Position numbers and translations under genes: made by a program
Assembly: GCF_000193375.1 (NCBI RefSeq)
Contig: NC_015315.1
Span: forward strand, 504,622-568,621
Reading direction: 5' to 3'
DNA from: Thermoproteus uzoniensis 768-20
GTDB taxonomy: Archaea > Thermoproteota > Thermoprotei > Thermoproteales > Thermoproteaceae
DNA: 64,000 nucleotides
In this document: one piece after another, positions 1 to 64,000 of the stretch
Position numbering within the stretch: position 1 is the first letter of the stretch
Layout of the letters: each line of letters begins with the position of its first letter
Notes under the pieces: model-generated
The model's input: the letters and a program-made list of their open reading frames with translations, nothing else
The model's database searches: none
Told to the model about the DNA's origin: nothing

Positions 1-4
1 GCGC

Positions 5-1579
5 TCATGGCAACCCTGCCGAGGAGGACGTTGCGTTAGCCGGCTTCAGAACGCTTGTGGTAACCATTATTACGATAAACATGGCTAGATAGAAAATCGA
101 TAGGTATATAAGGCCGCCCCGCGTCGAGAAGCTCACCTTGGCGAAGAGGAAGTAATAGCCTATGGCCAACATGCCGAACGCCAGATAGAGGAAGTTCATG
201 CCTATGCCGCCTCCGCCGAGGCCGGCCGCCGACACGGGCCCGCCGCCAGCGACGCCGGCCATGGCTTGGCTCATTATAATCATGGAGGCGTTCACGAAGG
301 CCACCATGGCGGCGCCCAGCACCGCGAGGAGCCTCACGATACCTAAGGCTTTGCTCAACTGCTCTCTATAATCGAAGAGCTTTGCGACGAAGTTCTGGAG
401 CTGATCTACTGTGGAGCGGGGGAGGGTGCCCAGCCTGTGTATGTCGAAGAATATCCTGGCGACTATCGCCATTATCGGTTGCATGCCCCTCACGACTATC
501 TCCTCCAGCTCCGTCATGCCGGACTTTATCGCGTTGAGCATCGAGGCAGCTCTCGGGGTGAAGTCGCCGAAGTTGCCGTAGGTGACGGCGTTCTCCATGG
601 CTCTAACAACCGAGGGGGAGCGCTTCAGCTCGTCGAGCACGACGTATGTGAAGTCCATGAACCCCCTCTCGAAGGACCGCGCGTTGACTCTCTCCCTAGT
701 GACGAAGTAGCCGAGGCCCGCTATGGCGGCGGCCGCGAGGGGCGTGTATGTGCCGAAGTTGAGGAAGAAGCCCAAAATCATCATGGCTACGCCGGATATC
801 AAGGCGAAGATTAGGGGCCACAGCCTGAAATCCATCTTCAACAGAGGCACGTTGATGATCAAGCCCATCACGGCGCCCATCACTGCCGGTAGCAATCCGC
901 CCATCAAGATAAAGACCCCGGCGTTTCCGCGCCCCACAACTATCGCCGTGACTGACACCATGGCAAGCCCCACGATCGTCGCCGAGATGGCCGAGACGAG
1001 GGAGTCCATCCTCCTCTGCATCCCTGTGGAGAACTCCACCATGTCCATGTCCATATACAGCGAGAGCTTCGCTATTATGTCCTCGCCGACTCTAAGCGCT
1101 GTATAGAGCGAGTTGAAGCGGTAGATGAGCTTCTGGGGAGCTAGCTTCTCGACGGCGCGCTTCAAGGCGTCTAGGGGCTCCATGCCCAGCATCCTCGTGT
1201 TGTTCCAAGCCGTCGCGGCGAGGGTCCTTATGCCCGGTAGCTCCTTATATCTCATCATGCGCTGTATGGCGAGCTCCAGAGGGGCCTTGGTCGCGAAGGT
1301 CATCTGCACGAGCACCGTGAGGAACGGGATCTCCATGTTCAACATCTCCCTTATGGAGGTTGCTCTGACCCTTATGATGACTTTCGGCATGAATATGAGG
1401 AATACGCCGAGTCCGAGGAAGAGCGGCCCCAACGGAAACGCCTTTGCCAACGTGAAGAAGGCGCCCAGGGCGGCTAAGGCGACGCCGCCCAGGAGCGCGA
1501 GCCTGATAGTCTGTCTAAACCTCAACGGATCTAGATCGGTCCGCTCGATGCCCTTCATAAGGAAGTTATATACGTTCAC
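5..1579 (-). CDS. TadC/FlaJ-type pilus assembly membrane protein
   Basis: A 524-residue polytopic membrane protein of the T2SS-F/TadC/FlaJ family, the cytoplasmic-membrane platform on which a secretion ATPase acts to assemble type IV pilus-like filaments. Hydrophobic segments are visible near residues 25-62, 195-245, 250-292, 410-435, 455-475 and 485-507, separating two charged cytoplasmic regions (about 65-190 and 295-410) that match the duplicated F domains of the family. The GTG at 1579 is chosen because an A+T box (1601-1612) lies about 25 nt upstream. No ATPase precedes it (etfB diverges), so its partner is either beyond the left edge or the ATPase at 42833. A second homologue is encoded at 45085. 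Confidence 0.8.
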   Translation of the reverse strand: MNVYNFLMKGIERTDLDPLRFRQTIRLALLGGVALAALGAFFTLAKAFPLGPLFLGLGVFLIFMPKVIIRVRATSIREMLNMEIPFLTVLVQMTFATKAPLELAIQRMMRYKELPGIRTLAATAWNNTRMLGMEPLDALKRAVEKLAPQKLIYRFNSLYTALRVGEDIIAKLSLYMDMDMVEFSTGMQRRMDSLVSAISATIVGLAMVSVTAIVVGRGNAGVFILMGGLLPAVMGAVMGLIINVPLLKMDFRLWPLIFALISGVAMMILGFFLNFGTYTPLAAAAIAGLGYFVTRERVNARSFERGFMDFTYVVLDELKRSPSVVRAMENAVTYGNFGDFTPRAASMLNAIKSGMTELEEIVVRGMQPIMAIVARIFFDIHRLGTLPRSTVDQLQNFVAKLFDYREQLSKALGIVRLLAVLGAAMVAFVNASMIIMSQAMAGVAGGGPVSAAGLGGGGIGMNFLYLAFGMLAIGYYFLFAKVSFSTRGGLIYLSIFYLAMFIVIMVTTSVLKPANATSSSAGLP

Positions 1580-1600
1580 GAACTCCGTCGGACTATCTCT

Positions 1601-1612
1601 ATTATATTTTTT
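1601..1612 (-). promoter_or_regulatory. TATA-like box for the TadC/FlaJ gene
   Basis: On the minus strand this reads as an uninterrupted A/T run containing TATAAT, centred about 26 nt before the GTG at 1579, the spacing expected for an archaeal leaderless transcript. Confidence 0.5.
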
Positions 1613-1667
1613 CCGTCAACGAGTCGCCCACATATAGCGCCACGGATTTTCGAGGTTGTCCGTCTAG

Positions 1668-1711
1668 AGATGCCCATCTGGACAGCTAGTGGGCATCTTT
1701 AGCTGTCCAGA
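1668..1711. repeat. Two interleaved perfect inverted repeats (pseudoknot-shaped)
   Basis: Arm A (AGATGCCCA, 1668-1676) is complementary to 1690-1698, and arm B (TCTGGACAGCT, 1677-1687) is complementary to 1701-1711. The order is A-B-A'-B', so both helices can form together only as an H-type pseudoknot in RNA. As DNA it is two overlapping dyads. It lies in the 259-base gap between the divergent TadC/FlaJ gene and etfB, upstream of both TATA boxes, so it is not an obvious 5' leader of either. It could be a small RNA, an operator or a terminator; the sequence alone does not decide. Confidence 0.6.
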
Positions 1712-1810
1712 CAAGGATTTCGCTAGGAGGACGTCGTGCGGTACGGCCCATTGACCTCCTAAAAGCTTAGCCTCTAGGTGAATTGCGCTTCTGCGGTATA
1801 TGTAATTACA

Positions 1811-1818
1811 TTTATAAA
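1811..1818 (+). promoter_or_regulatory. TATA box of the etfBA(-tmk) unit
   Basis: TTTATAAA centred about 25 nt before the etfB ATG at 1839, predicting a leaderless mRNA that starts at or within a base or two of the start codon. Confidence 0.65.
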
Positions 1819-1838
1819 AACCCGATATTGCCATTGCG

Positions 1839-2633
1839 ATGAAGTTCGTGGTGTTGACAAAGGCAGCGGTACCTCTCTCCACGGCGATAAGGATAGATCC
1901 CAAGACAGGCACCCTGGTTAGGGAAGGCGTGCCTCTATCGACAAACCAATGGGATCGCGACGCCGTTGAGTTCGCGCTGAAGTTGAGGGATAGGTATGGG
2001 GGAGAGGTCATAGCCATATCCATGGCCCCGCCGTCAGGCATACCGGCTCTGGAGAGCTTGATAGGCATGGGAGTTGACAAGGCCATATTGGCCACCGATA
2101 GGGCCTTCGCCGGCGCCGATACTTGGGCCACCTCGTTCGTTTTAGCCAAGACGATTGAGAAGTACGTGCCTGACTACACGTTGATCTTGGCAGGCGAGGA
2201 GACCGTAGACAGCACGACGGCCCACGTAGGCGCCCAAGTAGCCTCCCACCTCAATATCCCCTACGTCTACTACGTCTACGACGCCGAGATACAGGGGAAC
2301 AAGATTAGGGTGAAGAGATTTCTCGAGGACGAGGGCGTCGACGAGTTCTACGAGATGGATCTCCCGGCGTTAATATCCGTCGCTAAGGGCACACAAATGC
2401 CGAGGGAGATCAGTCTGTCCCGGAAGCTAAATGCGAGGGAGAGGATAATACAAGTCACAAACAAGGAGCTGGGGCTAGATCCCGAGTGCGTGGGCTTGAA
2501 GGGGTCGCCTACCTTCGTGGCGACGCAGACCGGCGCGACGTTTCCCCCGAGGAAAAAGAAGATATTCCAGGGCGACCCGCGCGAATCAGTCAAGGCGTTC
2601 GTGGAGGAGCTCAAGAAGGAGGGGTTGTTGTAG
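1839..2633 (+). CDS. etfB: Electron transfer flavoprotein beta subunit
   Basis: A 264-residue ETF beta subunit (FixA/EtfB family), which with EtfA forms a flavin-carrying heterodimer that moves electrons in the cytoplasm or at the membrane face. The family signature is visible around residues 124-140 (GEETVDSTTAHVGAQVAS), followed by the conserved C-terminal arm that wraps EtfA. The ATG at 1839 has a TATA box 25 nt upstream. etfA follows after 2 nt, so the two are co-transcribed. The window also carries fixC and fixX (16886-18459). Thermoproteales EtfABCX is known as an electron-bifurcating complex that links NADH, quinone and ferredoxin, so this is probably its EtfB; that assignment is inference from gene content. 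Confidence 0.93.
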   Translation: MKFVVLTKAAVPLSTAIRIDPKTGTLVREGVPLSTNQWDRDAVEFALKLRDRYGGEVIAISMAPPSGIPALESLIGMGVDKAILATDRAFAGADTWATSFVLAKTIEKYVPDYTLILAGEETVDSTTAHVGAQVASHLNIPYVYYVYDAEIQGNKIRVKRFLEDEGVDEFYEMDLPALISVAKGTQMPREISLSRKLNARERIIQVTNKELGLDPECVGLKGSPTFVATQTGATFPPRKKKIFQGDPRESVKAFVEELKKEGLL

Positions 2634-2635
2634 CC

Positions 2636-3676
2636 ATGCCCTGCAAGCTCTGGCCCGAAATAAACAAGGAGGAGTATAAAGGCGTTTGGGTATACCTAGA
2701 GCACGACGGCGCCAAGCTCAAAGACGTCGCCCTCGAGCTGTTGGGCAAGGCGCGGGATCTCGCCGCCAAGAGAGGCAAAGCTCCCGTCGGCGGCGTCCTA
2801 GTCGCCGGCACGGACGAGATGGCCCAGGAGGCTATCTACCACGGCGCGGATAAGGTCGTGGTTATAGTTAACCCCGAGCTGAAGGTCTACACTCCCTACG
2901 AGTACGCCAACGCGATAGCCAAAGTTGTGGCCAAATACAAGCCGGAGATCTTCTTGATAGGCGCCACCAAGAGAGGCCGCGAGCTCGCTGCGTTCATAGC
3001 GAATACATTGACGACGGGCATAACGGCTGACTGCACCGCGCTCGAGATAGACCCCAAGACGGGCGACCTCATGCAGATACGCCCGACCTTCGGAGGCACC
3101 CAGATGGCCACGATAAAGACGCCGCATAGGAGGCCTCAGATGGCCAGCGTGAGGCCCGGCGTGTTCCCCAAGCCCCCGCGCGACGTCAATAGAAAGGGCG
3201 AGATAATACACGAGGCCGTGGAGATCAACGGCAGGAGGACGACCTTCCTAGGCGCCGAGAGGAGAATAGAGCGCGACATAGCCGACCTGCCGCCCGTGGA
3301 GTCGTCGGACGTGGTGGTGGCCGGCGGGAGGGGGCTGGGCTCCGCCGAGGGCTTTAAGCTGTTGGTCGAGCTGGCCAAGCTCCTCAACGGCACTGTGGCC
3401 GCCTCGTTGATGGCAGTCCGCGCGGGCTGGGCGCCGCACACGAGGCAGGTGGGGCAGACGGGGAAGACCATCAGGCCGAGGCTCTATATCGCTGTCGGCA
3501 TCTCGGGCGCCGTACAGCACATGATGGGGATACAGGAGTCGAAATACATAGTGGCCATAAACTCGGACCCCAACGCCCCCATAGTGCAGAACTCAGACTA
3601 CGCGATAGTCGGAGACTACAAACAAATTGTGCCTCTCCTGATAGAGGAAATTAAACGGGCCAAAGGACTCTCTTAG
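2636..3676 (+). CDS. etfA: Electron transfer flavoprotein alpha subunit
   Basis: A 346-residue EtfA/FixB protein. The C-terminal FAD domain is clear: VVAGGRGLG near residue 229, then GWAPHTRQVGQTGK, a GISGAVQHMMG segment and the terminal INSDPNAPI motif, all of which contact FAD. The start is the ATG at 2636, two bases after the etfB stop; the open frame extends further upstream, but that part overlaps etfB and reads as out-of-frame sequence. It acts with EtfB as the electron-accepting dimer and, by family knowledge, docks to the FixC/FixX dehydrogenase encoded at 16886-18459. Length and domain order are normal for an archaeal EtfA. Confidence 0.93.
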   Translation: MPCKLWPEINKEEYKGVWVYLEHDGAKLKDVALELLGKARDLAAKRGKAPVGGVLVAGTDEMAQEAIYHGADKVVVIVNPELKVYTPYEYANAIAKVVAKYKPEIFLIGATKRGRELAAFIANTLTTGITADCTALEIDPKTGDLMQIRPTFGGTQMATIKTPHRRPQMASVRPGVFPKPPRDVNRKGEIIHEAVEINGRRTTFLGAERRIERDIADLPPVESSDVVVAGGRGLGSAEGFKLLVELAKLLNGTVAASLMAVRAGWAPHTRQVGQTGKTIRPRLYIAVGISGAVQHMMGIQESKYIVAINSDPNAPIVQNSDYAIVGDYKQIVPLLIEEIKRAKGLS

Positions 3677-3729
3677 GCTTTTTGCGTAACGCGGTTTGAG
3701 GAGCGGCGGATTGACAGTTGTGGACTGGT

Positions 3730-3737
3730 CTTATAAA
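3730..3737 (+). promoter_or_regulatory. TATA box of tmk
   Basis: CTTATAAA centred about 24 nt upstream of the GTG at 3757. This spacing favours the GTG over the upstream TTG at 3718 as the tmk start. Confidence 0.6.
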
Positions 3738-3756
3738 GCGTCCAGAGGAGCCAACC

Positions 3757-4341
3757 GTGGGCCTCTTCGTCGCGATAGAGGGCATAGACGGGAGCGGGAA
3801 GAGCACCGTGATAGAGGAGTTGCGGAAGATTCTGCCCATATACGCCACCAAGGAGCCCAGCGACGGCCCCATAGGGCGGCTGATTAAGAGCTGGGCGTTG
3901 AGGGGAGGGACCACGGACCCCTACGTAGACGCTCTGTTGTTCGCGGCCGATAGGCTCGATCACTACCAGAGGGAGATAGCGCCGGCGTTAGGCGAGGGCC
4001 GGGTAGTGGTGACCGAGCGCTACGTCGAGTCCAGCATCGCCTATCAGGGAGCCGCCGGGGTCGACATAAAGTTCATCGAGCTGATCAACGCCCGCGTGCC
4101 GGCGCCCGACATAACGGTGCTCCTCGACATAGAGCCCGAGAAGGCCGTGGCGCGCGTCAGCGCCAGGAGCGGATACGTAGAGAAGTACGAACGGCTGGAG
4201 TTTCTGAAGGCAGTCCGCTCGATATATTTAAGGAGGGCGGCCGAGCGGGGCTACGTCGTGCTCAACGCCGAGGAGCCGCCGGAGGCGATCGCGAGGAGGA
4301 TCGCAGAAATGATAAGGGCGGCGGCAAACCCCGCCCTTTAG
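3757..4341 (+). CDS. tmk: Thymidylate kinase
   Basis: Phosphorylates dTMP to dTDP in the dTTP pathway. The protein (194 residues from the GTG at 3757) opens with the P-loop IEGIDGSGKST (residues 7-17), has the family DRLDHYQREI helix and the ERYVESSIAYQG segment containing the catalytic DR/ER motif, and ends with the LID-like Arg-rich region. A longer frame starting at TTG 3718 would add 13 residues that are not typical of the family and would place the TATA box inside the gene, so the shorter form is preferred. It sits 80 nt after etfA with its own promoter. Confidence 0.92.
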   Translation: MGLFVAIEGIDGSGKSTVIEELRKILPIYATKEPSDGPIGRLIKSWALRGGTTDPYVDALLFAADRLDHYQREIAPALGEGRVVVTERYVESSIAYQGAAGVDIKFIELINARVPAPDITVLLDIEPEKAVARVSARSGYVEKYERLEFLKAVRSIYLRRAAERGYVVLNAEEPPEAIARRIAEMIRAAANPAL

Positions 4342-4363
4342 GGCAAGGAGGAGGTCAGAAGGG

Positions 4364-4939
4364 CTAGGACTTAACGAGGCTGAGGAATTTCCTCAGCACC
4401 GTGAGCCCCTTCTTGCCGCTCCTCTCGGGATGGAATTGGACTCCGTATATGCCTCTGCCGTGGTCGCACACAGCGGCCACATACCTCCTCCTCAGCTCTA
4501 TGTACGCGGCCTCGTAAGACGCGCCTCTGGCCTCGACGCCGTAGCTGTGGAGGTAGTAGTAGTAGCCGTCCTCGACGAGGTCGCACGCGCCGGTTGCGTA
4601 CGTGCGCTCCCAGCCTATATGGGGAACTCTCTCCGCGTCTACCCGCACCACGCGGCCCGGGAAGAACGAGAGCCCCTGCCCCTCCCCCTCCTCGCTAGAC
4701 TCGAAGAACAGTTGCATGCCTAGGCAAATGCCCAGCATCGGCTTAGAGCCGGCGTATTCCTTCACGGCGGCGGCCAGCTTGCTCGCCACGGAGAACGTCC
4801 CCACACCGGGCAGTATCACCGCGTCGGCGTCCTTAAGACCTTCGCCCTTCGAGACGAAGGCCTCGGCGCCGGCTCTCCTAAGCGCCGAGATCAAGCTTCC
4901 GATATTGCCGACAGTGTAGTCCAGTACGGCCAGCCTCAT
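4364..4939 (-). CDS. hisH: Imidazole glycerol phosphate synthase, glutaminase subunit
   Basis: A class I glutamine amidotransferase (191 residues) that supplies ammonia to HisF in histidine synthesis. The nucleophile elbow GICLGMQ (Cys near residue 72) and the C-terminal FHPERS motif giving the His-Glu pair are intact, as is the N-terminal DYTVGNIGS signature. The ATG at 4939 overlaps the end of hisG by four bases, so translation is coupled. The operon order is hisC-hisG-hisH. Its partner hisF is not in the window. Confidence 0.95.
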   Translation of the reverse strand: MRLAVLDYTVGNIGSLISALRRAGAEAFVSKGEGLKDADAVILPGVGTFSVASKLAAAVKEYAGSKPMLGICLGMQLFFESSEEGEGQGLSFFPGRVVRVDAERVPHIGWERTYATGACDLVEDGYYYYLHSYGVEARGASYEAAYIELRRRYVAAVCDHGRGIYGVQFHPERSGKKGLTVLRKFLSLVKS

Positions 4940-5784
4940 CTGATCAACTTGTCGAGGGGCACTATGACCACGTCCTTGGCGCCGGCGGCCTTGAGCCTCA
5001 TTATTAGGTCGGGCAGATAGTCCTCGTCGACTACCGAGAACACCTCGTACATATCGCCGCGCGCCAGGCGGGCCACGCTGGGGGATTCGAGGGCCGGGAG
5101 GACGGAAATCACGTCGGCTATCCTATCGGCCGGCACGTTGAGGAACACCATGCGCTTGTTCTGGGCGTTCAGATAGCCCTTGATGTAGGCCGCGAGCTTC
5201 TGCACCACGTAGTGGTCGGCCCACGCGCGGCTTGCGACCAAACGCGCCGATGTGTCCAAGATCTTCCCCAGAGGCTCGAGGCCGTGTAGGGCTAGAGTGG
5301 TGCCGGTGGCCATCACGTCGACTACGACGTCGGCGACGCCCAACATCGGCATGACCTCGACAGAGCCTGAGACCTTGACTATCTTGACCTTCTTGCCCCG
5401 CTCCTCGAAGAACTTGGAGGCCAGATTGACGTACTTAGTGGCTACCTTGACCCCGTCGGGCAGATCGTCCACAGATCTCCACCTTCCCTTCACGGCCGCC
5501 ACCACTATGGAGCCTCTCCCTATCTTGAGATCCAACAGCTCCACGACGTCGGAGTCGGCGCCGGACTCGACCACGTAGTCGTGCCCTGTTATCCCCGCCG
5601 CCACGTTGCCGGCCGCCACTATCTGGGGTATGTCCTCCGGCCTAAGCCTGACTATGTTGAGGTCGGGCCACGTCGTGGGGAGTATTATGGAGCGCTCGTC
5701 GGACGCCAGGAGGCTGATGCCCGCCAGCTCGAGGAGCCTCAAGGCGGGCTCCATCAAACGGCCTTTATTAGGTACGGCGAACAG
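4936..5784 (-). CDS. hisG: ATP phosphoribosyltransferase (long form)
   Basis: Catalyses the first step of histidine synthesis, joining ATP and PRPP. The region from TTG 5757 or ATG 5754 encodes about 273 residues including the PRPP-binding DVMATGTTL loop and the C-terminal ACT-like regulatory domain. The conserved N-terminus of the family lies further upstream in the same frame: reading from 5784 gives LFAVPNKGRLMEPALRLLE, a textbook HisG start. No ATG, GTG or TTG precedes that motif in frame; only CTG (5784) or ATA (5787) is available. I annotate the CTG, giving 282 residues. A frameshift in the sequence would be the alternative explanation. Confidence 0.85.
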   Translation of the reverse strand: MFAVPNKGRLMEPALRLLELAGISLLASDERSIILPTTWPDLNIVRLRPEDIPQIVAAGNVAAGITGHDYVVESGADSDVVELLDLKIGRGSIVVAAVKGRWRSVDDLPDGVKVATKYVNLASKFFEERGKKVKIVKVSGSVEVMPMLGVADVVVDVMATGTTLALHGLEPLGKILDTSARLVASRAWADHYVVQKLAAYIKGYLNAQNKRMVFLNVPADRIADVISVLPALESPSVARLARGDMYEVFSVVDEDYLPDLIMRLKAAGAKDVVIVPLDKLIR

Positions 5785-5828
5785 TATGGGGACTGTCCGC
5801 TTCCGGCATGGCGCTCCCTTGAAGGGGC

Positions 5829-6851
5829 CTATATAAGCTTTATCCCGATGGTCTCCCCCAACGCCGCCAGGAACTTCTCCATCACGTCCATAGGCGCCAC
5901 GGTGAACCTCAGGCAGGAACGGCAGAGGGGCCTGCCGCCGAGGGCCCTCACTGCGAAGCCGCGCCGGTAGAGCGCCTCGGCGATCTCCTCGGCGTCGTCG
6001 AGCTTCAACGTTATGAAGTTGCCCTCACCCACGTATTTATCCAGCGGTAGCCTGGAGGCGACTCTGCCCCTCACCTCCCTCATCTCCTCGACGGATCTGC
6101 GCACGTAGTTCTCGTGCTCCAGCGCCCTCTCGACGGCCTTAGCCGAGTAGCTACTTATCGGGTGCGGGTAGGCGAGCGCCTTGAGGGCCGAGGCCAGCTC
6201 CCGCCGGGCGACGAGGTAGCCCACCCTGAGGCCTGCCAGGCCCCAGGCCTTCGAGAAGGTCCTCGCCTCGACGACGTTCCCGTACTCGTACAGCTCGGGC
6301 CTCCACATGCCCGCGAACTCGGCGTACGCGGCATCGTATATCAACAAGCCGTCGAGGCGGGAGGCCAGCTCCGCGAGCTCCTTCACGACATGTCCAGTCG
6401 GGTTGTTGGGGGAGCAGACGTAGACTGCGCCGCCTCTAGCCCTCCTGACTACCTCGTCCACGTCGAGGCCAAGGTCGGGCTTGTAGGGAAGCTGGACGTA
6501 CTCCACGCCGAGCTGATCCGCGAGTATCCTCGGCATGCTGTAGGTGGGCTCGAGGACGACGAGTCTCCTCTCCTCAGCGTAGTGGAGGAGCTGTACGGCT
6601 ATCCGTAACCCGTCGTCGGCTCCGGCCGTTATCACCACCGAGCCCTCCGGAAGCCCCATATGGCCCTCTATCTTCGCCGCCAGCGACGTGTTGTTGGGCT
6701 GCGTATAGAAACGGGCCTCCCAGCTCTCTATATCGCCGAGGATCAGCCGGTAGTACTCCTCCGGCAGGAACAAGTTCTCGTTGAAGTGGAGCCTATATAC
6801 CCGATATCCCACGTCGGGCTCCTCGTAGAACTGCGGAAGTCTCTTGAACAT
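5829..6851 (-). CDS. hisC: Histidinol-phosphate aminotransferase
   Basis: A PLP-dependent class I/II aminotransferase (340 residues) that converts imidazole acetol phosphate to histidinol phosphate. Visible motifs: HFNENLF at the N-terminus, CSPNNPTGH with the conserved Asn, YDAAYAEF, and the PLP lysine in TFSKAWGLAGLRVGY. The Arg that binds the substrate carboxylate appears in the C-terminal LRFTVA segment. First gene of hisCGH; the next gene begins about 45 nt after its stop. The ATG at 6851 has a TATA-like element (6873-6881 region) 26 nt upstream, shared with the divergent PaREP1 gene. Confidence 0.95.
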   Translation of the reverse strand: MFKRLPQFYEEPDVGYRVYRLHFNENLFLPEEYYRLILGDIESWEARFYTQPNNTSLAAKIEGHMGLPEGSVVITAGADDGLRIAVQLLHYAEERRLVVLEPTYSMPRILADQLGVEYVQLPYKPDLGLDVDEVVRRARGGAVYVCSPNNPTGHVVKELAELASRLDGLLIYDAAYAEFAGMWRPELYEYGNVVEARTFSKAWGLAGLRVGYLVARRELASALKALAYPHPISSYSAKAVERALEHENYVRRSVEEMREVRGRVASRLPLDKYVGEGNFITLKLDDAEEIAEALYRRGFAVRALGGRPLCRSCLRFTVAPMDVMEKFLAALGETIGIKLI

Positions 6852-6870
6852 TGGAGGGCCGAAACGCCAA

Positions 6871-6881
6871 TTTTTTATACG
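6871..6881. promoter_or_regulatory. Shared A+T element between hisC and the PaREP1 gene
   Basis: TTTTTTATACG lies between two divergent start codons separated by only 43 bases (hisC ATG at 6851, PaREP1 GTG at 6895). On the minus strand GTATAAAA is 26 nt from hisC, while on the plus strand TTTATA is about 19-20 nt from the GTG. It probably serves as the TATA box for hisC and possibly both. Confidence 0.5.
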
Positions 6882-6894
6882 TCATACAACAAGC

Positions 6895-7383
6895 GTGGTC
6901 GCGCTGGTGCTTCCGTCGAGGGTGGTGCAGGAATTGAGAAGGAGGGCTGAGGCCGAGGGGATCTCCCTCGAGGACTATGTCCTTGAGCGATTGCTGGCGG
7001 ACGCCGACCCTCCCGAAAGGGCTAAGACATATGCCGAGACGGCGGTCGAGATGTTGCAGGCGGCCGAGGAGGAGCTTAGAATTGGCGATTTGAGGCAGGC
7101 CAGCGAGAAAATCTGGGAAGCCGCGGCGCTTGCGGTGAAGGCCTACGCCTACTGGAAAGAAGGCATGAGGCTGACGTCCCACGGCGAGCTCTGGCGCTAT
7201 AAGGACAAGATAGCTGAGGAGTTGGGCGACTGGGTACACGACGCCTGGGCTCAAGCCAACGCCATGCGCACAAACTTCTACGAGGGGTGGGCCACCGAGG
7301 CCGACGTGAGGAGGGCCTACGGAGAGGTGAGGGATCTGGTCGAGAGGATCGCCGAGAGGGTACTAGGGCGGCCGAACCCCTAG
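6895..7383 (+). CDS. PaREP1-family protein with N-terminal RHH-like segment
   Basis: A 162-residue PaREP1-family protein, a group first described as a repeated coding element in Pyrobaculum aerophilum and related to HEPN-like helical proteins; molecular function unknown. The diagnostic part is residues 45-130: a helical [20 protein letters not shown] stretch followed by [14 protein letters not shown] and [16 protein letters not shown]. The first 40 residues ([20 protein letters not shown] then [11 protein letters not shown]) look like a ribbon-helix-helix or antitoxin-type segment. Start GTG 6895; the only upstream alternative in frame is TTG 6844, which would overlap hisC. It ends 7 nt before hisI, so the two are probably co-transcribed. 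Confidence 0.8.
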
Positions 7384-7390
7384 CGGGGCC

Positions 7391-7798
7391 GTGGAGCCTA
7401 GGCCTCTTGCGCCAGCCGACGAGGCTTGGAGAATCGCCGCGGGGCTGAACTACCGGCAGAGGGACGGCACGGTGATCGCGGTGGTGCAGGACGTCGAGAC
7501 CGGCGAGGTCTTGATGGTGGCCCACATGGATCCGATCGCCGTGTTCCTCACGTTGGTGACCGGCCTAGCCCACTACTGGTCGACCAGCAGGAGGAGGCTC
7601 TGGCTGAAGGGCGAGACGTCCGGCCACTACCAGTACGTCGTGGAGTTCCGCACGGACTGCGACGGCGACGCGGTCCTTCTAAAGGTCGTCCAGATAGGAG
7701 CGGCCTGCCACACCGGGTCGCGCTCCTGCTTCGGCTCCAAGTACTCAAGGCTTCTGCCGGAGCCCCACAAGCTGAGGTCGAAGCTACTCGCCGATTAA
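7391..7798 (+). CDS. hisI: Phosphoribosyl-AMP cyclohydrolase
   Basis: Opens the purine ring of phosphoribosyl-AMP in histidine synthesis. The 135-residue protein carries the family landmarks [29 protein letters not shown], the metal-binding [14 protein letters not shown] and the Cys pair in [15 protein letters not shown] start at 7391, seven bases after the PaREP1 stop and without its own TATA box, so it depends on the upstream promoter. The downstream neighbour hisE is convergent with only four bases between stop codons. This separates hisI from hisE, which are fused in many bacteria. Confidence 0.95.
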
Positions 7799-7802
7799 GA
7801 CG

Positions 7803-8087
7803 CTACCTCCTCCTGCGTCTGAGCTCCGAACAGACGTCGTCGAGAGAGAGCCCCTGGGCCGCCAGCAGGACCAGCAGATGGTACACGAGGTCGGCAGCCT
7901 CCTCGACCACCCGCCCTCTCCCCTCGGCGAGGGAGGCCACGGCCAGCTCGACCGCCTCCTCGCCGACCTTACGCGCTATATAGTGCACGCCTTTGGAATA
8001 TATAGTATAGGTATAGCTGTTGGGATCTTTGGACGAGATCCTCTCGCGGATCACCGACTCGAGCTCCTTGAGTACGTCGCAGCTCAT
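7803..8087 (-). CDS. hisE: Phosphoribosyl-ATP pyrophosphatase
   Basis: A 94-residue all-alpha NTP pyrophosphohydrolase (MazG-like fold) that hydrolyses phosphoribosyl-ATP in the second step of histidine synthesis. The acidic metal-binding helices are visible: ARKVGEEAVELAVAS and VEEAADLVYHLLVLL. The ATG at 8087 overlaps the hisD stop by four bases (ATGA), fixing the start; the open frame upstream of it is an out-of-frame reading of hisD. Likely translated by coupling after hisD. Confidence 0.93.
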   Translation of the reverse strand: MSCDVLKELESVIRERISSKDPNSYTYTIYSKGVHYIARKVGEEAVELAVASLAEGRGRVVEEAADLVYHLLVLLAAQGLSLDDVCSELRRRRR

Positions 8088-9199
8088 CGCAAAGCGTCGG
8101 CGTGGCGTCTGAAGCCCTCGTACTCGGCCAGCCTCACTGCGTATTCTCTCAGCTTGGTGTCGCCCAGAAGCCAGGCGAGGCCCACGGGCTTCATGAAGGT
8201 CAACGGCGTCACGGCCCCCCTCCACCTGGCGCTACCGCCCGTGGGGAGGACGTGCGATATCCCCGCGACATAGTCGAGGAGCGGGCTTGGGGCGTCCACC
8301 GATATGGCGCCGGCGTTCTTCACCATCTGGGCCAGCCGCGGGGCGCCCCACACCTCCAGGTGTTCGGGCGCCACCTCGTCTATTATCCTGGCCGCCTCCT
8401 CCAGCGACGAGACGGCCCGCGCCTCGAAGGAGCCCATAGAGCTGGTCCTCTCCTCCGCGTAGATCCTCCCCGCCTCCTTGACCAACGCGCGGTCTCTGGA
8501 GAGGAAGAGGGCGAAAGAAGCGGGGCCGTGCTCGAGCTGGGCCAAAGCCCCCGCGACCGCGCGCCTAGGCTCCACGCCCTCGGCGTAGACCACCAGCTCG
8601 GTCGGCCCCTCAATCCCGTCTATCCCGACGTAGCGCGAGAGGACGTACTTCGCCGCCTGGACGTAGACACCGCCGGGGCCCGCCAGCATGTCCACGCCGA
8701 TTTGAAACGCCGCGTAGGCCAGGCCCTGGGGGCCGCCGAGGCTCACGACGCCCCTCACGCCGAGCCTCTCGGCCACTGTCAAGAGCTCGGGCGTGACGCC
8801 TCTGGGAGGAGTCACCACGTAGATGTCCCTAACCCCCGCGACTTTCGCCGGGACCGCGAGCATGACAAGGGTCGATATGTACCTCGCGGGGACGTAGAGC
8901 GCGGCCCTCTCGACGGGGCGCCACGAGACGGCCCTCAAGACCCCCTCGTAGTAGTCCACAACGTCGGCGGGGCGTAGACGGGCGTAGACCCGCTCCAGCG
9001 ACCTAGCGGCCTCAAGCGCGGCCTCCACGACGGATCCGTCGGCGGCCGGATCCCCTCTAGGCTGTACAACCACCTCTCTGGGCTCTACCCCGTCGAGCCT
9101 CCTCGACCACTCCAACGCCGCGGCGAGGCCCCTGGCCTTTACGTCGTCGATAATTTCGGCGGCGGCCCTCAAGGCCTCTTCTGGAAACGGCTCCCTCAC
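8084..9199 (-). CDS. hisD: Histidinol dehydrogenase
   Basis: NAD- and zinc-dependent enzyme that oxidises histidinol to histidine in two steps. The 371-residue protein is somewhat shorter than bacterial HisD (about 430), as is common in Crenarchaeota. Recognisable blocks: YVPARYISTLVMLAVPAKVAG, the GPTELVVYAEG metal/substrate loop, the QLEHGPASFALFLS segment and the C-terminal HVLPTGGSARWRGAVTP region with the catalytic His. GTG start at 9199, with the box CTATTTAAG (9218-9226) 23-24 nt upstream on the same strand. First gene of the hisDE unit. Confidence 0.94.
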   Translation of the reverse strand: MREPFPEEALRAAAEIIDDVKARGLAAALEWSRRLDGVEPREVVVQPRGDPAADGSVVEAALEAARSLERVYARLRPADVVDYYEGVLRAVSWRPVERAALYVPARYISTLVMLAVPAKVAGVRDIYVVTPPRGVTPELLTVAERLGVRGVVSLGGPQGLAYAAFQIGVDMLAGPGGVYVQAAKYVLSRYVGIDGIEGPTELVVYAEGVEPRRAVAGALAQLEHGPASFALFLSRDRALVKEAGRIYAEERTSSMGSFEARAVSSLEEAARIIDEVAPEHLEVWGAPRLAQMVKNAGAISVDAPSPLLDYVAGISHVLPTGGSARWRGAVTPLTFMKPVGLAWLLGDTKLREYAVRLAEYEGFRRHADALR

Positions 9200-9217
9200 G
9201 ACGGCCCTTAAGGCCGC

Positions 9218-9226
9218 CTATTTAAG
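9218..9226 (-). promoter_or_regulatory. TATA box of hisDE
   Basis: Minus-strand CTTAAATAG centred about 23 nt upstream of the hisD GTG at 9199, the usual leaderless spacing here. Confidence 0.55.
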
Positions 9227-9263
9227 CATGACACGCCGCAATCGTCAAGCCGCACAACGCAAA

Positions 9264-9271
9264 ATTTATCA
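9264..9271 (+). promoter_or_regulatory. TATA box of surface cluster A
   Basis: ATTTATCA centred about 24-25 nt before the GTG at 9292; a second A+T stretch (AATATATA, 9271-9278) abuts it. No other box is evident before the next four genes, so it probably drives the whole cluster. Confidence 0.5.
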
Positions 9272-9291
9272 ATATATACAGGTTTCTACCC

Positions 9292-10764
9292 GTGCAGTCG
9301 ATAGAGCTCGTAGTCGTGGGGTTCGTCATAGTGTTCTTCATAGCCATCACGTTCTACGTGGCTGGGGCGCTGTCGGCACAGCCCCAGGCCCAGCAGGCAG
9401 AGCTGAACGTAATGGCCCAACAGATACTGCAGAGGATAACCACATACAGCGCATACAACCTGTCGCAGGATGTAGGGGTGGCCGATCCCAACGCGCCCGG
9501 CTACCTGAGCGACTACGCCATAGACTATCTGGCAATGGCGTCCGCCCAGCTGTCCGGATACCCGGCGTGTTATATGAATAAAACACAAAGCGAGCTCGCC
9601 AGTACAGTAGGCTCTACCGTATACCTGGTCGGCTACGGTTATGTCATACCCAACCTAATACAGGGCACGCTGAACTTGACGGCCATAGCGCGCAATCTCT
9701 TCGGGAATAACTATAATAGATACGACGTGGAGATCCAGATAAAGCCGCTGGTCAGAATGGCCATATGCCCCTATGTAACCGTCACGGTCTCCGGGAAATC
9801 CGTTACGTTTAAGAACACCGGGAGTCCTATATGCCGCCAGTTCTACTCGGCGATGGGACAGAGCCTAACCAACGGTACAGTATACATAGTCGCCAGAGGA
9901 TCCTCCGCGAACCCATCTGGCAACGTAATCTACACAGTTTACTACTGCACAATACAACAGTCTAGTTCTAATTCGAAATCCGCAAGCACTTGCTACCCGC
10001 CGTATACTACGAGAACAGCGCTTGCGCCGCTTGGATCTAGCCCCATAGGCGGTTATTACTACAGCTACGCCGTGGCGCAGATGCCGACCTATGTCAGCTT
10101 TACGCAGATAGTAGGCGGATCCTCACCGCCATCGGCAGCTCTGGTTATCTATGCCCAGAAGGTGGACTACCCCTACAGCGCGACCTTCTACGTGTTTAAC
10201 TCTACGCCGGTATCTCTAATATATGGCGCGCCCTTCCCCGGAAATACGGCCACCAGACTCTACCTGATACATGACGCCGATTACTTACAGCCAGGCACAA
10301 CCACTCCCTGCGACGGAAGGCTGGCTAACCCATCGGGCAATCCGCCTAGTGGTAGGTCCGCTAATGGCATAAGGTACATCACTCTATATACAAGCCAGGG
10401 CCTTGTTAATTACGGCTCGAACATAACACTAAATCCAAGCAGTCAGCAAGTCCAGCCATGTGGACTATGCCAGAATCCTAGTTGTACCGCTTGTTGGCTT
10501 GATTTGCCGACAGACGCATTGCTCGCATTGGTATCTGTGGAGGCTAATTCTAACTCAGTAAATATACCGAAGGTTGCTCTCGTCCCCATACCGCTGTTCC
10601 CCGCGCCGCCAGCCACCGACGTTGATATAAAGACGTGGCTTAGGTGGGGCTTCTCAACCGCGCCCCAGGTCTACGCGGCCTCTGCCTGGGGCGTCTTCAA
10701 CTCGCTCACCACGACCTACCTCGTCAACGTGACGGTCTACGAATATCCCGGGCCTGTAAGATGA
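9292..10764 (+). CDS. Membrane-anchored secreted protein, cluster A gene 1
   Basis: A 490-residue protein I do not recognise. It has one N-terminal hydrophobic helix (residues 6-27, VVVGFVIVFFIAITFYVAGA) preceded by only a few residues, then an Ala/Gln-rich amphipathic stretch, the shape of an archaeal pilin or pseudopilin. The rest is extracytoplasmic in character: many N-glycosylation sequons (NLS, NKT, NLT, NGT), Tyr/Ser/Pro richness and several Cys, including a cluster near residue 395 (CGLCQNPSCTACW). GTG start 9292 has a TATA box about 25 nt upstream. It overlaps the next gene by four bases. Base composition falls in the second half (10,300-10,560) relative to neighbours. Confidence 0.75.
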   Translation: MQSIELVVVGFVIVFFIAITFYVAGALSAQPQAQQAELNVMAQQILQRITTYSAYNLSQDVGVADPNAPGYLSDYAIDYLAMASAQLSGYPACYMNKTQSELASTVGSTVYLVGYGYVIPNLIQGTLNLTAIARNLFGNNYNRYDVEIQIKPLVRMAICPYVTVTVSGKSVTFKNTGSPICRQFYSAMGQSLTNGTVYIVARGSSANPSGNVIYTVYYCTIQQSSSNSKSASTCYPPYTTRTALAPLGSSPIGGYYYSYAVAQMPTYVSFTQIVGGSSPPSAALVIYAQKVDYPYSATFYVFNSTPVSLIYGAPFPGNTATRLYLIHDADYLQPGTTTPCDGRLANPSGNPPSGRSANGIRYITLYTSQGLVNYGSNITLNPSSQQVQPCGLCQNPSCTACWLDLPTDALLALVSVEANSNSVNIPKVALVPIPLFPAPPATDVDIKTWLRWGFSTAPQVYAASAWGVFNSLTTTYLVNVTVYEYPGPVR

Positions 10765-11204
10765 GGTGGGTCCTCGAGCTCCTCTTCGCCGTATTGTTGG
10801 TGGCGCTAGCCATCTACGCCATGACGCTGTTGCCTAGAAGCCCCGTATCGACGACCATGGGCAGACAAGACGTCGAGACGGCCTACAACACCCTCCTCCA
10901 GCTCTCCCTAAGCCCCACGTTCCTCAACGCGCTCGACTCCGCGATATGCTCCGGCAGTCCGGCTGCCGTTAAGTCGGCCCTCGACTCGCTGATCCCGCAG
11001 TCGTACATATACAACTTCACGGTGTATCTGGCCGGCGGCTCCCCGCCGCCTTGCCTAGTATGCGCGACGTGGAACCAGAAGCTCCTCTCGGTAGCCCGGC
11101 CCACGGGCTGGGGAGGATCGGCCTCCTCCTCGTCGGCCGCCGTCTCCGCCGTCCTCCCCGACGGCACCCAGGTCAAGATAGTGCTGTACGTGGCGAGGCC
11201 ATGA
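10761..11204 (+). CDS. Small pilin-like secreted protein, cluster A gene 2
   Basis: A 147-residue protein with a single N-terminal membrane helix (MRWVLELLFAVLLVALAIYA) and a 120-residue Ser/Pro-rich exterior domain holding three Cys, two of them in PPPCLVCATW. No family is recognised. The ATG overlaps the preceding stop (ATGA at 10761), which defines the start and implies translational coupling; the same overlap joins it to the next gene. The compact size and N-terminal anchor suggest a minor pilin or pseudopilin that caps or bridges the larger cluster A proteins, but this is inference from layout. Confidence 0.72.
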   Translation: MRWVLELLFAVLLVALAIYAMTLLPRSPVSTTMGRQDVETAYNTLLQLSLSPTFLNALDSAICSGSPAAVKSALDSLIPQSYIYNFTVYLAGGSPPPCLVCATWNQKLLSVARPTGWGGSASSSSAAVSAVLPDGTQVKIVLYVARP

Positions 11205-14200
11205 AGGGCCAGTGGATAGTCCTGACGGCGCTGGCCGTCGTCGTGGCCGTGGCGGTGATATACATGGCCTACGTCTCCTCTACCATAGTCCCCGTCGCCT
11301 CTATCCAGAGGCCCGCCTACGGCATAATGAGCCAGAACTGGCCCGAGCTGGTCCAGCTACTGTCGGGCTACGCCACGTTCCTGGCCCAGTCCGCCGCCTC
11401 GAAGATATCCTCCGGCGCGCTGGACGCCGGCCTCTACAACAACCTCCTCCAGACGCACCCCAACGATATATACTTCCAGCTACAGGCGACGTCGCAGTAC
11501 GCGGCCTCCGCCCTATCGGCGGTGGAGCAGAGCCTCATACCCCTCGGCACGTTCGTAGCGGGGAGCTACGCGATCGACCAAGGCGGCTTCGGCGGGACGC
11601 TCGGGCCCTATCCGGCCGCCGTCATTCTCAGCGACGCCTATAACTTCTCCTACTGGTGGAACATGGGCGCACTCTCGGCGCCGGGCGTCTACAAGGTCTA
11701 TAGATTCGTGGTGACGCCCTACAGCCAGATCCTGAACAGCGACTACGTAATAATCTACTCGGCCGACGTGAGGAGGCCCACTTCGGTAGGCGAGAGCTAC
11801 AGCGTCCCCATAGCCGACATACTCAACCAAGCCAGATCGGGCAACGGCTACGACGCCAGCCTGCTCAAGCAGAAGCTCTACCTCATACTGGTCAACAACA
11901 CGGCGCTGGGTCAGGCCGTACAGTACTACGTCACGCAGGGTTGTAACTACCATAACCCCAACGTGGTTGGGAACTTCAGCGCCATGCTGGCGAGGGCCTT
12001 CGTCCAGCTGCCTTGGTGGTCCGAGTACCTCAAATGCCCCTTCTGCCTCTTCGACTTCAAGATGCCGAGAGGTTCCCTAGCCTCGCCCGGCGTATCCGAC
12101 GAGGTGATGGTGCTCCTGTACAGCCAGCCCACCTCCAGCGTCTACCTGACCCTCAACATCCCGCTCATGATGCAAGCGTTCGGCAAAACGCCTCCCTCCA
12201 AGGGGCCCAACTTCTGCTACGACTCGGCCAACTACCAATACGTCTATCAGACACCGGCGTCGCCTAGCCTAAACAACAACCCCTATGCCGTCTATAACTT
12301 CAGCGGGATCAACGGCTTCTTCAACGCCGCGGCTATGGCGAGCTGGCCTAGCTCTATAACGTACAGCATGTGTCATCAAGTAGGGCCGGAGAATACGCCG
12401 ACCCCCATAGAGCAACTAGTCACAACTTCGGTCTATGGCAACAGCACCACGGGCCTCCTCCTAGGGGCGATATACCCGGCGGGCACCTACGACGTGGGCT
12501 ACCAGATATGGAACGGCTTCACGGTGCCGTCGAATTGGCCCGGCTTCCAGGTAAGGGTATTGGTGAATATAACAAATCCAAATGAGGACGAGATGGGCTA
12601 CCTAGCTCTGTTCTGGGGAGGATATGACGGGACTACCTTCCCCTGGTGTGCCGACATGGTCGCAGTACAGCCCAAGGCCAATCCGCAGGAGTTCACGTGG
12701 TCGTACTTGCCTCAGGGGTTCGGTTCGGGCCCGTGGCATATCTTCTCCTGGCAACAGGGTATAGCCTACTCATCTATGGATAGTAATAGGTGGTATATAC
12801 TCTCTATATCTCAAACAAATACTGGTAATATATATTTATCTGTATACAAGTTTTTATCTAATTCGACAGGTCCCATGACTCTGTATTCGGCTCGATGGAT
12901 CCAATCACAGTCCTTCTTGCGGAGCTTTAACATAGTATTGGGAACTGACGTGGAGGATGCCACCATGAGCACGGACTGGAACAACACCGCTGTTTACGAC
13001 TTCCTCGCTGTCAGGCCTTGGGCCTATCCAGAGCCGTCTGCGGTCTTGACAACGCTGGGCTCGGCCCCCGTCGTGAATCCGCCTCGGCAGATAGTGCTGG
13101 CCTACGGGACCACGTCCTACGTGAGGTCGTCGGCATCTCTGCTGGGCAACATATCGCTGGCTCTCGTCACCGACCTCAACATAAACCGAACTATATCTGT
13201 CAACGCAACGACGAAATACGTACTCTTCCAGAGAATCAACGCGACGTATAACCTATACACCTACGGCGTATTAGTTAAGGCCAATGCGCCTAGGAGTGCC
13301 CTCAGTACAAACTTCGCGATTTACCTAAACTATGGCGGTATTCTCTACAACTACACATGTGGAGTGGTTAACGTATGCAACCAAACGCTGGCGACTTACT
13401 ACGGATATTTCGGCGGGATCGACGTAGCTCTCTACAACGTGACCTTCCTTGTGCCCCGTCATTCGAGCTTTGCCGTCGTGGCCCAGTTGCTAGGGGCTCA
13501 GCTAGCTGTCAACAATCTGACTGTGGTACATCCCCAAGTCTACTATATCTGGAGCGGCAATTCGCTCTATCTTATCAATATAGGCAATATGGACGCCGTA
13601 TTCTATTTCCCCTGGCAGTCCGGCAGACCGATAGTTCAGTCAGTCACGCCAAACGACGGCGTCTTTGGAGCCAGGCTAGATATAGCCGGCCCGAACGGCA
13701 ACAAGTGGACTCTAGTAATAGTGCCGCCCGCCAGCGCCGTCAACGTAACTCTGACAGCCGGGCAACAAAATATCAACCTCTATGCCCCTACATGGGAACA
13801 GCAATTCCTATATCAAGCCCCTCTCGGCAGTAACTGCCGTTTGTTGCAAGTATATTTCCCATCTAACTACGCCGGCACCAATCTGACATTAATAATACCA
13901 CCAGCTATCCTTAATTCATTAGGTTTCAAAACAAGTACCTTCAACACATTAAGCTTTACAATATTCACAAGCAACGGTTGGAGCCCGCCCTTGAAATACT
14001 CAGTTGCAGGCTGGGGCGACGTCTGGCTTAACGTGGCTCAAAACAAGGGATGGTTTGCGTATAGAGGAACTTTATTACAGATATGTCCCACCTCAACTAA
14101 ACAATCATCGGCTATGAGTGCTGTAGCTATATATTATAATCCATCTATATCCCAATCGACGTATGCAATAGGCAAGTATGCCAATCTAGCCTATTATCCC

Positions 14201-14692
14201 GACGGATTCGCCGTTGTAGTGAACGCGTCTTCGCCACCTTCGCAAGTCATGCTGACCAACACGACGCAGTTCTCCGCATGGTGTTCTATCGGCACGCCTG
14301 CTGGTAGCTTTATAGCAATATTCAGAGGAAGTTCTGGTTTTTCGCCTTGGCTTAACCAGTATGCCGGCTACTGCTATAACCAGTTTATCTGGAATACCAA
14401 TGGCACGGGCTCCGAGATCTACTTCGTGCTTGCTTTGACTAAACAGTTTGCTAGTTACCACATAGCGACGATGTCAAATAATCTCCTCAATACTTACGAT
14501 AAATGGTGGTTTAATTCTCTGCCTAACACGGCATACAATTCTATCTTACTAGCTTGTAGTAGCTGTAATGGGCCCTTCAAGAGCTTTAACTACGTATATG
14601 TCACTGGCACCACCTACGGCATCGTCGTGATTCCCTACACCTGGCCTCTGCCTTACTTTATATTGGACGGACAAATTTATCAGACCATATGA
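11201..14692 (+). CDS. Giant membrane-anchored surface protein, cluster A gene 3
   Basis: A 1163-residue protein of no recognised family. It begins MKGQWIVLTALAVVV, a single hydrophobic helix after an M-K-G tripeptide, and the remainder is rich in Tyr, Asn, Ser, Thr and Trp with dozens of N-glycosylation sequons, typical of archaeal surface or adhesin proteins made largely of beta strands. Residues around 495-640 resemble a jelly-roll or lectin-type domain (WNGFTVPSNWPGFQVRVLV, then WHIFSWQQG), a tentative reading. Start is fixed by the ATGA overlap at 11201. Two stretches (12,780-12,860 and 13,850-14,170) are markedly A+T-rich. The same MxGQW opening occurs at 50185 in cluster B. Confidence 0.75.
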   Translation: MKGQWIVLTALAVVVAVAVIYMAYVSSTIVPVASIQRPAYGIMSQNWPELVQLLSGYATFLAQSAASKISSGALDAGLYNNLLQTHPNDIYFQLQATSQYAASALSAVEQSLIPLGTFVAGSYAIDQGGFGGTLGPYPAAVILSDAYNFSYWWNMGALSAPGVYKVYRFVVTPYSQILNSDYVIIYSADVRRPTSVGESYSVPIADILNQARSGNGYDASLLKQKLYLILVNNTALGQAVQYYVTQGCNYHNPNVVGNFSAMLARAFVQLPWWSEYLKCPFCLFDFKMPRGSLASPGVSDEVMVLLYSQPTSSVYLTLNIPLMMQAFGKTPPSKGPNFCYDSANYQYVYQTPASPSLNNNPYAVYNFSGINGFFNAAAMASWPSSITYSMCHQVGPENTPTPIEQLVTTSVYGNSTTGLLLGAIYPAGTYDVGYQIWNGFTVPSNWPGFQVRVLVNITNPNEDEMGYLALFWGGYDGTTFPWCADMVAVQPKANPQEFTWSYLPQGFGSGPWHIFSWQQGIAYSSMDSNRWYILSISQTNTGNIYLSVYKFLSNSTGPMTLYSARWIQSQSFLRSFNIVLGTDVEDATMSTDWNNTAVYDFLAVRPWAYPEPSAVLTTLGSAPVVNPPRQIVLAYGTTSYVRSSASLLGNISLALVTDLNINRTISVNATTKYVLFQRINATYNLYTYGVLVKANAPRSALSTNFAIYLNYGGILYNYTCGVVNVCNQTLATYYGYFGGIDVALYNVTFLVPRHSSFAVVAQLLGAQLAVNNLTVVHPQVYYIWSGNSLYLINIGNMDAVFYFPWQSGRPIVQSVTPNDGVFGARLDIAGPNGNKWTLVIVPPASAVNVTLTAGQQNINLYAPTWEQQFLYQAPLGSNCRLLQVYFPSNYAGTNLTLIIPPAILNSLGFKTSTFNTLSFTIFTSNGWSPPLKYSVAGWGDVWLNVAQNKGWFAYRGTLLQICPTSTKQSSAMSAVAIYYNPSISQSTYAIGKYANLAYYPDGFAVVVNASSPPSQVMLTNTTQFSAWCSIGTPAGSFIAIFRGSSGFSPWLNQYAGYCYNQFIWNTNGTGSEIYFVLALTKQFASYHIATMSNNLLNTYDKWWFNSLPNTAYNSILLACSSCNGPFKSFNYVYVTGTTYGIVVIPYTWPLPYFILDGQIYQTI

Positions 14693-15375
14693 GAGGCTTG
14701 GAGGCTCTGGAGGTGGCCATCCTTCTGTCGGTGTCCCTCGCTATAATATTCGCCGCAGTGCCCTATATAGTCCAGAACATATTCCAGATAGAGGCGAGCC
14801 TCGAGGCCAAGAACGTTATGGCTTTCCTGACGGCGTTGGCAGACTCGCTGGAGACCGACTTCGGCATGACTGGCGTCCAGAGGATGTACCAGTTGCCCAA
14901 CTCGTACTTCGGCTCGTTCTACGTGAGGACGCCCAGGCTCTACGTGACGGTCCAGTGCGGCGGCGTGTCGCAGACCTACGTGTTCAGAGAGGCCGTGATC
15001 GGCTACAACTCGACCTACGTCGAGTTCGGCAACTCGATGCTTAGAGGCCTCAACGGCTCCCTCGCAGTGCCTATAGGCGAGCCTGTGGTGGCCGTAAACT
15101 CGACCTACCCGAGGACTGTGAGGCTCTACAGCCGCGTCGTCTTCGTCAACGGGACCAACTCGCTGTACCTCTACACGATCTCGGCCTCCTTCACGCAACA
15201 AGGCAACGGCGGCGTCCTCGCCTACGTGGTAGGTCCGCTGAACTCCACGTCGATTAGTTGCGGCGGAAGCGTCAACGTCGTAGTGCAGAGCAGGCTGGGC
15301 TCCAAGACCGTCTCGTTCAACAACATCAAGAACATCTACATAGTCTGGAACAACATCACCCTTATCTGGAAATGA
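14689..15375 (+). CDS. Pilin-like protein, cluster A gene 4
   Basis: A 228-residue protein opening MRGLEALEVAILLSVSLAI: a basic residue and Gly directly before a hydrophobic helix that starts with a Glu-containing segment, which fits the archaeal class III (PibD/EppA/FlaK) prepilin leader with cleavage after R-G. The body is extracytoplasmic, with repeated NST/NGS/NGT sequons and two Cys. Start fixed by an ATGA overlap with the preceding gene at 14689. A matching A24 prepilin peptidase is encoded at 58965. Which filament it belongs to cannot be told from sequence. Confidence 0.75.
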   Translation: MRGLEALEVAILLSVSLAIIFAAVPYIVQNIFQIEASLEAKNVMAFLTALADSLETDFGMTGVQRMYQLPNSYFGSFYVRTPRLYVTVQCGGVSQTYVFREAVIGYNSTYVEFGNSMLRGLNGSLAVPIGEPVVAVNSTYPRTVRLYSRVVFVNGTNSLYLYTISASFTQQGNGGVLAYVVGPLNSTSISCGGSVNVVVQSRLGSKTVSFNNIKNIYIVWNNITLIWK

Positions 15376-15956
15376 GAGGCATATCGGCGATCGAGGCGGC
15401 CATACTCTTCGGCTTCATGGCCGCCGCGTACCTCCTCGCCTCATACCTCGTGTGGCTGCTGTCGTACCAAGCCTTCCAGCAAGAGGCGGCCACCACCGCT
15501 AAGCTGATGGCGCGTTACGTGGCCTCGCAAGTGGCCGACCTAGCGTCCTCGTCGTTGACGCCGGGGGTGAGGTCCATCAGCTACAAGCTGTTTCTCCCGA
15601 CGCAGTTCCCCAACTTCGACGCGTACTCCTACTCCATAGCGCTGGTCAACAACTCCACTAGGCCGGGCACCGTCTCGCTCTACGTGGTGCTGAACTTCAC
15701 GGCATATCGCGGGTCGTTCGCGGCGAGCCTCTACAGGGTCTCGTCGTTCGCCTACAGCCTAAACGCCTCGTTCGCAGGCGTGAGGATATACGCCACGAAC
15801 TTCGACGGCGTGATTGGGGGGTCCTCATGCGTCGTCCCGTCCCCGGTGGCGCCCGGCCTAAACGCCGTCAACCTCACGCGGCCGGGATGCGGCGCCCTTT
15901 GGTACGCTCCTACGCCGGCCAACTACAAGCTTCTGACCGTCGTGAGGAGCGGCTAG
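15372..15956 (+). CDS. Pilin-like protein, cluster A gene 5
   Basis: A 194-residue protein opening MRGISAIEAAILFGFMAAAYLLAS, again R-G followed at once by a hydrophobic helix with an internal Glu, the hallmark that aligns pilin subunits. The exterior domain has NNST and NFT sequons and two Cys. ATGA overlap with gene 4 at 15372. It is the last gene of cluster A; mptE starts at the base after its stop codon, so the polycistron may continue into a pterin biosynthesis gene. Confidence 0.75.
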   Translation: MRGISAIEAAILFGFMAAAYLLASYLVWLLSYQAFQQEAATTAKLMARYVASQVADLASSSLTPGVRSISYKLFLPTQFPNFDAYSYSIALVNNSTRPGTVSLYVVLNFTAYRGSFAASLYRVSSFAYSLNASFAGVRIYATNFDGVIGGSSCVVPSPVAPGLNAVNLTRPGCGALWYAPTPANYKLLTVVRSG

Positions 15957-16571
15957 ATGTGGCTCGTCGACCCCCTCGAGTGGCAGTACGCGATGTCTCT
16001 GGCCAGATCGCTTCTGCCGGAGCTCTCCTACTCCCGCGATATCGAGGCGGCGCTCGCCGCGTCTAAGCTCGGCGGGCTTCCCCTCGAAGCGTTGAGGCGG
16101 CTCGATTGGTCGCGCCCCGTGATCTACATGCCGCCCTTCGAGAAGCTCGCCGAGGGATCCATCGTGGTGGCCGTTGAGGGGTTCACCGCCCGACGCCTCG
16201 TCACGATGGGTATTAAACCCGACATAGTGGTGACCGATCTCGACTTCGAGCCGGAGTCGGCGGGGCTGGGCTCGCTGGCGGTCGTCCACGCCCACGGCGA
16301 TAACGTGGAGAGGCTTCAATCGGCGCCTCCCCGTAGGGTCTTCACGGTCCAAGTCCCGCCTCCGCCAGGCACGGCGAACGTGGGGGGCTTCACCGACGGC
16401 GATAGGGCGGCGTATCTGGCCTACGCCATGGGCGCGCGGGAGATAACCGTGAGCGGCTTCTACCCAGACGTGCCCGTGAAGCGCCGCGATTCCGTAAAGG
16501 CCAGGAAGCTGGCTCTGGCAAGGGCCCTTCTGGCCCGCCTATCGAGGAGAGTCCCACTGCGCTTTCTCTGA
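15957..16571 (+). CDS. mptE: 6-hydroxymethyl-7,8-dihydropterin pyrophosphokinase, MptE-like
   Basis: A DUF115/MptE-family protein (204 residues), the archaeal replacement for FolK that activates the pterin precursor of folate or methanopterin-type cofactors. Seen motifs: VVAVEGFTARRL, DIVVTDLDFEP, VVHAHGDN and GGFTDGDRAA, which together form the nucleotide and metal site of the family. The ATG immediately follows the cluster A stop codon. Its C-terminus overlaps the convergent 102-residue gene by 33 bases. Its place behind a surface-protein cluster looks like operon hitch-hiking rather than a functional link. Confidence 0.85.
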   Translation: MWLVDPLEWQYAMSLARSLLPELSYSRDIEAALAASKLGGLPLEALRRLDWSRPVIYMPPFEKLAEGSIVVAVEGFTARRLVTMGIKPDIVVTDLDFEPESAGLGSLAVVHAHGDNVERLQSAPPRRVFTVQVPPPPGTANVGGFTDGDRAAYLAYAMGAREITVSGFYPDVPVKRRDSVKARKLALARALLARLSRRVPLRFL

Positions 16572-16847
16572 GAACGCGGCCAGCATCTCGAGGGATCTCG
16601 CCAGTTGCCTAAGCCGCTCCCCGTCGTCCTCGAACTCCAGATACTTCTCCACCGGTATCTTCATGTCCATCATGTCCTCGCCAGCGATATATACACAGAG
16701 CGCGCCTCTGCACACGGTCAGCGTGTATATGGTCCTATAGGGATACAGCTCTGTGTAGTACCAGAGAAACCCGCCTATGGCTCTGAGGGCCTCCACCACC
16801 CTCGGGTCCCGCGACAGCTTCGCTATCCTCCCCTTGTCCACATCCAT
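16539..16847 (-). CDS. Conserved-looking hypothetical protein downstream of fixX
   Basis: A 102-residue soluble protein I do not recognise. It has an N-terminal helical part (GRIAKLSRDPRVVEALRAI), a central beta-rich stretch with two Cys (TVCRGALCVYIAG) and a helical acidic C-terminus. It lies 38 nt downstream of fixX on the same strand and probably belongs to that transcript; its last 33 bases overlap mptE tail to tail. A small accessory to the FixCX complex is possible but unsupported by any motif. Confidence 0.6.
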   Translation of the reverse strand: MDVDKGRIAKLSRDPRVVEALRAIGGFLWYYTELYPYRTIYTLTVCRGALCVYIAGEDMMDMKIPVEKYLEFEDDGERLRQLARSLEMLAAFSEKAQWDSPR

Positions 16848-16885
16848 ACGTGGACCGCGTTTTCAATTTATAAAGAGTCGCCGCT

Positions 16886-17188
16886 CTACGAGAACCTGTA
16901 CCAGACGCCCATGCCGGAGCGGGGGTAATTCCAGTCTATGTTCTCGTAGGGGCACACCACGCGGCAAGTCCCGCACTCTAGACAAGCCTCGGTGCTCAGC
17001 ACCACTATGTCGCCTTGTTGCACGTAGCATTTGGCGGGGCACATGTAGGTACAGGGCTTCTTCTCGCAGAGCCTGCACTTCTCGGGGTCCTTTATCTTTA
17101 TGTGGGGCCTGTATATATCGGTGTCCCATGCGTTTACGTTAAGCCTCTCCTCTATGGTCAAGAACTTAACGGCTTGTTGGGCGCTCAT
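16886..17188 (-). CDS. fixX: FixX-like ferredoxin subunit
   Basis: A 100-residue ferredoxin-like protein of the FixX/EtfX family. The first motif CRLCEKKPCTYMCPAKC carries four Cys with an insertion and the second, CLECGTCRVVCP, is a normal CxxCxxCxxxCP. The C-terminal IDWNYPRSGMGVWYRF is characteristic of FixX. It relays electrons between the FixC flavoprotein and the quinone pool at the membrane. Four-base overlap with fixC (17185-17188), so the two are coupled. Together with etfBA it completes the EtfABCX gene set. Confidence 0.93.
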   Translation of the reverse strand: MSAQQAVKFLTIEERLNVNAWDTDIYRPHIKIKDPEKCRLCEKKPCTYMCPAKCYVQQGDIVVLSTEACLECGTCRVVCPYENIDWNYPRSGMGVWYRFS

Positions 17189-18459
17189 AGGTATGCCAAC
17201 GCGTACATCGTATTTATCAATATCTTCATTAGAGAGTCGCCCCGCTCGCCTAGAGTCGTCTTGAGGGCGGAGGCGACGGTCGGCGGCCTGTCCTCGACCG
17301 TGAAGTAGTTGCGCATGAACGCGTTGACCAGCTTGGGCATGTCGTCGAAGGCGAACCGGCCGGAGAGGATCTTATCGGCGTTCTTAAACGCCAGGAGGTC
17401 TCTGAGGACGAAGCTACTCCTCAGCTTGTCGTCGTAGCGGGACAGAGCGTCGGGCCGCCCCGCCTCCTTAATAGTCTCGGCGGCCAGCACGCCGGATGCC
17501 ACCGCGAAGTCGACTCCTCTGATCAAGACGCCGGCGTGCATCAAGAAGCCGGCCGCATCGCCCACGATAAGCAGTCCGTCGTACGAGAACCTGGGCGGCG
17601 CCATGGATATCCCGGCCACCGGCGTCAGATGCGCCGAGTATTCCTGCAGGCTAGCGCCGGCGACTAGCTTGGATATATACGGGTGGGTGCGGAACCTCTC
17701 GGCCAAGTCGTATACGGGCGTCGTGAGCTGGCGCCAGGACGTCAGGTAGACCACCACGCCGAGGGCCACGGCGTCCTTATAAGTGTAGAGGAAGGCGCCT
17801 CCCGGCAGATATTCCGTCGGCCATCCGGCGAAAGCCCACGCGAGGCCTTCGTCCTCGGACAGCCCGAGCCTGTCCTCCATAATCTTTCTGTTCTCGAACT
17901 TGAGGACTTCCTTGGCGCCCACCGCCACGTACTCCGGCTTAAGCCTCTGCACGATTCCGGCCCTCTCGAGGAGCAGTCTGTTGACTCCCTCGGCGTCGAT
18001 TATGTAGTCGGCGTATATCTTGTCCTGCCCCGACCTCACGCCCACGAACCTCCCCCTCTCGTCTCTGAGCAGTTCGTCCACGACGACCTCAGTGACTATC
18101 TTGGCCCCCGCCGATGTGGCCAGCTTGCCGAGCCAGGAGGTGAACGCGACGAGGGGGGCGACGAAGCTTGACTTCTCCGGCTTGATCACCTCGAACTCTA
18201 TAGTGGTGACTGATTCGTCCGACATTAGGGAGACGCGCTCCTTGCGTACCCACCGGTCGGCCGGCGCGTCTTTCCTGAACTCGGGCAGATATTTGTCGAG
18301 CCAGTAGGCGTAGATCCTCCCCCCGTATACCTGTTTAGAGCCCGGCTCCCTCCCCCTTTCTATGACCAAAACCTTAAAGCCGGCGGAGGCCAGCTTATAG
18401 GCGGCGGCGAGGCCTGCGGGACCGGCGCCTACCACAACCACGTCGAACTTAGACGACAT
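17185..18459 (-). CDS. fixC: FixC-type electron transfer flavoprotein:quinone oxidoreductase
   Basis: A 424-residue flavoprotein of the geranylgeranyl reductase/ETF-QO superfamily. The N-terminal dinucleotide fold reads VVVGAGPAGLAAAYKLA (residues 8-24), a second FAD contact is GDAAGFLMHAGVLIRGVDFA near residue 295, and the IDAEGVNRLLL block follows the family. By family knowledge FixC takes electrons from ETF and passes them to quinone. The ATG at 18459 has ATTTTTAA (18481-18488, minus strand) 25 nt upstream, and it diverges from moaDE. Confidence 0.93.
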   Translation of the reverse strand: MSSKFDVVVVGAGPAGLAAAYKLASAGFKVLVIERGREPGSKQVYGGRIYAYWLDKYLPEFRKDAPADRWVRKERVSLMSDESVTTIEFEVIKPEKSSFVAPLVAFTSWLGKLATSAGAKIVTEVVVDELLRDERGRFVGVRSGQDKIYADYIIDAEGVNRLLLERAGIVQRLKPEYVAVGAKEVLKFENRKIMEDRLGLSEDEGLAWAFAGWPTEYLPGGAFLYTYKDAVALGVVVYLTSWRQLTTPVYDLAERFRTHPYISKLVAGASLQEYSAHLTPVAGISMAPPRFSYDGLLIVGDAAGFLMHAGVLIRGVDFAVASGVLAAETIKEAGRPDALSRYDDKLRSSFVLRDLLAFKNADKILSGRFAFDDMPKLVNAFMRNYFTVEDRPPTVASALKTTLGERGDSLMKILINTMYALAYL

Positions 18460-18480
18460 CGGTAAGGCGAAGGGCTTTGC

Positions 18481-18488
18481 TTAAAAAT
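18481..18488 (-). promoter_or_regulatory. TATA box of fixCX
   Basis: Minus-strand ATTTTTAA centred 25-26 nt before the fixC ATG at 18459. Confidence 0.55.
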
Positions 18489-18563
18489 ATTGGGGATAGC
18501 TTATAGCGAAAAGGGACGTTGCGGAATGCCGATAGGCTTAAAACGCCAGAACCGCAACCCTCC

Positions 18564-19244
18564 GTGAGGATCCGGGTCAAGTACTTCTCGGCGCTCCGCG
18601 ACATAACGGGGAAGATAGCCGAGGAGCTCGACGTGCCGGACGACTACACGCTCGGCGAGCTCGTCGACTGGTTCTTCAAGACCTACCCCAAGGCCCTCGC
18701 GTATAGAGACGACGTGATCTTCCTCGTGAACGGGCGCAACGCCACTGAGAACTACCTCCTCAGAGAGGGGGACGAGGTGGCGATAATGCCGCCGGTGTCG
18801 GGCGGAGGCGGGCTGATCTCCGGCGAGATCGACATAGGCAAAGAGGTGGAGGACATCATAGCGAGGACGGCGCCTAGAGGCGCCGGCGGCGTGGTGATCT
18901 TCGTCGGCTTCGTCAAGGGGCGCGTCGGCGACGCCGAGGTGGGCGAGCTGGACTACGAGGCGTACGAGCCCTACGCCAGCCAGAAGATAGCGGAGATAGA
19001 GCAGTGGGCCCGCTCGGTCGACGGGGTCCTCGACGCGAGGATATACCACAGAGTGGGGGCGCTCAAGCCGGGCGACCACACGATCTACGTGATGGTCGCC
19101 GGGATAAACAGAGACGTCTCGTTCTCGGTGGCCAGGCAAGCGCTCGAGAGAGTCAAGCACGAGGTTCCCATATTTAAGCTGGAGCGTAGAAACGACGGCG
19201 ATTACTGGGTCGTCGGCGACGGCAGACGGATTAAGAAAGCCTAG
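18564..19244 (+). CDS. moaDE: MoaD-MoaE fusion (molybdopterin synthase)
   Basis: A single 226-residue chain joins the MoaD sulfur carrier (about residues 1-77) to the MoaE catalytic subunit. MoaD shows IRVKYFSALRDITGK and ends at DEVAIMPPVSGGGG; its Gly-Gly, which must be a free C-terminus to become a thiocarboxylate, is internal here. MoaE shows YHRVGALKPGD and a Lys in VKHEVPIFKLE; the usual HR pair reads NR. Makes the dithiolene of molybdopterin for Mo/W enzymes. GTG start at 18564 has CTTAAAA 24 nt upstream; the longer frame from 18519 lacks support. Proteolytic release of MoaD is expected, as known for MoaX-type fusions. Confidence 0.92.
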   Translation: MRIRVKYFSALRDITGKIAEELDVPDDYTLGELVDWFFKTYPKALAYRDDVIFLVNGRNATENYLLREGDEVAIMPPVSGGGGLISGEIDIGKEVEDIIARTAPRGAGGVVIFVGFVKGRVGDAEVGELDYEAYEPYASQKIAEIEQWARSVDGVLDARIYHRVGALKPGDHTIYVMVAGINRDVSFSVARQALERVKHEVPIFKLERRNDGDYWVVGDGRRIKKA

Positions 19245-20455
19245 CCTCCACTCCCCGAGGCTGTCCGGCCCCCGCAACTGGCGAGCATCCACCTCCAGGC
19301 GGGGATGGCGCCGTGGTCTTCCGAGTCCCAGCTAATCAGCGTGTAGGACGCGGCGCCTAGCCTCTCCGCCGTCTCCCGTAGCTTCCTCGCGTGTTTTTCG
19401 TCCGGCTCGTAGGCCACCTCGTAGAGCTCCACCGTGCCGTCCTCCACATAGGCGAGATCCACCTCGCCGCCGTCCAGGTCCACGTAGTACAGCCTGCCTC
19501 CCCTCTCGACAGCTCTCCTCAACAACTCTATGAAGACCAAGTTCTCCAGCCTCCTCCCCATGTCCAGCCCGCTCTTGGACAGTGAGGCGAATACCGGATC
19601 GACTAGATATATCTTTCTCGGCGCCTTGATCCTCCTCTTGGCCGGGCCGAACCTCTCCACGACGAAGAGGAAGTAGGCCTCCTCCATATAGCGTATATAC
19701 GCCGCCGCAGTCTTCGCGTCTACGTCCAAGGACCTGGCCAGAGATCTCCACGTAATCGGGTTGGCGTAGTTCTCGAGCACGAGCTTGAGCAGAGCCTCCA
19801 GCGCCTCGACGTCGCGCACGCGCCGCCTCTCCACAATATCTCTATAGAATACAGTATCCACGAGCGATCTGACTTTGTCCAGCGATCTCCCCAGCCAGAT
19901 TTCGGGAAAGCCGCCCCACCTGGCGTATTCCTGAAAAAGCCGTCTGGCCAGCCCCGCGTCCCTAAACGTCTGGGCCGCCGACATGCCGGCGATTTCGCAG
20001 AATGAGAGCGGCAACAATAGGCGAGATATATAGCGACCTCTCAGCCTCGCGGGTATCCGCTCCGCCGAAAGCTCGGAGGTGGAGCCGGTTACGTAGAGCC
20101 TAAAGTCCTTAACGTCGTGGAGCCATCTGAGCCTATAATCCCAGCGAGGCCAGGCTTGCACCTCGTCGAGGAATAGATGGACGGTCCCTCTGGGGTAGAC
20201 TCTCCTCACCTCCTCGGCCAGCCTCCTCTCGTCGAGCGAGTTGACCCACAGATGCTCGAACGACGCGTACAAGACCTGCTCGCCCCTCTCCAGTAGTTCC
20301 CAAGCCGTCTTCAGAAACAGAAAGGTCTTCCCTACCCTTCTAGGCCCGACCACGGCGACTATGTCGAACTGGGATGGGGGCAACCTAAAACGTCGGGGGA
20401 TCTCGCGCACGTTCCTAATAGACTCCAGATATTCGCGGCTCAACACGTCTAGCAT
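19241..20455 (-). CDS. Archaeal AAA ATPase with C-terminal nuclease-like domain (DUF4143 type)
   Basis: A 404-residue member of the archaeal ATPase/DUF4143 family, common as multi-copy genes of unknown role in Thermoproteota. The P-loop VGPRRVGKTFLFLK (near residue 40), Walker B LFLDEVQAWPRW and sensor-type VTGSTSEL are clear. The C-terminal part with a YYVDLDGGEVDLAYVEDG block resembles a restriction-endonuclease-fold domain. Start at ATG 20455 rather than 20506: a TATA box (20477-20484) sits 25 nt upstream and the first 17 codons of the longer frame lie in the promoter. The promoter contains a striking set of repeats. The last four bases overlap moaDE. Confidence 0.85.
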   Translation of the reverse strand: MLDVLSREYLESIRNVREIPRRFRLPPSQFDIVAVVGPRRVGKTFLFLKTAWELLERGEQVLYASFEHLWVNSLDERRLAEEVRRVYPRGTVHLFLDEVQAWPRWDYRLRWLHDVKDFRLYVTGSTSELSAERIPARLRGRYISRLLLPLSFCEIAGMSAAQTFRDAGLARRLFQEYARWGGFPEIWLGRSLDKVRSLVDTVFYRDIVERRRVRDVEALEALLKLVLENYANPITWRSLARSLDVDAKTAAAYIRYMEEAYFLFVVERFGPAKRRIKAPRKIYLVDPVFASLSKSGLDMGRRLENLVFIELLRRAVERGGRLYYVDLDGGEVDLAYVEDGTVELYEVAYEPDEKHARKLRETAERLGAASYTLISWDSEDHGAIPAWRWMLASCGGRTASGSGG

Positions 20456-20497
20456 TGTGGAGTGTATTCCACAAACAAATAAAGATTTGTGGAGTGT
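20455..20497. promoter_or_regulatory. Operator-like repeat array over the ATPase promoter
   Basis: The 11-mer TTGTGGAGTGT occurs twice in the same orientation (20455-20465 over the start codon and 20487-20497 upstream), 32 bp apart. A 7-bp inverted pair, CCACAAA (20469-20475) and TTTGTGG (20486-20492), brackets the TATA box exactly. This is the arrangement expected for a repressor that blocks TBP/TFB binding, possibly autoregulation. Confidence 0.6.
20477..20484 (-). promoter_or_regulatory. TATA box of the AAA ATPase gene
   Basis: Minus-strand CTTTATTT centred 25 nt before the ATG at 20455 and lying in the spacer of a perfect 7-bp inverted repeat. Confidence 0.55.
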
Positions 20498-20535
20498 GAT
20501 CCTCACAACTCGGCGAGGCGGCGAGGCGCCGGCGG

Positions 20536-20910
20536 CTAGCTCTCGTCGATCTCGAAAGGCGCCTTATCGACAGACACGGTCCCCTCCACCTCGCTGACGT
20601 AGCCGTTGCTCCTCACATCCACGCGTATGGTGACCACGAGCCCCTTCTTGGTCACTATAGTCACCACGTCGTCGGCTACCTCGAAGTCGAGGACTGAGTC
20701 GCCCTCCGAGTTTATCATCTCGGCGACCTTCGACGCAAGGCTCCAGCGGAAGGTCAGCGTGACGCTCAGCCCGCCCGCCTCGACGTCCAACGGCCCCTTC
20801 AAAGCTCTCGCCAAGAACTCGGCGGCGCCTCTATTCAGTTGAGGATCTCCGGACTCTATGGTCACGAGGATCCTCAACGGCTTGAGGCGCGTAAGGCGCT
20901 CGGCCAGCAC
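20536..20910 (-). CDS. Unrecognised small soluble protein divergent from the KaiC-like gene
   Basis: A 124-residue protein without a recognised family. It shows two alpha/beta halves: a strand PLRILVTIESGDP, a helix RGAAEFLARALKG, a strand and helix LSVTLTFRWSLASKVAEMI, then alternating strands VLDFEVADDVVTIVTKKG and LVVTIRVDVRS with an acidic C-terminus. The start is taken as GTG 20910 because a box (20929-20936) lies 23 nt upstream; a longer frame to 21024 would overlap the divergent KaiC-like gene. The layout loosely recalls Pcc1-type small dimeric proteins, but I would not assign it. Confidence 0.6.
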   Translation of the reverse strand: MLAERLTRLKPLRILVTIESGDPQLNRGAAEFLARALKGPLDVEAGGLSVTLTFRWSLASKVAEMINSEGDSVLDFEVADDVVTIVTKKGLVVTIRVDVRSNGYVSEVEGTVSVDKAPFEIDES

Positions 20911-20971
20911 GTACGTGGCCGCGCGGCACTTTAAAAGGGTATTGCGACGGCGGAGGTTTTTGAGGAAATGA

Positions 20972-20979
20972 AAATATAT
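20972..20979 (+). promoter_or_regulatory. TATA box of the KaiC-like gene
   Basis: AAATATAT centred 25 nt before the ATG at 21000. Confidence 0.55.
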
Positions 20980-20999
20980 ACGGGCAGTAGTATCGCTAT

Positions 21000-21815
21000 A
21001 TGGCCTCGCCTGGCGTAGTTTCATACGAGCCTCCCAAGATGGCCGACAACTTGTTCTACGAGACGACGCCGACAGGCATAGAGGGGCTGGACCAGCTCCT
21101 GGGAGGCGGCTTCATAAGAGGGCGCACCTACCTCATATCCGGCGAGACCGGCACGGGCAAGACCCTCATATCGCTCACGTTTCTGCTACAAGGGGCTTTG
21201 AAGTTCGGCGAGCCGGGGATATACGTCTCGGTGGACGAGACCTACGAGCAGTTGGTGATGGGCGCCAAGAGGTTCGGTTGGGATCTGGAGGAGCTTAGGG
21301 CAAAGGGCCTCATAGAGGTGCTCGTGCCAGAGATGGACCTCATCGAGCGTCTGAGGGAGAAGGACCCCACGGCCATAGCCAAATCCCTCATCGCCTCGTT
21401 GAGGGACTACGTGGTGGCGCTCAACGCGCAGAGGCTGGTCATAGATCCAATAGCGCCCTTAGTCACTCTAGACAAAGATATACAGGTACTCCGCGAGTAC
21501 ATACGCGTGTTGGTGATGGGCATCGAGAGGGAGATAGGCACGACTAACATAGTCACCACCGAGATTCCCAGCGGATCCACTGCGATAAGCCGCTACGGCG
21601 TCGAGGAGTTCCTCGCCACGGGAGTCCTCGTGACGGGAATAGCGAGGACCCGCGAGGGCAATTTCAAGCGCGTGTTGTTCATTAGGAAGATGCGCTGGTC
21701 GCCCGTCCAGCCGGGCCTCTACGAGTTCGAGATAGTGCCCAAGGAGGGCGTCGTGGTGAAGTCGCAGGTAAAGGAGCCTCTGTTGCCCGTGACGTTCCTG
21801 CCCTTCGTGCCTTAG
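21000..21815 (+). CDS. KaiC-like RecA-superfamily ATPase
   Basis: A single-domain KaiC/RadA-like ATPase (271 residues). It begins with the family entry PTGIEGLDQLLGGGFIRGR, then Walker A GETGTGKT (residues 48-55), a catalytic Glu pair in SVDETYEQL, Walker B in QRLVIDPIAPLV and a C-terminal strand block ending near LFIRKMRW. Archaeal members are abundant and mostly of unknown role; some act in signalling or motility. The C-terminal tail ends in a hydrophobic LLPVTFLPFVP. No circadian phosphorylation motif can be claimed. Leaderless start at 21000 with a TATA box 25 nt upstream. Confidence 0.88.
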   Translation: MASPGVVSYEPPKMADNLFYETTPTGIEGLDQLLGGGFIRGRTYLISGETGTGKTLISLTFLLQGALKFGEPGIYVSVDETYEQLVMGAKRFGWDLEELRAKGLIEVLVPEMDLIERLREKDPTAIAKSLIASLRDYVVALNAQRLVIDPIAPLVTLDKDIQVLREYIRVLVMGIEREIGTTNIVTTEIPSGSTAISRYGVEEFLATGVLVTGIARTREGNFKRVLFIRKMRWSPVQPGLYEFEIVPKEGVVVKSQVKEPLLPVTFLPFVP

Positions 21816-21972
21816 CATAACGGGTGGGCGTAAAGGCCCTCGCCGAATATCGGCGTCTATGAATCTGCACGACACGCGAGTCCAGGGCGTGTTGACCTTT
21901 GGCCGATAACTCAGAAGTAATACCACACGTCACTGGTCGGCGATCAGGGTGGTCATCACCAATTCACGAATT

Positions 21973-21981
21973 CTTTTTAAT
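21973..21981 (+). promoter_or_regulatory. TATA box of the pcn transcript
   Basis: CTTTTTAAT centred 25 nt before the PCNA ATG at 22002. The rest of the 186-base gap (21816-21972) shows no convincing gene or structure. Confidence 0.5.
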
Positions 21982-22001
21982 ATTAAGGGCTTTTAGTAGG
22001 C

Positions 22002-22778
22002 ATGAGCCTAGTTGCCCGCGCTCTTTTCCCCAAAGGCAAGGAGCCCCGCTATGCCTTCGAGGCGTTAATCTCGATGTTGCCTGAGATTACTCTGAGCTTC
22101 ACGACGGACGGCATATCCATAAAGGCGCTCGATCCCAGCAAGGTTGCGCTATTACAGCTGGACTTCACGGCGGGCGGCCTCGAGGAGTACTCGGTCGACC
22201 ACGACGTGAAGATAGGCCTAATACTGTCCTCGGTGAAGGAGGCGCTGAAGCGCGTCGGCGCCGCGGAGAAGCTGGAGATAGGCGTGGACGAGGAGAGGAA
22301 GCGGTTCGTCATGATGGTATACCCCAAGAAGGGGCGCGAGGCTGGCATATCGCGGAGGTTTTCGTTTCCGATAGTCCAGTTGGCCGAGGAGGAGGTCCCC
22401 GAGATAAATATAGAGTACGAGGCCTCGTTCGAGATGGACTCGGCCGCTTTCGACGACATGATGGCGTTGGCCGAAAGCGTCTCCGACGCGGTGGCCATAC
22501 AAGTATCCCAGGACTCTGTAGTGTTCAGCGCGGAGGGCGAGGGGGGTAGAGAGGCCGTCAGTGAGTTCGGCCGCGACAGCGAGTCTTTGTACGACGTAAA
22601 CGCGCAGGGGACGGTGAAGGCGAAGTACTCGGTGGAGCTTATCAGAAACGTGTCGGGGAAGCTCAAGGGCATTAGCAAAAGAGTTAAGGCAGAGCTCGGC
22701 GACGCCAAGCCTCTGAAGCTCACCTACGAGTTCGCAACCGGCACCTTCACGATGATACTGGCCCCCCGCGCCGACTGA
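22002..22778 (+). CDS. pcn: DNA polymerase sliding clamp PCNA
   Basis: A 258-residue PCNA, the ring-shaped clamp that tethers replicative polymerase, Fen1, ligase and other enzymes to DNA. Two similar halves are seen, each with the beta-rich clamp fold: residues 1-125 with FTTDGISIKALDPSKVALLQLDF (shown by its start FTTDGISIKALDPSK) and residues 130-258 ending YEFATGTFTMILAPRAD, the typical C-terminal strand. Crenarchaeota often carry two or three paralogues; only one is in this window. Its stop codon overlaps the ATG of a pilin-like gene by one base. Confidence 0.95.
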   Translation: MSLVARALFPKGKEPRYAFEALISMLPEITLSFTTDGISIKALDPSKVALLQLDFTAGGLEEYSVDHDVKIGLILSSVKEALKRVGAAEKLEIGVDEERKRFVMMVYPKKGREAGISRRFSFPIVQLAEEEVPEINIEYEASFEMDSAAFDDMMALAESVSDAVAIQVSQDSVVFSAEGEGGREAVSEFGRDSESLYDVNAQGTVKAKYSVELIRNVSGKLKGISKRVKAELGDAKPLKLTYEFATGTFTMILAPRAD

Positions 22779-23140
22779 TGAACTCTCTGGCCCTCCTCCT
22801 CTTGCTGATCTTCACGCTGGCGCTCGCCTTCGCTTTCTTCTGGTTTGCCTATACCACATTCGTGTCGACGTCGAGCACAATAGTGACCATAAGAGCTGCT
22901 ATGCTGTATTACGAGAACGGCACGTTGAGGCTGGTCGTGGTGAATCCGGGGCCAAACCCCGTCTATGTAGATGCCGTGTATCTCTCCGGCGCTAAGTGCA
23001 ACTTGACCAACAACCCGTACATACGACAGGGGACCGTGGCCGAGATAGATGCCGTATGCCCGCGCCCGCAGGCCGCCGCGGCGCAGGGGATGTTGATCGC
23101 CAACGGCTATTCGTTGCCCTTCACGGCTTCGATATCTTGA
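22778..23140 (+). CDS. Pilin-like protein coupled to PCNA
   Basis: A 120-residue protein with an N-terminal hydrophobic helix (residues 4-27, ALLLLLIFTLALAFAFFWFA) preceded by three residues, then an exterior domain with two Cys, an NGT and an NLT sequon. Shape and size match the pilin-like proteins of clusters A and B, but there is no R/K-G before the helix. The ATG shares its A with the PCNA stop codon, so it must be translated from the pcn mRNA. No replication role is evident. A perfect palindrome follows its stop by eight bases. Confidence 0.7.
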   Translation: MNSLALLLLLIFTLALAFAFFWFAYTTFVSTSSTIVTIRAAMLYYENGTLRLVVVNPGPNPVYVDAVYLSGAKCNLTNNPYIRQGTVAEIDAVCPRPQAAAAQGMLIANGYSLPFTASIS

Positions 23141-23148
23141 TAAAAACA

Positions 23149-23164
23149 CGTCTAGATCTAGACG
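23149..23164. repeat. Perfect 16-bp palindrome after the pcn operon
   Basis: CGTCTAGATCTAGACG reads identically on both strands and begins eight bases after the stop of the pilin-like gene. It lacks a loop and a T-run, so it fits a protein-binding dyad better than a terminator hairpin. Confidence 0.6.
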
Positions 23165-23236
23165 GTGATGTGGGCTGGTATTGCGGATCTCTGACGAGAA
23201 ATACCAGAGCTGACCCCTCGGTAGGTGAACGTCCGG

Positions 23237-23854
23237 TCACTTCCTCCCGTAGGGGCAGAAGTGGAGGATGCCGAGTTGCCGCGCCAGACCTGCGAAGCTG
23301 ACGCCGTACGCCACGACAGGCTTGCCCGCACGTTTTGCCATCTCTACCAGCGACTTCACGTCGACGGAGCTCGCGGCGCCTGGGGCTATCACCACAACCC
23401 CTATCTTAGTCAGTACCTCGGGCAGGCTATTATCGTCGACAAGGCCCACGGGCTTTGTGGCGACTCTTACCGGGTCGTAGACGTATAGCTCCGGCGTCAT
23501 CGAGCCCAGCACGTCGACGACACGCTCGCTGTAGCCCACCAGAAGCACAGGCCCGCCATAGAGCAGAGCTATATATTCGGCGAATCTGTTGACGCATCTC
23601 TCGCTCTCGTGGGGATGGCACGAGAAGGCGGACTTGGCGGCAGTCAGCGCCCTCGCCCTAATAGCCTCTACGCAGAAGCGTAGGGACGGGTTCTCCACGG
23701 CCTCTGAGAGGGCGTATCTGCCCGACTTCACGTCGGCATCTACCGGCGCATCGATGCATATATTGCCCACACAACATCGCGCGATTTTCTGCCCTTCGCA
23801 AGCATCGGTCCCGCCTCTATCGCTCACAGAGACCACTAGATATCCCGAATTCAC
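23237..23854 (-). CDS. Cys-rich Rossmann-like protein, possibly DUF364-related
   Basis: A 205-residue soluble protein. It has eight Cys, clustered in the first half (ARCCVGNICIDAP near residue 25, FSCHPHESERC near 79) and one in the C-terminal HFCPYG. The second half alternates strands and helices with GGPVLLVGYSERVV and VVVIAPGAASSVDVK, like the DUF364/heavy-metal-chelation fold, though I hold that loosely. GTG start 23854 with CTTTAAAA-type box 23873-23880 about 23 nt upstream. It stands alone between the pcn operon and sdhA. A metal- or cofactor-handling role is a guess. Confidence 0.6.
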   Translation of the reverse strand: MNSGYLVVSVSDRGGTDACEGQKIARCCVGNICIDAPVDADVKSGRYALSEAVENPSLRFCVEAIRARALTAAKSAFSCHPHESERCVNRFAEYIALLYGGPVLLVGYSERVVDVLGSMTPELYVYDPVRVATKPVGLVDDNSLPEVLTKIGVVVIAPGAASSVDVKSLVEMAKRAGKPVVAYGVSFAGLARQLGILHFCPYGRK

Positions 23855-23902
23855 AGACTCATCTTGATATTTCTTTAAAAAATTACAGAGTATATGCCCG
23901 CG

Positions 23903-23938
23903 AGGCGTTGACCAGCAACGCCTTTCGGGATCTGCTGG
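23903..23938. repeat. Competing hairpins upstream of sdhA
   Basis: AGGCGTTG (23903-23910) and CAACGCCT (23916-23923) form a perfect 8-bp stem with a 5-base loop. CCAGCA (23912-23917), half in that loop, also pairs with TGCTGG (23933-23938), so the two structures exclude each other. The element lies in the 207-base gap upstream of two divergent leaderless promoters, so it is not in either predicted mRNA. Confidence 0.5.
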
Positions 23939-24031
23939 CTCTCTAGCTGGCGCTCCGGGCTTGCGGTCTAAGGCTCGCGGTCCGGTATATTAACGACGGG
24001 CGCAGTCCAGCACGGCTTCCGCCTTAAAGTA

Positions 24032-24041
24032 ATTATATATA
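24032..24041 (+). promoter_or_regulatory. TATA box of sdhABCD
   Basis: ATTATATATA centred 25 nt before the sdhA ATG at 24062. The four sdh genes follow without another box. Confidence 0.6.
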
Positions 24042-24061
24042 TAGTCCATGAAGGACGAGCC

Positions 24062-25810
24062 ATGGAGATTTTAAAGCACGATTTGTTGATAATCGGTTCG
24101 GGAATCGCCGGCTTGAGGGCCGCGTTGCAGGCCGCCTACGTCTCCAACAAGCTGGACATCGCGATACTGAGCAAGGTGCAGGTCATGAGATCGCACTCTG
24201 TCTCTGCTGAGGGCGGCATGTCGGCCGTGCTTTATCCCGACAAGAACAACGACAGTTTGGATCTCCACGCCTACGACACGGTGAAGGGCTCCGACTATCT
24301 GGCCGATCAAGACGCGGTAGAGTTGCTGGTCCAGCTAGCGCCGGTGGAGGTTAGGTTCTTAGAGAGGATAGGCGTGCCGTGGAGCAGGTTGCCGGATGGC
24401 AGAATGTACCAGAGGCCCTTTGGCGGCATGTCGGTGCCGAGGACCACTTTCGCCGCCGATAAGACCGGCTTCTTTATTATGTCTACTCTATATCAGAATA
24501 TATTAAGATTTGATAATATAAAGCAATATCATGAATATTTTGTAACTAAGCTAATAATAGAAAATGGTGAGTTTAAAGGCGTCACCGCCATAGATCTCAA
24601 GACAGGCGAGCTGAAGCTCTTTCTGGCGAAGGCCGCCATAATAGCCACCGGCGGAGCGGGCAGGCTTTACAGATTCACGACAACCGCGCACTCCACTACG
24701 GGCGAGATGTTGGGATATGCCCTCAGGGCGGGGCTTGCCCTTAAGGATATGGAGTTCGTGCAGTGGCACCCGACGGCGCTTGTGCCGAGCGGCATACTGG
24801 TCAGCGAGGCCGCCAGAGGCGAGGGCGGCTATTTGATAAACAAGGAGGGGGAGCGTTTCATGAAACGCTACGCCCCCCAGAAAATGGAGCTGGCGCCCCG
24901 CGACATAGTGTCGAGGGCCATCCTGACCGAGATAGCCGAGGGCAGGGGGTTCGTCCACGAGGAGAGCGGCATGGGGTACGTCGGGCTGGATCTGCGGCAT
25001 CTGGGCGAAGACGTCTTGAACCAGAAGATACCGTTCATAAGAGAGCTGGCCCATAAATACGTGGGCATAGACCCGTTGGAGGAGCCTATCCCTGTCAGGC
25101 CAGCCGTCCACTACACTATGGGCGGTATCCATACAGACACGTACGGCCGTGTTCTTGCTCCTGATGGTTCTTGGATTAGAGGGTTGTGGGCTGCTGGCGA
25201 GGCCGCGGCTGTGAGCGTCCACGGCGCAAATAGGCTCGGCTCCAACTCCCTAAGCGAATGCTCCGTATGGGGAAGACTAACAGGAGAAGCCGCCGCAAAA
25301 TACGCCATGGAGGCGCCGGGGCCTTCAGCCGATGAGAAGTATATAAAGATCGCGCAGGGGGAGGAGTCCAGAATATTCGACAAGCTCCTACATAAGGAGA
25401 CCGGCGGGATCTCGGTCTACGAGCTTAAGGGGAGGTTGCAGGACACAATGGAGCAGCACTTCGGCCCGTTTAGGCAAGAGTCCGTCATGAAGGAGGGCGT
25501 TCCGAAGCTTCTGAAGATAAGGGAGGACTTCGCCAACATAAGGGTGGAGGACGGGAGCAGAGTATATAACCAGAACCTCAAAGACGCGCTGGAGCTGGAC
25601 GGGATGATAGACGTAGCTCTGGCGATCGCATACGGCGCGCTGGCTAGACAAGAGTCCAGAGGCGCCCACTATAGGCTGGACTACCCCAAGCGCGATGACG
25701 CGAACTGGCTCAAACACACCCTTGCGTTCTTCAACGGAGGCCAGCTACAGCTCTCGTACATACCGGTGAGGATAACTAGATGGACTAAGTTCGAGGAGAG
25801 GAAGTACTAG
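24062..25810 (+). CDS. sdhA: Succinate dehydrogenase/fumarate reductase flavoprotein subunit
   Basis: The 582-residue catalytic subunit of complex II, oxidising succinate or reducing fumarate on the cytoplasmic face. FAD fold [16 protein letters not shown] (residues 11-26); the covalent FAD-linking His in [12 protein letters not shown]; active-site blocks [21 protein letters not shown], the catalytic [13 protein letters not shown] and [14 protein letters not shown]. Length is normal. Anomaly: bases 24471-24570 hold only 21 G or C in 100, encoding residues about 137-170 ([19 protein letters not shown] region), whereas flanking codons are G+C-rich. The frame and family match continue through it, so it is coding and not an insertion. 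Confidence 0.96.
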
Positions 25811-25813
25811 GCC

Positions 25814-26527
25814 ATGCCCACTCTGACGGTTAAGGTAAAACGTTTCGACGGCAAGAAGAGCTGGTGGCAGGAATACAAGGTCGACGTCAAGTCGCGCAGA
25901 GTCACGGTCCTGGACGTCCTCTTAAGGATCAAGGAGGAGCAGGACCCGACGCTGGCCGTCCGCTACTCTTGCCGCATGGCCATATGCGGCTCCTGCGGCA
26001 TGGTGATAAACGGAGTTCCGCGGCTCGCTTGCCAGACTCTTCTTACTGAGATAAAGGACGACGTGATAACCGTAGAGCCGATGTGGAACCACAGAGTGAT
26101 AAAGGACTTGGTAGTCGACACGGAGCCCAACTTCGAGAAGTTGAGGAAGGTGAAGCCGTACACCATACGCGACCTAAAGGAGATCTACGAGTCGGATAAG
26201 GAGATTGGGCAGAAGCCGGAGGAGCTGGATAAGTACTACAACTTCGCGTACTGCATAGAGTGCGGCCTCTGTATGGCGGCGTGTCCCGTCGTGGCGACCA
26301 ACCCGAGGTTTCTGGGCCCGATGGCGCTGGCGGCCGCGTATAGGTGGAGCGCCGACAGTAGAGATCAAGGCTGGCCCATACGCGCCAAGATAGTCGACAC
26401 GGAGGAGGGCGTCTGGTCGTGCCACCTGGCCTATACGTGCTCTGCGGTATGTCCGAGAGGCGTGGACCCCGGATTCGCGATACAGCTAATTAAGGCGGCC
26501 TTGATGAGGCGGGCGAAGAGGCTATGA
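25814..26527 (+). CDS. sdhB: Succinate dehydrogenase iron-sulfur subunit
   Basis: A 237-residue iron-sulfur protein carrying electrons from SdhA to quinone. Three cluster sites are visible: the plant-type 2Fe-2S loop SCRMAICGSCGM with a further Cys in PRLACQ, the 4Fe-4S motif CIECGLCMAACPV near residue 152, and the third motif CHLAYTCSAVCPRGVDP near residue 203. It starts three bases after the sdhA stop and overlaps sdhC by four bases. Confidence 0.96.
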   Translation: MPTLTVKVKRFDGKKSWWQEYKVDVKSRRVTVLDVLLRIKEEQDPTLAVRYSCRMAICGSCGMVINGVPRLACQTLLTEIKDDVITVEPMWNHRVIKDLVVDTEPNFEKLRKVKPYTIRDLKEIYESDKEIGQKPEELDKYYNFAYCIECGLCMAACPVVATNPRFLGPMALAAAYRWSADSRDQGWPIRAKIVDTEEGVWSCHLAYTCSAVCPRGVDPGFAIQLIKAALMRRAKRL

Positions 26528-26997
26528 GCAACCGCCGTAGCTCATATATAAATGTAGAAGGCGGCGTCGGGAGTATGAAGGCCGGCAAAGGCGCGGGGGA
26601 GTGGTTTAGGCTGTTGAACTACGAACGCCTATACTTCACCATACAGCGGGTCAGCGGCCTCTATATGTTCTTCTACCTGGTCTTTTACAGGGTTCTCTTC
26701 GACGCGTTCGTCAGCCCGGCCTCGGTTTCCAGTTTCGACATGACGGTGCCGGGCAAGGTCTTGGCCGCGTTGTTTTTGGTATTCCTCGCCTTCCATGGGA
26801 TGAACGGCCTTAGGATAATGCTCATAGAGTTCGGTATTATAAAAGGCTGGCCTCTGAGGAGCCCCATAAGGAACGTTCCCGGCCTACGCAGATCCAAGAG
26901 CCATCTGATCTACAACATACTCATGATAGTGGTGGCGGTTGCGGCGTTGATATATCTGCCCTATCTGGTAGCCTTCGGCGCTGTGTTTAGGCCATGA
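26524..26997 (+). CDS. sdhC: Succinate dehydrogenase membrane anchor, SdhC
   Basis: A 157-residue membrane anchor with three hydrophobic helices (about residues 45-62, 77-105 and 130-150). The conserved RVSGLYMF turn and the helix-II FHGMNGLRIM (His is the usual haem/quinone-site ligand) are present; the His that often follows the first motif reads Tyr/Arg here (YLVFYRV). The ATG at 26524 overlaps the sdhB stop by four bases and is preferred to the internal ATG at 26575, which would remove a charged N-terminal tail only. Works with SdhD to anchor the complex and bind quinone. Confidence 0.88.
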   Translation: MSNRRSSYINVEGGVGSMKAGKGAGEWFRLLNYERLYFTIQRVSGLYMFFYLVFYRVLFDAFVSPASVSSFDMTVPGKVLAALFLVFLAFHGMNGLRIMLIEFGIIKGWPLRSPIRNVPGLRRSKSHLIYNILMIVVAVAALIYLPYLVAFGAVFRP

Positions 26998-27344
26998 GCG
27001 AGGGCACGATCAGGCTCATATTCCTGTTGCTTGCGCTGTACGTGGTAATAATGATAGGGGTGGTATTCCTCGTGTTGTTGCCCATGTACGTCCCGCTGTC
27101 GGAGGTGCTCAGCTCTAACCCCATAACGGTGTATCCCGAGGGCGTGGCCAAGGTCAACCCGACGCTCAAGTTCCTCGAGGCCACTATAGCCGCCGCGTGG
27201 AGTACCCACGGGATACTGGGCTTCCGCCGCTTCCTATCCGATTTGACGAAGACCGAGAGAGGTATGAAGTTCGTAAATTGGCTGACGGTAGCCTTGGTCG
27301 CGGTTATAGTGCCCCTTGTGATTTACGCGATAATGATCATATAG
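26994..27344 (+). CDS. sdhD: Succinate dehydrogenase membrane anchor, SdhD
   Basis: A 116-residue membrane protein with helices at residues 7-30, about 57-72 and 92-114. AAWSTHGILGFRRFLSD in the middle carries the His and Gly-Phe-Arg arrangement typical of the second anchor of archaeal complex II. Four-base overlap with sdhC shows co-translation. The operon ends here; the next gene starts after a 75-base gap that contains its own TATA box. Confidence 0.85.
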   Translation: MSEGTIRLIFLLLALYVVIMIGVVFLVLLPMYVPLSEVLSSNPITVYPEGVAKVNPTLKFLEATIAAAWSTHGILGFRRFLSDLTKTERGMKFVNWLTVALVAVIVPLVIYAIMII

Positions 27345-27419
27345 GCGCGGCATCCCTAACCCCTACTCGGCCTCGGAGAGAGTCGACATAACTTTTAAAC
27401 ATCAATGGAGATCTACTCT

Positions 27420-27842
27420 GTGCGTTTCAACGAGAGGGCCGCCGGCGCTATAGTGTACCTGGTGCGGGAAAAGCCGCTTTACTTAGTGTTACATAACAAG
27501 TTCGGCTGGGACTTTCCCCATGGCCTTATAAGGGAGAGGGAGACGGAGGCCGTGGCCGCTCTGAGGGAGATATACGAGGAGACGCGGCTGAAGGTCGAGC
27601 TAATACCCGGTTTCGAGGACCGCGTAATTATAAGATTCTCGAGAGGCGGCAGGACCATATATAAGGAGATAACTATGTATTTGGCGAAGGCCTCCAGCGA
27701 TAGCGTCAAGCTATCTAGAGAACACGACGACTACGCTTGGCTTGAATATACGGAGGCTCTGAAAAGGCTATCGCGCGACGAGATGAGGCGCGTGCTGATC
27801 AGAGCCAACAACTTTGTTAAGACTCTGATCCGCCAGATCTGA
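27420..27842 (+). CDS. Nudix hydrolase (Ap4A-hydrolase-like)
   Basis: A 140-residue Nudix protein. The Nudix box runs [20 protein letters not shown] followed by T (residues about 38-58) with all catalytic Glu in place, and an RSAGAIVY-like entry ([11 protein letters not shown]) typical of diadenosine-polyphosphate hydrolases. An ATG at 27405 would lie only 10 nt after the strong box ACTTTTAAAC (27391-27400), so the GTG at 27420, 24 nt after it, is the better leaderless start. It overlaps pth by one base, so the two are coupled. Substrate not determined by sequence; dinucleoside polyphosphates are likely. Confidence 0.85.
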
Positions 27843-28198
27843 TGAAGATGACCATAGTAGTCAGGGCGGACCTCTCCATGTCTTGCGGCAAGGCGGCGGC
27901 TCAAGTCGGCCACGCGGCCGTGGAGTGCACCTTGAAGGCGCTCAACTCGGGCAGATGGAGGAAATGGGCAGAGGATTGGCTTGCCGAAGGCCAGAAGAAG
28001 GTGGTGCTTGCGGCCTACAGCCAGGAGGAGATATTCGAGCTAGAGGGCAAAGCGCAGTCGCTGGGCCTTCCCGCAGAGGTTATCAGAGACGCAGGTCTTA
28101 CGGAACTGCCGCCGGGCACGGTCACCGCGCTCTGCGTGGGCCCCGGCCCCGACGAGCTCGTCGACGCCGTCACGGGCCGCCTTAAGCTTTACAAATAG
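27842..28198 (+). CDS. pth2: Peptidyl-tRNA hydrolase, archaeal type (Pth2)
   Basis: A 118-residue Pth2 enzyme that releases peptides from stalled peptidyl-tRNA. Family landmarks: [21 protein letters not shown] at the start (Lys and nearby residues form the active site), [13 protein letters not shown], the [20 protein letters not shown] block with the catalytic Thr and Asp/Glu neighbours. The ATG at 27842 overlaps the Nudix stop codon by one base. Convergent with ileS, three bases between stops. Confidence 0.95.
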
Positions 28199-28201
28199 AG
28201 G

Positions 28202-31132
28202 CTAGGCGGCTCTTCTGAGGTATATTTTGGCCTTCATGTCCTCTATATCCCACTCCTTGCTGTAGGCGCCCTCGAGCCCCCCGCCGAGGCTCAGCTTGAC
28301 TGCCCTCACCTCGTTGGCTATGTAGCTACTGTTCAGCTCCACCGCCTTTCTTAAGTCCTCGTGAGGCGTATCGATATATACCTCTATATAATCGCTAACC
28401 GAGAGGCCGGCCTCCTTCCTCATCACTTGTATGCGCCTCACCAGCTCTCTGGCTAACGCCTCGTAGTACAGCTCGGGCTCCAGCTTGCCGGGCACGCACA
28501 CCGCTAAGCCCTCCTCCTCGTGGGCTATCCAGCCCTCGGGACAGCCCCCTTCCTCGACAGATTTCGCGTTGGCTAGATAGGCCAGCAGATCGGGGTACTT
28601 GATAGCCTTAGTTGAGCCCTTGACGAAGATCTTAGACACAGGCCACCTCAGCTTTATGCCTGCCTTATTTCTGGCCTCAGCCGCTATGGAGAACACCTTG
28701 AATATCTCGTCGAAAGCCTTCAACAACTCCTCGTCGACGGGCCCAGGCTCGGGGTACTGGGCCAGATGCACGGACTCGGCCGCATCCGGCTCGTACTTCC
28801 TCACGAAGTTCTGCCAGAGGTATTCGGCTATGTGGGGGACGAAGATCCCGCCTATTATCAACACGTCTTTCAAGACCTTGAACAACACGGCATACGCCGC
28901 GTACTTGTCCTCTCTGGGCTCCTCGCTCCACACCCTTCTTCTGAGCAGTCTGACGTATCTGTGGCTGAGCGTCTCCACGACGAAGTCTACCCAAGCCTTG
29001 GCCGCCTCGTGTATCTCGAAAGCCTCCATGTGCTCCGCCACTCTCCGCGCCAACGAGGAGGCGGCCGACAGAAGCCACTTATCCTCGTCCAACGCCTTGC
29101 CGAGAAGCTCCTCCAGCCTATGCCGCCTCGGGTCGAATCCGTCGAGGGACATATAGGTGTCGGCGAACTTGACGACGTTCCACAATATGTTGAGCTGGCT
29201 GACGGCATATTTTATCTCGTCGGGGTCGAAGTTGAGGGCCTCCCAGGGAGCTGCCTTCGTCAAGAGATAGAGCCTCGTGGGATCGGCGCCGTATTTGCTC
29301 AGGAGGTCCTTAGCCCACACCACGTTGCCCTTGCTCTTGGACATCTTCTGGCCCTCCTTATCGAGTATATGTCCCGTTATCAATATCGACTTATACGGGG
29401 CCCTCCCCGTGTATACCATCGACGTGGCCAGCAACGAGTAGAACCAGCCGCGGGTCTGGTCTATGGCCTCGGTCACCCAAGTGAAGGGGTAGAGGGCCTC
29501 CCATAAGTCCCTATTCCTCTCCCCGTCCACCGCGGCTATCCAGGCTATGCCCGAGTCCATCCACACGTCCGCCACGTAGGGCTCTCTGACCCATCTATCG
29601 CAGTCGGGCGTCGATATCTCTACTTGGTCTATCCAGGGGCGGTGCACGAGCCAGAAGTCGTCTACGGGCGGGAGCTTCTTGGCGAGCGACTTGAGCTCGT
29701 CTATGCTACCGATCACCAGAATTCTGCCGTCTTTCTGGCAGCGCCATATGGGAAGCGGCGTGCCCCAGAACCTGCTCCTGCTTATGTTCCAATCCCTGGC
29801 GTTCTTCACGAAGTCGTCGAACCTATAGCGCAACTTCTCCGGGTATATCTTGACCTTCTTCAGCTCCTCGTACATCTCCTCCCTTATCTTCGACATCTTA
29901 ATGAACCACTGGCGGTCCGCCCTCAACACTAGCTTGGTGCCGCAACGCCAACAGTGCGGGTACTCGTGTTTGATAGACGTCTTGTAGATCAACAAGCCGC
30001 GCTCTCTCAGATCCTCGACGACCTTCTTGTCTACGTCGAACACGTACATCCCCGCGTACTTCCCCCCGAGCTCGTTGTACACTCCGTTTATCTCGACGCT
30101 GTTGGTTATCCTTATGCCGTACCTCTGCGCCAGCTCGAAGTCCTCGGGTCCGTGGCCAGGCGCTATGTGGACAAGCCCGGTGCCCTGCTCCAGAGTCACG
30201 AACTCCGCCGCGAATACCTGGTGCGGACGCGTCGCCCTCTCGGGGACTAGGTCGGCCAACGGATGTAGGTAGCGGGTGCCAGCGAGCTCGGCGCCTTTCT
30301 TGGTCTCGACTACGCGCCACTCCTTGACGCCGAACGTCTGCATGAGCTGAGGCACCAGCCTCTCGGCGAGCCACCAATACTCCCGCTTGCCCCCGACGGA
30401 GACCTCCACCTTGGCGTAGTCGTACTCAGGATGGACAGCAACCGCCTCGTTGTCGACTATGGTCCAAGGCGTCGTGGTCCAGATGACCAGGTATTCGTCC
30501 TCTCTCCCCTCGATCTTGAACTTGACGTAAATTGACGGGTCCTCCCTCTCCGCGTATCCGAGGTCTACCTCGTGGTCGCTCAGCGAGGTCTCGCAACGGG
30601 GACAGAACCACAAGACCTTGTAGTCCTCGGCGAGTAGCCCGCGCTCGTGCGCCCTCTTTATGAGCCTCCAGGCGTATTCTATGTACCGCGGGCTCCTCGT
30701 CTGGTAGGCGTTTTTCAGATCGAGCCAGAGCCCTAGCCGCCTTGTGCCCCACTCCTCCCAGAAGGCCAGGTAGTAATCGACGAGCTTGTTGCACTCTTCG
30801 GCGAATTTAGCAACCCCGAACTTCTCTATATCCTTCTTGCTCTTGAGACCCTGTCTCTGCTCGACCTCCAGCTCGACGGGCAGGCCCTGCATGTCCCAGC
30901 CGCCTTGGGCCCAGACGGAATAGCCCCTAGATCTCCAGAACCTCAGAACTACGTCCTTGTAGGTCCTCCCCCTTATATGCCCTACGTGGGGAAAGCCGTT
31001 CGTGGTGGGCGGCCCCTCTAGGAACGTGAACCTTTTGCCGTTGGGGTCGAAGGACCTCCACCTATCCTCAATCCCGCGCAAGTCCCAGAATTTTCGAACC
31101 TCTTCCTCTACTCTCAGTGAATTGTAGCTCAC
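28202..31132 (-). CDS. ileS: Isoleucyl-tRNA synthetase
   Basis: A 976-residue class I synthetase that charges tRNA-Ile. The HIGH motif reads HVGH inside PPTTNGFPHVGHIRGR (residues about 40-55), the KMSKS loop is intact (KMSKSKGN, near residue 600), and the large CP1 editing domain with the TTTPWTI entry (WTTTPWTIVDNEAV) and GTGLVHIAPGHGPED is complete. The C-terminal anticodon-binding part is archaeal/eukaryotic-like. A TATTTTAAG-like box lies upstream of the ATG at 31132 on the minus strand. Confidence 0.97.
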   Translation of the reverse strand: MSYNSLRVEEEVRKFWDLRGIEDRWRSFDPNGKRFTFLEGPPTTNGFPHVGHIRGRTYKDVVLRFWRSRGYSVWAQGGWDMQGLPVELEVEQRQGLKSKKDIEKFGVAKFAEECNKLVDYYLAFWEEWGTRRLGLWLDLKNAYQTRSPRYIEYAWRLIKRAHERGLLAEDYKVLWFCPRCETSLSDHEVDLGYAEREDPSIYVKFKIEGREDEYLVIWTTTPWTIVDNEAVAVHPEYDYAKVEVSVGGKREYWWLAERLVPQLMQTFGVKEWRVVETKKGAELAGTRYLHPLADLVPERATRPHQVFAAEFVTLEQGTGLVHIAPGHGPEDFELAQRYGIRITNSVEINGVYNELGGKYAGMYVFDVDKKVVEDLRERGLLIYKTSIKHEYPHCWRCGTKLVLRADRQWFIKMSKIREEMYEELKKVKIYPEKLRYRFDDFVKNARDWNISRSRFWGTPLPIWRCQKDGRILVIGSIDELKSLAKKLPPVDDFWLVHRPWIDQVEISTPDCDRWVREPYVADVWMDSGIAWIAAVDGERNRDLWEALYPFTWVTEAIDQTRGWFYSLLATSMVYTGRAPYKSILITGHILDKEGQKMSKSKGNVVWAKDLLSKYGADPTRLYLLTKAAPWEALNFDPDEIKYAVSQLNILWNVVKFADTYMSLDGFDPRRHRLEELLGKALDEDKWLLSAASSLARRVAEHMEAFEIHEAAKAWVDFVVETLSHRYVRLLRRRVWSEEPREDKYAAYAVLFKVLKDVLIIGGIFVPHIAEYLWQNFVRKYEPDAAESVHLAQYPEPGPVDEELLKAFDEIFKVFSIAAEARNKAGIKLRWPVSKIFVKGSTKAIKYPDLLAYLANAKSVEEGGCPEGWIAHEEEGLAVCVPGKLEPELYYEALARELVRRIQVMRKEAGLSVSDYIEVYIDTPHEDLRKAVELNSSYIANEVRAVKLSLGGGLEGAYSKEWDIEDMKAKIYLRRAA

Positions 31133-31253
31133 GGAATCCCCGGCATAGCTCTACCATTTAAAGTTATTTTAAGTTTGTCCTCTAACGTCGGCAACGACCC
31201 TATTTCTCAGACCGATATAATATAGAGCGACGGCCGGGAGGGCCAACGCCTTC

Positions 31254-31631
31254 GTGGCGCCGTTGGCCCCATTTGTGGATCCCGGAAGTCTGGCCTTCGA
31301 GATGCCGGAGAGGTTCGAATATAGGCTTCTCGCCAAGACTCTGGAGGACCACGCCCATCTTCTACTACAGAAGCCTTGGTACCTCATGTTGAACTACGAG
31401 ACGGATCTCATGGATAGGAAATCCGTGGCTCTGGCGACCTACGAAGCCGCCTACGACCTCGCGAGAGCTAAGGCCGAGCTGGGGCAGATCGATCCAAGCT
31501 TTCTGGAGAAGCTTAGGCGGGCGCGCGAGATCTTGGAAGGCCCCGTAGCGGTCAAGAGAGATCTCTACCCGCCTAGCGACAGCCCCATACGGCCTAGGCT
31601 ATACGCCGAGCTGTTCGGCTATAATTTTTAA
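31254..31631 (+). CDS. Conserved-looking hypothetical protein upstream of thiDN
   Basis: A 125-residue soluble, helical protein of no recognised family. Residues 14-60 contain [20 protein letters not shown] and the Trp/Tyr-rich [11 protein letters not shown]; residues 60-110 form charged helices. The GTG at 31254 is preceded by a Shine-Dalgarno-like GGAGGG (31237-31242) and, further up, a TATA-like GATATAAT (31214-31221), so unlike most genes here it may have a short leader. Its last codons contain the TATA box of thiDN. Confidence 0.6.
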
Positions 31632-31653
31632 GTCTAGGTCCAAAAAGGTATTT

Positions 31654-33021
31654 ATGTCGTGGAGGACAGCCATAACCATAGCCGGTCTCGACTCTGGCGG
31701 CGGCGCGGGCATACACGCGGACATTAAGACCTTCGCCGCCCTCGGAGTCCACGGGACCACCGCCCTCACTTGCGTGACTGCCCAGAACACCTACGAGGTA
31801 AGGGCGGTGCAGTGCATGCCGCGCGATATGGTGAGGGCCCAGATCATGGCGGTGTGGGACGATATGGGGATCGACGCGGGCAAGACGGGCATGTTGGGCA
31901 CAAAGGAGATCATAGAGGAGGTCGCCTCGACTGTGGGGAAGCTCGGTTTCCAGCTCGTCGTCGACCCAGTCATGGTTGCGAAGTCCGGCGCGCCGTTGAT
32001 AGCCGAGGACGCCATGGAGGCCCTCGCCAAAAGACTTCTGCCGATAGCCAAGGTCGTAACGCCCAATAGGTACGAGGCAGAGCGGCTCGCCGGGATTAAG
32101 ATATCGGGGCTCGACGACGCGAAGAAGGCCGCCGAGCTTATACACAGGGAGCTGGGTAGCGAGATCGTGATAGTCAAGGGCGGCCACCTAGACGTCCAAG
32201 ACGCCGTCGACGTGGTCTATATAGGCGGAACATTCCACGAGCTCAAGACGCCCCGGCTCGACCCCCGCGCGACTCACGGCACGGGGTGTTCCTTCTCTGC
32301 GGCGATAGCCGCGGGGCTCGCCAAGGGGCAGGAGCCTTTGGAGGCCATAAAGACCGCAAAGGAGTTGATATATGTCGCTATAAAGTACGGAGTGCCTAAG
32401 GGCAGAGGCCACTGGCCGGTTAACCCGACGGCGTGGGTCGAGATACCTGCCGAGAGGTGGCGCGTATACGAGGAGATGTCGAGGGCGTTGAAGATAGTGG
32501 AGGACAACGCGGAGCTCTTCGGGTCGTTGATACCTGAGGTGCAGAGCAACTTGGGCTACGCCGTAGATCCCCGATACGCCAGAGGCAGAGAGGACGTGGC
32601 GGCCGTACCGGGCAGGATCGTGAGGTATATGGGCAAGGCCAAGCCGTCGGGCCCGCCCGCCTTCGGCGCAAGCGACCACGTAGCGAGGAAGATCTTGACG
32701 GCGCTTAGACACGACCAACGTATACGGGCCGCGGCCAACTTCAAGCTGGACGACGACCTCCTCCAGAGGGCTAAGGCCGCGGGCTATAAAATAGCCGTGA
32801 TTGATAGACGCAACGAACCTAAGGAGGTTAAGGAGCGGGAGGGCGGATCCATGCAGTGGATCGTCGAGGAGGCCGTTAGGCAAACGGGCGGCGTGCCCGA
32901 CATAATAGTGGACCTAGGCGACTGGGGCAAGGAGCCTATGATAGCCGTACTCGGCGAGACGCCGTCGGAGGTGCTCGAGAAGGTGTTGAGGCTCTATAGG
33001 GAGCGGCCGAAAGTCGAGTAG
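31654..33021 (+). CDS. thiDN: Fused HMP-phosphate kinase / thiamine-phosphate synthase (ThiD-ThiN)
   Basis: A 455-residue fusion. Residues 1-265 are ThiD, which phosphorylates hydroxymethylpyrimidine: [31 protein letters not shown], the anion hole [13 protein letters not shown] and a KGGHL loop. Residues 275-455 are ThiN, the archaeal thiamine-phosphate synthase unrelated to Thi[30 protein letters not shown] and [20 protein letters not shown] leaderless ATG at 31654 follows ATTTTTAAG (31624-31632) by 26 nt. The fusion makes two consecutive steps of vitamin B1 synthesis on one chain. Confidence 0.94.
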
Positions 33022-33160
33022 AGAGCTGGTATTAAGTGATCTGATTTGGAGGCGGCTAGATCGCGATAAGCTTCCTCTATGATTCCTATTCCGAGGCTCG
33101 CCTCATGTCGTCCATTCGCCTTCCTGTATCAGATAACCGAATTGCCTCTCCGTATTATAA

Positions 33161-33168
33161 CTTTTTAA
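33161..33168 (+). promoter_or_regulatory. TATA box of the His-rich hypothetical gene
   Basis: CTTTTTAA centred 24-25 nt upstream of the GTG at 33189. The rest of the 167-base gap (33022-33160) shows no supported gene. Confidence 0.5.
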
Positions 33169-33188
33169 AGGGGTGAGCGAGAGCTCGT

Positions 33189-33701
33189 GTGCAAGGTATC
33201 GGCAAGCTCAAACTAGGGCTTGAGGAATGGAAGAAGATAGAGAACGACCTGGTCAGAATCGCCGCTACCGACCAGCTCGAGCTCCTTCTGAACTTCACGC
33301 TTGTCGCCGCCGTGGAGGACGAGGGCGAGGAGCACGCCGGCGAGGAGGAGCACGTCCACGGACTTTTGCCTAGCGATCAGGAGTTTGCGCGGGAGGTGGG
33401 CGATCTTATGGACTACGCCGTTAAGACGTATAAGGCCGACGCCCATCCTCACTTCCACGGCGACCACGGCACAGTCTTGTTCGTGATCAGAGGAGGGCCG
33501 AAGGATTTGTTGAAGGCCTTCAGAGACCTGATAGAATACGCGAGATCTAACTGCGAGAAGTGCGCGGTGCATGGAATAGACGGCGAGTTCCATCTAGGCG
33601 AGGATTTGGCCGGGATATATTTCGGCGACGTCTACAAGGTCACCTTTATACTACCTGCCGAGGACGGCCGCCGTCTGCGCGTCTACGAAGCGCATCCCTA
33701 A
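33189..33701 (+). CDS. Acidic, His-rich hypothetical protein
   Basis: A 170-residue soluble protein without a recognised family. It has two histidine/acid-rich stretches, EDEGEEHAGEEEHVHG (residues about 43-58) and AHPHFHGDHG (near 94-103), plus CEKC (near 122), which together look like a metal-binding surface. The flanking secondary structure alternates helices and strands (GTVLFVIRGG, YKVTFILPAE). GTG start 33189 has a TATA box 24 nt upstream. Its end overlaps the convergent 112-residue gene by 56 bases. A metal-storage or metal-sensing role is only a guess. Confidence 0.65.
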   Translation: MQGIGKLKLGLEEWKKIENDLVRIAATDQLELLLNFTLVAAVEDEGEEHAGEEEHVHGLLPSDQEFAREVGDLMDYAVKTYKADAHPHFHGDHGTVLFVIRGGPKDLLKAFRDLIEYARSNCEKCAVHGIDGEFHLGEDLAGIYFGDVYKVTFILPAEDGRRLRVYEAHP

Positions 33702-33984
33702 TGCAGTTGAGGACGGCTTGGGTATAAGGGCTTTTAACCTTCGGCAGATTGTCCAGCGATATGTGCGGAATCCCGCCTATCCAGACGCGCCTATGCGAGA
33801 AGCCGACTTCGTCTATGGTCCAGATGCAACGGGAGGAGGGAACCTTCCATATATCCGACTCGGCGACCACCACGTCGCAATCGCACTCTAGGTCTAGGCT
33901 GCAATCGAACGCCTTGGCCCAGCCGGCGGGCCCGCCTAAGACCTCTATCCCCCTCTCTACGAGCTCCCAGTAGAGCTCGCACAT
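33646..33984 (-). CDS. Hypothetical protein, second gene of a two-gene unit
   Basis: A 112-residue protein, not recognised. It carries an acidic CDCD motif (residues 34-37) within LECDCDVVVAESDIW and a beta-rich middle (SSRCIWTIDEVGFSHRRVW then IGGIPHISLDNLP), ending in a basic tail. The ATG at 33984 comes nine bases after the stop of a 55-residue gene on the same strand. Because the last 56 bases overlap the opposite gene, the C-terminal dozen and a half residues are less certain than the rest. Confidence 0.55.
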   Translation of the reverse strand: MCELYWELVERGIEVLGGPAGWAKAFDCSLDLECDCDVVVAESDIWKVPSSRCIWTIDEVGFSHRRVWIGGIPHISLDNLPKVKSPYTQAVLNCIRDALRRRADGGRPRQVV

Positions 33985-33992
33985 GTATCCAT

Positions 33993-34160
33993 CTAGGTTA
34001 AATCCTCAAATAGCCGCGGATCCACGTCGTCGATTATAATGTACACGTCCTCCAGCCTAATCTTGTCGGCGATGCGCACGGCGCGGGCTAGCGGCACCTC
34101 GACGTATTCGCAGAGGCCGAGCTCGTCGCACCTCCTCTTTATCCATATACGTATCTTCAC
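33993..34160 (-). CDS. 55-residue hypothetical protein
   Basis: A small open frame from GTG 34160 to TAG 33993, reading MKIRIWIKRRCDELGLCEYV at its start and ending DVYIIIDDVDPRLFEDLT. Strand-helix-strand with good codon usage, two Cys and a basic N-terminus. A box CTTAAAAA (34175-34182) lies upstream on its strand, about 19 nt from the start, and the 112-residue gene follows after eight bases, which supports it as a real gene. No family recognised. Confidence 0.6.
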   Translation of the reverse strand: MKIRIWIKRRCDELGLCEYVEVPLARAVRIADKIRLEDVYIIIDDVDPRLFEDLT

Positions 34161-34185
34161 GTATTGGCGTTCTGCTTAAAAACTC

Positions 34186-35460
34186 CTAGAGCTCTAGCTC
34201 CTCGCCGACGGCGAGGGGCACGTATATATTATCTCTCCCCCTCGCTTGCATCCATTTGGCGAACTGGAGGGCTGATGACGGCTCCGTGTGGAACAACACG
34301 ATTCTAGATTGCGCGCCGAAACGCTCTATGAACTCCACTAGTTCTGATCTGCCGGAATGCGCCGAGAAGTCGAACCACTCTACCCTAGCCTTTACCTTTA
34401 TAGTAGTGCCGTCCACGAAGGCCTCGCCCCTAGAGAGCACCTCGAAGCCCGGCGTGTCGGGGGCCTGAAAAGAGGGCAGTATTATGGCGTTCCTCGAATC
34501 GCCGGCCAGCTTCTTGAAGTAGTAGAGGGACGCCCCTCCCTTCAACATGCCAGCCGGCGATATGATTATCGAGGGCTCCTGGCCCACAGCCCTCTTCCTG
34601 ACATAGGCGCTCGGGATCTCCACCGCGACCTCCAGCGCCTTTCTGTATAGGTCGTAGTCGTTGAGGAGATGCGGATACTTGCCCACTATTGTGTTTACCT
34701 GTCTGGCCAGCCCGTCGACATATATAGGGCCTACCTCGTGTTTTACAAGAGTTAGGAGGATCTCCTGCGCGCGCCCCAACGCGAACGACGGTATCAAGAC
34801 AGTGCCGCCTCCCTCGACCACCTCCCTCACGGTGTTGACGAAATCCCGCTCGAGGTCTTGTCGAGGAGGGTGGTCGGCGGCGGCGTAGGTAGCCTCCATC
34901 ACTACTACGTCCGGCTCGCGCGGCAGATTATAGACGTCCGCGCCTTTTAAAAGCGCTGTGTCCCTCAAGTTGAAGTCGCCGGTGAACACCACGGTTTTGC
35001 CCTCAGCCTCGAGCACCGAGATGGCGCTGCCGGGGACGTGGCCTGCGTTGTAGACCGTGAGCGTCACGTCAGGGGCCAGCTCGACGGGCTCGCCGTAGGT
35101 TAACGGAATCGCGCTCTCCATAGTAGCCTTGACCTCCTCGTGAGTGTACGGCAGGTAGTAGCCCGATAGCTTTATCATATCCGTGTACATCACGTCGCTG
35201 AGCTCCATGGTGAGCGGAGTCGCGTAGATGGGTATTTTCACGGAGACGTAGAGCGACGGCAACGCGCCGCTGTGGTCCAGGTGCGCGTGGCTCAACACGA
35301 CGGCGACGAGGTCTTTAGGCCTCACGTGCTCGGGGAAGACGGGCCTCCCCTGCGAGTCGAAGTTCACGCCATAGTCGAACAACACAGAGCCCGTAGCTGT
35401 CTTGACCAACACGGCGGCTCTCCCAACCTCTCCAGCGCCTCCCAGGAACTTAACGCGCAC
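34186..35460 (-). CDS. Beta-CASP metallo-beta-lactamase ribonuclease (KH-less aCPSF type)
   Basis: A 424-residue RNA-processing nuclease of the archaeal CPSF73-like family, without the N-terminal KH domains of aCPSF1, so nearest to aCPSF2. Metal-binding motifs: VLFDYG, SHAHLDHSG, AGHVPGSA and FTGDFNLRD. The beta-CASP insert has the VVMEATYA (motif A), DFSAHSGR (motif B His) and VLFHTEPSS (motif C) signatures. The family makes endo- and/or 5'-exonucleolytic cuts in RNA. GTG start at 35460 lies only 30 bases from a divergent small gene. Confidence 0.92.
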   Translation of the reverse strand: MRVKFLGGAGEVGRAAVLVKTATGSVLFDYGVNFDSQGRPVFPEHVRPKDLVAVVLSHAHLDHSGALPSLYVSVKIPIYATPLTMELSDVMYTDMIKLSGYYLPYTHEEVKATMESAIPLTYGEPVELAPDVTLTVYNAGHVPGSAISVLEAEGKTVVFTGDFNLRDTALLKGADVYNLPREPDVVVMEATYAAADHPPRQDLERDFVNTVREVVEGGGTVLIPSFALGRAQEILLTLVKHEVGPIYVDGLARQVNTIVGKYPHLLNDYDLYRKALEVAVEIPSAYVRKRAVGQEPSIIISPAGMLKGGASLYYFKKLAGDSRNAIILPSFQAPDTPGFEVLSRGEAFVDGTTIKVKARVEWFDFSAHSGRSELVEFIERFGAQSRIVLFHTEPSSALQFAKWMQARGRDNIYVPLAVGEELEL

Positions 35461-35490
35461 GTCATCAATTTATTTCCCATAAAAATTCTC

Positions 35491-35649
35491 GTGGATACCG
35501 AACAGACGCGAAAGCTCTTGGACGAGTTGCCGCGGAAACTCAACTCCGCCATAGAGAACATCAAGATCATCGCCAAGTCTCTGGAGGACACGCTGGGCGG
35601 CATGAAGAGCGCCGAGGAGCGGCTAAGGGCCTCAGCAACGTCTCGATAG
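35491..35649 (+). CDS. 52-residue helical protein divergent from the aCPSF gene
   Basis: Open frame GTG 35491 to TAG 35649, too short for a routine gene call. It reads MDTEQTRKLLDELPRKLNSA and continues as one amphipathic helix-rich chain (ENIKIIAKSLEDTLGG then KSAEERLRASATSR). Charged heptad-like spacing suggests a coiled coil. An A+T box (ATTTATTT, 35468-35475) lies about 20 nt upstream. Shares a 30-base bidirectional promoter with the aCPSF-type nuclease. No family recognised; the composition and box make it a likely real small protein. Confidence 0.55.
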   Translation: MDTEQTRKLLDELPRKLNSAIENIKIIAKSLEDTLGGMKSAEERLRASATSR

Positions 35650-35706
35650 AAGCAGACTTCGGTCAACGCGACGAAACCGATGGCGCGGCCCTCGCCGATC
35701 TCAAAG

Positions 35707-35714
35707 TATATAAA
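35707..35714 (+). promoter_or_regulatory. TATA box of the uL24 gene
   Basis: TATATAAA centred 26 nt before the ATG at 35737, which settles that start against the longer frame from 35680. Confidence 0.6.
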
Positions 35715-35736
35715 TAGCGTTGATAGGAGTGGGCCG

Positions 35737-36114
35737 ATGCCCACCGCTAGTAGCCAGCCGAGGAAGCAGAGGAAAGCTCTGGCGGAGGCCCCGCTTCATC
35801 TAAGGCGGAAGCTCCTCACCGCCAAGCTAGCTCCCGATCTTAGGAGAAAGCTCGGCGTGGCCCGGCTTCCCGTAAGGGTAGGAGATACCGTCGTGATAAT
35901 GCGAGGGGATTTTAGAGGGGTCAGCGGCAAGGTCGTTAGGGTTGACCTCCGCAGAGTCCGTATATATGTAGAGAATGCGACTAGGACAAACAGCAGAGGC
36001 GAGACTATATACTATCCCATACATCCAAGTAAAGTGATGATAACAAACATCGACACTTCGGATAAGAGACGCCAAGAGGTCATCGAAAGGAGGAAGAAAC
36101 CAGCATCTCAATAA
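35737..36114 (+). CDS. rpl24: Ribosomal protein uL24
   Basis: A 125-residue archaeal uL24 of the large ribosomal subunit. It opens with the basic tail typical of archaeal and eukaryotic L24/L26 ([20 protein letters not shown]), then the KOW motif [20 protein letters not shown] and the [17 protein letters not shown] block with a Lys-rich end. Start at ATG 35737 by TATA spacing. It is followed by the NusA-like gene, which has its own box. Not inside a ribosomal operon here. Confidence 0.95.
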
Positions 36115-36129
36115 CGGCGTTTTAAGAAA

Positions 36130-36138
36130 TTTAAATAT
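36130..36138 (+). promoter_or_regulatory. TATA box of the NusA-like gene
   Basis: TTTAAATAT centred 25 nt before the ATG at 36159. Confidence 0.55.
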
Positions 36139-36158
36139 CATAACGAATCCAACGCTTG

Positions 36159-36677
36159 ATGAAGAAGCCGTTTTGCGACTTCTGTATCAGGACCAGGGTG
36201 CTGTGCGCCAAGTGCCAAGGTCTGATAGATAGCGGCGAGTACAGCTGGCTAGATGTAGACGTCGTCGACGCCTTGATGAAACTAGAGAAGAAGTATAATC
36301 TCAACGACGTGGAATATGTAAAGGCATATGAAACCGATGCCTTTATAGTCGTCGTGCTCAGAGGCTTTAAGAAGTTGCCGAAAGGCGCGCAGATGCAGTT
36401 AGAGAAGGACCTCACGGCCGCTTTGGGGAAGAACGCGAAGATAGTGGAGAAGGGAAGCGCCAACGAGATAATAGCCCAGTTGGTGTCTCCCGCTAGGTTG
36501 CTCACGATCTCGACGTCTTGGTTGCCTGACGGCACCAGCGAGACTGTCGTCAAGATACCCTCCAGAGAGATCAGACGACTGCCCGTGCGACCCGAAAAGC
36601 TCCAAGAAATATTGAACAGAATCGTTGGATCTACTATAAAGATAGATGTTATTAAAGAGAAAGAAATTAAAATATAA
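36159..36677 (+). CDS. NusA-like KH-domain transcription factor with zinc-ribbon
   Basis: A 172-residue protein with an N-terminal CDFCIRTRVLCAKCQ zinc-knuckle (C-x2-C-x6-C-x2-C, residues 6-19) followed by two KH-like domains with the LPKGAQMQLEKDLTAALG and SANEIIAQLVSPARL blocks of the archaeal NusA-like family. The family binds RNA and is presumed to act in transcription elongation or ribosome biogenesis. ATG 36159 is chosen over TTG 36156 by start-codon quality and spacing. The last codons run into a very A+T-rich stretch (36,620-36,735). Confidence 0.85.
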   Translation: MKKPFCDFCIRTRVLCAKCQGLIDSGEYSWLDVDVVDALMKLEKKYNLNDVEYVKAYETDAFIVVVLRGFKKLPKGAQMQLEKDLTAALGKNAKIVEKGSANEIIAQLVSPARLLTISTSWLPDGTSETVVKIPSREIRRLPVRPEKLQEILNRIVGSTIKIDVIKEKEIKI

Positions 36678-36742
36678 TATATAATAATATTTTAAAATAT
36701 AAATTGATTTAAATAAAATTTGTTTATACAAGACGGAAAGGC

Positions 36743-36750
36743 TAATATAT
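36743..36750 (+). promoter_or_regulatory. TATA box of aspS
   Basis: TAATATAT centred 22-23 nt before the GTG at 36769. Confidence 0.5.
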
Positions 36751-36768
36751 GGTAGAGTCTCAGCCTCC

Positions 36769-38064
36769 GTGGTCCCCCGCAAGACGCATTTTACCAGCGA
36801 GATAACGCCGGAGCTAAACGGCCGAGAAGTCGTCGTCGCCGGCTGGGTGTGGGAGATACGCGATTTGGGCAGGGTCAAGTTCGTGGTGTTGCGAGACCGA
36901 GAAGGTTTCGTGCAATTGACGTTCAAGGCCGGGAGGACGCCCGACGACCTCCTATCCAAGATTCCGCAACTCAATAAGGAGGACGTCGTTGTGGTTAGGG
37001 GCATTGTCGAGGCCAGCAAGATAGCTAAATCCGGCGTGGAGGTGTTTCCGCAGGAGATGTGGGTAGTGGCCAAGGCGAGGCCGTTGCCGGTGGATCTCTG
37101 GGAGGGGACTTCCGACCTCCCGACCAGGCTCAAGTACCGCGCCGCCGATCTCAAAAGCCCCAGAAACCTCGCCATCTTCACGACGGCGTCCGAGATTCTG
37201 AAAGCTGTTCGCGAGGTGCTGTACCGCCATAAGTTCGTCGAGGTGTTCACGCCCAAGATAATAGCGACGAGCACCGAGGGAGGCGCCGAGCTGTTCGCGG
37301 TCTTGTATTTCGAAAGAGTGGCCTATCTGGCGCAGAGCCCTCAGCTATACAAGGAGCAGCTCACTGCGTCGCTTGAAAGGGTCTTCGAGATAGCGCCCGC
37401 CTACAGGGCGGAGAAACACAACACCGACTACCACCTGAACGAGTTCATCTCCATAGACGGCGAGGGCGCCTTCATGGACTACAACGACATAATGGACGTG
37501 CTTGAGGAGATCATGCGGTCGATTGCCTCGGTGGTGAACTCCAGGCGCGACAGACTCGAGAAGGTCGGCATAAGGCCGGTCTTGGAGAAGGTCGACAAGA
37601 TCCCTCGGGTGGATTACGACGAGGCGGTCGAGCGGCTGAGGGCTTTAGGATATGACGTGAAGTGGGGCGACGATCTGACCGTGGAGATGCAAAAGGCTTT
37701 GACTAAATTCTACGGCCCGCTCTATTTCATAGTAAACTTCCCGGCGTCGTTGCGCCCGTTCTATACGAAACGAATAGACGGCGATCCCAAGAAGACGGAG
37801 TCGTACGACTTGATCCTCGACGGGATAGAGGTGGTGTCCGGCGCGACGCGTATACACAGGAGGGAGGATCTGGAGAGGGAAATGCGCGAGCGGGGTCTGG
37901 ACCCCGCCGCTTTCGAGAGCCACCTGTCGGTGTTCGACTGGGGCATGCCTCCTCATGCCGGCTTCGGCATGGGGTTCAACAGGCTGTTGATGTCTCTGCT
38001 GGGCTTAAAGAACGTGAGGGAGGCCGTCTTGTACCCTAGGGATAGATATCGCCTCGAGCCCTAG
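36769..38064 (+). CDS. aspS: Aspartyl-tRNA synthetase, archaeal type
   Basis: A 431-residue class IIb synthetase that charges tRNA-Asp. The OB-fold anticodon domain reads VVVAGWVWEIRDLGRVKFV with the Trp, and residues about 79-92 (EASKIAKSGVEVFP) hold the Lys; in archaeal AspRS, Trp and Lys near these positions go with a discriminating enzyme, but I do not press the point. Class II motif 2 is YRAEKHNTDYHLNEF and motif 3 is GFGMGFNRLLM. GTG start at 36769 by TATA spacing. Monocistronic; the convergent pcm gene begins after an 18-base gap. Confidence 0.96.
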   Translation: MVPRKTHFTSEITPELNGREVVVAGWVWEIRDLGRVKFVVLRDREGFVQLTFKAGRTPDDLLSKIPQLNKEDVVVVRGIVEASKIAKSGVEVFPQEMWVVAKARPLPVDLWEGTSDLPTRLKYRAADLKSPRNLAIFTTASEILKAVREVLYRHKFVEVFTPKIIATSTEGGAELFAVLYFERVAYLAQSPQLYKEQLTASLERVFEIAPAYRAEKHNTDYHLNEFISIDGEGAFMDYNDIMDVLEEIMRSIASVVNSRRDRLEKVGIRPVLEKVDKIPRVDYDEAVERLRALGYDVKWGDDLTVEMQKALTKFYGPLYFIVNFPASLRPFYTKRIDGDPKKTESYDLILDGIEVVSGATRIHRREDLEREMRERGLDPAAFESHLSVFDWGMPPHAGFGMGFNRLLMSLLGLKNVREAVLYPRDRYRLEP

Positions 38065-38082
38065 CCGATCTGGCCAATCGAC

Positions 38083-39176
<1,094 letters not shown>

Positions 39177-39230
39177 TGCCGATTTAACGTGTCGATTTTT
39201 ATTTTTGCGCTGTGGCTTCCCAACAAGTAG

Positions 39231-39908
39231 TTACCAAGTACAGCCGGGCTGGCCTGTCAGGCTGGGGAGGTTGACTATTGCGTTGCCGACCCAGTAAGCC
39301 CAGTCGGAATAGTTGGCGTCTCTCAGCGGCTCGTAGGGTTCGTAGACGGGATACGCGCAACCTCTCCACACCAAGTAGGCGTATATTATGGGCGGCGACG
39401 TCGGCACTTGGGGAATGCCCGGATAAGCCGTGTAGGATCCCAAGCTCTGGGCGAGAGTCAACGCGTAGCTCCTGGCCTGTTGTATAGCCGTCGTGTTTAT
39501 CTTGGCGCTGACGTTGACATATCCGTTTAGATATTGTTGAGGGGTAAGAGCGCCGCTATACAGCGCGGACAGCACAGCGTTGGTTCTGTTGTCGGCGCCC
39601 CAAGGCACGAGCACCACCGTGTAGCCCTCCCTCTCCGCCTCGGCGATGAGTTTGTTGAGGACTGCCAGTAGTTGCCCTCTCTGAGGCATGGTGACGTTGT
39701 CCTGATAGCCGAAGATAGCCCAGCCGCCGTAGCCTGTGTAGACGGTCACGCCGATCTTCTGCCCTTGTAGCGCAAGCGCCGTGATGTTGACCTGCTCCCA
39801 GTACGGCTCGTAGACAGGCCCTTTCCTGTACGGCCCTACGGCGAGTACGAGGACGGCCACGGTTATCAGAAACGCCGAGGCGAGTATCAACAAGCCGTTC
39901 CTGTCCAT
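39231..39908 (-). CDS. Membrane-anchored extracytoplasmic protein, function unknown
   Basis: A 225-residue protein with one N-terminal hydrophobic helix (residues 6-25) and a large outside domain: VTVYTGYGGWAIFGYQDN, then VVLVPWGADNRTNAVLSAL and Ser/Tyr/Pro-rich stretches with several N-glycosylation sequons and two Cys. I do not recognise a family. ATG 39908 follows a TATAAAAA-type box (39929-39938) by 25 nt. It shares base composition with neighbours and is not part of a pilin cluster. Confidence 0.65.
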   Translation of the reverse strand: MDRNGLLILASAFLITVAVLVLAVGPYRKGPVYEPYWEQVNITALALQGQKIGVTVYTGYGGWAIFGYQDNVTMPQRGQLLAVLNKLIAEAEREGYTVVLVPWGADNRTNAVLSALYSGALTPQQYLNGYVNVSAKINTTAIQQARSYALTLAQSLGSYTAYPGIPQVPTSPPIIYAYLVWRGCAYPVYEPYEPLRDANYSDWAYWVGNAIVNLPSLTGQPGCTW

Positions 39909-39942
39909 GGGCTTGCTGAGTTAACGCCTATAAAAAGTTTAG

Positions 39943-40350
39943 CTATTTGACGACCAAAACGCTTACGTCGCTTTCCTGCACCAACCTGCTTGCCACGCTC
40001 CCGAGGAGAGATTTCCGGATGGTCGAAAGCCCTCTGCTCCCCACCACTATTAAATCCGCCTTGACCTCCTTGGCGAATTTCGCTATCTCGTGCGGCGGAT
40101 CGCCCTCAAGCAACTTGCTCTCGGCTGTCGGGATCACGCCGAGGGCCTCTCTCAGAGCCCTCTCCCCGCTTTCGCGCAGGCTTTTCACGACGCTCGGAGT
40201 CGAGAAGGCCTCCGAGAGCGACAAAACTGCCGTGTCGACTACATGCACGACGTATATCTTGGAGCCGAACTTTTCTGCCATTGCCTTCGCAGTTTCTAGA
40301 GCCTTTTTGGCATGTTGAGATCCGTCGTATGCTACTACTATGGTCTTCAT
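39943..40350 (-). CDS. Universal stress protein (UspA family)
   Basis: A 135-residue Usp domain. The N-terminal strand VVAYDGSQHAKKALETAK and the C-terminal ATP-binding signature GSRGLSTIRKSLLGSVASRL (G-x2-G-x9-G-S) are both intact, so it should bind ATP. Cytoplasmic; members respond to stress in ways not readable from sequence. Start ATG 40350 with TTATAAAT (40370-40377) 23-24 nt upstream. Confidence 0.93.
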   Translation of the reverse strand: MKTIVVAYDGSQHAKKALETAKAMAEKFGSKIYVVHVVDTAVLSLSEAFSTPSVVKSLRESGERALREALGVIPTAESKLLEGDPPHEIAKFAKEVKADLIVVGSRGLSTIRKSLLGSVASRLVQESDVSVLVVK

Positions 40351-40535
40351 AGAGAGGCGACCGACTCTAATTTATAACATTTCCGTCCAGTAGTACCTAA
40401 TTTGTGAGAATAAAATATATTTATTTATTGACTAATATTATTTAATTATAAATAGAATAAAATTACTATAGGTTGATTCATCCAAATAATCGTCTTGGTG
40501 CGTATCTAAGGTGTTTTTATATGGTCGTTTTCGGC

Positions 40536-41102
40536 ATGGAGCACTTGTCCATATACCGCATGGCCGACGCCGTCCACGCACTGTTTGCGATCGATAGAGA
40601 GCCGTATGCGCTGAACGCATTTCTGAAGATAGCAAACAGCTGGGTGTTAAGAGCGCTTTCCGACGTTCCGGGCTCAGATCTCAGAAGACGTGCCTGTGGG
40701 GCGTTCATAAGACTGCTAGACAAAGCACGGAGCGTATTGGAAGCCCCGGCGGCCGTCAGAGCGCCCTGCTCGCCTAGAGGCGCGGCAAAGATAGATTCTA
40801 TCAAATACAGCGGTTGCGCCAAGTTTTTGGCAGAGTGGGGGGCGGAGTTTGTCTATAGGTTTGTCTACGACGAAAGGATAAGGGCTAGGGCCATAAAAGC
40901 CGCCGCGAGAAATCTGGCGGCCTATATGCAGTACGGCTTGAAAGTCGAGGGCCCGTATGCTGACGACTGGCTCGTCCTCGCCGAGGTTCCGCCGAGCCAT
41001 GAGCCCCGCGACGTCGTGTGGAAGCCCTTTATGGCCAGAATAAGGGTAGATATATTGCCTCAATGCGTGCAGCTGTCCGCGGATGCTAGGACATGGATGT
41101 AA
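40536..41102 (+). CDS. Unrecognised protein, first gene of cluster B
   Basis: A 188-residue soluble protein of unknown family. It opens MEHLSIYRMADAVHALFAID, is helical, and has paired Cys (APCSPRG near residue 78 and SGCAKF near 95) and a conserved-looking FVYDERIRARAIKAAARN stretch. ATG 40536 is preferred to ATG 40521 because the strongest A+T box (40511-40520) is closer to the leaderless distance. It overlaps the next gene by ten bases. Position at the head of the Tad-like operon suggests a machine-specific accessory. Confidence 0.6.
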   Translation: MEHLSIYRMADAVHALFAIDREPYALNAFLKIANSWVLRALSDVPGSDLRRRACGAFIRLLDKARSVLEAPAAVRAPCSPRGAAKIDSIKYSGCAKFLAEWGAEFVYRFVYDERIRARAIKAAARNLAAYMQYGLKVEGPYADDWLVLAEVPPSHEPRDVVWKPFMARIRVDILPQCVQLSADARTWM

Positions 41103-41794
41103 AGATCGATATAATAAATGCAGACAATCTCGCCGACTTCTTGAGGAAGCAAGCCGGAGCTACGGTGATAGATCCATATCCCGAAATCGTGCCGACGGCG
41201 CTGGAGGACAAACTGCTATATCTAGCTTCGTCAATATACGGAGGGATAAGCCCTCTACCGCTGTTCTCGTTCGAGAAAGGAGGGAGCCGTTATTTACTGT
41301 CGCCGAGGCTTCACAAGCTTTTGGCCGACCTAATGCCGGGCCTCAAGGTGCTCCATATAGAGGTCGTCGGCGAGCCGCAGTACCCGTTTACGGCGATCGC
41401 GCTCGTGCTCAGAGATCTCGGCATCAGCGCCGACGAGGAATTCCTCAAGGAGCACGTCTGTCCCGAGCTTGCCGCGTTGGAGGAGGACGACGTGCCGCTG
41501 GCACGCGCCATAAGATCCGCCGTGTCTAAATACCTGACGATAGCGCCGTCGGGCGCCTCGACGCGATCGATAAGGTGTCTCTGCGGGCTCTGCGAGGATC
41601 GCGGCAGTGGACTAGACCTAGACGCGCTGGCGTTGAGCTTGACGAAGCGAAGCGTGTCGAGGGCATACAGCCGCCGCGGGTTAACGGAACTAAACGACGA
41701 GGACAGAGCCATAATCATGCGAGTCATAAGAGGGCTTTCCATACCCGAATTCAGAAGGGAGCTCATCGATCTGCTCAACCGATATGAGGTATAG
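41093..41794 (+). CDS. Unrecognised cytoplasmic protein of cluster B
   Basis: A 233-residue protein with no family recognised. Regions: an N-terminal alpha/beta part (MDVKIDIINADNLADFLRK), a middle with helix and strands (KVLHIEVVGEPQYPFTAIAL), a Cys-rich loop RCLCGLCEDRG near residue 162 that might bind a metal ion, and a helical end with DEDRAIIMRVIRGLSIPEF. It overlaps both neighbours by about ten bases, so all three starts are coupled. Confidence 0.6.
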   Translation: MDVKIDIINADNLADFLRKQAGATVIDPYPEIVPTALEDKLLYLASSIYGGISPLPLFSFEKGGSRYLLSPRLHKLLADLMPGLKVLHIEVVGEPQYPFTAIALVLRDLGISADEEFLKEHVCPELAALEEDDVPLARAIRSAVSKYLTIAPSGASTRSIRCLCGLCEDRGSGLDLDALALSLTKRSVSRAYSRRGLTELNDEDRAIIMRVIRGLSIPEFRRELIDLLNRYEV

Positions 41795-42137
41795 ACGCGG
41801 CGACTTCGAGGCGTCGTTTGTGCGGATAGGCGAGGACAAGTACAGAGTCGAGTTGAAGTATAGGGGAAGGCCTCTGAAGATTAAGAAGATTGTTTTGGAG
41901 TATCTCGTCCACGATCGTTACAGATATGCCGTAGATCCCCACAGCGAGGTCCTCTACGTATTTATCTCGCGGGCGCCTCCCGTAGTTGTCAAGTCGGCAT
42001 GGAGGTCCTCCAAGATGATAGCGAAGGCCAAGGACGGCGCCCTGGCCGCCGTCGCCGACGTTGTCCTCGACTTTGCCGAGGCCTACATGACGGCGTACAG
42101 GGCCAACGCCCTCGATAGATTATTCCATGAGGACTAA
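41784..42137 (+). CDS. Unrecognised small protein of cluster B
   Basis: A 117-residue basic protein (MRYRRGDFEASFVRIGEDKY at the start; beta strands KYRVELKYRGRPL and YVFISRAPPVVVK; a helical end with LAAVADVVLDFAEAYM). No family recognised. It overlaps the preceding gene by eleven bases and the MinD-like gene by eleven bases. It may be a partner of the ATPase that follows, as is common for small genes upstream of CpaE/MinD homologues. Confidence 0.6.
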   Translation: MRYRRGDFEASFVRIGEDKYRVELKYRGRPLKIKKIVLEYLVHDRYRYAVDPHSEVLYVFISRAPPVVVKSAWRSSKMIAKAKDGALAAVADVVLDFAEAYMTAYRANALDRLFHED

Positions 42138-42831
42138 GTTCGCGGTTTTCTTCTCGGTCGACGGCGGCGTGGGCAAGACGACGCTGGCGCTGGCCACCGC
42201 TTTTGAGAAGGAGAGGGTCCTCATAATAGATGCCGATTGGGAGAAGGCCGATCTATCCTCGATCTTCGGCGTCCCCAAAAAGCCCGGATGGCTCGCCGGC
42301 CGGTACGGCAAGGACGTCTACGTGCATAAGGTTCGGCCCAACCTCTACGTGATACCCGGCTACGAGGCGGCTATGCTTTACCAGTCCGGCAAGATAGGCG
42401 ATTCCGAGCTCTTCGAGGCGCTCTACGACACCCTAGTCGCGCTTCCCGACGCCTTGGCCGAGGAGCGCCTTCCGGTGGACACCGTGATCGTCGACACGCC
42501 GAAGGCGTTACAACTGACGTGGATTGAGGCCTTGCAGAGGAAGCTCAAGGCGCTTATGTACTTCGTAGCCGATAGGCGGCTTGTCACGAGGATAGCGGAT
42601 GTCAAGATGCAGATATACGGCAGATACATGCGCTACGCCTCGCTTATAGTGGCCAACATGCTGGAGAAGGGCGACGAGAAGGCTCCCGGTATAAAGATGG
42701 TAAACGCGTTCTTGACGAGGGTTAAGATGCCCTCCGATTACTCAGCCGAGAGGATATACAAGGCGATCCTAGGGGATCGGCGAAATAGGGAGGCTCTGTC
42801 CTTGCTAGTCAAGTGGATAAAAGAGAAGTAA
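42127..42831 (+). CDS. MinD/CpaE-like ATPase with an atypical Walker A
   Basis: A 234-residue SIMIBI-class ATPase of the MinD/ParA/CpaE group. The deviant Walker A is seen as VDGGVGKTTLALA (residues about 11-23): the second Lys is present, but the signature Lys at the start of KGG is Asp. The next conserved element, VLIIDADWEKADLSSIFG, is a normal switch I, and DTVIVDTPKALQL is switch II. In Tad pili the CpaE/TadZ protein has such a fold and localises the machine. It overlaps the small gene before it and is followed at one base by the CpaF-like ATPase. Confidence 0.85.
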   Translation: MRTKFAVFFSVDGGVGKTTLALATAFEKERVLIIDADWEKADLSSIFGVPKKPGWLAGRYGKDVYVHKVRPNLYVIPGYEAAMLYQSGKIGDSELFEALYDTLVALPDALAEERLPVDTVIVDTPKALQLTWIEALQRKLKALMYFVADRRLVTRIADVKMQIYGRYMRYASLIVANMLEKGDEKAPGIKMVNAFLTRVKMPSDYSAERIYKAILGDRRNREALSLLVKWIKEK

Positions 42832-42832
42832 G

Positions 42833-44434
42833 ATGTCTTTGGCGGGTGCCCTGTTCGCCAAGGCCGATAACTCGTTGTTGGACAGGTGCGCGTTGTTCAA
42901 GAAAGGCGTGATAGTCTACCGCAATTACGCCACAGACATCTGCATAACAGACGACGGGGAGTACGTGGTGGTCGATCCGCAGTTGCCGGAGATTCTCGAG
43001 AAGGCCCTCGCGTTAACCGCGCTTCGCGGCGCCGTGCCGCCCGATTACGGGGAATACGACAAGGCCATAAAAGACGCGTTGCTGGCGCTGGCGCCGAGCC
43101 GAGGCGTAGCCGGCTGGCGGTGGCACAGAAACGCCTTGCGGACTTATAGAGAGCATAGAGAGCTCGTACACTATTTCCTAGACAGATGGAGCGGGCGCGG
43201 CGAGTTCGGCGGCTACGGCGTGTTGGAGGCGCCTATGAGGGACGATCTGCTGACCGAGATCGCCATACCGCAACCCCTGGCGCCTCCAGGCAGGTGGAGC
43301 GAGCTTCCGCGTAATCCGTTAGAGCTCTTGGACAAAATATACGCGGAGATGGTCGAGCTGGGGCGCTACCGGCGTGTCGTCGCGATCCGCAACGAGGCGC
43401 GGATGCCCACCAACGTGGTGGTGCCAGAGGCCTTCATGCCCATATTGGTGAAGAAGCTAGTGCCGAGCTTGACCCTTGAGCGGCCGTTCCAGACCAGGGA
43501 AGATCCCGTATATCGGCTCAGGATAGCGGCGGATCTGCTCGAATACAACGTGAATATAAGGAAGATGAGCGAGCCGCCGCGGCCTTCGGCAAGCCTCATT
43601 AAGGTGTACGAGCGCCCGCGCCGGCTTGAGGACTCGGAGAGCCGGCCGAACGTCCAAGATCTTTCGGCTCTAGAGGTCTTCGCGTTGGCCACAATAGCTG
43701 CCGAGGCTAGATGGACTGTGATATTCTCAGGGGCCATGGGCACCGGCAAAACCACGCAGCTGAACCTTCTGCTCTACTTCATCCCGCCGTGGATGCAAGT
43801 CGTCATCATAGAGAGAGGCGCGCGGGAGATCTGGGCGCCTCTGGAGGGCCAGATCCTCCACATATCGGTCCCCTCGGAGTCGAGGCTCATGGAGGCTCTG
43901 GATCAAGCCCTCCGCTACGGCACCATGGCCACCATAGTGACTCTGGCAGAGGCCAGGACCAGCCAGGAGCTCAACGTCTTGGTCTCCTACAAGCTGACGG
44001 GCCACGGCGGGCTGACGACGATGCACGCCGACACCATACACGACGCCCTTCTACGTATAAAGAGGTCGGGCGCCCCTGTCGAGGCCCTCGCAAACACCAT
44101 GATTCTGCAACTAGGAGTATCCGGAGGCGAGAGGTATCTAAAGGAATGGAAAGCGTTGGTAGCGCTTGGCGGAGAGGTGGCGGAGGCGCCTGTGGCCGAC
44201 GTGTTGGGCCTTCTGAACGCCTACACTAAGTCCACATACGATACAAAGATCCTCGACGAGGTGAAGACGAGGGCCGGTTTGCTTAAGGCAATTGCGTCCA
44301 AGGAGCTGGAGCCCCTCGAGGCGCGCGAGGCCGTACTGAAGCTATTCTCCCGTAGAGAGATATCGGTGGTCGACGACGCCGTGAAGCACGGCTATCAGCT
44401 GGAAGGTAGATATTTCCATGAAGCTCAAGTTTAG
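42833..44434 (+). CDS. CpaF/VirB11-type secretion ATPase
   Basis: A 533-residue T2SS/T4SS-type ATPase that powers pilus assembly. Residues 1-260 form a lineage-specific N-terminal region; the motor domain follows, with Walker A SGAMGTGKTTQ (near residues 299-309), an Asp/Glu box VVIIERGAREIWAP, a Walker B-like ATIVTLAEARTSQE and the His box TGHGGLTTMHAD. Walker B is altered from the usual GEVRG-type sequence. ATG 42833 lies one base after the MinD-like stop. Its platform partner is at 45085. This is the energy source of cluster B. Confidence 0.9.
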   Translation: MSLAGALFAKADNSLLDRCALFKKGVIVYRNYATDICITDDGEYVVVDPQLPEILEKALALTALRGAVPPDYGEYDKAIKDALLALAPSRGVAGWRWHRNALRTYREHRELVHYFLDRWSGRGEFGGYGVLEAPMRDDLLTEIAIPQPLAPPGRWSELPRNPLELLDKIYAEMVELGRYRRVVAIRNEARMPTNVVVPEAFMPILVKKLVPSLTLERPFQTREDPVYRLRIAADLLEYNVNIRKMSEPPRPSASLIKVYERPRRLEDSESRPNVQDLSALEVFALATIAAEARWTVIFSGAMGTGKTTQLNLLLYFIPPWMQVVIIERGAREIWAPLEGQILHISVPSESRLMEALDQALRYGTMATIVTLAEARTSQELNVLVSYKLTGHGGLTTMHADTIHDALLRIKRSGAPVEALANTMILQLGVSGGERYLKEWKALVALGGEVAEAPVADVLGLLNAYTKSTYDTKILDEVKTRAGLLKAIASKELEPLEAREAVLKLFSRREISVVDDAVKHGYQLEGRYFHEAQV

Positions 44435-44684
44435 GAACAACGATGGAGATCCTGAGATCGGCCTCGACGGCCAGCTAGACTTAGGGCTGGCCGATCGCGA
44501 CGACCGCGAGGGCGATTGGGCCCTCCAGCTACTTAAGTCCCTACAGAGGGCGCCGCAGGAGATAGTCGACAGGCTAGACAGCGAACTGCTCGGGGCTGTC
44601 TTGAGGGAAGTCGCAAAGTCGGGGGGCGACGCGGGCGCGGTGGCGCGGCTGGCGCTCTCGTTGCTCGAGAGGTGTGGGAAATGA
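44418..44684 (+). CDS. Small acidic protein of cluster B
   Basis: An 88-residue acidic protein (MKLKFRNNDGDPEIGLDGQL at the start, helical DNA-free appearance later, WALQLLKSLQRAPQEIVDRL). No family recognised. It overlaps the ATPase by 17 bases and the next gene by four bases, so it is coupled on both sides. Probably a cytoplasmic regulatory or adaptor component of the machine; inference from position only. Confidence 0.55.
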   Translation: MKLKFRNNDGDPEIGLDGQLDLGLADRDDREGDWALQLLKSLQRAPQEIVDRLDSELLGAVLREVAKSGGDAGAVARLALSLLERCGK

Positions 44685-45088
44685 AGGACTGCGAGAAGTT
44701 GATAGAGGACGGGTACACGAGAGAGGCCGCCGAGGAGTTATGCGATACGGCTAAGGCCATAGGGATTAAGCCGTCCAGACTGGCCGCGGCTGCGAGGAGG
44801 CTTGAGAAGGAGGGCATAGCGTTGTTGCCCTCCGATTGGCTTGTGGTGAAGGAGGTGTTGGATAAGGGCTTCTCGTTGTCCACTGTCGTGGACTACATAG
44901 TGAAAAGGCATAGGGCCGGCCTATCGCCGTCGCAGATAATCGAGGAGTTGCCTATAGCGGCTAACAACTCAGTCAAGAGAAGCCATATCTTGGGCAACTT
45001 GCTTAAGGTGCTGGAGGCGCCCGAATACTTCGTCGTGGAGGAGGACGGCGCCAAGAAGAGCTTGTTGCAGTTATTGAGGCGTCGATGA
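44681..45088 (+). CDS. Small helical protein of cluster B
   Basis: A 135-residue helical, charged protein of no recognised family. The segment GIKPSRLAAAARRLEKEGI and the later AGLSPSQIIEELPIAANNSVKR look like winged-helix or HTH-like helical hairpins, but no DNA-binding assignment is possible. ATG 44681 forms an ATGA overlap with the previous gene and 45085 with the next one. Probably cytoplasmic. Confidence 0.55.
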   Translation: MKDCEKLIEDGYTREAAEELCDTAKAIGIKPSRLAAAARRLEKEGIALLPSDWLVVKEVLDKGFSLSTVVDYIVKRHRAGLSPSQIIEELPIAANNSVKRSHILGNLLKVLEAPEYFVVEEDGAKKSLLQLLRRR

Positions 45089-46308
45089 ACAGGGAGGAGT
45101 TCTACATATACATAGCGCCGATCTTCGCAACGTACCTATCCCACATGTCCTCCGTCGAGGCCTTGAGGCGCACGGCGGCCGAGGCGGAGAGCCTAGACCG
45201 AAAACACTCGCGCGAGCTGTTGCTAGCCAGCTTGACCCCGAACCCCGCCTCGTTGCTCTCCTCCGATGGGCTCGCCGTGGTGAGGCAGTACGGCTTCGCC
45301 GTATCTCAAGAAGAGGCGGGAGTCCCCCGCCAAGTCCTCGTGCAGTCCTTTCTGCAGGCTACTAAGTCGATAGCGCTGGGCCGTATAGAGGCCGCAATGC
45401 AGCACTTCGTGGGGCTCTTCTCGTCTCTGTCCAGCCTTATGTTCGCGCCGCTGTTATTGCTCTTCCTATACGCGTACGGCCTTCTGCCTCTCGATCTCTT
45501 CTCGTTGCTGGGCATAGCCGGAGTCTTCTCGTCGATGATAGGCCTATTGATATACAAGTCGATGCCGAAGGACCTATCGCCGACCAGGACCTACGGCCGC
45601 TCCATTTTCTTGGCGGCCTTGGCCGGGGGCGCGGCGATCTATTCATCCATTGTCTGGTCTCTTCCAATATCGCTCGGCGCCGTTGCGGCCGGCGCCGTGT
45701 TGGCCATCTGGCTTCTGGCCACAAAACGCGTGGGATGGTTTAGGCTGGCCGCCGAGATACCTGCCATGTTGAGGGACTTCGCCTCGCGTATATCCCAAGG
45801 CATCCCCGCAGATCTCGCGTTGAGAGAGGTATCGGCGACCTACAAGGTGGCCTGGATGATAGCGTACTTCTACGAAATACCGTCTCTCATGTTCTCGTTG
45901 GCCAGAGCCATGTTCAACGCGGTGAGCTGGGCCGGGCCGAGCCTAGAGGCCGTAGACTACGTCCAGACAATTCTTAGCGAAAAGGAGAGAGGGCTGAAAA
46001 GGGTCACCGCGCTCACCGCCATGTTCATAGCTGTATATATAGCGGCATCGGTGATACTGGTATATTCGCTTGCGGTATCTGTAACGGCGCTCCAAGCCGT
46101 CCCGTCGACAGGACAGTCGTTAATGTACCCGCTACCTCCCGACGAGGTGAAGTACGCGGCCGCGCAACTGCTGTCGGCTATGGTCACAGGCTTTGTCGCC
46201 GTGATGTTGCTCCCCTCAAAAGGCATGTGGACTGGCCTTCTAGCAGGCGGCCTCGCCGGTACGTCGTTCTTCTACCTAACGACGACGTTGTGGTCGCTTT
46301 GGGCATGA
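45085..46308 (+). CDS. TadC-like pilus assembly membrane protein
   Basis: A 407-residue T2SS-F/TadC-family platform protein, shorter than the 524-residue relative at the left edge. Hydrophobic helices are seen near residues 115-150, 165-185, 190-212, 305-330, 355-380 and 385-405, separated by cytoplasmic F-like segments (about 1-110 and 215-300, with LREVSATYKVAWMIAYFYE). In Tad systems this protein sits in the membrane beneath the CpaF ATPase. ATGA overlap with its upstream gene. It is the third machine component in this operon. Confidence 0.82.
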   Translation: MNREEFYIYIAPIFATYLSHMSSVEALRRTAAEAESLDRKHSRELLLASLTPNPASLLSSDGLAVVRQYGFAVSQEEAGVPRQVLVQSFLQATKSIALGRIEAAMQHFVGLFSSLSSLMFAPLLLLFLYAYGLLPLDLFSLLGIAGVFSSMIGLLIYKSMPKDLSPTRTYGRSIFLAALAGGAAIYSSIVWSLPISLGAVAAGAVLAIWLLATKRVGWFRLAAEIPAMLRDFASRISQGIPADLALREVSATYKVAWMIAYFYEIPSLMFSLARAMFNAVSWAGPSLEAVDYVQTILSEKERGLKRVTALTAMFIAVYIAASVILVYSLAVSVTALQAVPSTGQSLMYPLPPDEVKYAAAQLLSAMVTGFVAVMLLPSKGMWTGLLAGGLAGTSFFYLTTTLWSLWA

Positions 46309-46823
46309 GGGGCTTCTCGGCATTGAAACAGATAGTCGTAGTGGCCGCGTCGCTCGCGGCGATTGCCGTGATCGCGCTGGCGGTGTATAGGGCTACTATT
46401 GAAGTGAGGTCCGCATATCCTCCAGCCGAAATCGCCGTAGCGATAAAGTCCTTCAAGCCCGTGGCCGTCCCTGATTATGTGCCTGTCTATGTGGTGAAAG
46501 TCCACTATCAATTCTCTGGAGGACGCTACGTGTTGTTGCCTGGCCCCTCACCTCCAGCATGTAGCGACTGCGTGCCGCCGACAGGTTGGCTCTACGCCGT
46601 CTCGTTTGGAGCGAACGCATCGCCGATATACGGGGTCTACTACAGTGCGGCGAACTACACTATGTACGTCGGGAGAGCGGTGGTCGTGGTGCCCTATTTC
46701 AATAACGGCACACTTTACTATCTATACCCCATGTGCGCGGGCGGCTATCGTTTTTCCGAGAAGTCGGTCCATCTAGATAATGTACCTATATCTATTACTA
46801 TAATTTTACTAGATTGCTCATAA
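46305..46823 (+). CDS. Pilin-like protein with MRG leader, cluster B
   Basis: A 172-residue protein starting MRGFSALKQIVVVAASLAAI: R-G then a hydrophobic helix (about residues 8-28). The exterior part carries sequons, three Cys (CSDC near residue 86 and CAGG near 146) and a Tyr-rich end. ATGA overlap with the TadC-like gene ties it to the machine. It is probably a minor pilin or pilin-like initiator. The following 93 bases (46,824-46,916) are A+T-rich and probably hold the promoter of the next gene. Confidence 0.72.
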   Translation: MRGFSALKQIVVVAASLAAIAVIALAVYRATIEVRSAYPPAEIAVAIKSFKPVAVPDYVPVYVVKVHYQFSGGRYVLLPGPSPPACSDCVPPTGWLYAVSFGANASPIYGVYYSAANYTMYVGRAVVVVPYFNNGTLYYLYPMCAGGYRFSEKSVHLDNVPISITIILLDCS

Positions 46824-46916
46824 TAAATTTATAATATTAACTAAGAATAAAAATATAATATATTTTTATCATAAATAATGCATCTGTCGTAGTACGAGCT
46901 TATTGCTGTTTTTTCC

Positions 46917-47378
46917 ATGAGACGTCTAAAGGGACAGGCAGGCGGCATAGACGCGTTGATAATCATAGCCGTGGTGGTGGCCGTCGCCGCCATAATCGCG
47001 CTGGCCATGATGCGGATGGGCCAATCGGCCTCTGCCAATACTAGGGCACAGGTAATAGCCACCGTAGGTAGCAGGGTCATGACTGTGGAGGTCCAAGTCC
47101 TCAATGGGAGGCTCAACGCGCTCTATCTCCAGTACTGGCAACAAGGCGGGACGCCAGGCCAGCCTGTCAGCGGTACGTGCTACTACAACGGCACAAACGG
47201 CTTCGTCGAGAGCAACTCCAGTAGCATACAGCTCTACACAGGCCAATCCGCCGTGTGTTACTTTAGCCTTAACAATCTAGCATACGGCACCCAGTACAGC
47301 TACGTCATATACGGCGTTGACTCCAGCGGCAGGACTATCCAGTTGGCCCGCGGCGTGTTCACGGCGGGCGCCACCTAG
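46917..47378 (+). CDS. Pilin-like protein, probable major subunit of cluster B
   Basis: A 153-residue protein with the leader MRRLKGQAGGIDALIIIAVV: basic residues and K-G then Q-A-G-G before the helix, a longer class III-type leader than its neighbours. The hydrophobic helix covers residues 12-32. The outside domain has NGT and NSS sequons, two Cys (TCYY and AVCY) and beta-sandwich-like repeats. It is set apart from the preceding gene by 93 A+T-rich bases, so it may have its own promoter, as is common for a major pilin. Convergent 4-base overlap with a DUF192 gene. Confidence 0.72.
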   Translation: MRRLKGQAGGIDALIIIAVVVAVAAIIALAMMRMGQSASANTRAQVIATVGSRVMTVEVQVLNGRLNALYLQYWQQGGTPGQPVSGTCYYNGTNGFVESNSSSIQLYTGQSAVCYFSLNNLAYGTQYSYVIYGVDSSGRTIQLARGVFTAGAT

Positions 47379-47662
47379 AGGCAGACGATCTCTAAAAAAT
47401 CCCCTTTTTTCGGCGGCCTCTCCTCTTTCGGCAACTCGAGGGTATGCACCGCCCTCGGCTCTCTGTGGGTCTTCCAAGGCTTGAGGTACAGGACGTCCAC
47501 CACGCGCATCCTTTCGTCGAGGAATACTGCCCATATGGGCTCCAGCACGAGGAACGTGTGTATCGAGTTCACCCCAATCAAAAGGATCGGCCTGGGTCTG
47601 CGCAACATCAAGCCCAGCCCGCGCCTCAACCGATCCCTATAGCATTTTGCGTATATTTCCAT
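47375..47662 (-). CDS. DUF192-family protein
   Basis: A 95-residue DUF192-type protein. The family pattern is seen as LGLMLRRPRPILLIG near residue 16, then NSIHTFLVLEPIWAVFLDER and MRVVDVLYLKPW, though the usual FWM/N-T motif is altered to HTFLVLEPI. It lies antisense within the pilin cluster, with its stop four bases inside the pilin gene at 46917. Function unknown. Its opposite orientation breaks the cluster, so genes from 47690 on need their own promoter. Confidence 0.75.
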   Translation of the reverse strand: MEIYAKCYRDRLRRGLGLMLRRPRPILLIGVNSIHTFLVLEPIWAVFLDERMRVVDVLYLKPWKTHREPRAVHTLELPKEERPPKKGDFLEIVCL

Positions 47663-47689
47663 GGGAATAAGTAGAGGAGAGGGCGGGCC

Positions 47690-47968
47690 ATGGACGTCGA
47701 CGTGCTGGCGATAGTAGTCGTCATGGCGCTGTCGCTCGCCGTGTTGGCGCTTATACAGCCGATGGAGCTATCGTCGCCCTCGCTGTCGGCGGTTTACAGA
47801 TACTGGCCCCAATACTATAACTACACGATCCGCGGCGACGTAGCCGCCTTGAGGCCTCTGCTATCCGGGCTGACGTGCTGGCTCTACGCAAACGGCAGTT
47901 GGGTGGAGATATCGAGATCGGGAGGCCTTGGCTTGTCAATATCGGTGTTGAACTTAACCTGTAGATAA
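47690..47968 (+). CDS. Small pilin-like protein, cluster B
   Basis: A 92-residue protein with a hydrophobic helix right after MDVDV (residues 5-23, VLAIVVVMALSLAVLALIQ), then a short exterior part with NYT, NGS and NLT sequons and two Cys (TCWLYANG, NLTCR). A Shine-Dalgarno-like GGAGAGGG-type sequence lies upstream, and no R/K-G precedes the helix. First of six genes with short ATGA or few-base spacings (47690-53630). Minor pilin-like; no family recognised. Confidence 0.68.
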   Translation: MDVDVLAIVVVMALSLAVLALIQPMELSSPSLSAVYRYWPQYYNYTIRGDVAALRPLLSGLTCWLYANGSWVEISRSGGLGLSISVLNLTCR

Positions 47969-47971
47969 TCC

Positions 47972-48298
47972 ATGGAGGAGCTGGTAGAGCTCGCCTCAGT
48001 GCTGGCCGTTGCCTCGCTGTCCGTTCTATTGACCTTCTTGACATATACCCACTTCACCTCGTGGAGTCTGTGTGAGGCGGCGCGGCTCGCCTTGAGCCAC
48101 AACGGCTCGGCGTTCGTAGTCTCCGCGTTCGGCGAGATCTCGTGCGGAGGGTCCGGCTGCTACCTCGGTTGCGGCTTGTTCGTGCCGTCGTATCGGATAT
48201 ACTACGTCGACGGAAGGCCGGCGATAGGCGGCGTGCCCGGCGTCGTGGTGGTCGGCACAACCCCCGACGGAAGGCTGTACATCCTGCCGAGGGGATGA
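47972..48298 (+). CDS. Small pilin-like protein with Cys-rich tail, cluster B
   Basis: A 108-residue protein with an N-terminal hydrophobic helix (residues 6-26) after MEELV, followed by an exterior domain with five Cys, including CGGSGCYLGCG, and an NGS sequon. No family recognised. It starts three bases after the preceding stop and shares an ATGA overlap with the next gene. The Cys pattern suggests disulfides in the extracytoplasmic part. Confidence 0.68.
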   Translation: MEELVELASVLAVASLSVLLTFLTYTHFTSWSLCEAARLALSHNGSAFVVSAFGEISCGGSGCYLGCGLFVPSYRIYYVDGRPAIGGVPGVVVVGTTPDGRLYILPRG

Positions 48299-48765
48299 GA
48301 GGCCAGATCTCGTCGCCAGTGGCCGCCTCTATTTTCGCGCTCTCAGTAGCGGTGTTGATGCTCTTCGCCTTCATGAAGCTTTCGTCGTTGCCTCACGGCG
48401 GCTATCTAGCGCCTTTATCGCCGCCGCAGGGCGGTCCTGCCAGGTGGATCCACGTGTTCTACTACAACGGAGATTTCTGGGCGGTCGATGCGGAGACGTC
48501 GTCCCCTACGCTGGCCGAGGCGGCCGTTGGGCTTGACGGGATCTGGGTCGCCACATTCTACCTATGGCCGGGCGGGTACAACTGTACTTACAACTCCTCC
48601 TTCGTGCTTGACGGCAAGCCAATATCCGTTTCGAACCCGTTGAGGATAGGGCCAGATCCCTACTCCGGGCTCTGGTGCCCGCCGCCGTGGAGAGGCGGAG
48701 GCGTCTGTTCGGCCGCCGTTGTGGAGTCTAGGGGGAGGCTTCTCCTGGCTAGATGTATTCCATGA
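48295..48765 (+). CDS. Pilin-like protein with MRG leader, cluster B
   Basis: A 156-residue protein starting MRGQISSPVAASIFALSVAV, with R-G before a hydrophobic helix. The outside part is Pro/Trp/Tyr-rich (HVFYYNGDFWAVDAE), with NCTYNSS sequons and four Cys. The ATG overlaps the previous stop (48295), removing doubt about the start; the longer frame upstream reads out of frame over the previous gene. Minor pilin-like. Confidence 0.7.
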   Translation: MRGQISSPVAASIFALSVAVLMLFAFMKLSSLPHGGYLAPLSPPQGGPARWIHVFYYNGDFWAVDAETSSPTLAEAAVGLDGIWVATFYLWPGGYNCTYNSSFVLDGKPISVSNPLRIGPDPYSGLWCPPPWRGGGVCSAAVVESRGRLLLARCIP

Positions 48766-49853
48766 GAGGAGTACAGATAACGACTACCCTGATCGCGATT
48801 GCAACGTTGGCGGTGGCGGCAACCGTCGCAATTACCTTAATGGTGGTCGGCGTGACGTCGGCGGATCTTCCGAGCGCCACGGCGTCGGTGACCGAGCAGA
48901 ACGGCGTAGTCGTGGCGTCGATAGCCGTGTTGCGGGGAGCCCTATACGGCGTCGCGCTTATGTACAGAGCGCCTGACGGCTCGATGTGGTATGCGAGGCC
49001 GATATACTGTCTCGGCGTGCAGACGCGGACGACGGCTACCTCGGCCCTGCTCGGAAAGCCTCTGTACGCGGGCCAGGGAATAACATGCGCCTTCCAGATG
49101 TGGTATCCGGCCGCCGGCGACTACGCATTCGACCTTCTAGGCTTCGGAGGAAGGAGCGCCGTGAGCATCGCGAGGGGGTTTGTGACCGCGGCTCGGGCCA
49201 ACGGCTATTCCGGCCAACTGCCGGCGGGAAATCTCTACGGCGTGGGGCAGACGCCGTCCATAGGACTTACTAGGAATGGGTACAACTTTACGTCTATCTC
49301 TACGTATTGGCCAGGCCGCGGGTATCTAGCCGTCGAGGTTAAGTGGGGCTATACTAACTCGACATGTGTAGCCGACGGGCTGTATGTATCCCTATTCGTC
49401 CCCCAGAGCGCCCGTAGCCTCGTCGCGCCTTCCGACGAGGGTCTCGGCGTATTGCCGTTCGGGGGCGCCGACTACGTGCCCGCGGGAGGCCCCCTGCAGC
49501 TCTTCGTACAGCTCAACCCCTACGACTACGGGCGCGAGGACGGATCTTTTGAGTTCGCGGTGATGAACTCGTCGGGAGGCAGAGGCGTTGTAAGGCCGGC
49601 CGGCTTCAACGGCCTCAAGTCGTGGCCGACGGAGATCTGGACCACCTATCTGCTATACAACTCCTCAAGCAATACTCTGTTTGTCGAATGGACGGCGCCC
49701 GGCGCCTTCAGCGAGGCGTATACCTATAATCTGACTAGCTACGGCTTCGCCAGACCTCCGGCAGGGAACTACGCCGTCGTGATAGGGGTCGCCAACGGCG
49801 GATGTACTGCCGACTGGCGCGTGTACGACTACGCAATAGCGTCAGGGGGGTGA
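48762..49853 (+). CDS. Large pilin-like surface protein with MRG leader, cluster B
   Basis: A 363-residue protein opening MRGVQITTTLIAIATLAVAA: R-G, then the helix, then an exterior domain rich in Tyr, Gly and Val with several sequons (NFT, NST, NSS, NLT). Two halves: residues 40-165 beta-rich and 170-360 containing YWPGRGYLAVEVKWG and PSDEGLGVLPFGG segments, which look like a carbohydrate-binding or adhesin fold; no family is recognised. Start at 48762 by ATGA overlap; the frame could extend to 48753 by three residues. Confidence 0.7.
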   Translation: MRGVQITTTLIAIATLAVAATVAITLMVVGVTSADLPSATASVTEQNGVVVASIAVLRGALYGVALMYRAPDGSMWYARPIYCLGVQTRTTATSALLGKPLYAGQGITCAFQMWYPAAGDYAFDLLGFGGRSAVSIARGFVTAARANGYSGQLPAGNLYGVGQTPSIGLTRNGYNFTSISTYWPGRGYLAVEVKWGYTNSTCVADGLYVSLFVPQSARSLVAPSDEGLGVLPFGGADYVPAGGPLQLFVQLNPYDYGREDGSFEFAVMNSSGGRGVVRPAGFNGLKSWPTEIWTTYLLYNSSSNTLFVEWTAPGAFSEAYTYNLTSYGFARPPAGNYAVVIGVANGGCTADWRVYDYAIASGG

Positions 49854-50188
49854 TGGACCTATACATAGTGTCGGCCGCCGTCTCTCTAGCCGTCGCCGCC
49901 GCGATCGCCGGCGCGTTTCTTACGCACGTGGGCGTCCAGGCCGGCGCGCCCAGATGCTCAGATTGCGTATTTTACGTCGAGGGACCCGCGGCGCTGGTCC
50001 AGACGAACGGCTCCGCGTATCTGGTCCGCGGCCCCGTGCTCGCAAACTCGTCGATTATGGCCCAATACGCCTGGGCCTACGGACCCGACGGGCGCCCTCT
50101 AAGGCCCGGCGAGGAGCTCGTGTGCCCCGTCCTCATGCGCGTCGAGGTGGTTGACGGAATAGCCTACGCCTCGTGCGTCGGGCGATGA
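49853..50188 (+). CDS. Small pilin-like protein, cluster B
   Basis: A 111-residue protein with MDLYIVSAAVSLAVAAAIAG as its N-terminal hydrophobic part (helix residues 5-24), then an exterior with CSDC, two sequons (NGS, NSS) and a further two Cys. It overlaps the previous stop by one base and the next ATG by four. It lacks R/K-G before the helix, like the other two short members at 47690 and 47972. Minor pilin-like. Confidence 0.68.
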   Translation: MDLYIVSAAVSLAVAAAIAGAFLTHVGVQAGAPRCSDCVFYVEGPAALVQTNGSAYLVRGPVLANSSIMAQYAWAYGPDGRPLRPGEELVCPVLMRVEVVDGIAYASCVGR

Positions 50189-50760
50189 GAGGCCAGTGGT
50201 CTCTTGCATACGCCCTAGTGGCCGTCGCCGTCGTGGCCTGGACCGCGGCAGTCCTATCGACCTCGTACCCGCGCTACGTCCCGATAGACTACCCGCAGGT
50301 GCTCTACGAGCTGAAGCTGGAGTCCCTCACAGCTTCACAGATCCACTGCATCACGTACAACGCCACGCCGTCCTCGATTTACTGCAACGGCTCTGCCCTA
50401 TACCTCTCGGGGGCCAATAGATCTCTGCTGGTGTATTATCGAGGCGGCCTCGTGGCGGCGCGTCTGTCCAGATCGTGGGGGCCTATAAACTACACCCTAT
50501 ATCTGGCCTTGGTAAACTGTACTAAGGCGATTGCGCAAAACGGCGGCGTGGCGCGGGTCTACCACATTGCGTTGTCGTCGACGCTCGACTATATGCCCGA
50601 GCTGTACGTCAACGCCACTGCGGCCGAGATAGCGGTGTTGAGCAGAGATAGCTACTATCTATCGCCGCAGAGGGAGTTCCTCGTAGTGGTGTCTAGAGGC
50701 TCCCACGTAGAGATAACGGACTTCCCTGTGTCGTTGACAATCAGTTGTGATATTCCATGA
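50185..50760 (+). CDS. Pilin-like protein with MRGQW leader, cluster B
   Basis: A 191-residue protein starting MRGQWSLAYALVAVAVVAWT. The M-R-G-Q-W opening closely matches M-K-G-Q-W of the giant cluster A protein at 11201, linking the two clusters. The outside domain has many sequons (NAT, NGS, NRS, NYT, NCT) and four Cys. ATGA overlaps on both sides. Probably a pilin-like subunit; function not known. Confidence 0.7.
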   Translation: MRGQWSLAYALVAVAVVAWTAAVLSTSYPRYVPIDYPQVLYELKLESLTASQIHCITYNATPSSIYCNGSALYLSGANRSLLVYYRGGLVAARLSRSWGPINYTLYLALVNCTKAIAQNGGVARVYHIALSSTLDYMPELYVNATAAEIAVLSRDSYYLSPQREFLVVVSRGSHVEITDFPVSLTISCDIP

Positions 50761-53630
50761 GGTGGCTAGTCCTAACGCTGGCGATTGCGTTTTTGACCTG
50801 GGCGGCAGTTCAGGCCCCGAATTGTCAGCTGGTAAACGCCACCCTCATTTCGAGCGGCGAATTGCCCCCAGAAGCGCCTATTTCGATAAGCATAGGTCTA
50901 CACTTTCTAGGCATACCGAGAGCCGCGTCGACACCTGCGATCTACGTGGCGGGCGATATGTCGTACGTAGCCAGCTCCGGCGGCTACGCCAGCTACGGCC
51001 TTACGAGAGGGTCTATATTTGTAGCAGGTAATCCCCTCCCTTCAAATGGAAAATTTAATATAACAATATTTATAAATTATTATACTTATAAATATAATAC
51101 ATATTATGTAATATATAATTGTTCGGGAAAAATAGAAGAGGGCACTCTGGCGAATGTAACCGAGGTATCGCAGTCGATATACAGGGATGGAGCCGGCGGA
51201 GCGATACCGGGCATTGACTGGAGCTATGCACGGACCGTGTATCTGCCAGCCCCGTATAGGTCTCTGCCGACAGACTGGTATCTCGGGCCCAGCCTAGACG
51301 ACTACGTCGAGATATCAGTGGTTGTCAAAGAGCCGAGTGTCTTGAGCGGGCTCTCAGTCGGGCAGATAAACGAGGGCACTCTCGGGATAAGAGCAGTCGT
51401 CAACTCGACGTCGCTGGTCTTCGGCGACGTCGCGCGGGGGCTGCCGCAGAGCAACCCGTTTAAGACGAGGTACTCGCCGAGTAGCTTCAGCTGGAGTCCC
51501 CAGGGATCTGACGGACACCTTTCGGGCTACCTCTCGTTGGATGGGGACTTCCCGAGCTCTGTGAGCCTACAGGCGTGGCTCGTGCCGGAGTATTGGACGG
51601 CGCCGTTGGAGATAGAGTCGCCGAAGGCGCCTGGAGTCGTCGCCCTCCGCACAAGCTATATCCTGCTCAACCAGACCGCCGAGGGACTTGTGGCTCTGTT
51701 CGATCCGACCTACAGGGTCGTGGCGGAGACCTACGTGTCGCAGTGGCCCAACTTCGCGGCGGCGGTCAGCCACCTGCTGGCCGTCGCCTCGCCAGGCGAA
51801 TTGCCCTCTCTCGGCCCGTTCGCGCTGTCGCCGTTGGCCTACGGCTCGGGCGGGTGGGAGTACTACAACCTGTACACGTACGTAGAATTGTCCGCCGACG
51901 CTCTCTGGGAGCCCTATCTGCGTTTCGGCTCCGCCGAGATCTGGATCGAAGGAGGCTCGGCGAACGTCTACGTGCCGGCTGGAGGCGTCGCGGACTTCTA
52001 CGCGTCGTTGCTGGGATATCTGATCTACGGAGGCCACTACATAGGCTACTCGCCTAGAGGCTACGGCGGCTTTTCGGGCTATGTCGCGACAAGCCCTCTA
52101 GGCGGCAACGTGGCTTGGGACGGACGCTACGGAGGCGTTACGCTCACGGAGATCGGCGGATACGGAGCGACGTCGCGGCTGATCCCGTGGTCCTATCCGG
52201 CCCCCTCGGATCTGCCCACTTACGGCCTCGCGATGCTCCTATCGCGTTGGTCCTACTTGGCGTCGCCCGACTACGTATGGGCCACGCTTGTCGGCGGCTA
52301 TTACCAGTCCACAGGCCCAGCTATCGACCCCATCACCGGCCTCACGGGCGCGGCCCAAGGAGCCGTCTTCGTCTCGCCGCCGCCCAAGGGGCCCGCCTAT
52401 CCGGCCGACGTGTACGTCTACGTGCTACAGCCGTGGGGTTCGGCGAGCCAAAGCGCCGCGTCGTACGTGTCGAGCGTAGTGAGGGGAAATAACGGCCAGC
52501 CCGTCGGGGCGATTCTGTGGTCGCTGGTGCCTCTGGTCCCATGTAAGTCGCTCTTCTGCGCCGATCCTCAGGAGGCTTGGTGGAACGGCGAGTTCTCAGG
52601 GAACGCGGCGCTGAAGGGAGCAGCCTACGGGCTGGCCGTCATGTGGCTAGGCAAATCCCCCATAAGCGTAACTATCTACGTCAACGCGAGCGGCGCGCGG
52701 TACGTCAACGGGTCTTGGGCGGGCTCGACGTGGCCGACGGCCGGGACCTACAACATCTCCCTCGGCACATTCCAGCTGGAGCCCTACAAGCCGTACTTGG
52801 TGGTGCCGGGCGTTGCGGTCCCCCTCCCCAACTCGTCCGGTTGCGGGCTGGCCCCAATCCCGCCGGGCTGGCTCCTCGCGCCCGCGGCCGACGGCTTCTT
52901 CTGGGTAGAGTTCGTAACCGGCAAGACGGCCAGCTACGGGTACTACTACACGACTGCGCTGGCCGTGAACTACACCGTATCCGACGACTTAGGCCGTATC
53001 CTCCGTCCCGGCGAGATCTTCGCCGCCACTTTCTGTCTGGCGATAAACGGCACGAGGCCGTATCCCCCCTCCCTCGCCAACTGGTTCCCGTCCAGTTGCG
53101 CGCCGTTGGGCTGGCTTCCGCTGAGCGTATCGAGGGGCCCCTACGTGTATTGGAGGGCGGAATGCTCCGACGGCCAGGCGAGCGTGCGGGGCGATCTGGG
53201 GCCCTACGCTGGTTTCGACGTGATGTTGGGGTCCGTAGAGCTGATGCGCGGCTTCATATCATATGTATATATAAAGCCATATATTCTTGTAAATAGTTCT
53301 GGTATCTATATATATGTAGACAGTAATCTCAGTAAATATATAAAAGGCTACTATATATATCTTAATAGAAACGGGACGTGGATGCGTCAATATTTCTGTC
53401 CAGGAAACGTGATATATATGCCGTGGAGAGTGGCCGAGAAGCTGGCCATATACCCCTGGGATCCCGTCAAGGTACTGCCCGCGCTGAGCCTCACGGCGCT
53501 CACCAGGTCGGATATAGTGTACCCAATACCTCAGTGGTCCACCTTAGCCAACTGGTGGTCTCTGCCGACCGGTGCGGGGATGTACAGCGACCTCTCCGCG
53601 CTCGGCTCGCTCGGCTGTATCCCCGCGTAG
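50757..53630 (+). CDS. Giant secreted surface protein, last gene of cluster B
   Basis: A 957-residue protein with an N-terminal signal-like helix (MRWLVLTLAIAFLTWAAVQA) followed by an Ala-Gln site that looks like an ordinary signal-peptidase cut, not a pilin leader. The remainder is rich in Tyr, Ser, Gly and Pro with many sequons and scattered Cys, and with long YGGY-like repeats (GYSPRGYGGFSGYVATSP); no family recognised. Two in-frame islands are exceptionally A+T-rich: 51,051-51,120 has only 4 G or C in 70 bases and 53,261-53,370 has 24 in 110. Codon use in them is almost all AT-ending. ATGA overlap with the gene before it. Confidence 0.75.
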   Translation: MRWLVLTLAIAFLTWAAVQAPNCQLVNATLISSGELPPEAPISISIGLHFLGIPRAASTPAIYVAGDMSYVASSGGYASYGLTRGSIFVAGNPLPSNGKFNITIFINYYTYKYNTYYVIYNCSGKIEEGTLANVTEVSQSIYRDGAGGAIPGIDWSYARTVYLPAPYRSLPTDWYLGPSLDDYVEISVVVKEPSVLSGLSVGQINEGTLGIRAVVNSTSLVFGDVARGLPQSNPFKTRYSPSSFSWSPQGSDGHLSGYLSLDGDFPSSVSLQAWLVPEYWTAPLEIESPKAPGVVALRTSYILLNQTAEGLVALFDPTYRVVAETYVSQWPNFAAAVSHLLAVASPGELPSLGPFALSPLAYGSGGWEYYNLYTYVELSADALWEPYLRFGSAEIWIEGGSANVYVPAGGVADFYASLLGYLIYGGHYIGYSPRGYGGFSGYVATSPLGGNVAWDGRYGGVTLTEIGGYGATSRLIPWSYPAPSDLPTYGLAMLLSRWSYLASPDYVWATLVGGYYQSTGPAIDPITGLTGAAQGAVFVSPPPKGPAYPADVYVYVLQPWGSASQSAASYVSSVVRGNNGQPVGAILWSLVPLVPCKSLFCADPQEAWWNGEFSGNAALKGAAYGLAVMWLGKSPISVTIYVNASGARYVNGSWAGSTWPTAGTYNISLGTFQLEPYKPYLVVPGVAVPLPNSSGCGLAPIPPGWLLAPAADGFFWVEFVTGKTASYGYYYTTALAVNYTVSDDLGRILRPGEIFAATFCLAINGTRPYPPSLANWFPSSCAPLGWLPLSVSRGPYVYWRAECSDGQASVRGDLGPYAGFDVMLGSVELMRGFISYVYIKPYILVNSSGIYIYVDSNLSKYIKGYYIYLNRNGTWMRQYFCPGNVIYMPWRVAEKLAIYPWDPVKVLPALSLTALTRSDIVYPIPQWSTLANWWSLPTGAGMYSDLSALGSLGCIPA

Positions 53631-53631
53631 G

Positions 53632-54264
53632 TCAGCTGCCGAACGCCCTATCGCCGGCATCGCCGAGCCCGGGCACAATAAACCCGTTTTTGTTGAGGAC
53701 CTCGTCTATGGCCACCGCGTAGATCTCGGCTTGAGGGTATGTGGACAGCACGCGCTCTACTCCCATCGGCGTCGCTATGACCGAGGCAACCATCAGCCTT
53801 TTGGGCGAGCCTCTGCCCAACACCTCCCGTATCGCGGAGGCCATGGTGACGCCTGTGGCCAACATGGGATCCGCCATGAGGACCACCGAGCCCTCCACCT
53901 CCGGAAGCCTGACGTAGTATACGTCGACGCCTATGGCGCCCCCCTCCTCCCTCCTCCTAGCCGCTATGACGCCTATCTTGGCCTCGGGGAAGGCCTTGAG
54001 GAGCCCCTCGACGAGCGGCATAGCCGCCCTCAACACCTCGACTATCACCACCTTGTCGAGATCCTCGAGCACCAAGCCCCTAGCCTCTCCCAGCGGAGTC
54101 TGGACCACGACCTCCCTTCTGGGAAACCTCTTGGCGATTTCATACCCCATTATGCGGCCGAGCTTGACGAGGCCCTTGCGGAACTCCAAGCTGTTAGTGT
54201 TCTTATCGCGGAGCTTCGTAAGTACGTGCTGCGCGTATGGATGGTCAATTATATATACCGGCAT
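53632..54264 (-). CDS. upp: Uracil phosphoribosyltransferase
   Basis: Salvages uracil with PRPP to UMP. The 210-residue protein shows [33 protein letters not shown] and the PRPP loop [18 protein letters not shown], and ends [12 protein letters not shown] in the family manner. Start at ATG 54264 is supported by an A+T-containing box (54,286-54,292 region) about 26 nt upstream and by the family N-terminus ([18 protein letters not shown]); the open frame continues further upstream without homology. Convergent with the giant cluster B gene. Confidence 0.94.
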
Positions 54265-54340
54265 GTGGAGCAGTAGACGCGGGTATATGAAGATAGGCCC
54301 TTGTCCCGAGAGGTGACGAGAGTTCGCGCTCTGAAGGCAA

Positions 54341-54349
54341 CTTTTAAAG
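54341..54349 (+). promoter_or_regulatory. TATA box of the M50 protease gene
   Basis: CTTTTAAAG centred 23 nt before the ATG at 54368. Confidence 0.55.
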
Positions 54350-54367
54350 GGATAACACCGCAGGGGC

Positions 54368-54958
54368 ATGGGTTGGCCATATCGGCCATACACGAGCGAG
54401 GTCGTCGACTTTGTTCTGGCCATAGCGTCGGTCGCCGTCGCCTATGTCTTCAACATAGCTAACCCCATATCCGGCTTCTTGTTGCCCACGATCGCGATAG
54501 CCATAGCCATAGTGCCCCACGAGCTGGCGCATAGACAGGCGGCCAGACGCAGAGGTTGCTGGTCGCGCTTCGTCCTCTACCGGCCCGGCTTCCTCGTCAC
54601 CTTGATAGTAAACGGCCTCGTCGGCGCCTTCACGAGGACGCCCGTGTTGTTCATATCGGGATACACGCTCATATCTTGCCACAGCTACACGCGCGAGGAC
54701 GACGGCTTGATCTCTCTGGCCGGCCCTCTGACCAACATAGCGGTGGCCCTACTGTCGCTGGCGCTCCTATCTCTGCCGATAGCCCTCGGCCTTCTCTCGA
54801 TCCAGTTCTTGATCTACTTAATGAGGCTCAACGCGTTCGTCGCCTTCTTCAACCTCCTGCCTCTCGGCCCTCTAGACGGCTCAAAGATATTCAGGTGGAA
54901 CATAGCCGTCTGGGCAGTCATGTTCCTAGTGGCGATCTACCTCTCCTTCATACTCTAA
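54368..54958 (+). CDS. Site-2-protease-like M50 metallopeptidase
   Basis: A 196-residue integral-membrane zinc protease. The metal-binding motif HELAH lies at residues 51-55 inside a membrane segment, and the distal [12 protein letters not shown] gives the third ligand (Asp). About five to six hydrophobic helices are seen. M50 proteases cut membrane-embedded substrates, often anti-sigma or signalling proteins in bacteria; in archaea targets are unknown. The short form without a PDZ domain matches M50B. Leaderless ATG at 54368. Confidence 0.88.
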
Positions 54959-54990
54959 ACCGGCGTAGATTAGGAAAAGCGGAGGAATCC

Positions 54991-57462
54991 CTATCTTTCA
55001 AGCCGCGCCAATCTGTCTAGCAACTTCCTGTACTCGTCGCGCAACTTCTCCACCTCCTCCCGTAGCCTCTGGTACTCCGCCCCGCGATCCATGGCCTTCC
55101 TGATCTTCTCGGCGGCCTCGCGCGCCATCCTCCTAATCCTCCCGTCCACATCCCTCTCGGCCCTTTCCTGGAGATCCGGCAGAAGCCTCGCGTCCATTAA
55201 GTCCAAAGCCGCCGTCACCGCAGCCGCCCTTATGCGGTAGTTCTCGTCGCGGAGCGCCCTGCGTAGCGCCTCGAGCACCTGCGGCCTGGGGCCGAACTTG
55301 GAGAGGGACTGGACCGCCGTCATTCTGACCCACGTCGGCTTGTCCTCGGCGGCATAGCGCAGGACTATATCGAGGGCGTTATCGCTCCCGAGCTCGGCGA
55401 GCCCCTCTATGGCGCCCCTAGTCACTACGTCCAGATGTCCGCCGTACTCCAAGGCCCTCTTGAGGCTGTGTTCGGCGAACTCCCACTTGATCCTCCCCAG
55501 AGCCCTAGCCGCCTCGTACCTGACGTAGTAGCTCTCGGAGCCGTCGTGCAGCACCTTGTCTAGAAATTCGGCGGCCTCGCGCCGCCTCGCGTTGCCCAGC
55601 GCCTCCATGACGGCGCGGCGGGCCCTCGGGTGGCGCACCTCGCGGTAGGCCTCCATCAACGCCTTGACGGCGTCTGCCGTGCCTATGGCGCCCAACGCGC
55701 GGGCGGCCTCGGCGGCGACGCCCCAGAACCTATCGCGGAGCGCCTTGGCGAGGAGCTCCACAGCCCTATTGCTCCCGTTCTTCCTCAGAGCCTCCACAGC
55801 CTGTAGCCTGCAGTACAGATGTTCGTCTTCCAGCATCGCGCCGAGCACCTCCACCGGGAAGCTGAGCTCCACGACCTTCAACAGCTTGAACTCGGGATCT
55901 ACGCAAACGTACCTAGGCTTCTCGCCCAGGGGCACCTCCAAGCGCTTCTCCGAGAAGCTCACAGCTATCCTATCGCGCCGCCCGTCCTCGTAGACGACGT
56001 CGATCTCCAGCGGGAGGGTGTAGACGGGGAAGCTGTCGTCCGGCTGCGTCTGCTCGAGAACCACCCTCACGCCGTTGTTCTTGTTCCAAGAGGCCTTCAC
56101 GACAGGGTGGCCGGCGGAGTAGAAGAACTGGCGCCACAGCCACTCGAGGTCTCTGCCGCTCGCCTCCTCGAGGGCCTTCCTCAAGTCCTCTATATCGGCG
56201 TTCTTGTACCTGTGGCGCTCCAGAAACAGCTTGAGCCCCCTCCTAAACGCGTCGTCGCCCAGCAGGCTCCTGATCATGTGCAACACCACCGACCCCTTCT
56301 CGTAGGAATGTCTGTCGAAGACCTCCTCGGGTATGGCGTAGAGGTTGGTCACTATGGGCCTGGCGTAGCGCGTGCTATATTCGTTGAGGTACGTCTTTAG
56401 GTTCAAATAGATCTCGTAGAGATATTCGTCCCGGCCCTTAGAGCGCTCGGTCCAGAGGGCCTCTATGAACGTCGCAAACGACTCGTTTATGGATATATGG
56501 CCCCAGTCCTTTGCCGTGACCAGGTCGCCGAACCATTGATGGGCCATTTCATGCGCCACGAGAGGATCGGAGGAGAAGTCCTCCTCGGCGCAGGGGAAGT
56601 CGCCGTAGGGACAGTGCGCGTGCCTGTCGTGGAGAGTCCAGTCCGTCAGGATCGTGAAGGTGGTGTTCTCCATCCCTCCGTACACGAACTCTTGGACCAC
56701 AACCTGGGCGTAGCGCTCGTACGGATAGGGGACTCCCAGATACTCCTCGAAGAACTTCATTATGTTGCAGGTGTTCTTGAAGCTGTACTGCGCCGCCCCG
56801 GCGCGTCCCCTAGGTAGCCAGTATTCGAGGGCCACGTCGCCGCACTTGTCCCTTATTATCTCGAAGTCGCCGGCCGCCAGCGCTATCAAGTACGGCGACA
56901 TTGGATGCCTCATCTCCCAGACAAACGTCTGCCGGTCTCCGTTGTCTCTCACTTCAACGAGCACGCCGTTGCTCCCCGCCACGTAGGGCTTGGGGACTGT
57001 GATGGCCAGCTTCCAGGGGAATTTTATGTTGGGCGTGTCGGGGAGGGGTAGCCAATACCTGTTGTCCTCGCTCTCTCCCTGCGTCCAGGCCATGGGCACC
57101 CTATAGGGGTGGTGCTTGTCCGGTAGGACGAAATAGATGCCCTTGCGCGGCCTCGCCCTATACCTTATCTCGAACTCGGCCTCGCGGCCCGCCGGGAGGT
57201 CCAAGTCGAGCGTTATCGTCTCCCCGTCGTAGGAGTAGCTGGTCGAGGCGCCCAGCACCTCGAGTTCTACTGCGTCCAGCATCACTTTGCGGAGATCTCT
57301 CTTGGCCCTTACCCTATACTTCACGACGCCTTTTACCTCGCGGCTCCAGAGGTCGACCTCTATATCCGCGTCGAGCTTGAGCACGTCGAAGTCGTACTGT
57401 CGCGGGAAGCGGGGGACGTATTCGGGAAAGGCGAAGTCCCTCCCCAACAAATACCTAGTCAT
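54991..57462 (-). CDS. M1-family aminopeptidase fused to HEAT repeats
   Basis: An 823-residue cytoplasmic zinc aminopeptidase of the tricorn-factor/APN type. The exopeptidase motif is seen as GGMENTT (near residue 262), zinc ligands as HEMAHQWFGD (near 305) and NESFATF (near 325). After residue 530 the chain becomes a series of HEAT/PBS-lyase-like repeats (for example LRDRFWGVAAEAARALGAIG and SESYYVRYEAARALGRI) to about 790, and ends in a charged coiled coil (LREEVEKLRDEYRKLLDRL). The repeats are longer than in typical family members. ATG 57462 with CTTTAAAC-type box (57482-57489) 24 nt upstream. Confidence 0.9.
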   Translation of the reverse strand: MTRYLLGRDFAFPEYVPRFPRQYDFDVLKLDADIEVDLWSREVKGVVKYRVRAKRDLRKVMLDAVELEVLGASTSYSYDGETITLDLDLPAGREAEFEIRYRARPRKGIYFVLPDKHHPYRVPMAWTQGESEDNRYWLPLPDTPNIKFPWKLAITVPKPYVAGSNGVLVEVRDNGDRQTFVWEMRHPMSPYLIALAAGDFEIIRDKCGDVALEYWLPRGRAGAAQYSFKNTCNIMKFFEEYLGVPYPYERYAQVVVQEFVYGGMENTTFTILTDWTLHDRHAHCPYGDFPCAEEDFSSDPLVAHEMAHQWFGDLVTAKDWGHISINESFATFIEALWTERSKGRDEYLYEIYLNLKTYLNEYSTRYARPIVTNLYAIPEEVFDRHSYEKGSVVLHMIRSLLGDDAFRRGLKLFLERHRYKNADIEDLRKALEEASGRDLEWLWRQFFYSAGHPVVKASWNKNNGVRVVLEQTQPDDSFPVYTLPLEIDVVYEDGRRDRIAVSFSEKRLEVPLGEKPRYVCVDPEFKLLKVVELSFPVEVLGAMLEDEHLYCRLQAVEALRKNGSNRAVELLAKALRDRFWGVAAEAARALGAIGTADAVKALMEAYREVRHPRARRAVMEALGNARRREAAEFLDKVLHDGSESYYVRYEAARALGRIKWEFAEHSLKRALEYGGHLDVVTRGAIEGLAELGSDNALDIVLRYAAEDKPTWVRMTAVQSLSKFGPRPQVLEALRRALRDENYRIRAAAVTAALDLMDARLLPDLQERAERDVDGRIRRMAREAAEKIRKAMDRGAEYQRLREEVEKLRDEYRKLLDRLARLER

Positions 57463-57548
57463 GGCACGATGAGGGGTCTAGGTTTAAAGCATTCCCTGCA
57501 ATAGCGCTCGGGATCTCGGCGGTCTGCGAATTGGGCTCAGGCCGTATA

Positions 57549-57556
57549 CTTTTTAA
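57549..57556 (+). promoter_or_regulatory. TATA box of the PhoH-KH gene
   Basis: CTTTTTAA centred about 24-25 nt upstream of the GTG at 57577. Confidence 0.55.
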
Positions 57557-57576
57557 ATCGCGCCTCTCGCCAATGC

Positions 57577-58695
57577 GTGATCGACAAGATAAAGCCGCAG
57601 ACGGTGGGACAGGAGCGGGCTCTCAACGCGTTGTCCGATCCGGAGAACGAGATAGTGGGCCTCTTCGGCCCGACCGGCACGGGGAAATCGCTGTTGAGCA
57701 TAGCGTACGGGATCTCCTCGGTGCAGGGCGGCAAGTACAAGCGGTTCGTAATAGCGAGGCCTATCGTCGACGTCTCCACGGGCCGCGCGCTGACGCCTGA
57801 GGATCTCGGCGAGATGTACTACAAGCTGGCGGCCGTATATCTCGAGGACATCTTGGGCGAGTACGCCACGCGGGAGGAGATAGAGAAGCTGTTGAGGGAG
57901 GAGACCGTCATAGTGACCGACGTGAACTACCTGAGGGGCAGGACTTTCGACGACACGGTCATATTCCTCGACGATGCCCAGAACGTCCAGCCGGACAGCG
58001 CGGCCGAGGTCCTCATAAGGCTGGGGAGAAACAGCAAGCTCATAGTGGCTGGCGATCCCGTGTTCCAGCGGAGCGAGGACGGCGCTGACGGCGCGACGCT
58101 GTTGAGGGAAGCCCTGCTCGGCGAGGAGAAGGCCGTGGTCGTCGATCTAGGCGTCAAGGATATCGTGAGGCCGGGGGCCAGGAGGGGGATAAAACTAGCC
58201 CTAGAGTTGCGCATGCGTAAGCGCCGCCTCACCGACTCGGAGAGGTACGTGCACGACGCTTTCAGGGTCTATGCCCCCGACGCGGATGTCATAACCGCTA
58301 TAGAGTTCAAGGCGGACAAGGAGTCCCTAGGCATAAAGGGCGACGTCCCCGACGCCTTAGTCTTCGTGAAGGAGGGCCACTTGGGCAGGGCGGTGGGCAG
58401 AGGCGGCGAGCGGATAAAAAACGTCGAGAACGACACAGGCCTTAGGCTGCGGCTAGTCGAGATGACGCTCGATTTCAAGAACTGGATAAGGGCGTTGCAC
58501 CCTGCCGGCTGGATATCGAAGCATATACTCGACGTGGACTTCGCCGGTCCCGAGCTGTTGGTCACAGTTAGGCGGAGCGAATTCGGCGCCTTTGTGGGGC
58601 ATAGAGGCGCCTACGTGAGGCTTATGGATCGCGTCTTCAGAAGGCTCTTGTCTATAGGCGTCCGCGCAGTGGAGGCCGAGGAGGAGGAGAAGTGA
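57577..58695 (+). CDS. PhoH-like ATPase with C-terminal KH domains
   Basis: A 372-residue protein. The N-terminal PhoH-like P-loop domain has Walker A GPTGTGKS (residues 31-38), IARPIVDV and Walker B VIFLDDAQNVQ, plus a sensor-type VAGDPVFQR, as in the helicase-like PhoH family. After about residue 250 come two KH-type RNA-binding modules with GxxG loops: GRAVGRGGERIKNVEND and GAFVGHRGAYVRLMDRV. This PhoH-KH layout points to an RNA-remodelling role. The next gene begins inside its stop (four-base overlap), so the pair is co-translated. Start GTG 57577. Confidence 0.85.
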   Translation: MIDKIKPQTVGQERALNALSDPENEIVGLFGPTGTGKSLLSIAYGISSVQGGKYKRFVIARPIVDVSTGRALTPEDLGEMYYKLAAVYLEDILGEYATREEIEKLLREETVIVTDVNYLRGRTFDDTVIFLDDAQNVQPDSAAEVLIRLGRNSKLIVAGDPVFQRSEDGADGATLLREALLGEEKAVVVDLGVKDIVRPGARRGIKLALELRMRKRRLTDSERYVHDAFRVYAPDADVITAIEFKADKESLGIKGDVPDALVFVKEGHLGRAVGRGGERIKNVENDTGLRLRLVEMTLDFKNWIRALHPAGWISKHILDVDFAGPELLVTVRRSEFGAFVGHRGAYVRLMDRVFRRLLSIGVRAVEAEEEEK

Positions 58696-58970
58696 AGATC
58701 CGCCTCCATATATTTATAAAGGGCGAGTTGAACCTGCCCGGCGTGCCGTTTAGGCATATAATGAGGGACGTGGCCAGGAGGAACAACGTAACTGGCTGGG
58801 TGCGTTTCGTCTCGGACGACGTGGCTGAGGCCGTGCTCGAGGGCGAGGAGAGAGACGTCGACGCGGTGCTCAGGTGGGCCTACGCGGGTCCGCAGGGCAC
58901 CAAGGTTAGGGAGGTCGAGATATTGAGGGAGGAGTACAGAGGCGAGTACGGCGATTTCAAAATCCTATAG
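58692..58970 (+). CDS. Acylphosphatase-like protein lacking the catalytic Asn
   Basis: A 92-residue acylphosphatase-fold protein. The phosphate loop is seen as GVPFRHIMRDVARRNN with the anion-binding Arg, followed by GWVRF: the family needs GWVRN, whose Asn activates the water. Asn is replaced by Phe here. The later AVLEGEERDVDAVLRWAYAGPQG block is normal. The enzyme may therefore be weak or have a binding role. It overlaps the PhoH-KH gene by four bases and converges with the prepilin peptidase gene. Confidence 0.75.
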   Translation: MKIRLHIFIKGELNLPGVPFRHIMRDVARRNNVTGWVRFVSDDVAEAVLEGEERDVDAVLRWAYAGPQGTKVREVEILREEYRGEYGDFKIL

Positions 58971-59567
58971 CGGCCGCGGGGCTGTCAGAATCCAGTAGAG
59001 GGCTAGATATAGGGCGAACCCGAGCGCCATGTGCGCGACGTAGGGCACTCCGTACTTGGCCAACACGTAATCCCCCTCTATCCTCTCCGGCGGCTTGTAC
59101 TTCTCGAGGTCTTTGACCTCGCCGATGATGTACCTGTGGCTCCGCCTCAAGGCCTCCTCGCGGGGCACGCATATGTGGGTAAGCCTCTGGGCGAGGGTCA
59201 TCTTACAAGGCCTTCCCCGGTTAGCCAAGAACAGCCAGATAGAGGTGCCCAGAACCGACAGGCCGGCGCCCAACACCACGACCGCTGGCGTGGGCAGTAC
59301 GGGCGAAAACGGCGGGAATAGGGACAACGCGATTATCGTGAGCGAGTCGGCGTATCCGCTGCCGGTCAGCCGCATGGCCAGCGCCAGTATGAGGCCCAAT
59401 ATAGGCGACATGAGGTACAGCGGCGTGTCCCAGGAGAGGTACGCGGCGGCGAGAGCCGGCAGGAATAGAAGGGCGACGACCCAAGCGTCTATCTCCCTCG
59501 TCTTTATGTCCTGGTACGACGCCAGCCCCAGGACGGCCAGCTCCGCCAAGCCTAGCTCCAACATCAC
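58965..59567 (-). CDS. A24-family prepilin peptidase (PibD/EppA-like)
   Basis: A 200-residue integral membrane aspartic protease that cuts class III prepilin leaders. The two catalytic Asp lie where expected: D20 in ASYQDIKTREID and D74 in GSGYADSL (a GxGxxD motif). Six hydrophobic helices span residues 5-30, 30-65, 75-90, 92-115 and the end (160-195). It overlaps the PGI/PMI gene by four bases, so it is translated from the same mRNA and not from a pilin operon. It is the obvious processing enzyme for the M(R/K)G proteins of clusters A and B. Confidence 0.87.
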   Translation of the reverse strand: MMLELGLAELAVLGLASYQDIKTREIDAWVVALLFLPALAAAYLSWDTPLYLMSPILGLILALAMRLTGSGYADSLTIIALSLFPPFSPVLPTPAVVVLGAGLSVLGTSIWLFLANRGRPCKMTLAQRLTHICVPREEALRRSHRYIIGEVKDLEKYKPPERIEGDYVLAKYGVPYVAHMALGFALYLALYWILTAPRPL

Positions 59568-60463
59568 GGAAGCCTCCTCTTCAACTCGTCTATTCTGGGA
59601 GTCCTCAACGGGTCTATCCCTCTGCCCAACGCTATCTTCACTGTGGCCACGCCGACGTGTTTTAAAAATGTCAAAATCCCGCCGACGGTCATAGGCACCT
59701 CGAAGACCTCCCCCGATAGCAGATCGATGGTGAGCTTCACCCTCATCCTGTGCTCGGCCGGTATATCGGGGCTCGTCAGAGCCATTATGGGACCCGAGGC
59801 GCCCTCTATCCAGTTGTGGTGGGCTTCGGGCAAGATCTCCACCAAGGGATCCAACTTCGCGTTTTCGTTCACCTCGTTCTTGACCCTATAGGCGAGCCCC
59901 TGCATAGACGCAGGCGCCACTATAGTCGGCCTCGCGCCTAGGACTCTGATCAGCCTGTCGGCGAGCCCCTCGTCGTAGGGCAACGAGGAGGGCACGTCGA
60001 AGTCGATTCCGTAGACCCTCTTCAAGACCCATAAGGCCGCGGTCAACATCTGCGGCAGGGCGGCGCGAGGCGCCGAGGCCTTCGGCACCTTGACCACGGG
60101 CACGCCCATCTCCGCCAGCTTGCCGCCTGTAGTTATGGCGACCACCGGCATGCCCCGCCTCAAGGCGGCGGCCGCGGCCGTGAGGGTCTCGGCGGTGTTT
60201 CCAGAGTAAGACACGGCGAGCATGAGGCCGTCCCTCCCTCTGAAGAAGTAGTCCTTGACGACGACCACCTCGAAGGGCCATTCCCGCACCGTGGATAGGT
60301 CCCTTATCAGATCCCCCACGACGCCGGAGCCCCCCATCCCCGCCACGTACAGTCTGTCGGCCGGCGCCAGCCTATAGACGCGTCCCTCGTGCCGGTACTC
60401 CTCGGGGAGATCGACCCCGGACCTAATCACGTACTTCTCCCAGTTCAGATAGTCGTCCAGCAT
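59564..60463 (-). CDS. Bifunctional phosphoglucose/phosphomannose isomerase
   Basis: A 299-residue PGI/PMI of the crenarchaeal type. The SIS-domain phosphate site is seen as GMGGSGVVGDL (residues 43-53) and SYSGNTAET, and the active-site Glu and His in KNEVNENAKLDP and PEAHHNWIEG. It interconverts glucose-6-phosphate or mannose-6-phosphate with fructose-6-phosphate in glycolysis and sugar nucleotide supply. ATG 60463 shares an A+T element with the divergent helicase gene. It overlaps the prepilin peptidase by four bases. Confidence 0.93.
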   Translation of the reverse strand: MLDDYLNWEKYVIRSGVDLPEEYRHEGRVYRLAPADRLYVAGMGGSGVVGDLIRDLSTVREWPFEVVVVKDYFFRGRDGLMLAVSYSGNTAETLTAAAAALRRGMPVVAITTGGKLAEMGVPVVKVPKASAPRAALPQMLTAALWVLKRVYGIDFDVPSSLPYDEGLADRLIRVLGARPTIVAPASMQGLAYRVKNEVNENAKLDPLVEILPEAHHNWIEGASGPIMALTSPDIPAEHRMRVKLTIDLLSGEVFEVPMTVGGILTFLKHVGVATVKIALGRGIDPLRTPRIDELKRRLP

Positions 60464-60477
60464 GCGTCAGTTATGCC

Positions 60478-60489
60478 TAATTAATATAT
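60478..60489. promoter_or_regulatory. Shared A+T element between PGI/PMI and the XPB-like helicase
   Basis: TAATTAATATAT-type run in the 38 bases between two divergent starts (ATG at 60463 and GTG at 60502). It is about 20 nt from each start and is the only TATA-like element available to either, so both may use it in opposite directions. Confidence 0.5.
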
Positions 60490-60501
60490 GCTAGTCCCTC
60501 T

Positions 60502-62457
60502 GTGGAGTTTCGCGTCGTCGTTAACGGCGTGGAGATCGTGAGGGAGTGGAGCTGGGACAGAATATCCAAGGTCAAGGAGGAGCTGAAGAAAATGGGGTTC
60601 CGATGGACCGGCGGCGGGTGGGTGGGCAGATTGAGGGACCCCGCATCCCTATATGCGCTGAAGGCTCTGCTCGACCTAAACGACGAGGAGCTGGAGGAGG
60701 TCTTGAAGGCGAGCGGCCTCGGCTCGGGCGACGCGATACTGGTCGTAGGCGACGTTCCCGACCGCCTGAAGCCCTACGTCGTTGCCTCCTACGGCTCCTC
60801 CCACCTCATATCTGCGACTAGGTTCATAAGAGACTTCGTGGCCTCGGACAAGAAGGCTATAGCCGAGGCCCCATCCTACGACGAGTACGTGCGCCGCGCC
60901 GCCGAGGAGTTCAAGGCCTTGGTCAGAGGCGTGGAGGTTAAGGGCGATCTGGAGGCCGTTGTGAAGAACGCCGTGGAGATAGCTCTCGGTTCTGAGCGCC
61001 TTAAGGCGCTTTACGAGAAGCGGATGGCGTGGAGGCGCGCGGAGCTCTGGCCTACGAAGGCCGTGCTGAACTTCGCCGGAAGGGAGCTGTTCGCCGAGCT
61101 GGGCAACTTCAAGCTGGCGTACAACATTGTCGGGAAGGACGGCGAAGTGAAACAAGTTTTTATAAAACTTATTAGAGCATCAAGAGAAAATAATAAAGTA
61201 ATAATAACATATCCAGTATTTATTAGAGATAAAATTTCTGAAATATTAAGAAAATATGGTTATATTGTTGTAAAGAAAGACCTGGAATATAAACAAGTCC
61301 AGTATAAACAGAACATATCGCTCTACGATTTCCAGAAGCGGGCCGTCGACAGCTGGGAGCGGGCGGGCAGGAGGGGCACCATAGCGGTGCCTACCGGCGG
61401 CGGGAAGACCTTCATAGCCATGGCCGCCTTGGCCAGGGCGTCGACTACGGCGCTCATATTAGCGGTTACGCAAGAGCTGGCGGCCCAGTGGGCGGAGCGG
61501 CTGAGGCGGCATCTAGGCGTGAGCCCCGGCATGTTGGGCGCGGGCAAACACGACGTGAGGGACGTCACGGTGGCCATATACAACTCCGCGGTGAAATACG
61601 TCGACGAGCTGGTGGGCAAATTCGGCGTGGTTGTGTTCGACGAGGCGCACCACGTGCCCGCCGAGACGTTCAAGGAGATAGCGCTGGCCCTCGACTCGCC
61701 CTTTAGACTGGCCATATCGGCGACGCCCAAGCGCGAGGACGGCAACGAGCTATTGATATACGAAGCGGTCGGCCCCTTGGTATATAGAGCTACATACACT
61801 GAGATGATAGAAGCGGGCCTGGTTGTCCCCGTGGAGCACTATAGGATATATATAAAGCCAAGTCCCGAGGAGGAACAAGAGTATAGATCGGTCCAGTCGA
61901 CTACGGACAACGCCATAGTCTTGCGGAATATAGCGTCTCAGATCTCGTCGAAAATCCCCATAGCCGTCGAGATAGTGAAAAGGGAGGTGGCCTTGGGCCA
62001 CAAGGTGCTGGTGTTTACCCAGTTCTTGGAGCAGGCGAAGGCCGTATACGATAAGTTGCGCGAGGAGTCAATACGCTCCGAGCTGATAACGTCTGAGGAG
62101 CGCGACAGGAGCTCTGCCTTCTCCCGCTTCCTCTCAGGAGCCGCAAAAGTCGTGGTGACCACCACGGTGCTTGACGAAGGCGTGGACGTGCCCGACGCGG
62201 ACGTCGCCGTAATAGTCAGCGGTAGCGGCTCCAAGCGGCAGATGTTGCAACGGGTTGGGAGGGTTGTAAGAAGGGCTCCGGGCAAGTCCGTGGCGCGGGT
62301 GTACGAGCTGATAGCTAGAGGCACCATAGAGGAGGCGTTGTCGGAGTCCCGGCATGTGGACGACGTGATAGAGGAATCGGTATGTAGGAAGTTCTCGGAG
62401 CAGACTTTTAGGGAGTTCCTGCGCTCGACAAGGCTCACGGATTTCAGGAGCTTTTAA
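60502..62457 (+). CDS. XPB/Rad25-like superfamily 2 helicase
   Basis: A 651-residue SF2 helicase of the archaeal XPB group. N-terminal damage-recognition-like domain (residues about 1-260), then Walker A VPTGGGKTFIA (near 296-305), DEAHH (382-386), TIMV-like ISATPKRED, and the C-terminal helicase motif VVTTTVLDEGVDVPD with QMLQRVGRVVRRAPG. The family opens DNA in repair or transcription. Between domains, 61,151-61,270 holds only 23 G or C in 120 bases (residues about 217-256), although flanks are G+C-rich; the frame continues. GTG start at 60502. Confidence 0.9.
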   Translation: MEFRVVVNGVEIVREWSWDRISKVKEELKKMGFRWTGGGWVGRLRDPASLYALKALLDLNDEELEEVLKASGLGSGDAILVVGDVPDRLKPYVVASYGSSHLISATRFIRDFVASDKKAIAEAPSYDEYVRRAAEEFKALVRGVEVKGDLEAVVKNAVEIALGSERLKALYEKRMAWRRAELWPTKAVLNFAGRELFAELGNFKLAYNIVGKDGEVKQVFIKLIRASRENNKVIITYPVFIRDKISEILRKYGYIVVKKDLEYKQVQYKQNISLYDFQKRAVDSWERAGRRGTIAVPTGGGKTFIAMAALARASTTALILAVTQELAAQWAERLRRHLGVSPGMLGAGKHDVRDVTVAIYNSAVKYVDELVGKFGVVVFDEAHHVPAETFKEIALALDSPFRLAISATPKREDGNELLIYEAVGPLVYRATYTEMIEAGLVVPVEHYRIYIKPSPEEEQEYRSVQSTTDNAIVLRNIASQISSKIPIAVEIVKREVALGHKVLVFTQFLEQAKAVYDKLREESIRSELITSEERDRSSAFSRFLSGAAKVVVTTTVLDEGVDVPDADVAVIVSGSGSKRQMLQRVGRVVRRAPGKSVARVYELIARGTIEEALSESRHVDDVIEESVCRKFSEQTFREFLRSTRLTDFRSF

Positions 62458-62471
62458 AGGCGGGATAGGTC

Positions 62472-62651
62472 GTGGAGATTGTCGAGGAGTACCTCTACCT
62501 ATTGTTGGAGGCTATAGCGGCGGCGGTTTTTATGGCTGTAATAACTATGGTAGGCGAAGGGCTGATAAAAGACATTATATTAATATATAAACAGAGTTTA
62601 CAAGATATAAAATATATGATAAATATAATAAGATATGAGAATATTATATAA
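62472..62651 (+). CDS. 59-residue membrane protein, AT-rich operon gene 1
   Basis: Open frame GTG 62472 to TAA 62651, reading MEIVEEYLYLLLEAIAAAVF and then a hydrophobic VITMVGEGLIKDII segment and a Lys/Tyr-rich tail. The first 20 codons are G+C-rich, but from 62560 the sequence becomes extremely A+T-rich. It starts 14 bases after the helicase stop, with CTTTTAAA (62450-62457) close upstream, and it overlaps the next frame by 17 bases. No family recognised; probably a small membrane protein. Confidence 0.5.
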   Translation: MEIVEEYLYLLLEAIAAAVFMAVITMVGEGLIKDIILIYKQSLQDIKYMINIIRYENII

Positions 62652-62745
62652 TATATTAATAATAATACTAATATTGTTTTTGTTGTGGATTCTTATACAG
62701 GTAGGAAATGTCGTAAGCACAATGACTATACTTTTTACTAAATGA
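62635..62745 (+). CDS. 36-residue membrane peptide, AT-rich operon gene 2
   Basis: Open frame ATG 62635 to TGA 62745: MRILYNILIIILILFLLWIL then IQVGNVVSTMTILFTK. A single hydrophobic helix after M-R-I, the shape of a tiny pilin-like or membrane peptide. The stop overlaps the next ATG as ATGA, the coupling used throughout the pilin clusters. In such A+T-rich DNA open frames arise easily, so confidence is low. Confidence 0.4.
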   Translation: MRILYNILIIILILFLLWILIQVGNVVSTMTILFTK

Positions 62746-63011
62746 TATCGCAAATTGAAGTTATATATATAATTATTATATTGATTTTATCTCTATTTAT
62801 ATTTGTTTTATTTTTAAAAGTTGCCCAATTGCTGTCGTTTGACAGATATATATTTCTTCTCTCATTATATGCTAGATGTGGTAAATTATATAATTATACA
62901 TATTATTCCAATATATATTTAAATAATACTGTACTTATTTGTATCAATATCACGTCAATTGATGGGAATCTTACATATTCGGTCAGATACCTGGTAGCCG
63001 CACGGCCATAG
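62742..63011 (+). CDS. 89-residue pilin-like protein, AT-rich operon gene 3
   Basis: An 89-residue protein: N-terminal hydrophobic helix after MISQIE (residues 7-28, VIYIIIILILSLFIFVLFLK), then an exterior segment with two Cys and several sequons (NYT, NNT, NIT, NLT). Its shape matches the pilin-like proteins of clusters A and B, but codon use is extremely A+T-rich, unlike them. ATGA overlap with gene 2. No family recognised. Confidence 0.5.
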   Translation: MISQIEVIYIIIILILSLFIFVLFLKVAQLLSFDRYIFLLSLYARCGKLYNYTYYSNIYLNNTVLICINITSIDGNLTYSVRYLVAARP

Positions 63012-63265
63012 CTTCGGTTCGTCTAGCCTCTTCACCGATCGTCCAGGCCAGACCTCCTCATCCGCTTTTCGTCTACGCCTCTGCATTAAATCTTGATGCG
63101 AGCCGACTCGCATAATATTCTATTATATTTGAAAACTTAATATAAAACAGCTAGAATATTTATTAAAAAATAAAATAAGTTCTTTTAGTTACTAAGATAT
63201 TATAAATAGAATATAAATAGTAAAGAGAGCAAGTAAGAATTAAAAAGGTATCCAAGGGAGGGGCC
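63012..63265. other. Intergenic region with a hairpin, otherwise featureless
   Basis: 254 bases without a supported gene. The first 90 are of average composition; then ATGCGAG (63096-63102) and CTCGCAT (63107-63113) form a perfect 7-bp stem with a 4-base loop, followed by A/T-rich DNA, which may end the small-gene operon. The rest is very A+T-rich and probably includes the ferredoxin promoter near 63,236-63,246. Confidence 0.5.
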
Positions 63266-63607
63266 ATGGCCGAGCAGAGGGATCTATCCCAATACCAGAG
63301 GGTGGTGATCGATCAAGATCTATGTATATCATGCGGCGCATGCGTGGCTGTATGTCCCTGGCAAGCTCTAGAGCTGGACGAGAACGCGAAGGCGCGCCTA
63401 ATTTGGGAGAAGTGCTACGACGACTTCAGCTGCGTGGCCGCGTGTCCCGTGAAGTGTATATACAAGACTAGCGAGGCGCCTGACGACGCCAAGAAGAAGC
63501 CCAACTGGTATAGATTGGGCAGACAGTTGAGCCCCGACGAGCAGAAGATATTGAACGACTGGAAGGCGAAGTTCGGCATACCGGTGGATCCACTGCCTCC
63601 GAGCTGA
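63266..63607 (+). CDS. 4Fe-4S ferredoxin
   Basis: A 113-residue bacterial-type ferredoxin. The first motif is canonical, CISCGACVAVCP (residues 19-30). The second, CYDDFSCVAACPVKC, has spacing C-x5-C-x3-C-x3-C, which may mean that the second cluster is 3Fe-4S or bound differently. The C-terminal 40 residues form a charged tail (SPDEQKILNDWKAKFGI) that is longer than in minimal ferredoxins. It carries electrons for oxidoreductases; candidate partners such as the FixCX complex are elsewhere in the window. A strong Shine-Dalgarno-like AAGGGAGGGG precedes ATG 63266. Confidence 0.9.
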   Translation: MAEQRDLSQYQRVVIDQDLCISCGACVAVCPWQALELDENAKARLIWEKCYDDFSCVAACPVKCIYKTSEAPDDAKKKPNWYRLGRQLSPDEQKILNDWKAKFGIPVDPLPPS

Positions 63608-63630
63608 AATTTTTAGGCGTCTAGAAATTT

Positions 63631-64000
63631 ATGGAAAAAATTTTTCAAATCGCCGATCTGTTAAATAGATCCAGTTGCGCGGTAGCCCTTACAGGCGCCG
63701 GCGTGTCCACAGCCAGCGGCATACCGGACTTCAGAGGTCCCCAAGGCATTTGGAGAAGCGTAGATCCCTCCAAGTTCGAGATCTCGTACTTCTACCAAAA
63801 CCCCGACGAGGTCTGGAGGTTGTTCACCTCGATATTCGTGCCTAAGGGAGAAGTCGCTCCCAACGCCGCGCATAGGGCCTTGGCGCAGCTGGAATCCATG
63901 GGGAGGCTGTGCGCCGTCATTACTCAGAACGTCGACGGGCTACATCAGGCGGCCGGGTCCGTCAGAGTCGTAGAGCTACACGGCTCGGTCAAGTACGCGG
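63631..64000 (+). CDS. Sir2-family NAD-dependent deacetylase (partial)
   Basis: The first 123 residues of a sirtuin; the gene runs off the right edge. Seen: the NAD motif ALTGAGVSTASGIPDFRG (residues about 19-36), then ITQNVDGLHQAAG (near 98-110) and the catalytic His in VVELHGSVK (near 118). Sirtuins remove acetyl groups from protein lysines, in crenarchaea including Alba-type chromatin proteins. ATG 63631 with AATTTTTAG (63,609-63,617) upstream. The zinc-binding Cys are beyond the window. Confidence 0.93.
   Translation, partial: MEKIFQIADLLNRSSCAVALTGAGVSTASGIPDFRGPQGIWRSVDPSKFEISYFYQNPDEVWRLFTSIFVPKGEVAPNAAHRALAQLESMGRLCAVITQNVDGLHQAAGSVRVVELHGSVKYA

Follow-up and report, generated by a model that had tools for sequence, protein, structure and literature searches.

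To our knowledge, no archaea have more diverse pili than the hyperthermophilic Thermoproteales, and we know of almost nothing that has been learned about archaeal pilus tips. By the textbook rule, pilins need a leader that is cut off by a prepilin peptidase. The closest described systems are the clade 4E pili of the Thermoproteales, from the census by Makarova, Koonin and Albers in 2016 (PMC4858521). As described in its main text, these have an ATPase and a TadC platform protein accompanied by two further proteins, a small cytoplasmic one and a membrane one. Their major pilins are stand-alone PilA proteins, one of which is encoded next to the locus in Pyrobaculum sp. 1860, and the secreted products include 'minor pilins or adhesins'. 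Vulcanisaeta and Caldivirga have a related locus that lacks the ATPase, and the main text names neither a lectin domain nor leaderless subunits. In Pyrobaculum arsenaticum, the filament structure has been solved (PDB 6W8U; PMC7347861); its major pilin Par_PilA loses a 7-residue leader, and the pilus is a virus receptor. A putative pilus operon of twelve genes, TTX_0887-0898, is known from Thermoproteus tenax (PMC3189178). That 2011 paper noted the ATPase in it; the two remaining operons are the only ones for which it named pilin-like proteins. In bacteria, the HIJK minor pseudopilins and PilABC of Streptococcus sanguinis (PMC9934059) come from minor-pilin operons with one member lacking Glu5, and the large S. 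sanguinis subunit PilC carries a concanavalin-A (ConA)-like lectin module.

The locus described here, operon A, lies in a stretch of 64,000 nucleotides of Thermoproteus uzoniensis 768-20 (the window; contig NC_015315.1, positions 504,622 to 568,621). It consists of five open reading frames on the plus strand, A1 to A5, and 4-base ATGA overlaps are found at all four junctions. Each product has a single hydrophobic segment, located at the N-terminus. A sequence-only reading of this DNA had described the five-gene polycistron, the one helix per protein and an M(R/K)G leader on three of them, and the coordinates and N-termini (MKG in A3, MRG in A4 and A5, no such start in A1 and A2) agree with it on all three points. 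It had also seen a glycosylation-sequon-rich exterior. The sequon density is 1.4, 0.7, 1.8, 2.6 and 2.6 per 100 residues from A1 to A5, compared with 0.18 for a set of ten cytosolic proteins from the same window, and the excess over shuffles of each protein's own composition is modest (P = 0.21, 0.59, 0.03, 0.04 and 0.01); by these values the enrichment holds for A3–A5, but is not clear for A1 and A2. The proteins had been called unrecognised, which is true in that scans of Pfam and NCBIfam gave no family at cut-off for any of the five, but the 2016 census lists such loci as type IV pilus components (PMC4858521). The comparison across genomes that had been proposed showed that the gene order is kept in 15 of 19 Thermoproteaceae genomes and found in pieces in three more, and conservation of this kind across the family puts the operon far beyond chance. 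Distant relatives of the cassette are present in the sister family, matching the ATPase-less locus of the census.

Operon A is probably the minor-pilin set, for priming and tip, of a type IV pilus with platform and ATPase encoded at the window's left edge and stand-alone PilA pilins supplying its filament. The platform protein (TadC/UpsF-like; 5..1579, minus strand) matches the NCBIfam UpsF model with an E-value of 1.9e-10, under the model's cut-off, and its ATPase partner just left of the window (G000:C1:503142-504629) is matched by the BasE/FlaI models. Both genes are present in all 19 Thermoproteaceae genomes. In three other Thermoproteus genomes (G014, G015 and G016) they follow about 1 kb past operon A, in the order operon A, mptE, orf102 (on the minus strand), TadC, ATPase, a small coiled-coil protein and a membrane protein. 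In G012, at the end of a contig, A1 starts some 1 kb away from TadC and is oriented the other way, while the distance is about 7.7 kb in T. uzoniensis and G013, and 82-107 kb separate operon A from TadC-ATPase in Pyrobaculum. Next to the Pyrobaculum operon there is an orthologue of Par_PilA (match to 6W8U with E 2e-18, mature residue 1 being residue 8 of the precursor), 3-15 kb from A1 in eight Pyrobaculum-type genomes; A1–A5 are different and mostly larger subunits than this major pilin. In a third genus as well, the same pilin is adjacent to TadC-ATPase; the genomes with this arrangement are G017, G018 and, on its contig C72, G008. Two accessory genes, cc70 and mem173, are neighbours of the ATPase in Thermoproteus, in Pyrobaculum G002 and in G017 (mem173 also in G007), like the small cytoplasmic and membrane proteins of clade 4E. 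Going by these accessory genes and the census main text, the system would belong to clade 4E, and single genes may be equated with census entries, as an example arCOG05475 with A4. For T. tenax, twelve genes are expected in G016 between A1 and the membrane protein, both included, with the ATPase split in two, a match to TTX_0887-0898 by gene count and not by locus tags.

In the window itself, a stand-alone PilA-like pilin (22778..23140, plus strand) begins with MNSLA and no leader, matches the Par_PilA orthologue profile with E 9e-15, and is possibly the shaft pilin of this system. Since the major pilin is a separate stand-alone gene, A1–A5 look like minor (tip) subunits, and the earlier idea that they form the bulk of a filament from large and small subunits in fixed ratio finds no support. 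A candidate prepilin peptidase (FlaK/PibD-like; 58965..59567, minus strand) matches NCBIfam FlaK with E 3e-4, far under the cut-off, its motif being judged by eye. The sequence-only reading had expected an export machine elsewhere, either the left-edge TadC or cluster B, a 4G-type system at 41-54 kb, and conserved linkage strongly supports the former. Cluster B shares the window with operon A and contains MinD, an ATPase, a platform-like protein and MRG-led subunits, and pilin sets and ATPases can mix according to the census main text (PMC4858521); that operon A works with cluster B is nevertheless most improbable, because cluster B is complete in itself, with an ATPase, a platform and pilins of its own, and operon A stands beside cluster-B genes in no locus examined but beside the left-edge module in three.

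The pilin character is clearest in three of the subunits. A1 (9292..10764, plus strand) is a pilin-like protein of 490 residues that has a GTG start and no leader, so that its translated N-terminus (M)QSIE, with Glu5, is the mature form; identity is 63-73% in other Thermoproteus and 24-36% in Pyrobaculum. A4 (14689..15375, plus strand; 228 residues, MRG/LEALE) and A5 (15372..15956, plus strand; 194 residues, MRG/ISAIE) are minor pilins, both with the cut after G, and are paralogues (120 columns aligned between their profiles, E 1.6e-7). Against the PilA profile, A1 matches with E 5.7e-6, the A4 N-terminus with 1.3e-7 and A5 with 6.1e-5, compared with a best value of 0.03 for A1, A4 and A5 among 20 shuffles of the PilA columns and of 0.08 among unrelated membrane families, and by this measure their N-terminal helices are homologous to those of pilins. 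The acidic residue at +5, which had been missed earlier, is found in 16/16 A1 and 17/17 A4 orthologues; for A5 it is found in all Thermoproteus and in G005, G007 and G009, and is missing in the other genomes. The AlphaFold2 model of A4 (pLDDT 89.4) has the lollipop layout of a pilin, with a predicted helix at residues 2-56 and strands after it forming an all-beta head. Fold searches with this model gave nothing at E <= 1e-3 and VIA Z-scores of at most 2.1, so that neither a solved pilin nor any other close solved relative of the beta head turned up; this absence is no evidence for a new fold. The profiles of A1 and A4, and likewise A3, gave only chance-level matches against PDB sequences.

For A2 and A3, the reading as pilins rests on operon membership, since their helices have no sequence link to PilA. 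A2 (10761..11204, plus strand; 147 residues) has one helix, an MRW(V/I/L/M)(L/I)EL N-terminus and no prepilin site; its helix shows no similarity to the PilA profile, and the orthologue alignment has the acid as Glu6, not at +5. The giant A3 (11201..14692, plus strand; 1163 residues, MKG/Q with the cut after G) also fails to match the PilA profile, and position 5 is acidic in none of its orthologues. DUF7261 matches weakly in 5 of 11 A3 proteins (best 8.5e-4). It would be conceivable that A1–A5 are a membrane-anchored surface complex, such as an S-layer anchor or adhesin array, that has borrowed pilin-like helices and is not itself built into a pilus, the more so as some orthologues lack any prepilin site, the A2 and A3 helices do not resemble PilA, and T. 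tenax binding proteins have been described with a simple N-terminal membrane anchor. We regard this as unlikely, because the linkage of operon A to platform, ATPase and PilA extends over three genera, and because a plain anchor has no need for the strict +5 acid or for the exact +1 position that is kept even when the leader is gone.

Structure prediction, which had been suggested as a check, gave the helix and beta head of A4 and a ConA-like domain in A3. Overall, the model of A3 is of low quality (pLDDT 60.6), with middling confidence for this domain (residues ~364-612; 12290..13036, plus strand), which is predicted to have a jelly-roll, concanavalin-A-like lectin/glucanase fold. Foldseek found 42 matches at E<=1e-3 (best 1.4e-5), nearly all of them L-type lectins or calreticulins, and VIA gave Z-scores of 12.6-14.2 across 176-216 residues. 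The GH16 catalytic motif ExDxxE is absent in 11/11 orthologues, so the domain is probably not a glucanase. A profile of A3 picks up archaeal proteins bearing DUF2341, which adds to the case for the ConA-like domain. Homology of the lectin region was also considered with the sister-family cassette, whose third gene bears DUF2341; no profile match resulted, which makes that parallel a loose one.

In our model of the minor-pilin set, A1–A5 would insert via their single N-terminal helices with the C-terminal domains outside, and A4, A5 and A1 would be true pilin-type subunits. Together the five may assemble at the platform into a small starter complex, underneath which PilA subunits would be added. 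A3 would be outermost, a proposed tip adhesin with its lectin domain and large beta domains that may bind glycans of the S-layer, other cells or surfaces. In the bacterial model, a subunit without the acidic +5 could not neutralise the N-terminus of a subunit above it, and so would be outermost. Archaeal pilins often lack Glu5 (PMC4471445), which makes the missing acid of A3 weaker evidence for the tip than it is in bacteria. In S. sanguinis the Glu5-less PilA and the lectin-bearing PilC are separate proteins, whereas A3 would join both traits. The bacterial HIJK and PilABC proteins have no detectable sequence homology to the archaeal A1–A5, and the GspH/I/J/K and PilY1 models of Pfam and NCBIfam gave no match at E<=1 for any of the five, so that the likeness is one of layout.

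The orthologues of A1, A4 and A5 switch between two forms, one with a three-residue leader (MRG) and one with none, where the start codon is exactly at mature +1. T. uzoniensis has the leader on A4 and A5 and lacks it on A1; in Pyrobaculum, A1 mostly has it, A4 mostly lacks it and A5 is leaderless too. Even when present, the leader of A4 and A5 is shorter than the 6-26 residues of archaeal prepilins (PMC4471445). In six compared genomes, A4 as translated begins with MTSLE, which is the mature N-terminus of Par_PilA (PMC7347861). An obvious concern is annotation, as exactly this error of the upstream start really occurred for Par_PilA orthologues in Pyrobaculum (PMC7347861); near-cognate codons do lie upstream in a few cases, and in one A1, that of G012, RRG stands directly 5' of the GTG. 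True starts further upstream would remove the claim of leaderless forms, though not the pilus reading. We consider such artefacts highly unlikely as a general explanation, since 9 of the 11 leaderless A4 cases have no ATG, GTG or TTG before the upstream in-frame stop, with H, D, S or P at residue -1 in these nine, and the ATG is often inside the ATGA overlap with A3. For A1, an AT-box promoter (AAAATTTAT; 9261..9269, plus strand) lies 31 nt upstream of the GTG; all six Thermoproteus genomes share it as CGCAAAAT(T/A)T, positioned at -31/-32, and Pyrobaculum has an AAAAT box at -31 to -33 relative to the start codon of the leader, (V/M)RG. The start codon thus tracks the promoter, at a spacing that fits a leaderless mRNA beginning at the start codon, and the constant distance together with the ATGA overlaps supports the leaderless starts. 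Neither leaderless pilins nor the lectin domain turned up in the literature that we searched. A1 here, and A4 and A5 in Pyrobaculum, would be made without a leader and need no cut by the prepilin peptidase. The wider proposal, that a subset of Thermoproteaceae type IV pilins is 'born mature', with the leader lost several times in different subunits and cutting dispensable for the starter and tip while major pilins are still gated by the peptidase, seems to us evenly balanced between right and wrong.

With its five genes, operon A is a candidate for the complex that primes, and forms the tip of, a pilus with a solved filament structure, and the lectin-like giant subunit A3 makes glycan binding testable. 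Assembly of the leaderless subunits would mean that the prepilin-peptidase rule has natural exceptions, and that predictors based on the leader have missed such pilins.

Operon A consists of five genes on the forward strand, A1 (9292-10764), A2 (10761-11204), A3 (11201-14692), A4 (14689-15375) and A5 (15372-15956), which overlap by ATGA at all four junctions. All five products contain just one hydrophobic segment, which is N-terminal, and Pfam and NCBIfam scans of the five gave no matches above cut-off. The source genome is one contig of 1,936,063 bases. Among 19 genomes of the family, A3 was found in 15 by a single-protein query and in 17 by a profile search, and mapping of the neighbours shows the order A1-A2-A3-A4-A5 to be identical in 15. 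Three more carry the operon in fragments: in G009 it is split over two contigs, G018 is cut within A1, and in G012 just the beginning of A1 remains, at the edge of a contig. The incomplete assembly G017 is the only genome in which the operon was not found.

In profile comparisons, the N-terminal helices of three products match the pilin PilA (A4 at 1.3e-7, A1 at 5.7e-6, A5 at 6.1e-5), and A4 matches A5 over 120 columns (1.6e-7). As controls, PilA columns were shuffled 20 times and unrelated membrane families were compared; the shuffles gave no value better than 0.03 for A1, A4 or A5, and the membrane families none better than 0.08. The helices of A2 and A3 showed no link to PilA in the same comparison. 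Residue +5 of the mature protein is acidic in 16/16 A1 and 17/17 A4 sequences, and the predicted model of A4 (pLDDT 89.4) is a 55-residue helix followed by strands only.

Prepilin leaders are 6–26 residues long and end in Gly, with archaeal exceptions (PMC4471445). In the pilin genes studied here the leader has three residues (M/V/L-R/K-G) or is missing. A4 begins MRG|LEALE in five Thermoproteus genomes and VRG|LESLE in G018 (the bar marks the cut site), and M(T/Q)SLE, without a leader, in eleven Pyrobaculum-type genomes. Nine of these eleven have no canonical start codon upstream before an in-frame stop; in the remaining two, translation could begin at a GTG lying two codons upstream. A1 shows the reverse, starting at V/M +1 in six Thermoproteus genomes and G002 and reading (V/M)(R/K)G|(L/M)ES in most other Pyrobaculum, with ambiguous starts in G006 and G008. 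The leader state of A5 and of a second small pilin, P2, varies likewise. In G012 RRG is encoded right before the A1 GTG (L113, 12042-12063), resembling the remnant of a lost leader. A PilA-like pilin without leader (MNSLALLLL) is also encoded in the window at 22778-23140 (+), with a start codon that overlaps the PCNA gene (22002-22778) at its end; G014 and G015 have relatives of it close to operon A.

Such leaderless starts are the first thing to doubt, because orthologues of the P. arsenaticum pilin (Par_PilA) in Pyrobaculum were reported to be mis-started in annotation (PMC7347861). Two independent facts answer this doubt. Many A4 starts are anchored in the ATGA overlap. For A1, an AT-box lies 31-32 nt upstream of the GTG in six Thermoproteus genomes and, in six Pyrobaculum genomes, 31-33 nt upstream of the start codon of the leader, so that the start codon keeps its spacing to the promoter even though it is shifted by three codons. 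In a tree built from A2+A4+A5, leaderless A1 occurs at two separate positions, Thermoproteus and G002, and the leader changes of A4 and A5 are independent of A1.

Downstream of operon A in the Thermoproteus genomes G014, G015 and G016 come mptE and a small gene in reverse orientation, then a TadC-like platform, an ATPase and a 70-aa coiled-coil protein, with a membrane protein gene where the fetched stretch extends far enough. This platform and ATPase are orthologues of the platform protein at the left edge of the window (5-1579, -) and its ATPase; the former matches the UpsF model at 1.9e-10, below the model's cut-off, and the latter is matched by BasE/FlaI/TadA models. In G016 (L030, 18248-19757) the ATPase gene is two overlapping ORFs, perhaps through frameshift, sequencing error or recoding. 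Both genes are present in 19/19 family genomes, at varying distance: A1 of G012, oriented opposite to TadC, starts ~1 kb from it where the contig ends, the window genome and G013 have ~7.7 kb with histidine-biosynthesis and other genes between, and Pyrobaculum has 82-107 kb. There, a pilin (P1) adjoins operon A, 3-15 kb from A1 in eight Pyrobaculum-type genomes. Its mature form matches PDB 6W8U, the P. arsenaticum pilus solved by cryo-EM (PMC7347861), at 2e-18, beginning precisely at the known cut site. P1 and P2 directly precede TadC-ATPase in G017 and G018, and in G008 TadC is preceded by P1 and a large beta-propeller-like protein. Operon A, PilA and TadC-ATPase are therefore tied pairwise, in different genera. 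In Pyrobaculum, the gene for a 919-aa secreted protein with weak beta-propeller matches (L035, 5428-8187) separates the pilin pair from A1; relatives of this protein occur in 19/19 family genomes.

The system is very probably clade 4E of Makarova et al. 2016 (PMC4858521), whose Thermoproteales members have matching accessory genes, and also minor pilins or adhesins. A T. tenax paper (PMC3189178) describes a 12-gene putative pilus operon, with which G016 agrees by gene count. A literature search of incomplete coverage found no report of the lectin domain predicted in A3 or of leaderless pilins. Elsewhere in the window, cluster B (41093-53630, +) encodes a MinD-like ATPase, a secretion ATPase, a platform-like protein, several MRG-led small subunits, the three-residue leader being common here too, and a 957-aa protein; it fits the clade 4G pilus system of Makarova et al. 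2016 (PMC4858521).

The predicted model of A3 is poor overall (pLDDT 60.6). At E <= 1e-3 its residues ~364-612 nevertheless had 42 matches in the PDB, almost all of them to legume-type lectins, ERGIC-53/VIP36 or calreticulin, with VIA Z of 12.6-14.2. Outside the order the A3 profile matched two proteins, both of which match DUF2341, a putatively ConA-like domain, above its cut-off; in both, the DUF2341 stretch and the stretch matching A3 are adjacent and do not overlap. Since the GH16 catalytic motif is absent from the predicted domain, and five Trp and three Tyr are invariant, it looks like a binding module. In four Pyrobaculum genomes (L040, L041, L097, L098) A3 is shortened to ~405-436 aa with its N-terminus kept, and by profile two of them also keep a short stretch that aligns close to where the lectin region ends. 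The sister family has a diverged relative of the cassette with its large genes ordered differently; Makarova et al. (PMC4858521) describe such loci in Vulcanisaeta and Caldivirga, there without ATPase. The third large gene of the sister-family cassette (L099, 8074-9672, and equivalents) has a DUF2341 match, mostly below cut-off, and the lectin-like module may therefore sit on a different subunit there.

In the bacterial model (PMC9934059), minor pilins prime assembly and finish at the tip, where the outermost place is expected to go to a subunit that lacks Glu5. A3 has an acidic +5 in no orthologue and is by far the largest of the five; these features and its lectin-like domain would place it at the pilus tip. 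Glu5 is often missing from archaeal pilins, so this reasoning carries less weight here than it does in bacteria. PilC of S. sanguinis, a minor pilin with a ConA-like lectin, offers a precedent. A1, A4 and A5, and perhaps A2, would lie beneath A3, PilA would form the shaft, and the lectin-like domain may bind sugars.

Follow-up and report, generated by a model that had tools for sequence, protein, structure and literature searches.

Related pilus and DNA exchange systems

Thermoproteales carry a type IV pilus subclade, 4G, that was described in 2016 by Makarova, Koonin and Albers (PMC4858521), with a secretion ATPase (arCOG05609), a diverged TadC (arCOG05611), a MinD protein (arCOG05608) and a pilin (arCOG05612). 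Such loci have been placed in type IV pilus group 4, alongside the Ups and bindosome pili (PMC6668835). Published work has Ups pairing with the DNA-import system Ced in Sulfolobales, and Thermoproteales without Ups; Ups loci share group 4 with 4G loci but are simple (upsX-E-F-A-B), with neither MinD nor the three leader genes discussed below. Ups pili are marked by induction upon DNA damage and by a part in species-specific aggregation. A further system, Ted (Thermoproteales exchange of DNA; TedA, TedB and TedC; PMC9905601), is a VirB4/VirB2/VirB6-like machine. Bacterial Tad/Flp pili and their archaeal sister group, the EppA-dependent pili, resemble 4G in having an ATPase, a platform protein and a MinD-family partner; however, they differ in their hallmark of two platform genes (PMC6668835) and in a CpaE/TadZ protein that carries a receiver domain. 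In HMM-HMM comparison (PMC6668835), bacterial TadZ distantly matches arCOG05608, to which Makarova assigns the MinD of 4G loci.

Layout of the locus

The window analysed here is a whole stretch of 64,000 nucleotides from Thermoproteus uzoniensis 768-20. Its pilus locus, on the plus strand, opens with a core of nine overlapping co-directional genes—U1, U2, U3, MinD, the secretion ATPase, s1, s2, the platform gene and the first pilin—in which neighbours share 4–17 nt or sit 1 nt apart, so that U1 to p1 look like one operon. Further pilin-like genes follow, and then the gene for a large secreted protein. Every open reading frame named in the preliminary description (U1–U3, both ATPases, s1, s2, the platform, eight pilin-like proteins and the 957-residue protein) is present where it was placed.

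The three leader genes encode U1 (188 aa, 40536..41102), U2 (233 aa, 41093..41794, overlapping U1 by 10 nt) and the small U3 (117 aa, 41784..42137, overlapping U2 by 11 nt). Earlier starts for U1 are possible at 40521 (ATG) or 40473 (TTG). Next come the MinD/ParA-type ATPase (234 aa, 42127..42831), the secretion ATPase of PF00437/VirB11-GspE type (42833..44434), in which the Walker A, Walker B and His motifs are kept, and the small proteins s1 (44418..44684) and s2 (44672..45088, with a GTG start). Both small proteins are conserved, lack transmembrane segments and fit the two small helical cytoplasmic proteins of 4G. The platform protein (45085..46308) has six predicted membrane helices and two cytosolic stretches.

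The pilin-like series consists of p1 (46305..46823, with an MRG class III-like site), p2 (46917..47378, a probable PilA-type major pilin with an RRLKG-Q site; Pilin_N, E 0.004), p3 (47690..47968), p4 (47972..48298), p5 (48295..48765, MRG-Q), p6 (48753..49853, 366 aa, MRG-V), p7 (49850..50188) and p8 (50173..50760, MRG-Q). A small minus-strand gene at 47375-47662 breaks the series. The label "pilin-like" suits all eight proteins (46305-50760) in that each has an N-terminal hydrophobic helix, but the basic-Gly class III-like site is found in only five of them, being absent from p3, p4 and p7. The locus closes with a 957-aa protein (50757..53630) that has a Sec-type signal and 10 Cys, and is a candidate adhesin. 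A probable pilin-processing enzyme is encoded downstream on the minus strand (58965..59567); this A24 prepilin peptidase match (E 2.8e-5 / 9e-5) falls just under the Pfam cut-off and is the sole one in the genome.

Class of the pilus machine

We assign the machine to Thermoproteales type IV pilus subclade 4G (PMC4858521). It comes from the same group of genera and shares with 4G the diverged secretion ATPase, a distinct FleN/MinD-family ATPase, the two small cytoplasmic proteins, the cysteine-rich pilins and the large secreted protein. The placement in group 4 and in 4G is taken from published trees (PMC4858521, PMC6668835), and the arCOG identifiers, arCOG05609 for the ATPase included, are those reported for 4G loci (PMC4858521) rather than assigned directly to the proteins of the window. 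Because 4G was described in 2016, the machine is not new; the novelty claimed for its parts does hold to the extent that the text of that paper is silent on U1–U3, as it is on a link to Ted and on the replaced lysine of MinD described below.

The secretion ATPase matches PF00437 (E 8e-12). In profile comparison with solved structures it scores highest against archaeal GspE (1.7e-12), then FlaI (6e-9), and lower against CpaF (1.7e-5); among NCBIfam models the TadA model (25.8 bits) ranks below BasE (36.0). By these rankings it is not the CpaF-type enzyme it had been called. Its close relatives are confined to Pyrobaculum and Thermoproteus, and ATPase and cluster occur in 14 of the 19 Thermoproteaceae genomes, far beyond chance. 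The platform protein gave no match to T2SSF or archaeal TadC profiles; its position and six-helix topology agree with the 4G platform.

MinD opens right at the P-loop, and profile searches found no receiver match in its 234 residues. Its Walker A motif is of the deviant kind, but with the signature Lys replaced by an invariant Asp (DGGVGKT). Among the genomes searched, the family is confined to Thermoproteus and Pyrobaculum. The reading of this protein as CpaE-like survives in the distant published TadZ match, but not in its domain structure or its closest solved relative, which is the MinD of P. furiosus.

We considered a Tad pilus and rejected it on the single platform gene (Tad has both TadB and TadC), on the missing receiver–MinD fusion of CpaE/TadZ and on the ATPase rankings given above; the "Tad-like" label was accordingly dropped. 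An EppA-dependent pilus was rejected on the same platform count and on the lone A24 match, with no dedicated EppA. What the preliminary description had seen more broadly is borne out: a pilus machine with an ATPase, a platform, a MinD-type ATPase and cytoplasmic proteins tied to it.

The leader genes U1–U3

U1–U3 had been noted as three unrecognised cytoplasmic proteins, and this proved correct: no membrane segment is predicted in them, and Pfam, NCBIfam, PADLOC and PHROG gave no significant match. They are real genes, as pN (0.26-0.35) lies well under pS (0.66-0.80) between the window and a congener. U2 is conserved in three Thermoproteus genomes and U3 in one other Thermoproteus. The window U1 is a distant relative of the Pyrobaculum U1 family of 4G and Ted loci, with a profile score of 25.0 that none of 300 column shuffles reached. 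Profile comparison of U2 and U3 with their Pyrobaculum namesakes detected no relationship, and we discarded that kinship. By sequence comparison, the window trio appears to be a third, highly diverged version, with U1 alone weakly linked to the others. AlphaFold models of Pyrobaculum U1 (pLDDT 55.6 from 6 sequences) and U2 (pLDDT 64.5 from 4 sequences) are too uncertain for a fold, and a Foldseek search of the U2 model against the PDB returned nothing at E under 0.7.

Leader genes shared with Ted loci

The new finding of this analysis is that leader genes are shared between 4G pilus and Ted contexts: the cytoplasmic genes of the 4G operon are kin to a module that also heads the loci of Ted, a conjugation-like DNA exchange system. 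The U1 profile detected 22 copies in Thermoproteaceae, all of which head a 4G or a Ted locus—12 lie upstream of 4G pilus loci and 10 upstream of TedB. One of these ten copies opens the Ted locus of P. calidifontis, where TedC almost matches the pilin of PDB 8dft. In some species the likeness extends to the 4G-type MinD, s1 and s2; in two Pyrobaculum genomes the Ted loci run U1-U2-U3-MinD-s1-s2-...-TedB, and the 4G and Ted operons are joined as one array in P. oguniense and Bin S10. The window itself is unlike Ted in that it has no conjugative pilin, and its genome gave no TedB match at E<=1e-15.

U1–U3 are not pilus-specific, given that Ted loci too are headed by U1-type leaders; the proposal that they are new machine components stands as to their link with the pilus machine and fails as to their exclusiveness.

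In the U1 tree, 4G and Ted contexts interleave, and well-supported branches force at least three changes of context. For five Ted loci, MinD branches from within the pilus MinDs of Pyrobaculum. When Ted copies are compared across two sister Pyrobaculum genomes, U1–U3 are 21-53% identical and MinD 89-96%, with homology picking up again at the start of MinD; at least four Ted copies in one genome likewise combine strongly different U1–U3 with near-identical adjoining MinD. The U1–U3 version of each copy is preserved across a species split. That U1–U3 diverge so strongly next to near-identical genes suggests that they act in specificity.

A proposed shared control module and its alternatives

Our preferred reading, held tentatively, is that these genes form a shared cytoplasmic control module and that, in DNA exchange, the 4G pilus is a candidate counterpart of Ups. 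A pilus of the PilA-type pilin p2 would be built by the GspE/FlaI-type ATPase together with the single platform protein, with the pilin-like proteins as putative minor subunits, the lone A24 peptidase at 59.0-59.6 kb as the probable processing enzyme and the 957-aa protein as a possible adhesin. Along with s1, s2 and the U trio, MinD, whose switch motif is altered, may form a cytoplasmic docking or control complex that sets the place or timing of a secretion machine's activity; U1–U3, the variable part, would give specificity, and MinD, s1 and s2, the conserved part, would bind the machine. The most likely task of the 4G pilus would then be to join cells that exchange DNA, much like Ups does for Ced in Sulfolobales, and it could persist without Ted, as in the genome of the window. 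We regard as doubtful the bolder version, in which a module of lysine-less-switch MinD, s1, s2 and a swappable U1–U3 cassette docks onto two unrelated machines, one a type IV pilus and the other a conjugation-type T4SS, with 4G as the missing Ups counterpart in Thermoproteales.

Several observations count against a shared module or an Ups-like role. Seven genomes at least 96% complete, that of the window included, have 4G but yielded no match to TedB; conversely, Ted occurs without 4G in one genome that is 99% complete. In addition, the window U2 and U3 have no detectable Ted relatives, and the link of the window U1 is weak.

It is quite possible that the locus encodes an ordinary 4G pilus serving adhesion or biofilms, with the U trio and MinD-s1-s2 as dedicated accessories that reached Ted loci by recombination and have no common function there. 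The seven near-complete genomes with 4G alone fit this explanation, as does the vertical retention of 4G close to Usp in several genomes of Thermoproteus and Pyrobaculum; the nesting of Ted-locus MinDs within pilus MinDs is what a capture predicts, and Makarova 2016 (PMC4858521) handles 4G solely as a pilus. However, U1 heads the Ted locus of a genome in which no 4G was detected (G013, 76% complete), it heads Ted loci without a 4G MinD (L071, L072 and the P. oguniense origin locus), and at least three context switches exceed a single capture.

An improbable alternative casts U1–U3 as an incompatibility, exclusion or immunity cassette of putatively mobile Ted-type elements, with a separate version required by every co-resident copy, and inherited by 4G through the joining of locus and element. 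Such a cassette would suit the co-resident Ted copies with their own, persistently kept U1–U3 versions, and the invariable position of the trio at the head of the operon. It accords poorly with purifying rather than diversifying selection (recent-scale dN/dS about 0.05-0.19), the lack of any defence-database match for U1–U3, the long retention of the trio in 4G loci without Ted, and a MinD family with no match in viral contigs and one weak match in plasmids (E 3e-4, Cupriavidus).

We consider it quite improbable that U1–U3 are transcriptional or translational regulators of the operon they head, standing outside the machine; they are cytoplasmic, always operon-first and head two different machines, and s2 has weak HTH-like matches (best E 0.01), but U1–U3 match no DNA-binding family and closely overlap or adjoin a MinD or ParA gene. 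Very improbable is a Tad-like pilus, of an archaeal branch near the bacterial Tad ancestor, in which MinD would take the part of CpaE/TadZ and the ATPase that of CpaF, for although the MinD-ATPase-platform order and the published TadZ match (PMC6668835) agree with it, the platform, MinD and ATPase evidence above and a published place in group 4, not with Epd/Tad (PMC6668835), do not.

Implications for Thermoproteales

In Thermoproteales, Ups is absent and Ted present. A type IV pilus with Ted-type leader genes, sometimes joined to Ted, is a concrete, testable candidate for how their cells pair for DNA exchange. The recurring leader, ATP-switch and small helper genes hint that 4G and Ted may share controls and may work together; if true, it would be unusual for a single module to serve a type IV pilus as well as a T4SS-like machine.

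Identity of the cluster

All gene positions in the preliminary description of the cluster at 40536-53630 were confirmed in the window sequence. Three leader genes (U1, U2 and U3; 40536-42137) precede genes for a MinD protein, a secretion ATPase, two small cytoplasmic proteins (s1 and s2), a platform protein, eight pilin-like proteins (p1 to p8) and a 957-residue protein. U1/U2 and U2/U3 overlap by 10-11 nt and U3/MinD by 11 nt, a single nucleotide separates MinD from the ATPase, and overlaps of 4-17 nt run along the ATPase, s1, s2, platform and p1. No membrane segments are predicted in the window's U1-U3, MinD, ATPase, s1 or s2; six are predicted in the platform and one, N-terminal, in each of the eight pilin-like proteins—p6 (366 residues) has a second hydrophobic stretch—and a Sec-type signal is predicted on the 957-residue protein. 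A small minus-strand gene inside the pilin series (47375-47662; weak DUF192 match, E 0.04) is also conserved in the locus of another Thermoproteus genome (G015).

The window's genome, a single contig of 1,936,063 bases placed by its relatives in the Thermoproteus-Pyrobaculum group, has six PF00437 ATPase matches, the cluster ATPase being fourth best; a second such ATPase lies just left of the window start (G000:C1:503481-504230, minus strand). The order of ATPase, MinD, s1, s2, platform and pilins is kept across Thermoproteaceae loci, and the cluster ATPase is present in 14 of 19 Thermoproteaceae genomes; pairwise search detected it in no other genus of the order. Makarova and colleagues described type IV pilus subclade 4G in 2016 from Thermoproteus and Pyrobaculum (PMC4858521), with a diverged ATPase (arCOG05609), a diverged TadC (arCOG05611), MinD (arCOG05608), a pilin (arCOG05612), two small cytoplasmic proteins and many cysteine-rich minor pilins. 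Judged by its genes, the window cluster is this already published 4G locus, matched through the published description, the arCOG numbers being the paper's; the published TadC affinity of the platform (arCOG05611) was not reproduced, as profile comparisons gave no match for the window platform. A nearby Usp gene common to several Thermoproteus and Pyrobaculum loci suggests vertical inheritance of the 4G locus.

The cluster had been proposed to be a Tad-like pilus, a reading that we reject. Two platform genes mark Tad and its archaeal sister group (PMC6668835), whereas the window cluster has one; CpaE/TadZ carry a receiver domain (PMC13170226), which the window MinD lacks; and by profile the ATPase is closer to archaeal GspE (1.7e-12) and FlaI (6e-9) than to CpaF (1.7e-5). 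The best match of the MinD profile is P. furiosus MinD. Group 4, which includes 4G, was placed with bindosome and Ups pili in 2019, yet a TadZ match to arCOG05608 is reported in the same paper (PMC6668835); the Tad link is therefore distant and already published. A different type of pilus locus present in these genomes (L035) is unlike 4G in that its ATPase lies between two separate platform genes with T2SSF domains (77-844 and 2331-3116).

In all 13 aligned MinD members, Asp replaces the signature Lys of the deviant Walker A motif (KGGVGKT to DGGVGKT), while the Walker B region and P-loop Lys are kept (Arg in one member). Among 81 genomes of the phylum, only Thermoproteus and Pyrobaculum yielded members of this family.

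Several relatives carry altered 4G loci. In G015 (L038, 8419-17555), an insert of ~7.5 kb interrupts the ATPase gene near codon 156 and carries one TnpB-like ORF and another, with an HD domain, that resembles Cas3; since the remainder of the cluster is intact, the machine was probably disabled recently. Thermoproteus sp. UBA157 has, between Usp and UPRT genes like those flanking the window cluster, a Pyrobaculum-type 4G cluster adjoining a Thermoproteus-type remnant (L045/L059: MinD, an unassigned ORF and s2, with no ATPase or platform). P. oguniense has two 4G loci, and the ATPase match at 627 kb (L039, 627-629 kb) contains an in-frame TAA.

Leader genes of pilus and DNA-exchange loci

Searches of Pfam, NCBIfam, PADLOC and PHROGs returned no match for U1-U3 except insignificant Pfam ones for U3. 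Substitution patterns nevertheless identify them as genuine genes, because pN (0.26-0.35) is below pS (0.66-0.80) for the Thermoproteus versions and dN/dS is low (0.16-0.19, vs 0.05 for MinD) for their positional counterparts in Pyrobaculum, where three cytoplasmic genes of similar size also sit directly 5' of MinD in 4G loci.

An iterated U1 profile seeded from Pyrobaculum leader genes reached loci of Ted, the Thermoproteales DNA-exchange system (TedA/TedB/TedC; PMC9905601), recognised here by TedB. Across 45 genomes of the order, U1 occurs at 22 places in Thermoproteaceae (one split in two pieces), 12 heading 4G loci and 10 heading Ted loci; beyond these, the search returned two small remnants, plus a single copy in another family. 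One of the ten is the P. calidifontis Ted locus, with U1 ahead of a ParA-like gene and TedB; its TedC differs from the PDB 8dft pilin at one visible position. The trio also heads the Ted locus of Thermoproteus G013 (76% complete), where no 4G ATPase was detected. Some Ted leader regions (L052, L054) have an additional small U3-like gene 3' of U3, and in G021, from a different family of the order, homologues of U1 and U2 lie 5' of a 901-residue gene and of what may be a TedA-like membrane protein (L085 2757-4543).

The window's own trio is conserved among congeners. Its U1 profile scored 25.0 against the U1 family, above all 300 column-shuffled controls (maximum 21.2), in an alignment spanning a GL-x-V-x-GPY-x3-W stretch; the hhalign probability was only 6%. 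Homology of the window U1 is thus suggestive, and profile comparison of its U2 and U3 with those of Pyrobaculum gave no signal, so the trio is a third version sharing position and size, with homology supported for U1 alone. The structures predicted for Pyrobaculum U1 and U2 were too unreliable to use, and a fold search returned no match.

Joined arrays and divergence

Ted loci of two related Pyrobaculum genomes read U1-U2-U3-MinD-s1-s2-(winged-helix-like)-(P-loop)-(137 residues)-TedB; after TedB come HerA-like, SWIM-type, Rad-like and TedC genes. This arrangement corresponds to a joined 4G-Ted array minus ATPase, platform and pilins. P. oguniense has such a joined array, on one strand throughout; its U1 lies at 491.7 kb and its TedC near 518 kb. 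Bin S10 would have another, spread over two contigs that share an exact 127-bp end overlap and would join there.

In the U1 tree, 4G and Ted contexts interleave, with four context changes, of which well-supported branches require three or more, and neither context forms one clade in any of 200 bootstraps. MinDs of five Ted loci nest within Pyrobaculum pilus MinDs; that of a sixth (L056) sits on a long branch of uncertain placement. Between Ted copies of two sister Pyrobaculum genomes, identity is only 21-53% for U1, U2 and U3, against 89-96% for MinD; for TedB it is 95-97% among four of the five copies and ~62% to the fifth. Nucleotide similarity falls near the U1 start and resumes at the MinD start. 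Each copy's own U1-U3 version is kept across the species split (the G010 C4 copy and its G003 counterpart match at 87.5% over the entire U region), with recent purifying selection on Ted U1 and U3.

Possible partnership of 4G and Ted

Ups pili and the Ced DNA-import system cooperate in Sulfolobales, and Thermoproteales are reported to have neither (PMC9905601, PMC11868833), which makes the 4G pilus a candidate Ted partner by analogy. An obligate link is argued against, since 4G occurs with no TedB match in seven genomes at least 96% complete, the window's included, and a further genome, 99% complete, has Ted but no 4G. Among open-access papers, these arCOG numbers turned up in two only, and no 4G-Ted link was found in those or in the Ted paper.

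A type IV pilus and a VirB4-type system, which share nothing else, both have the same leader gene in front, joined in some loci by the same MinD-s1-s2. Most simply, these cytoplasmic proteins would form a control or docking complex: MinD may be its switch and s1 and s2 its small partners, with specificity coming from the U proteins.
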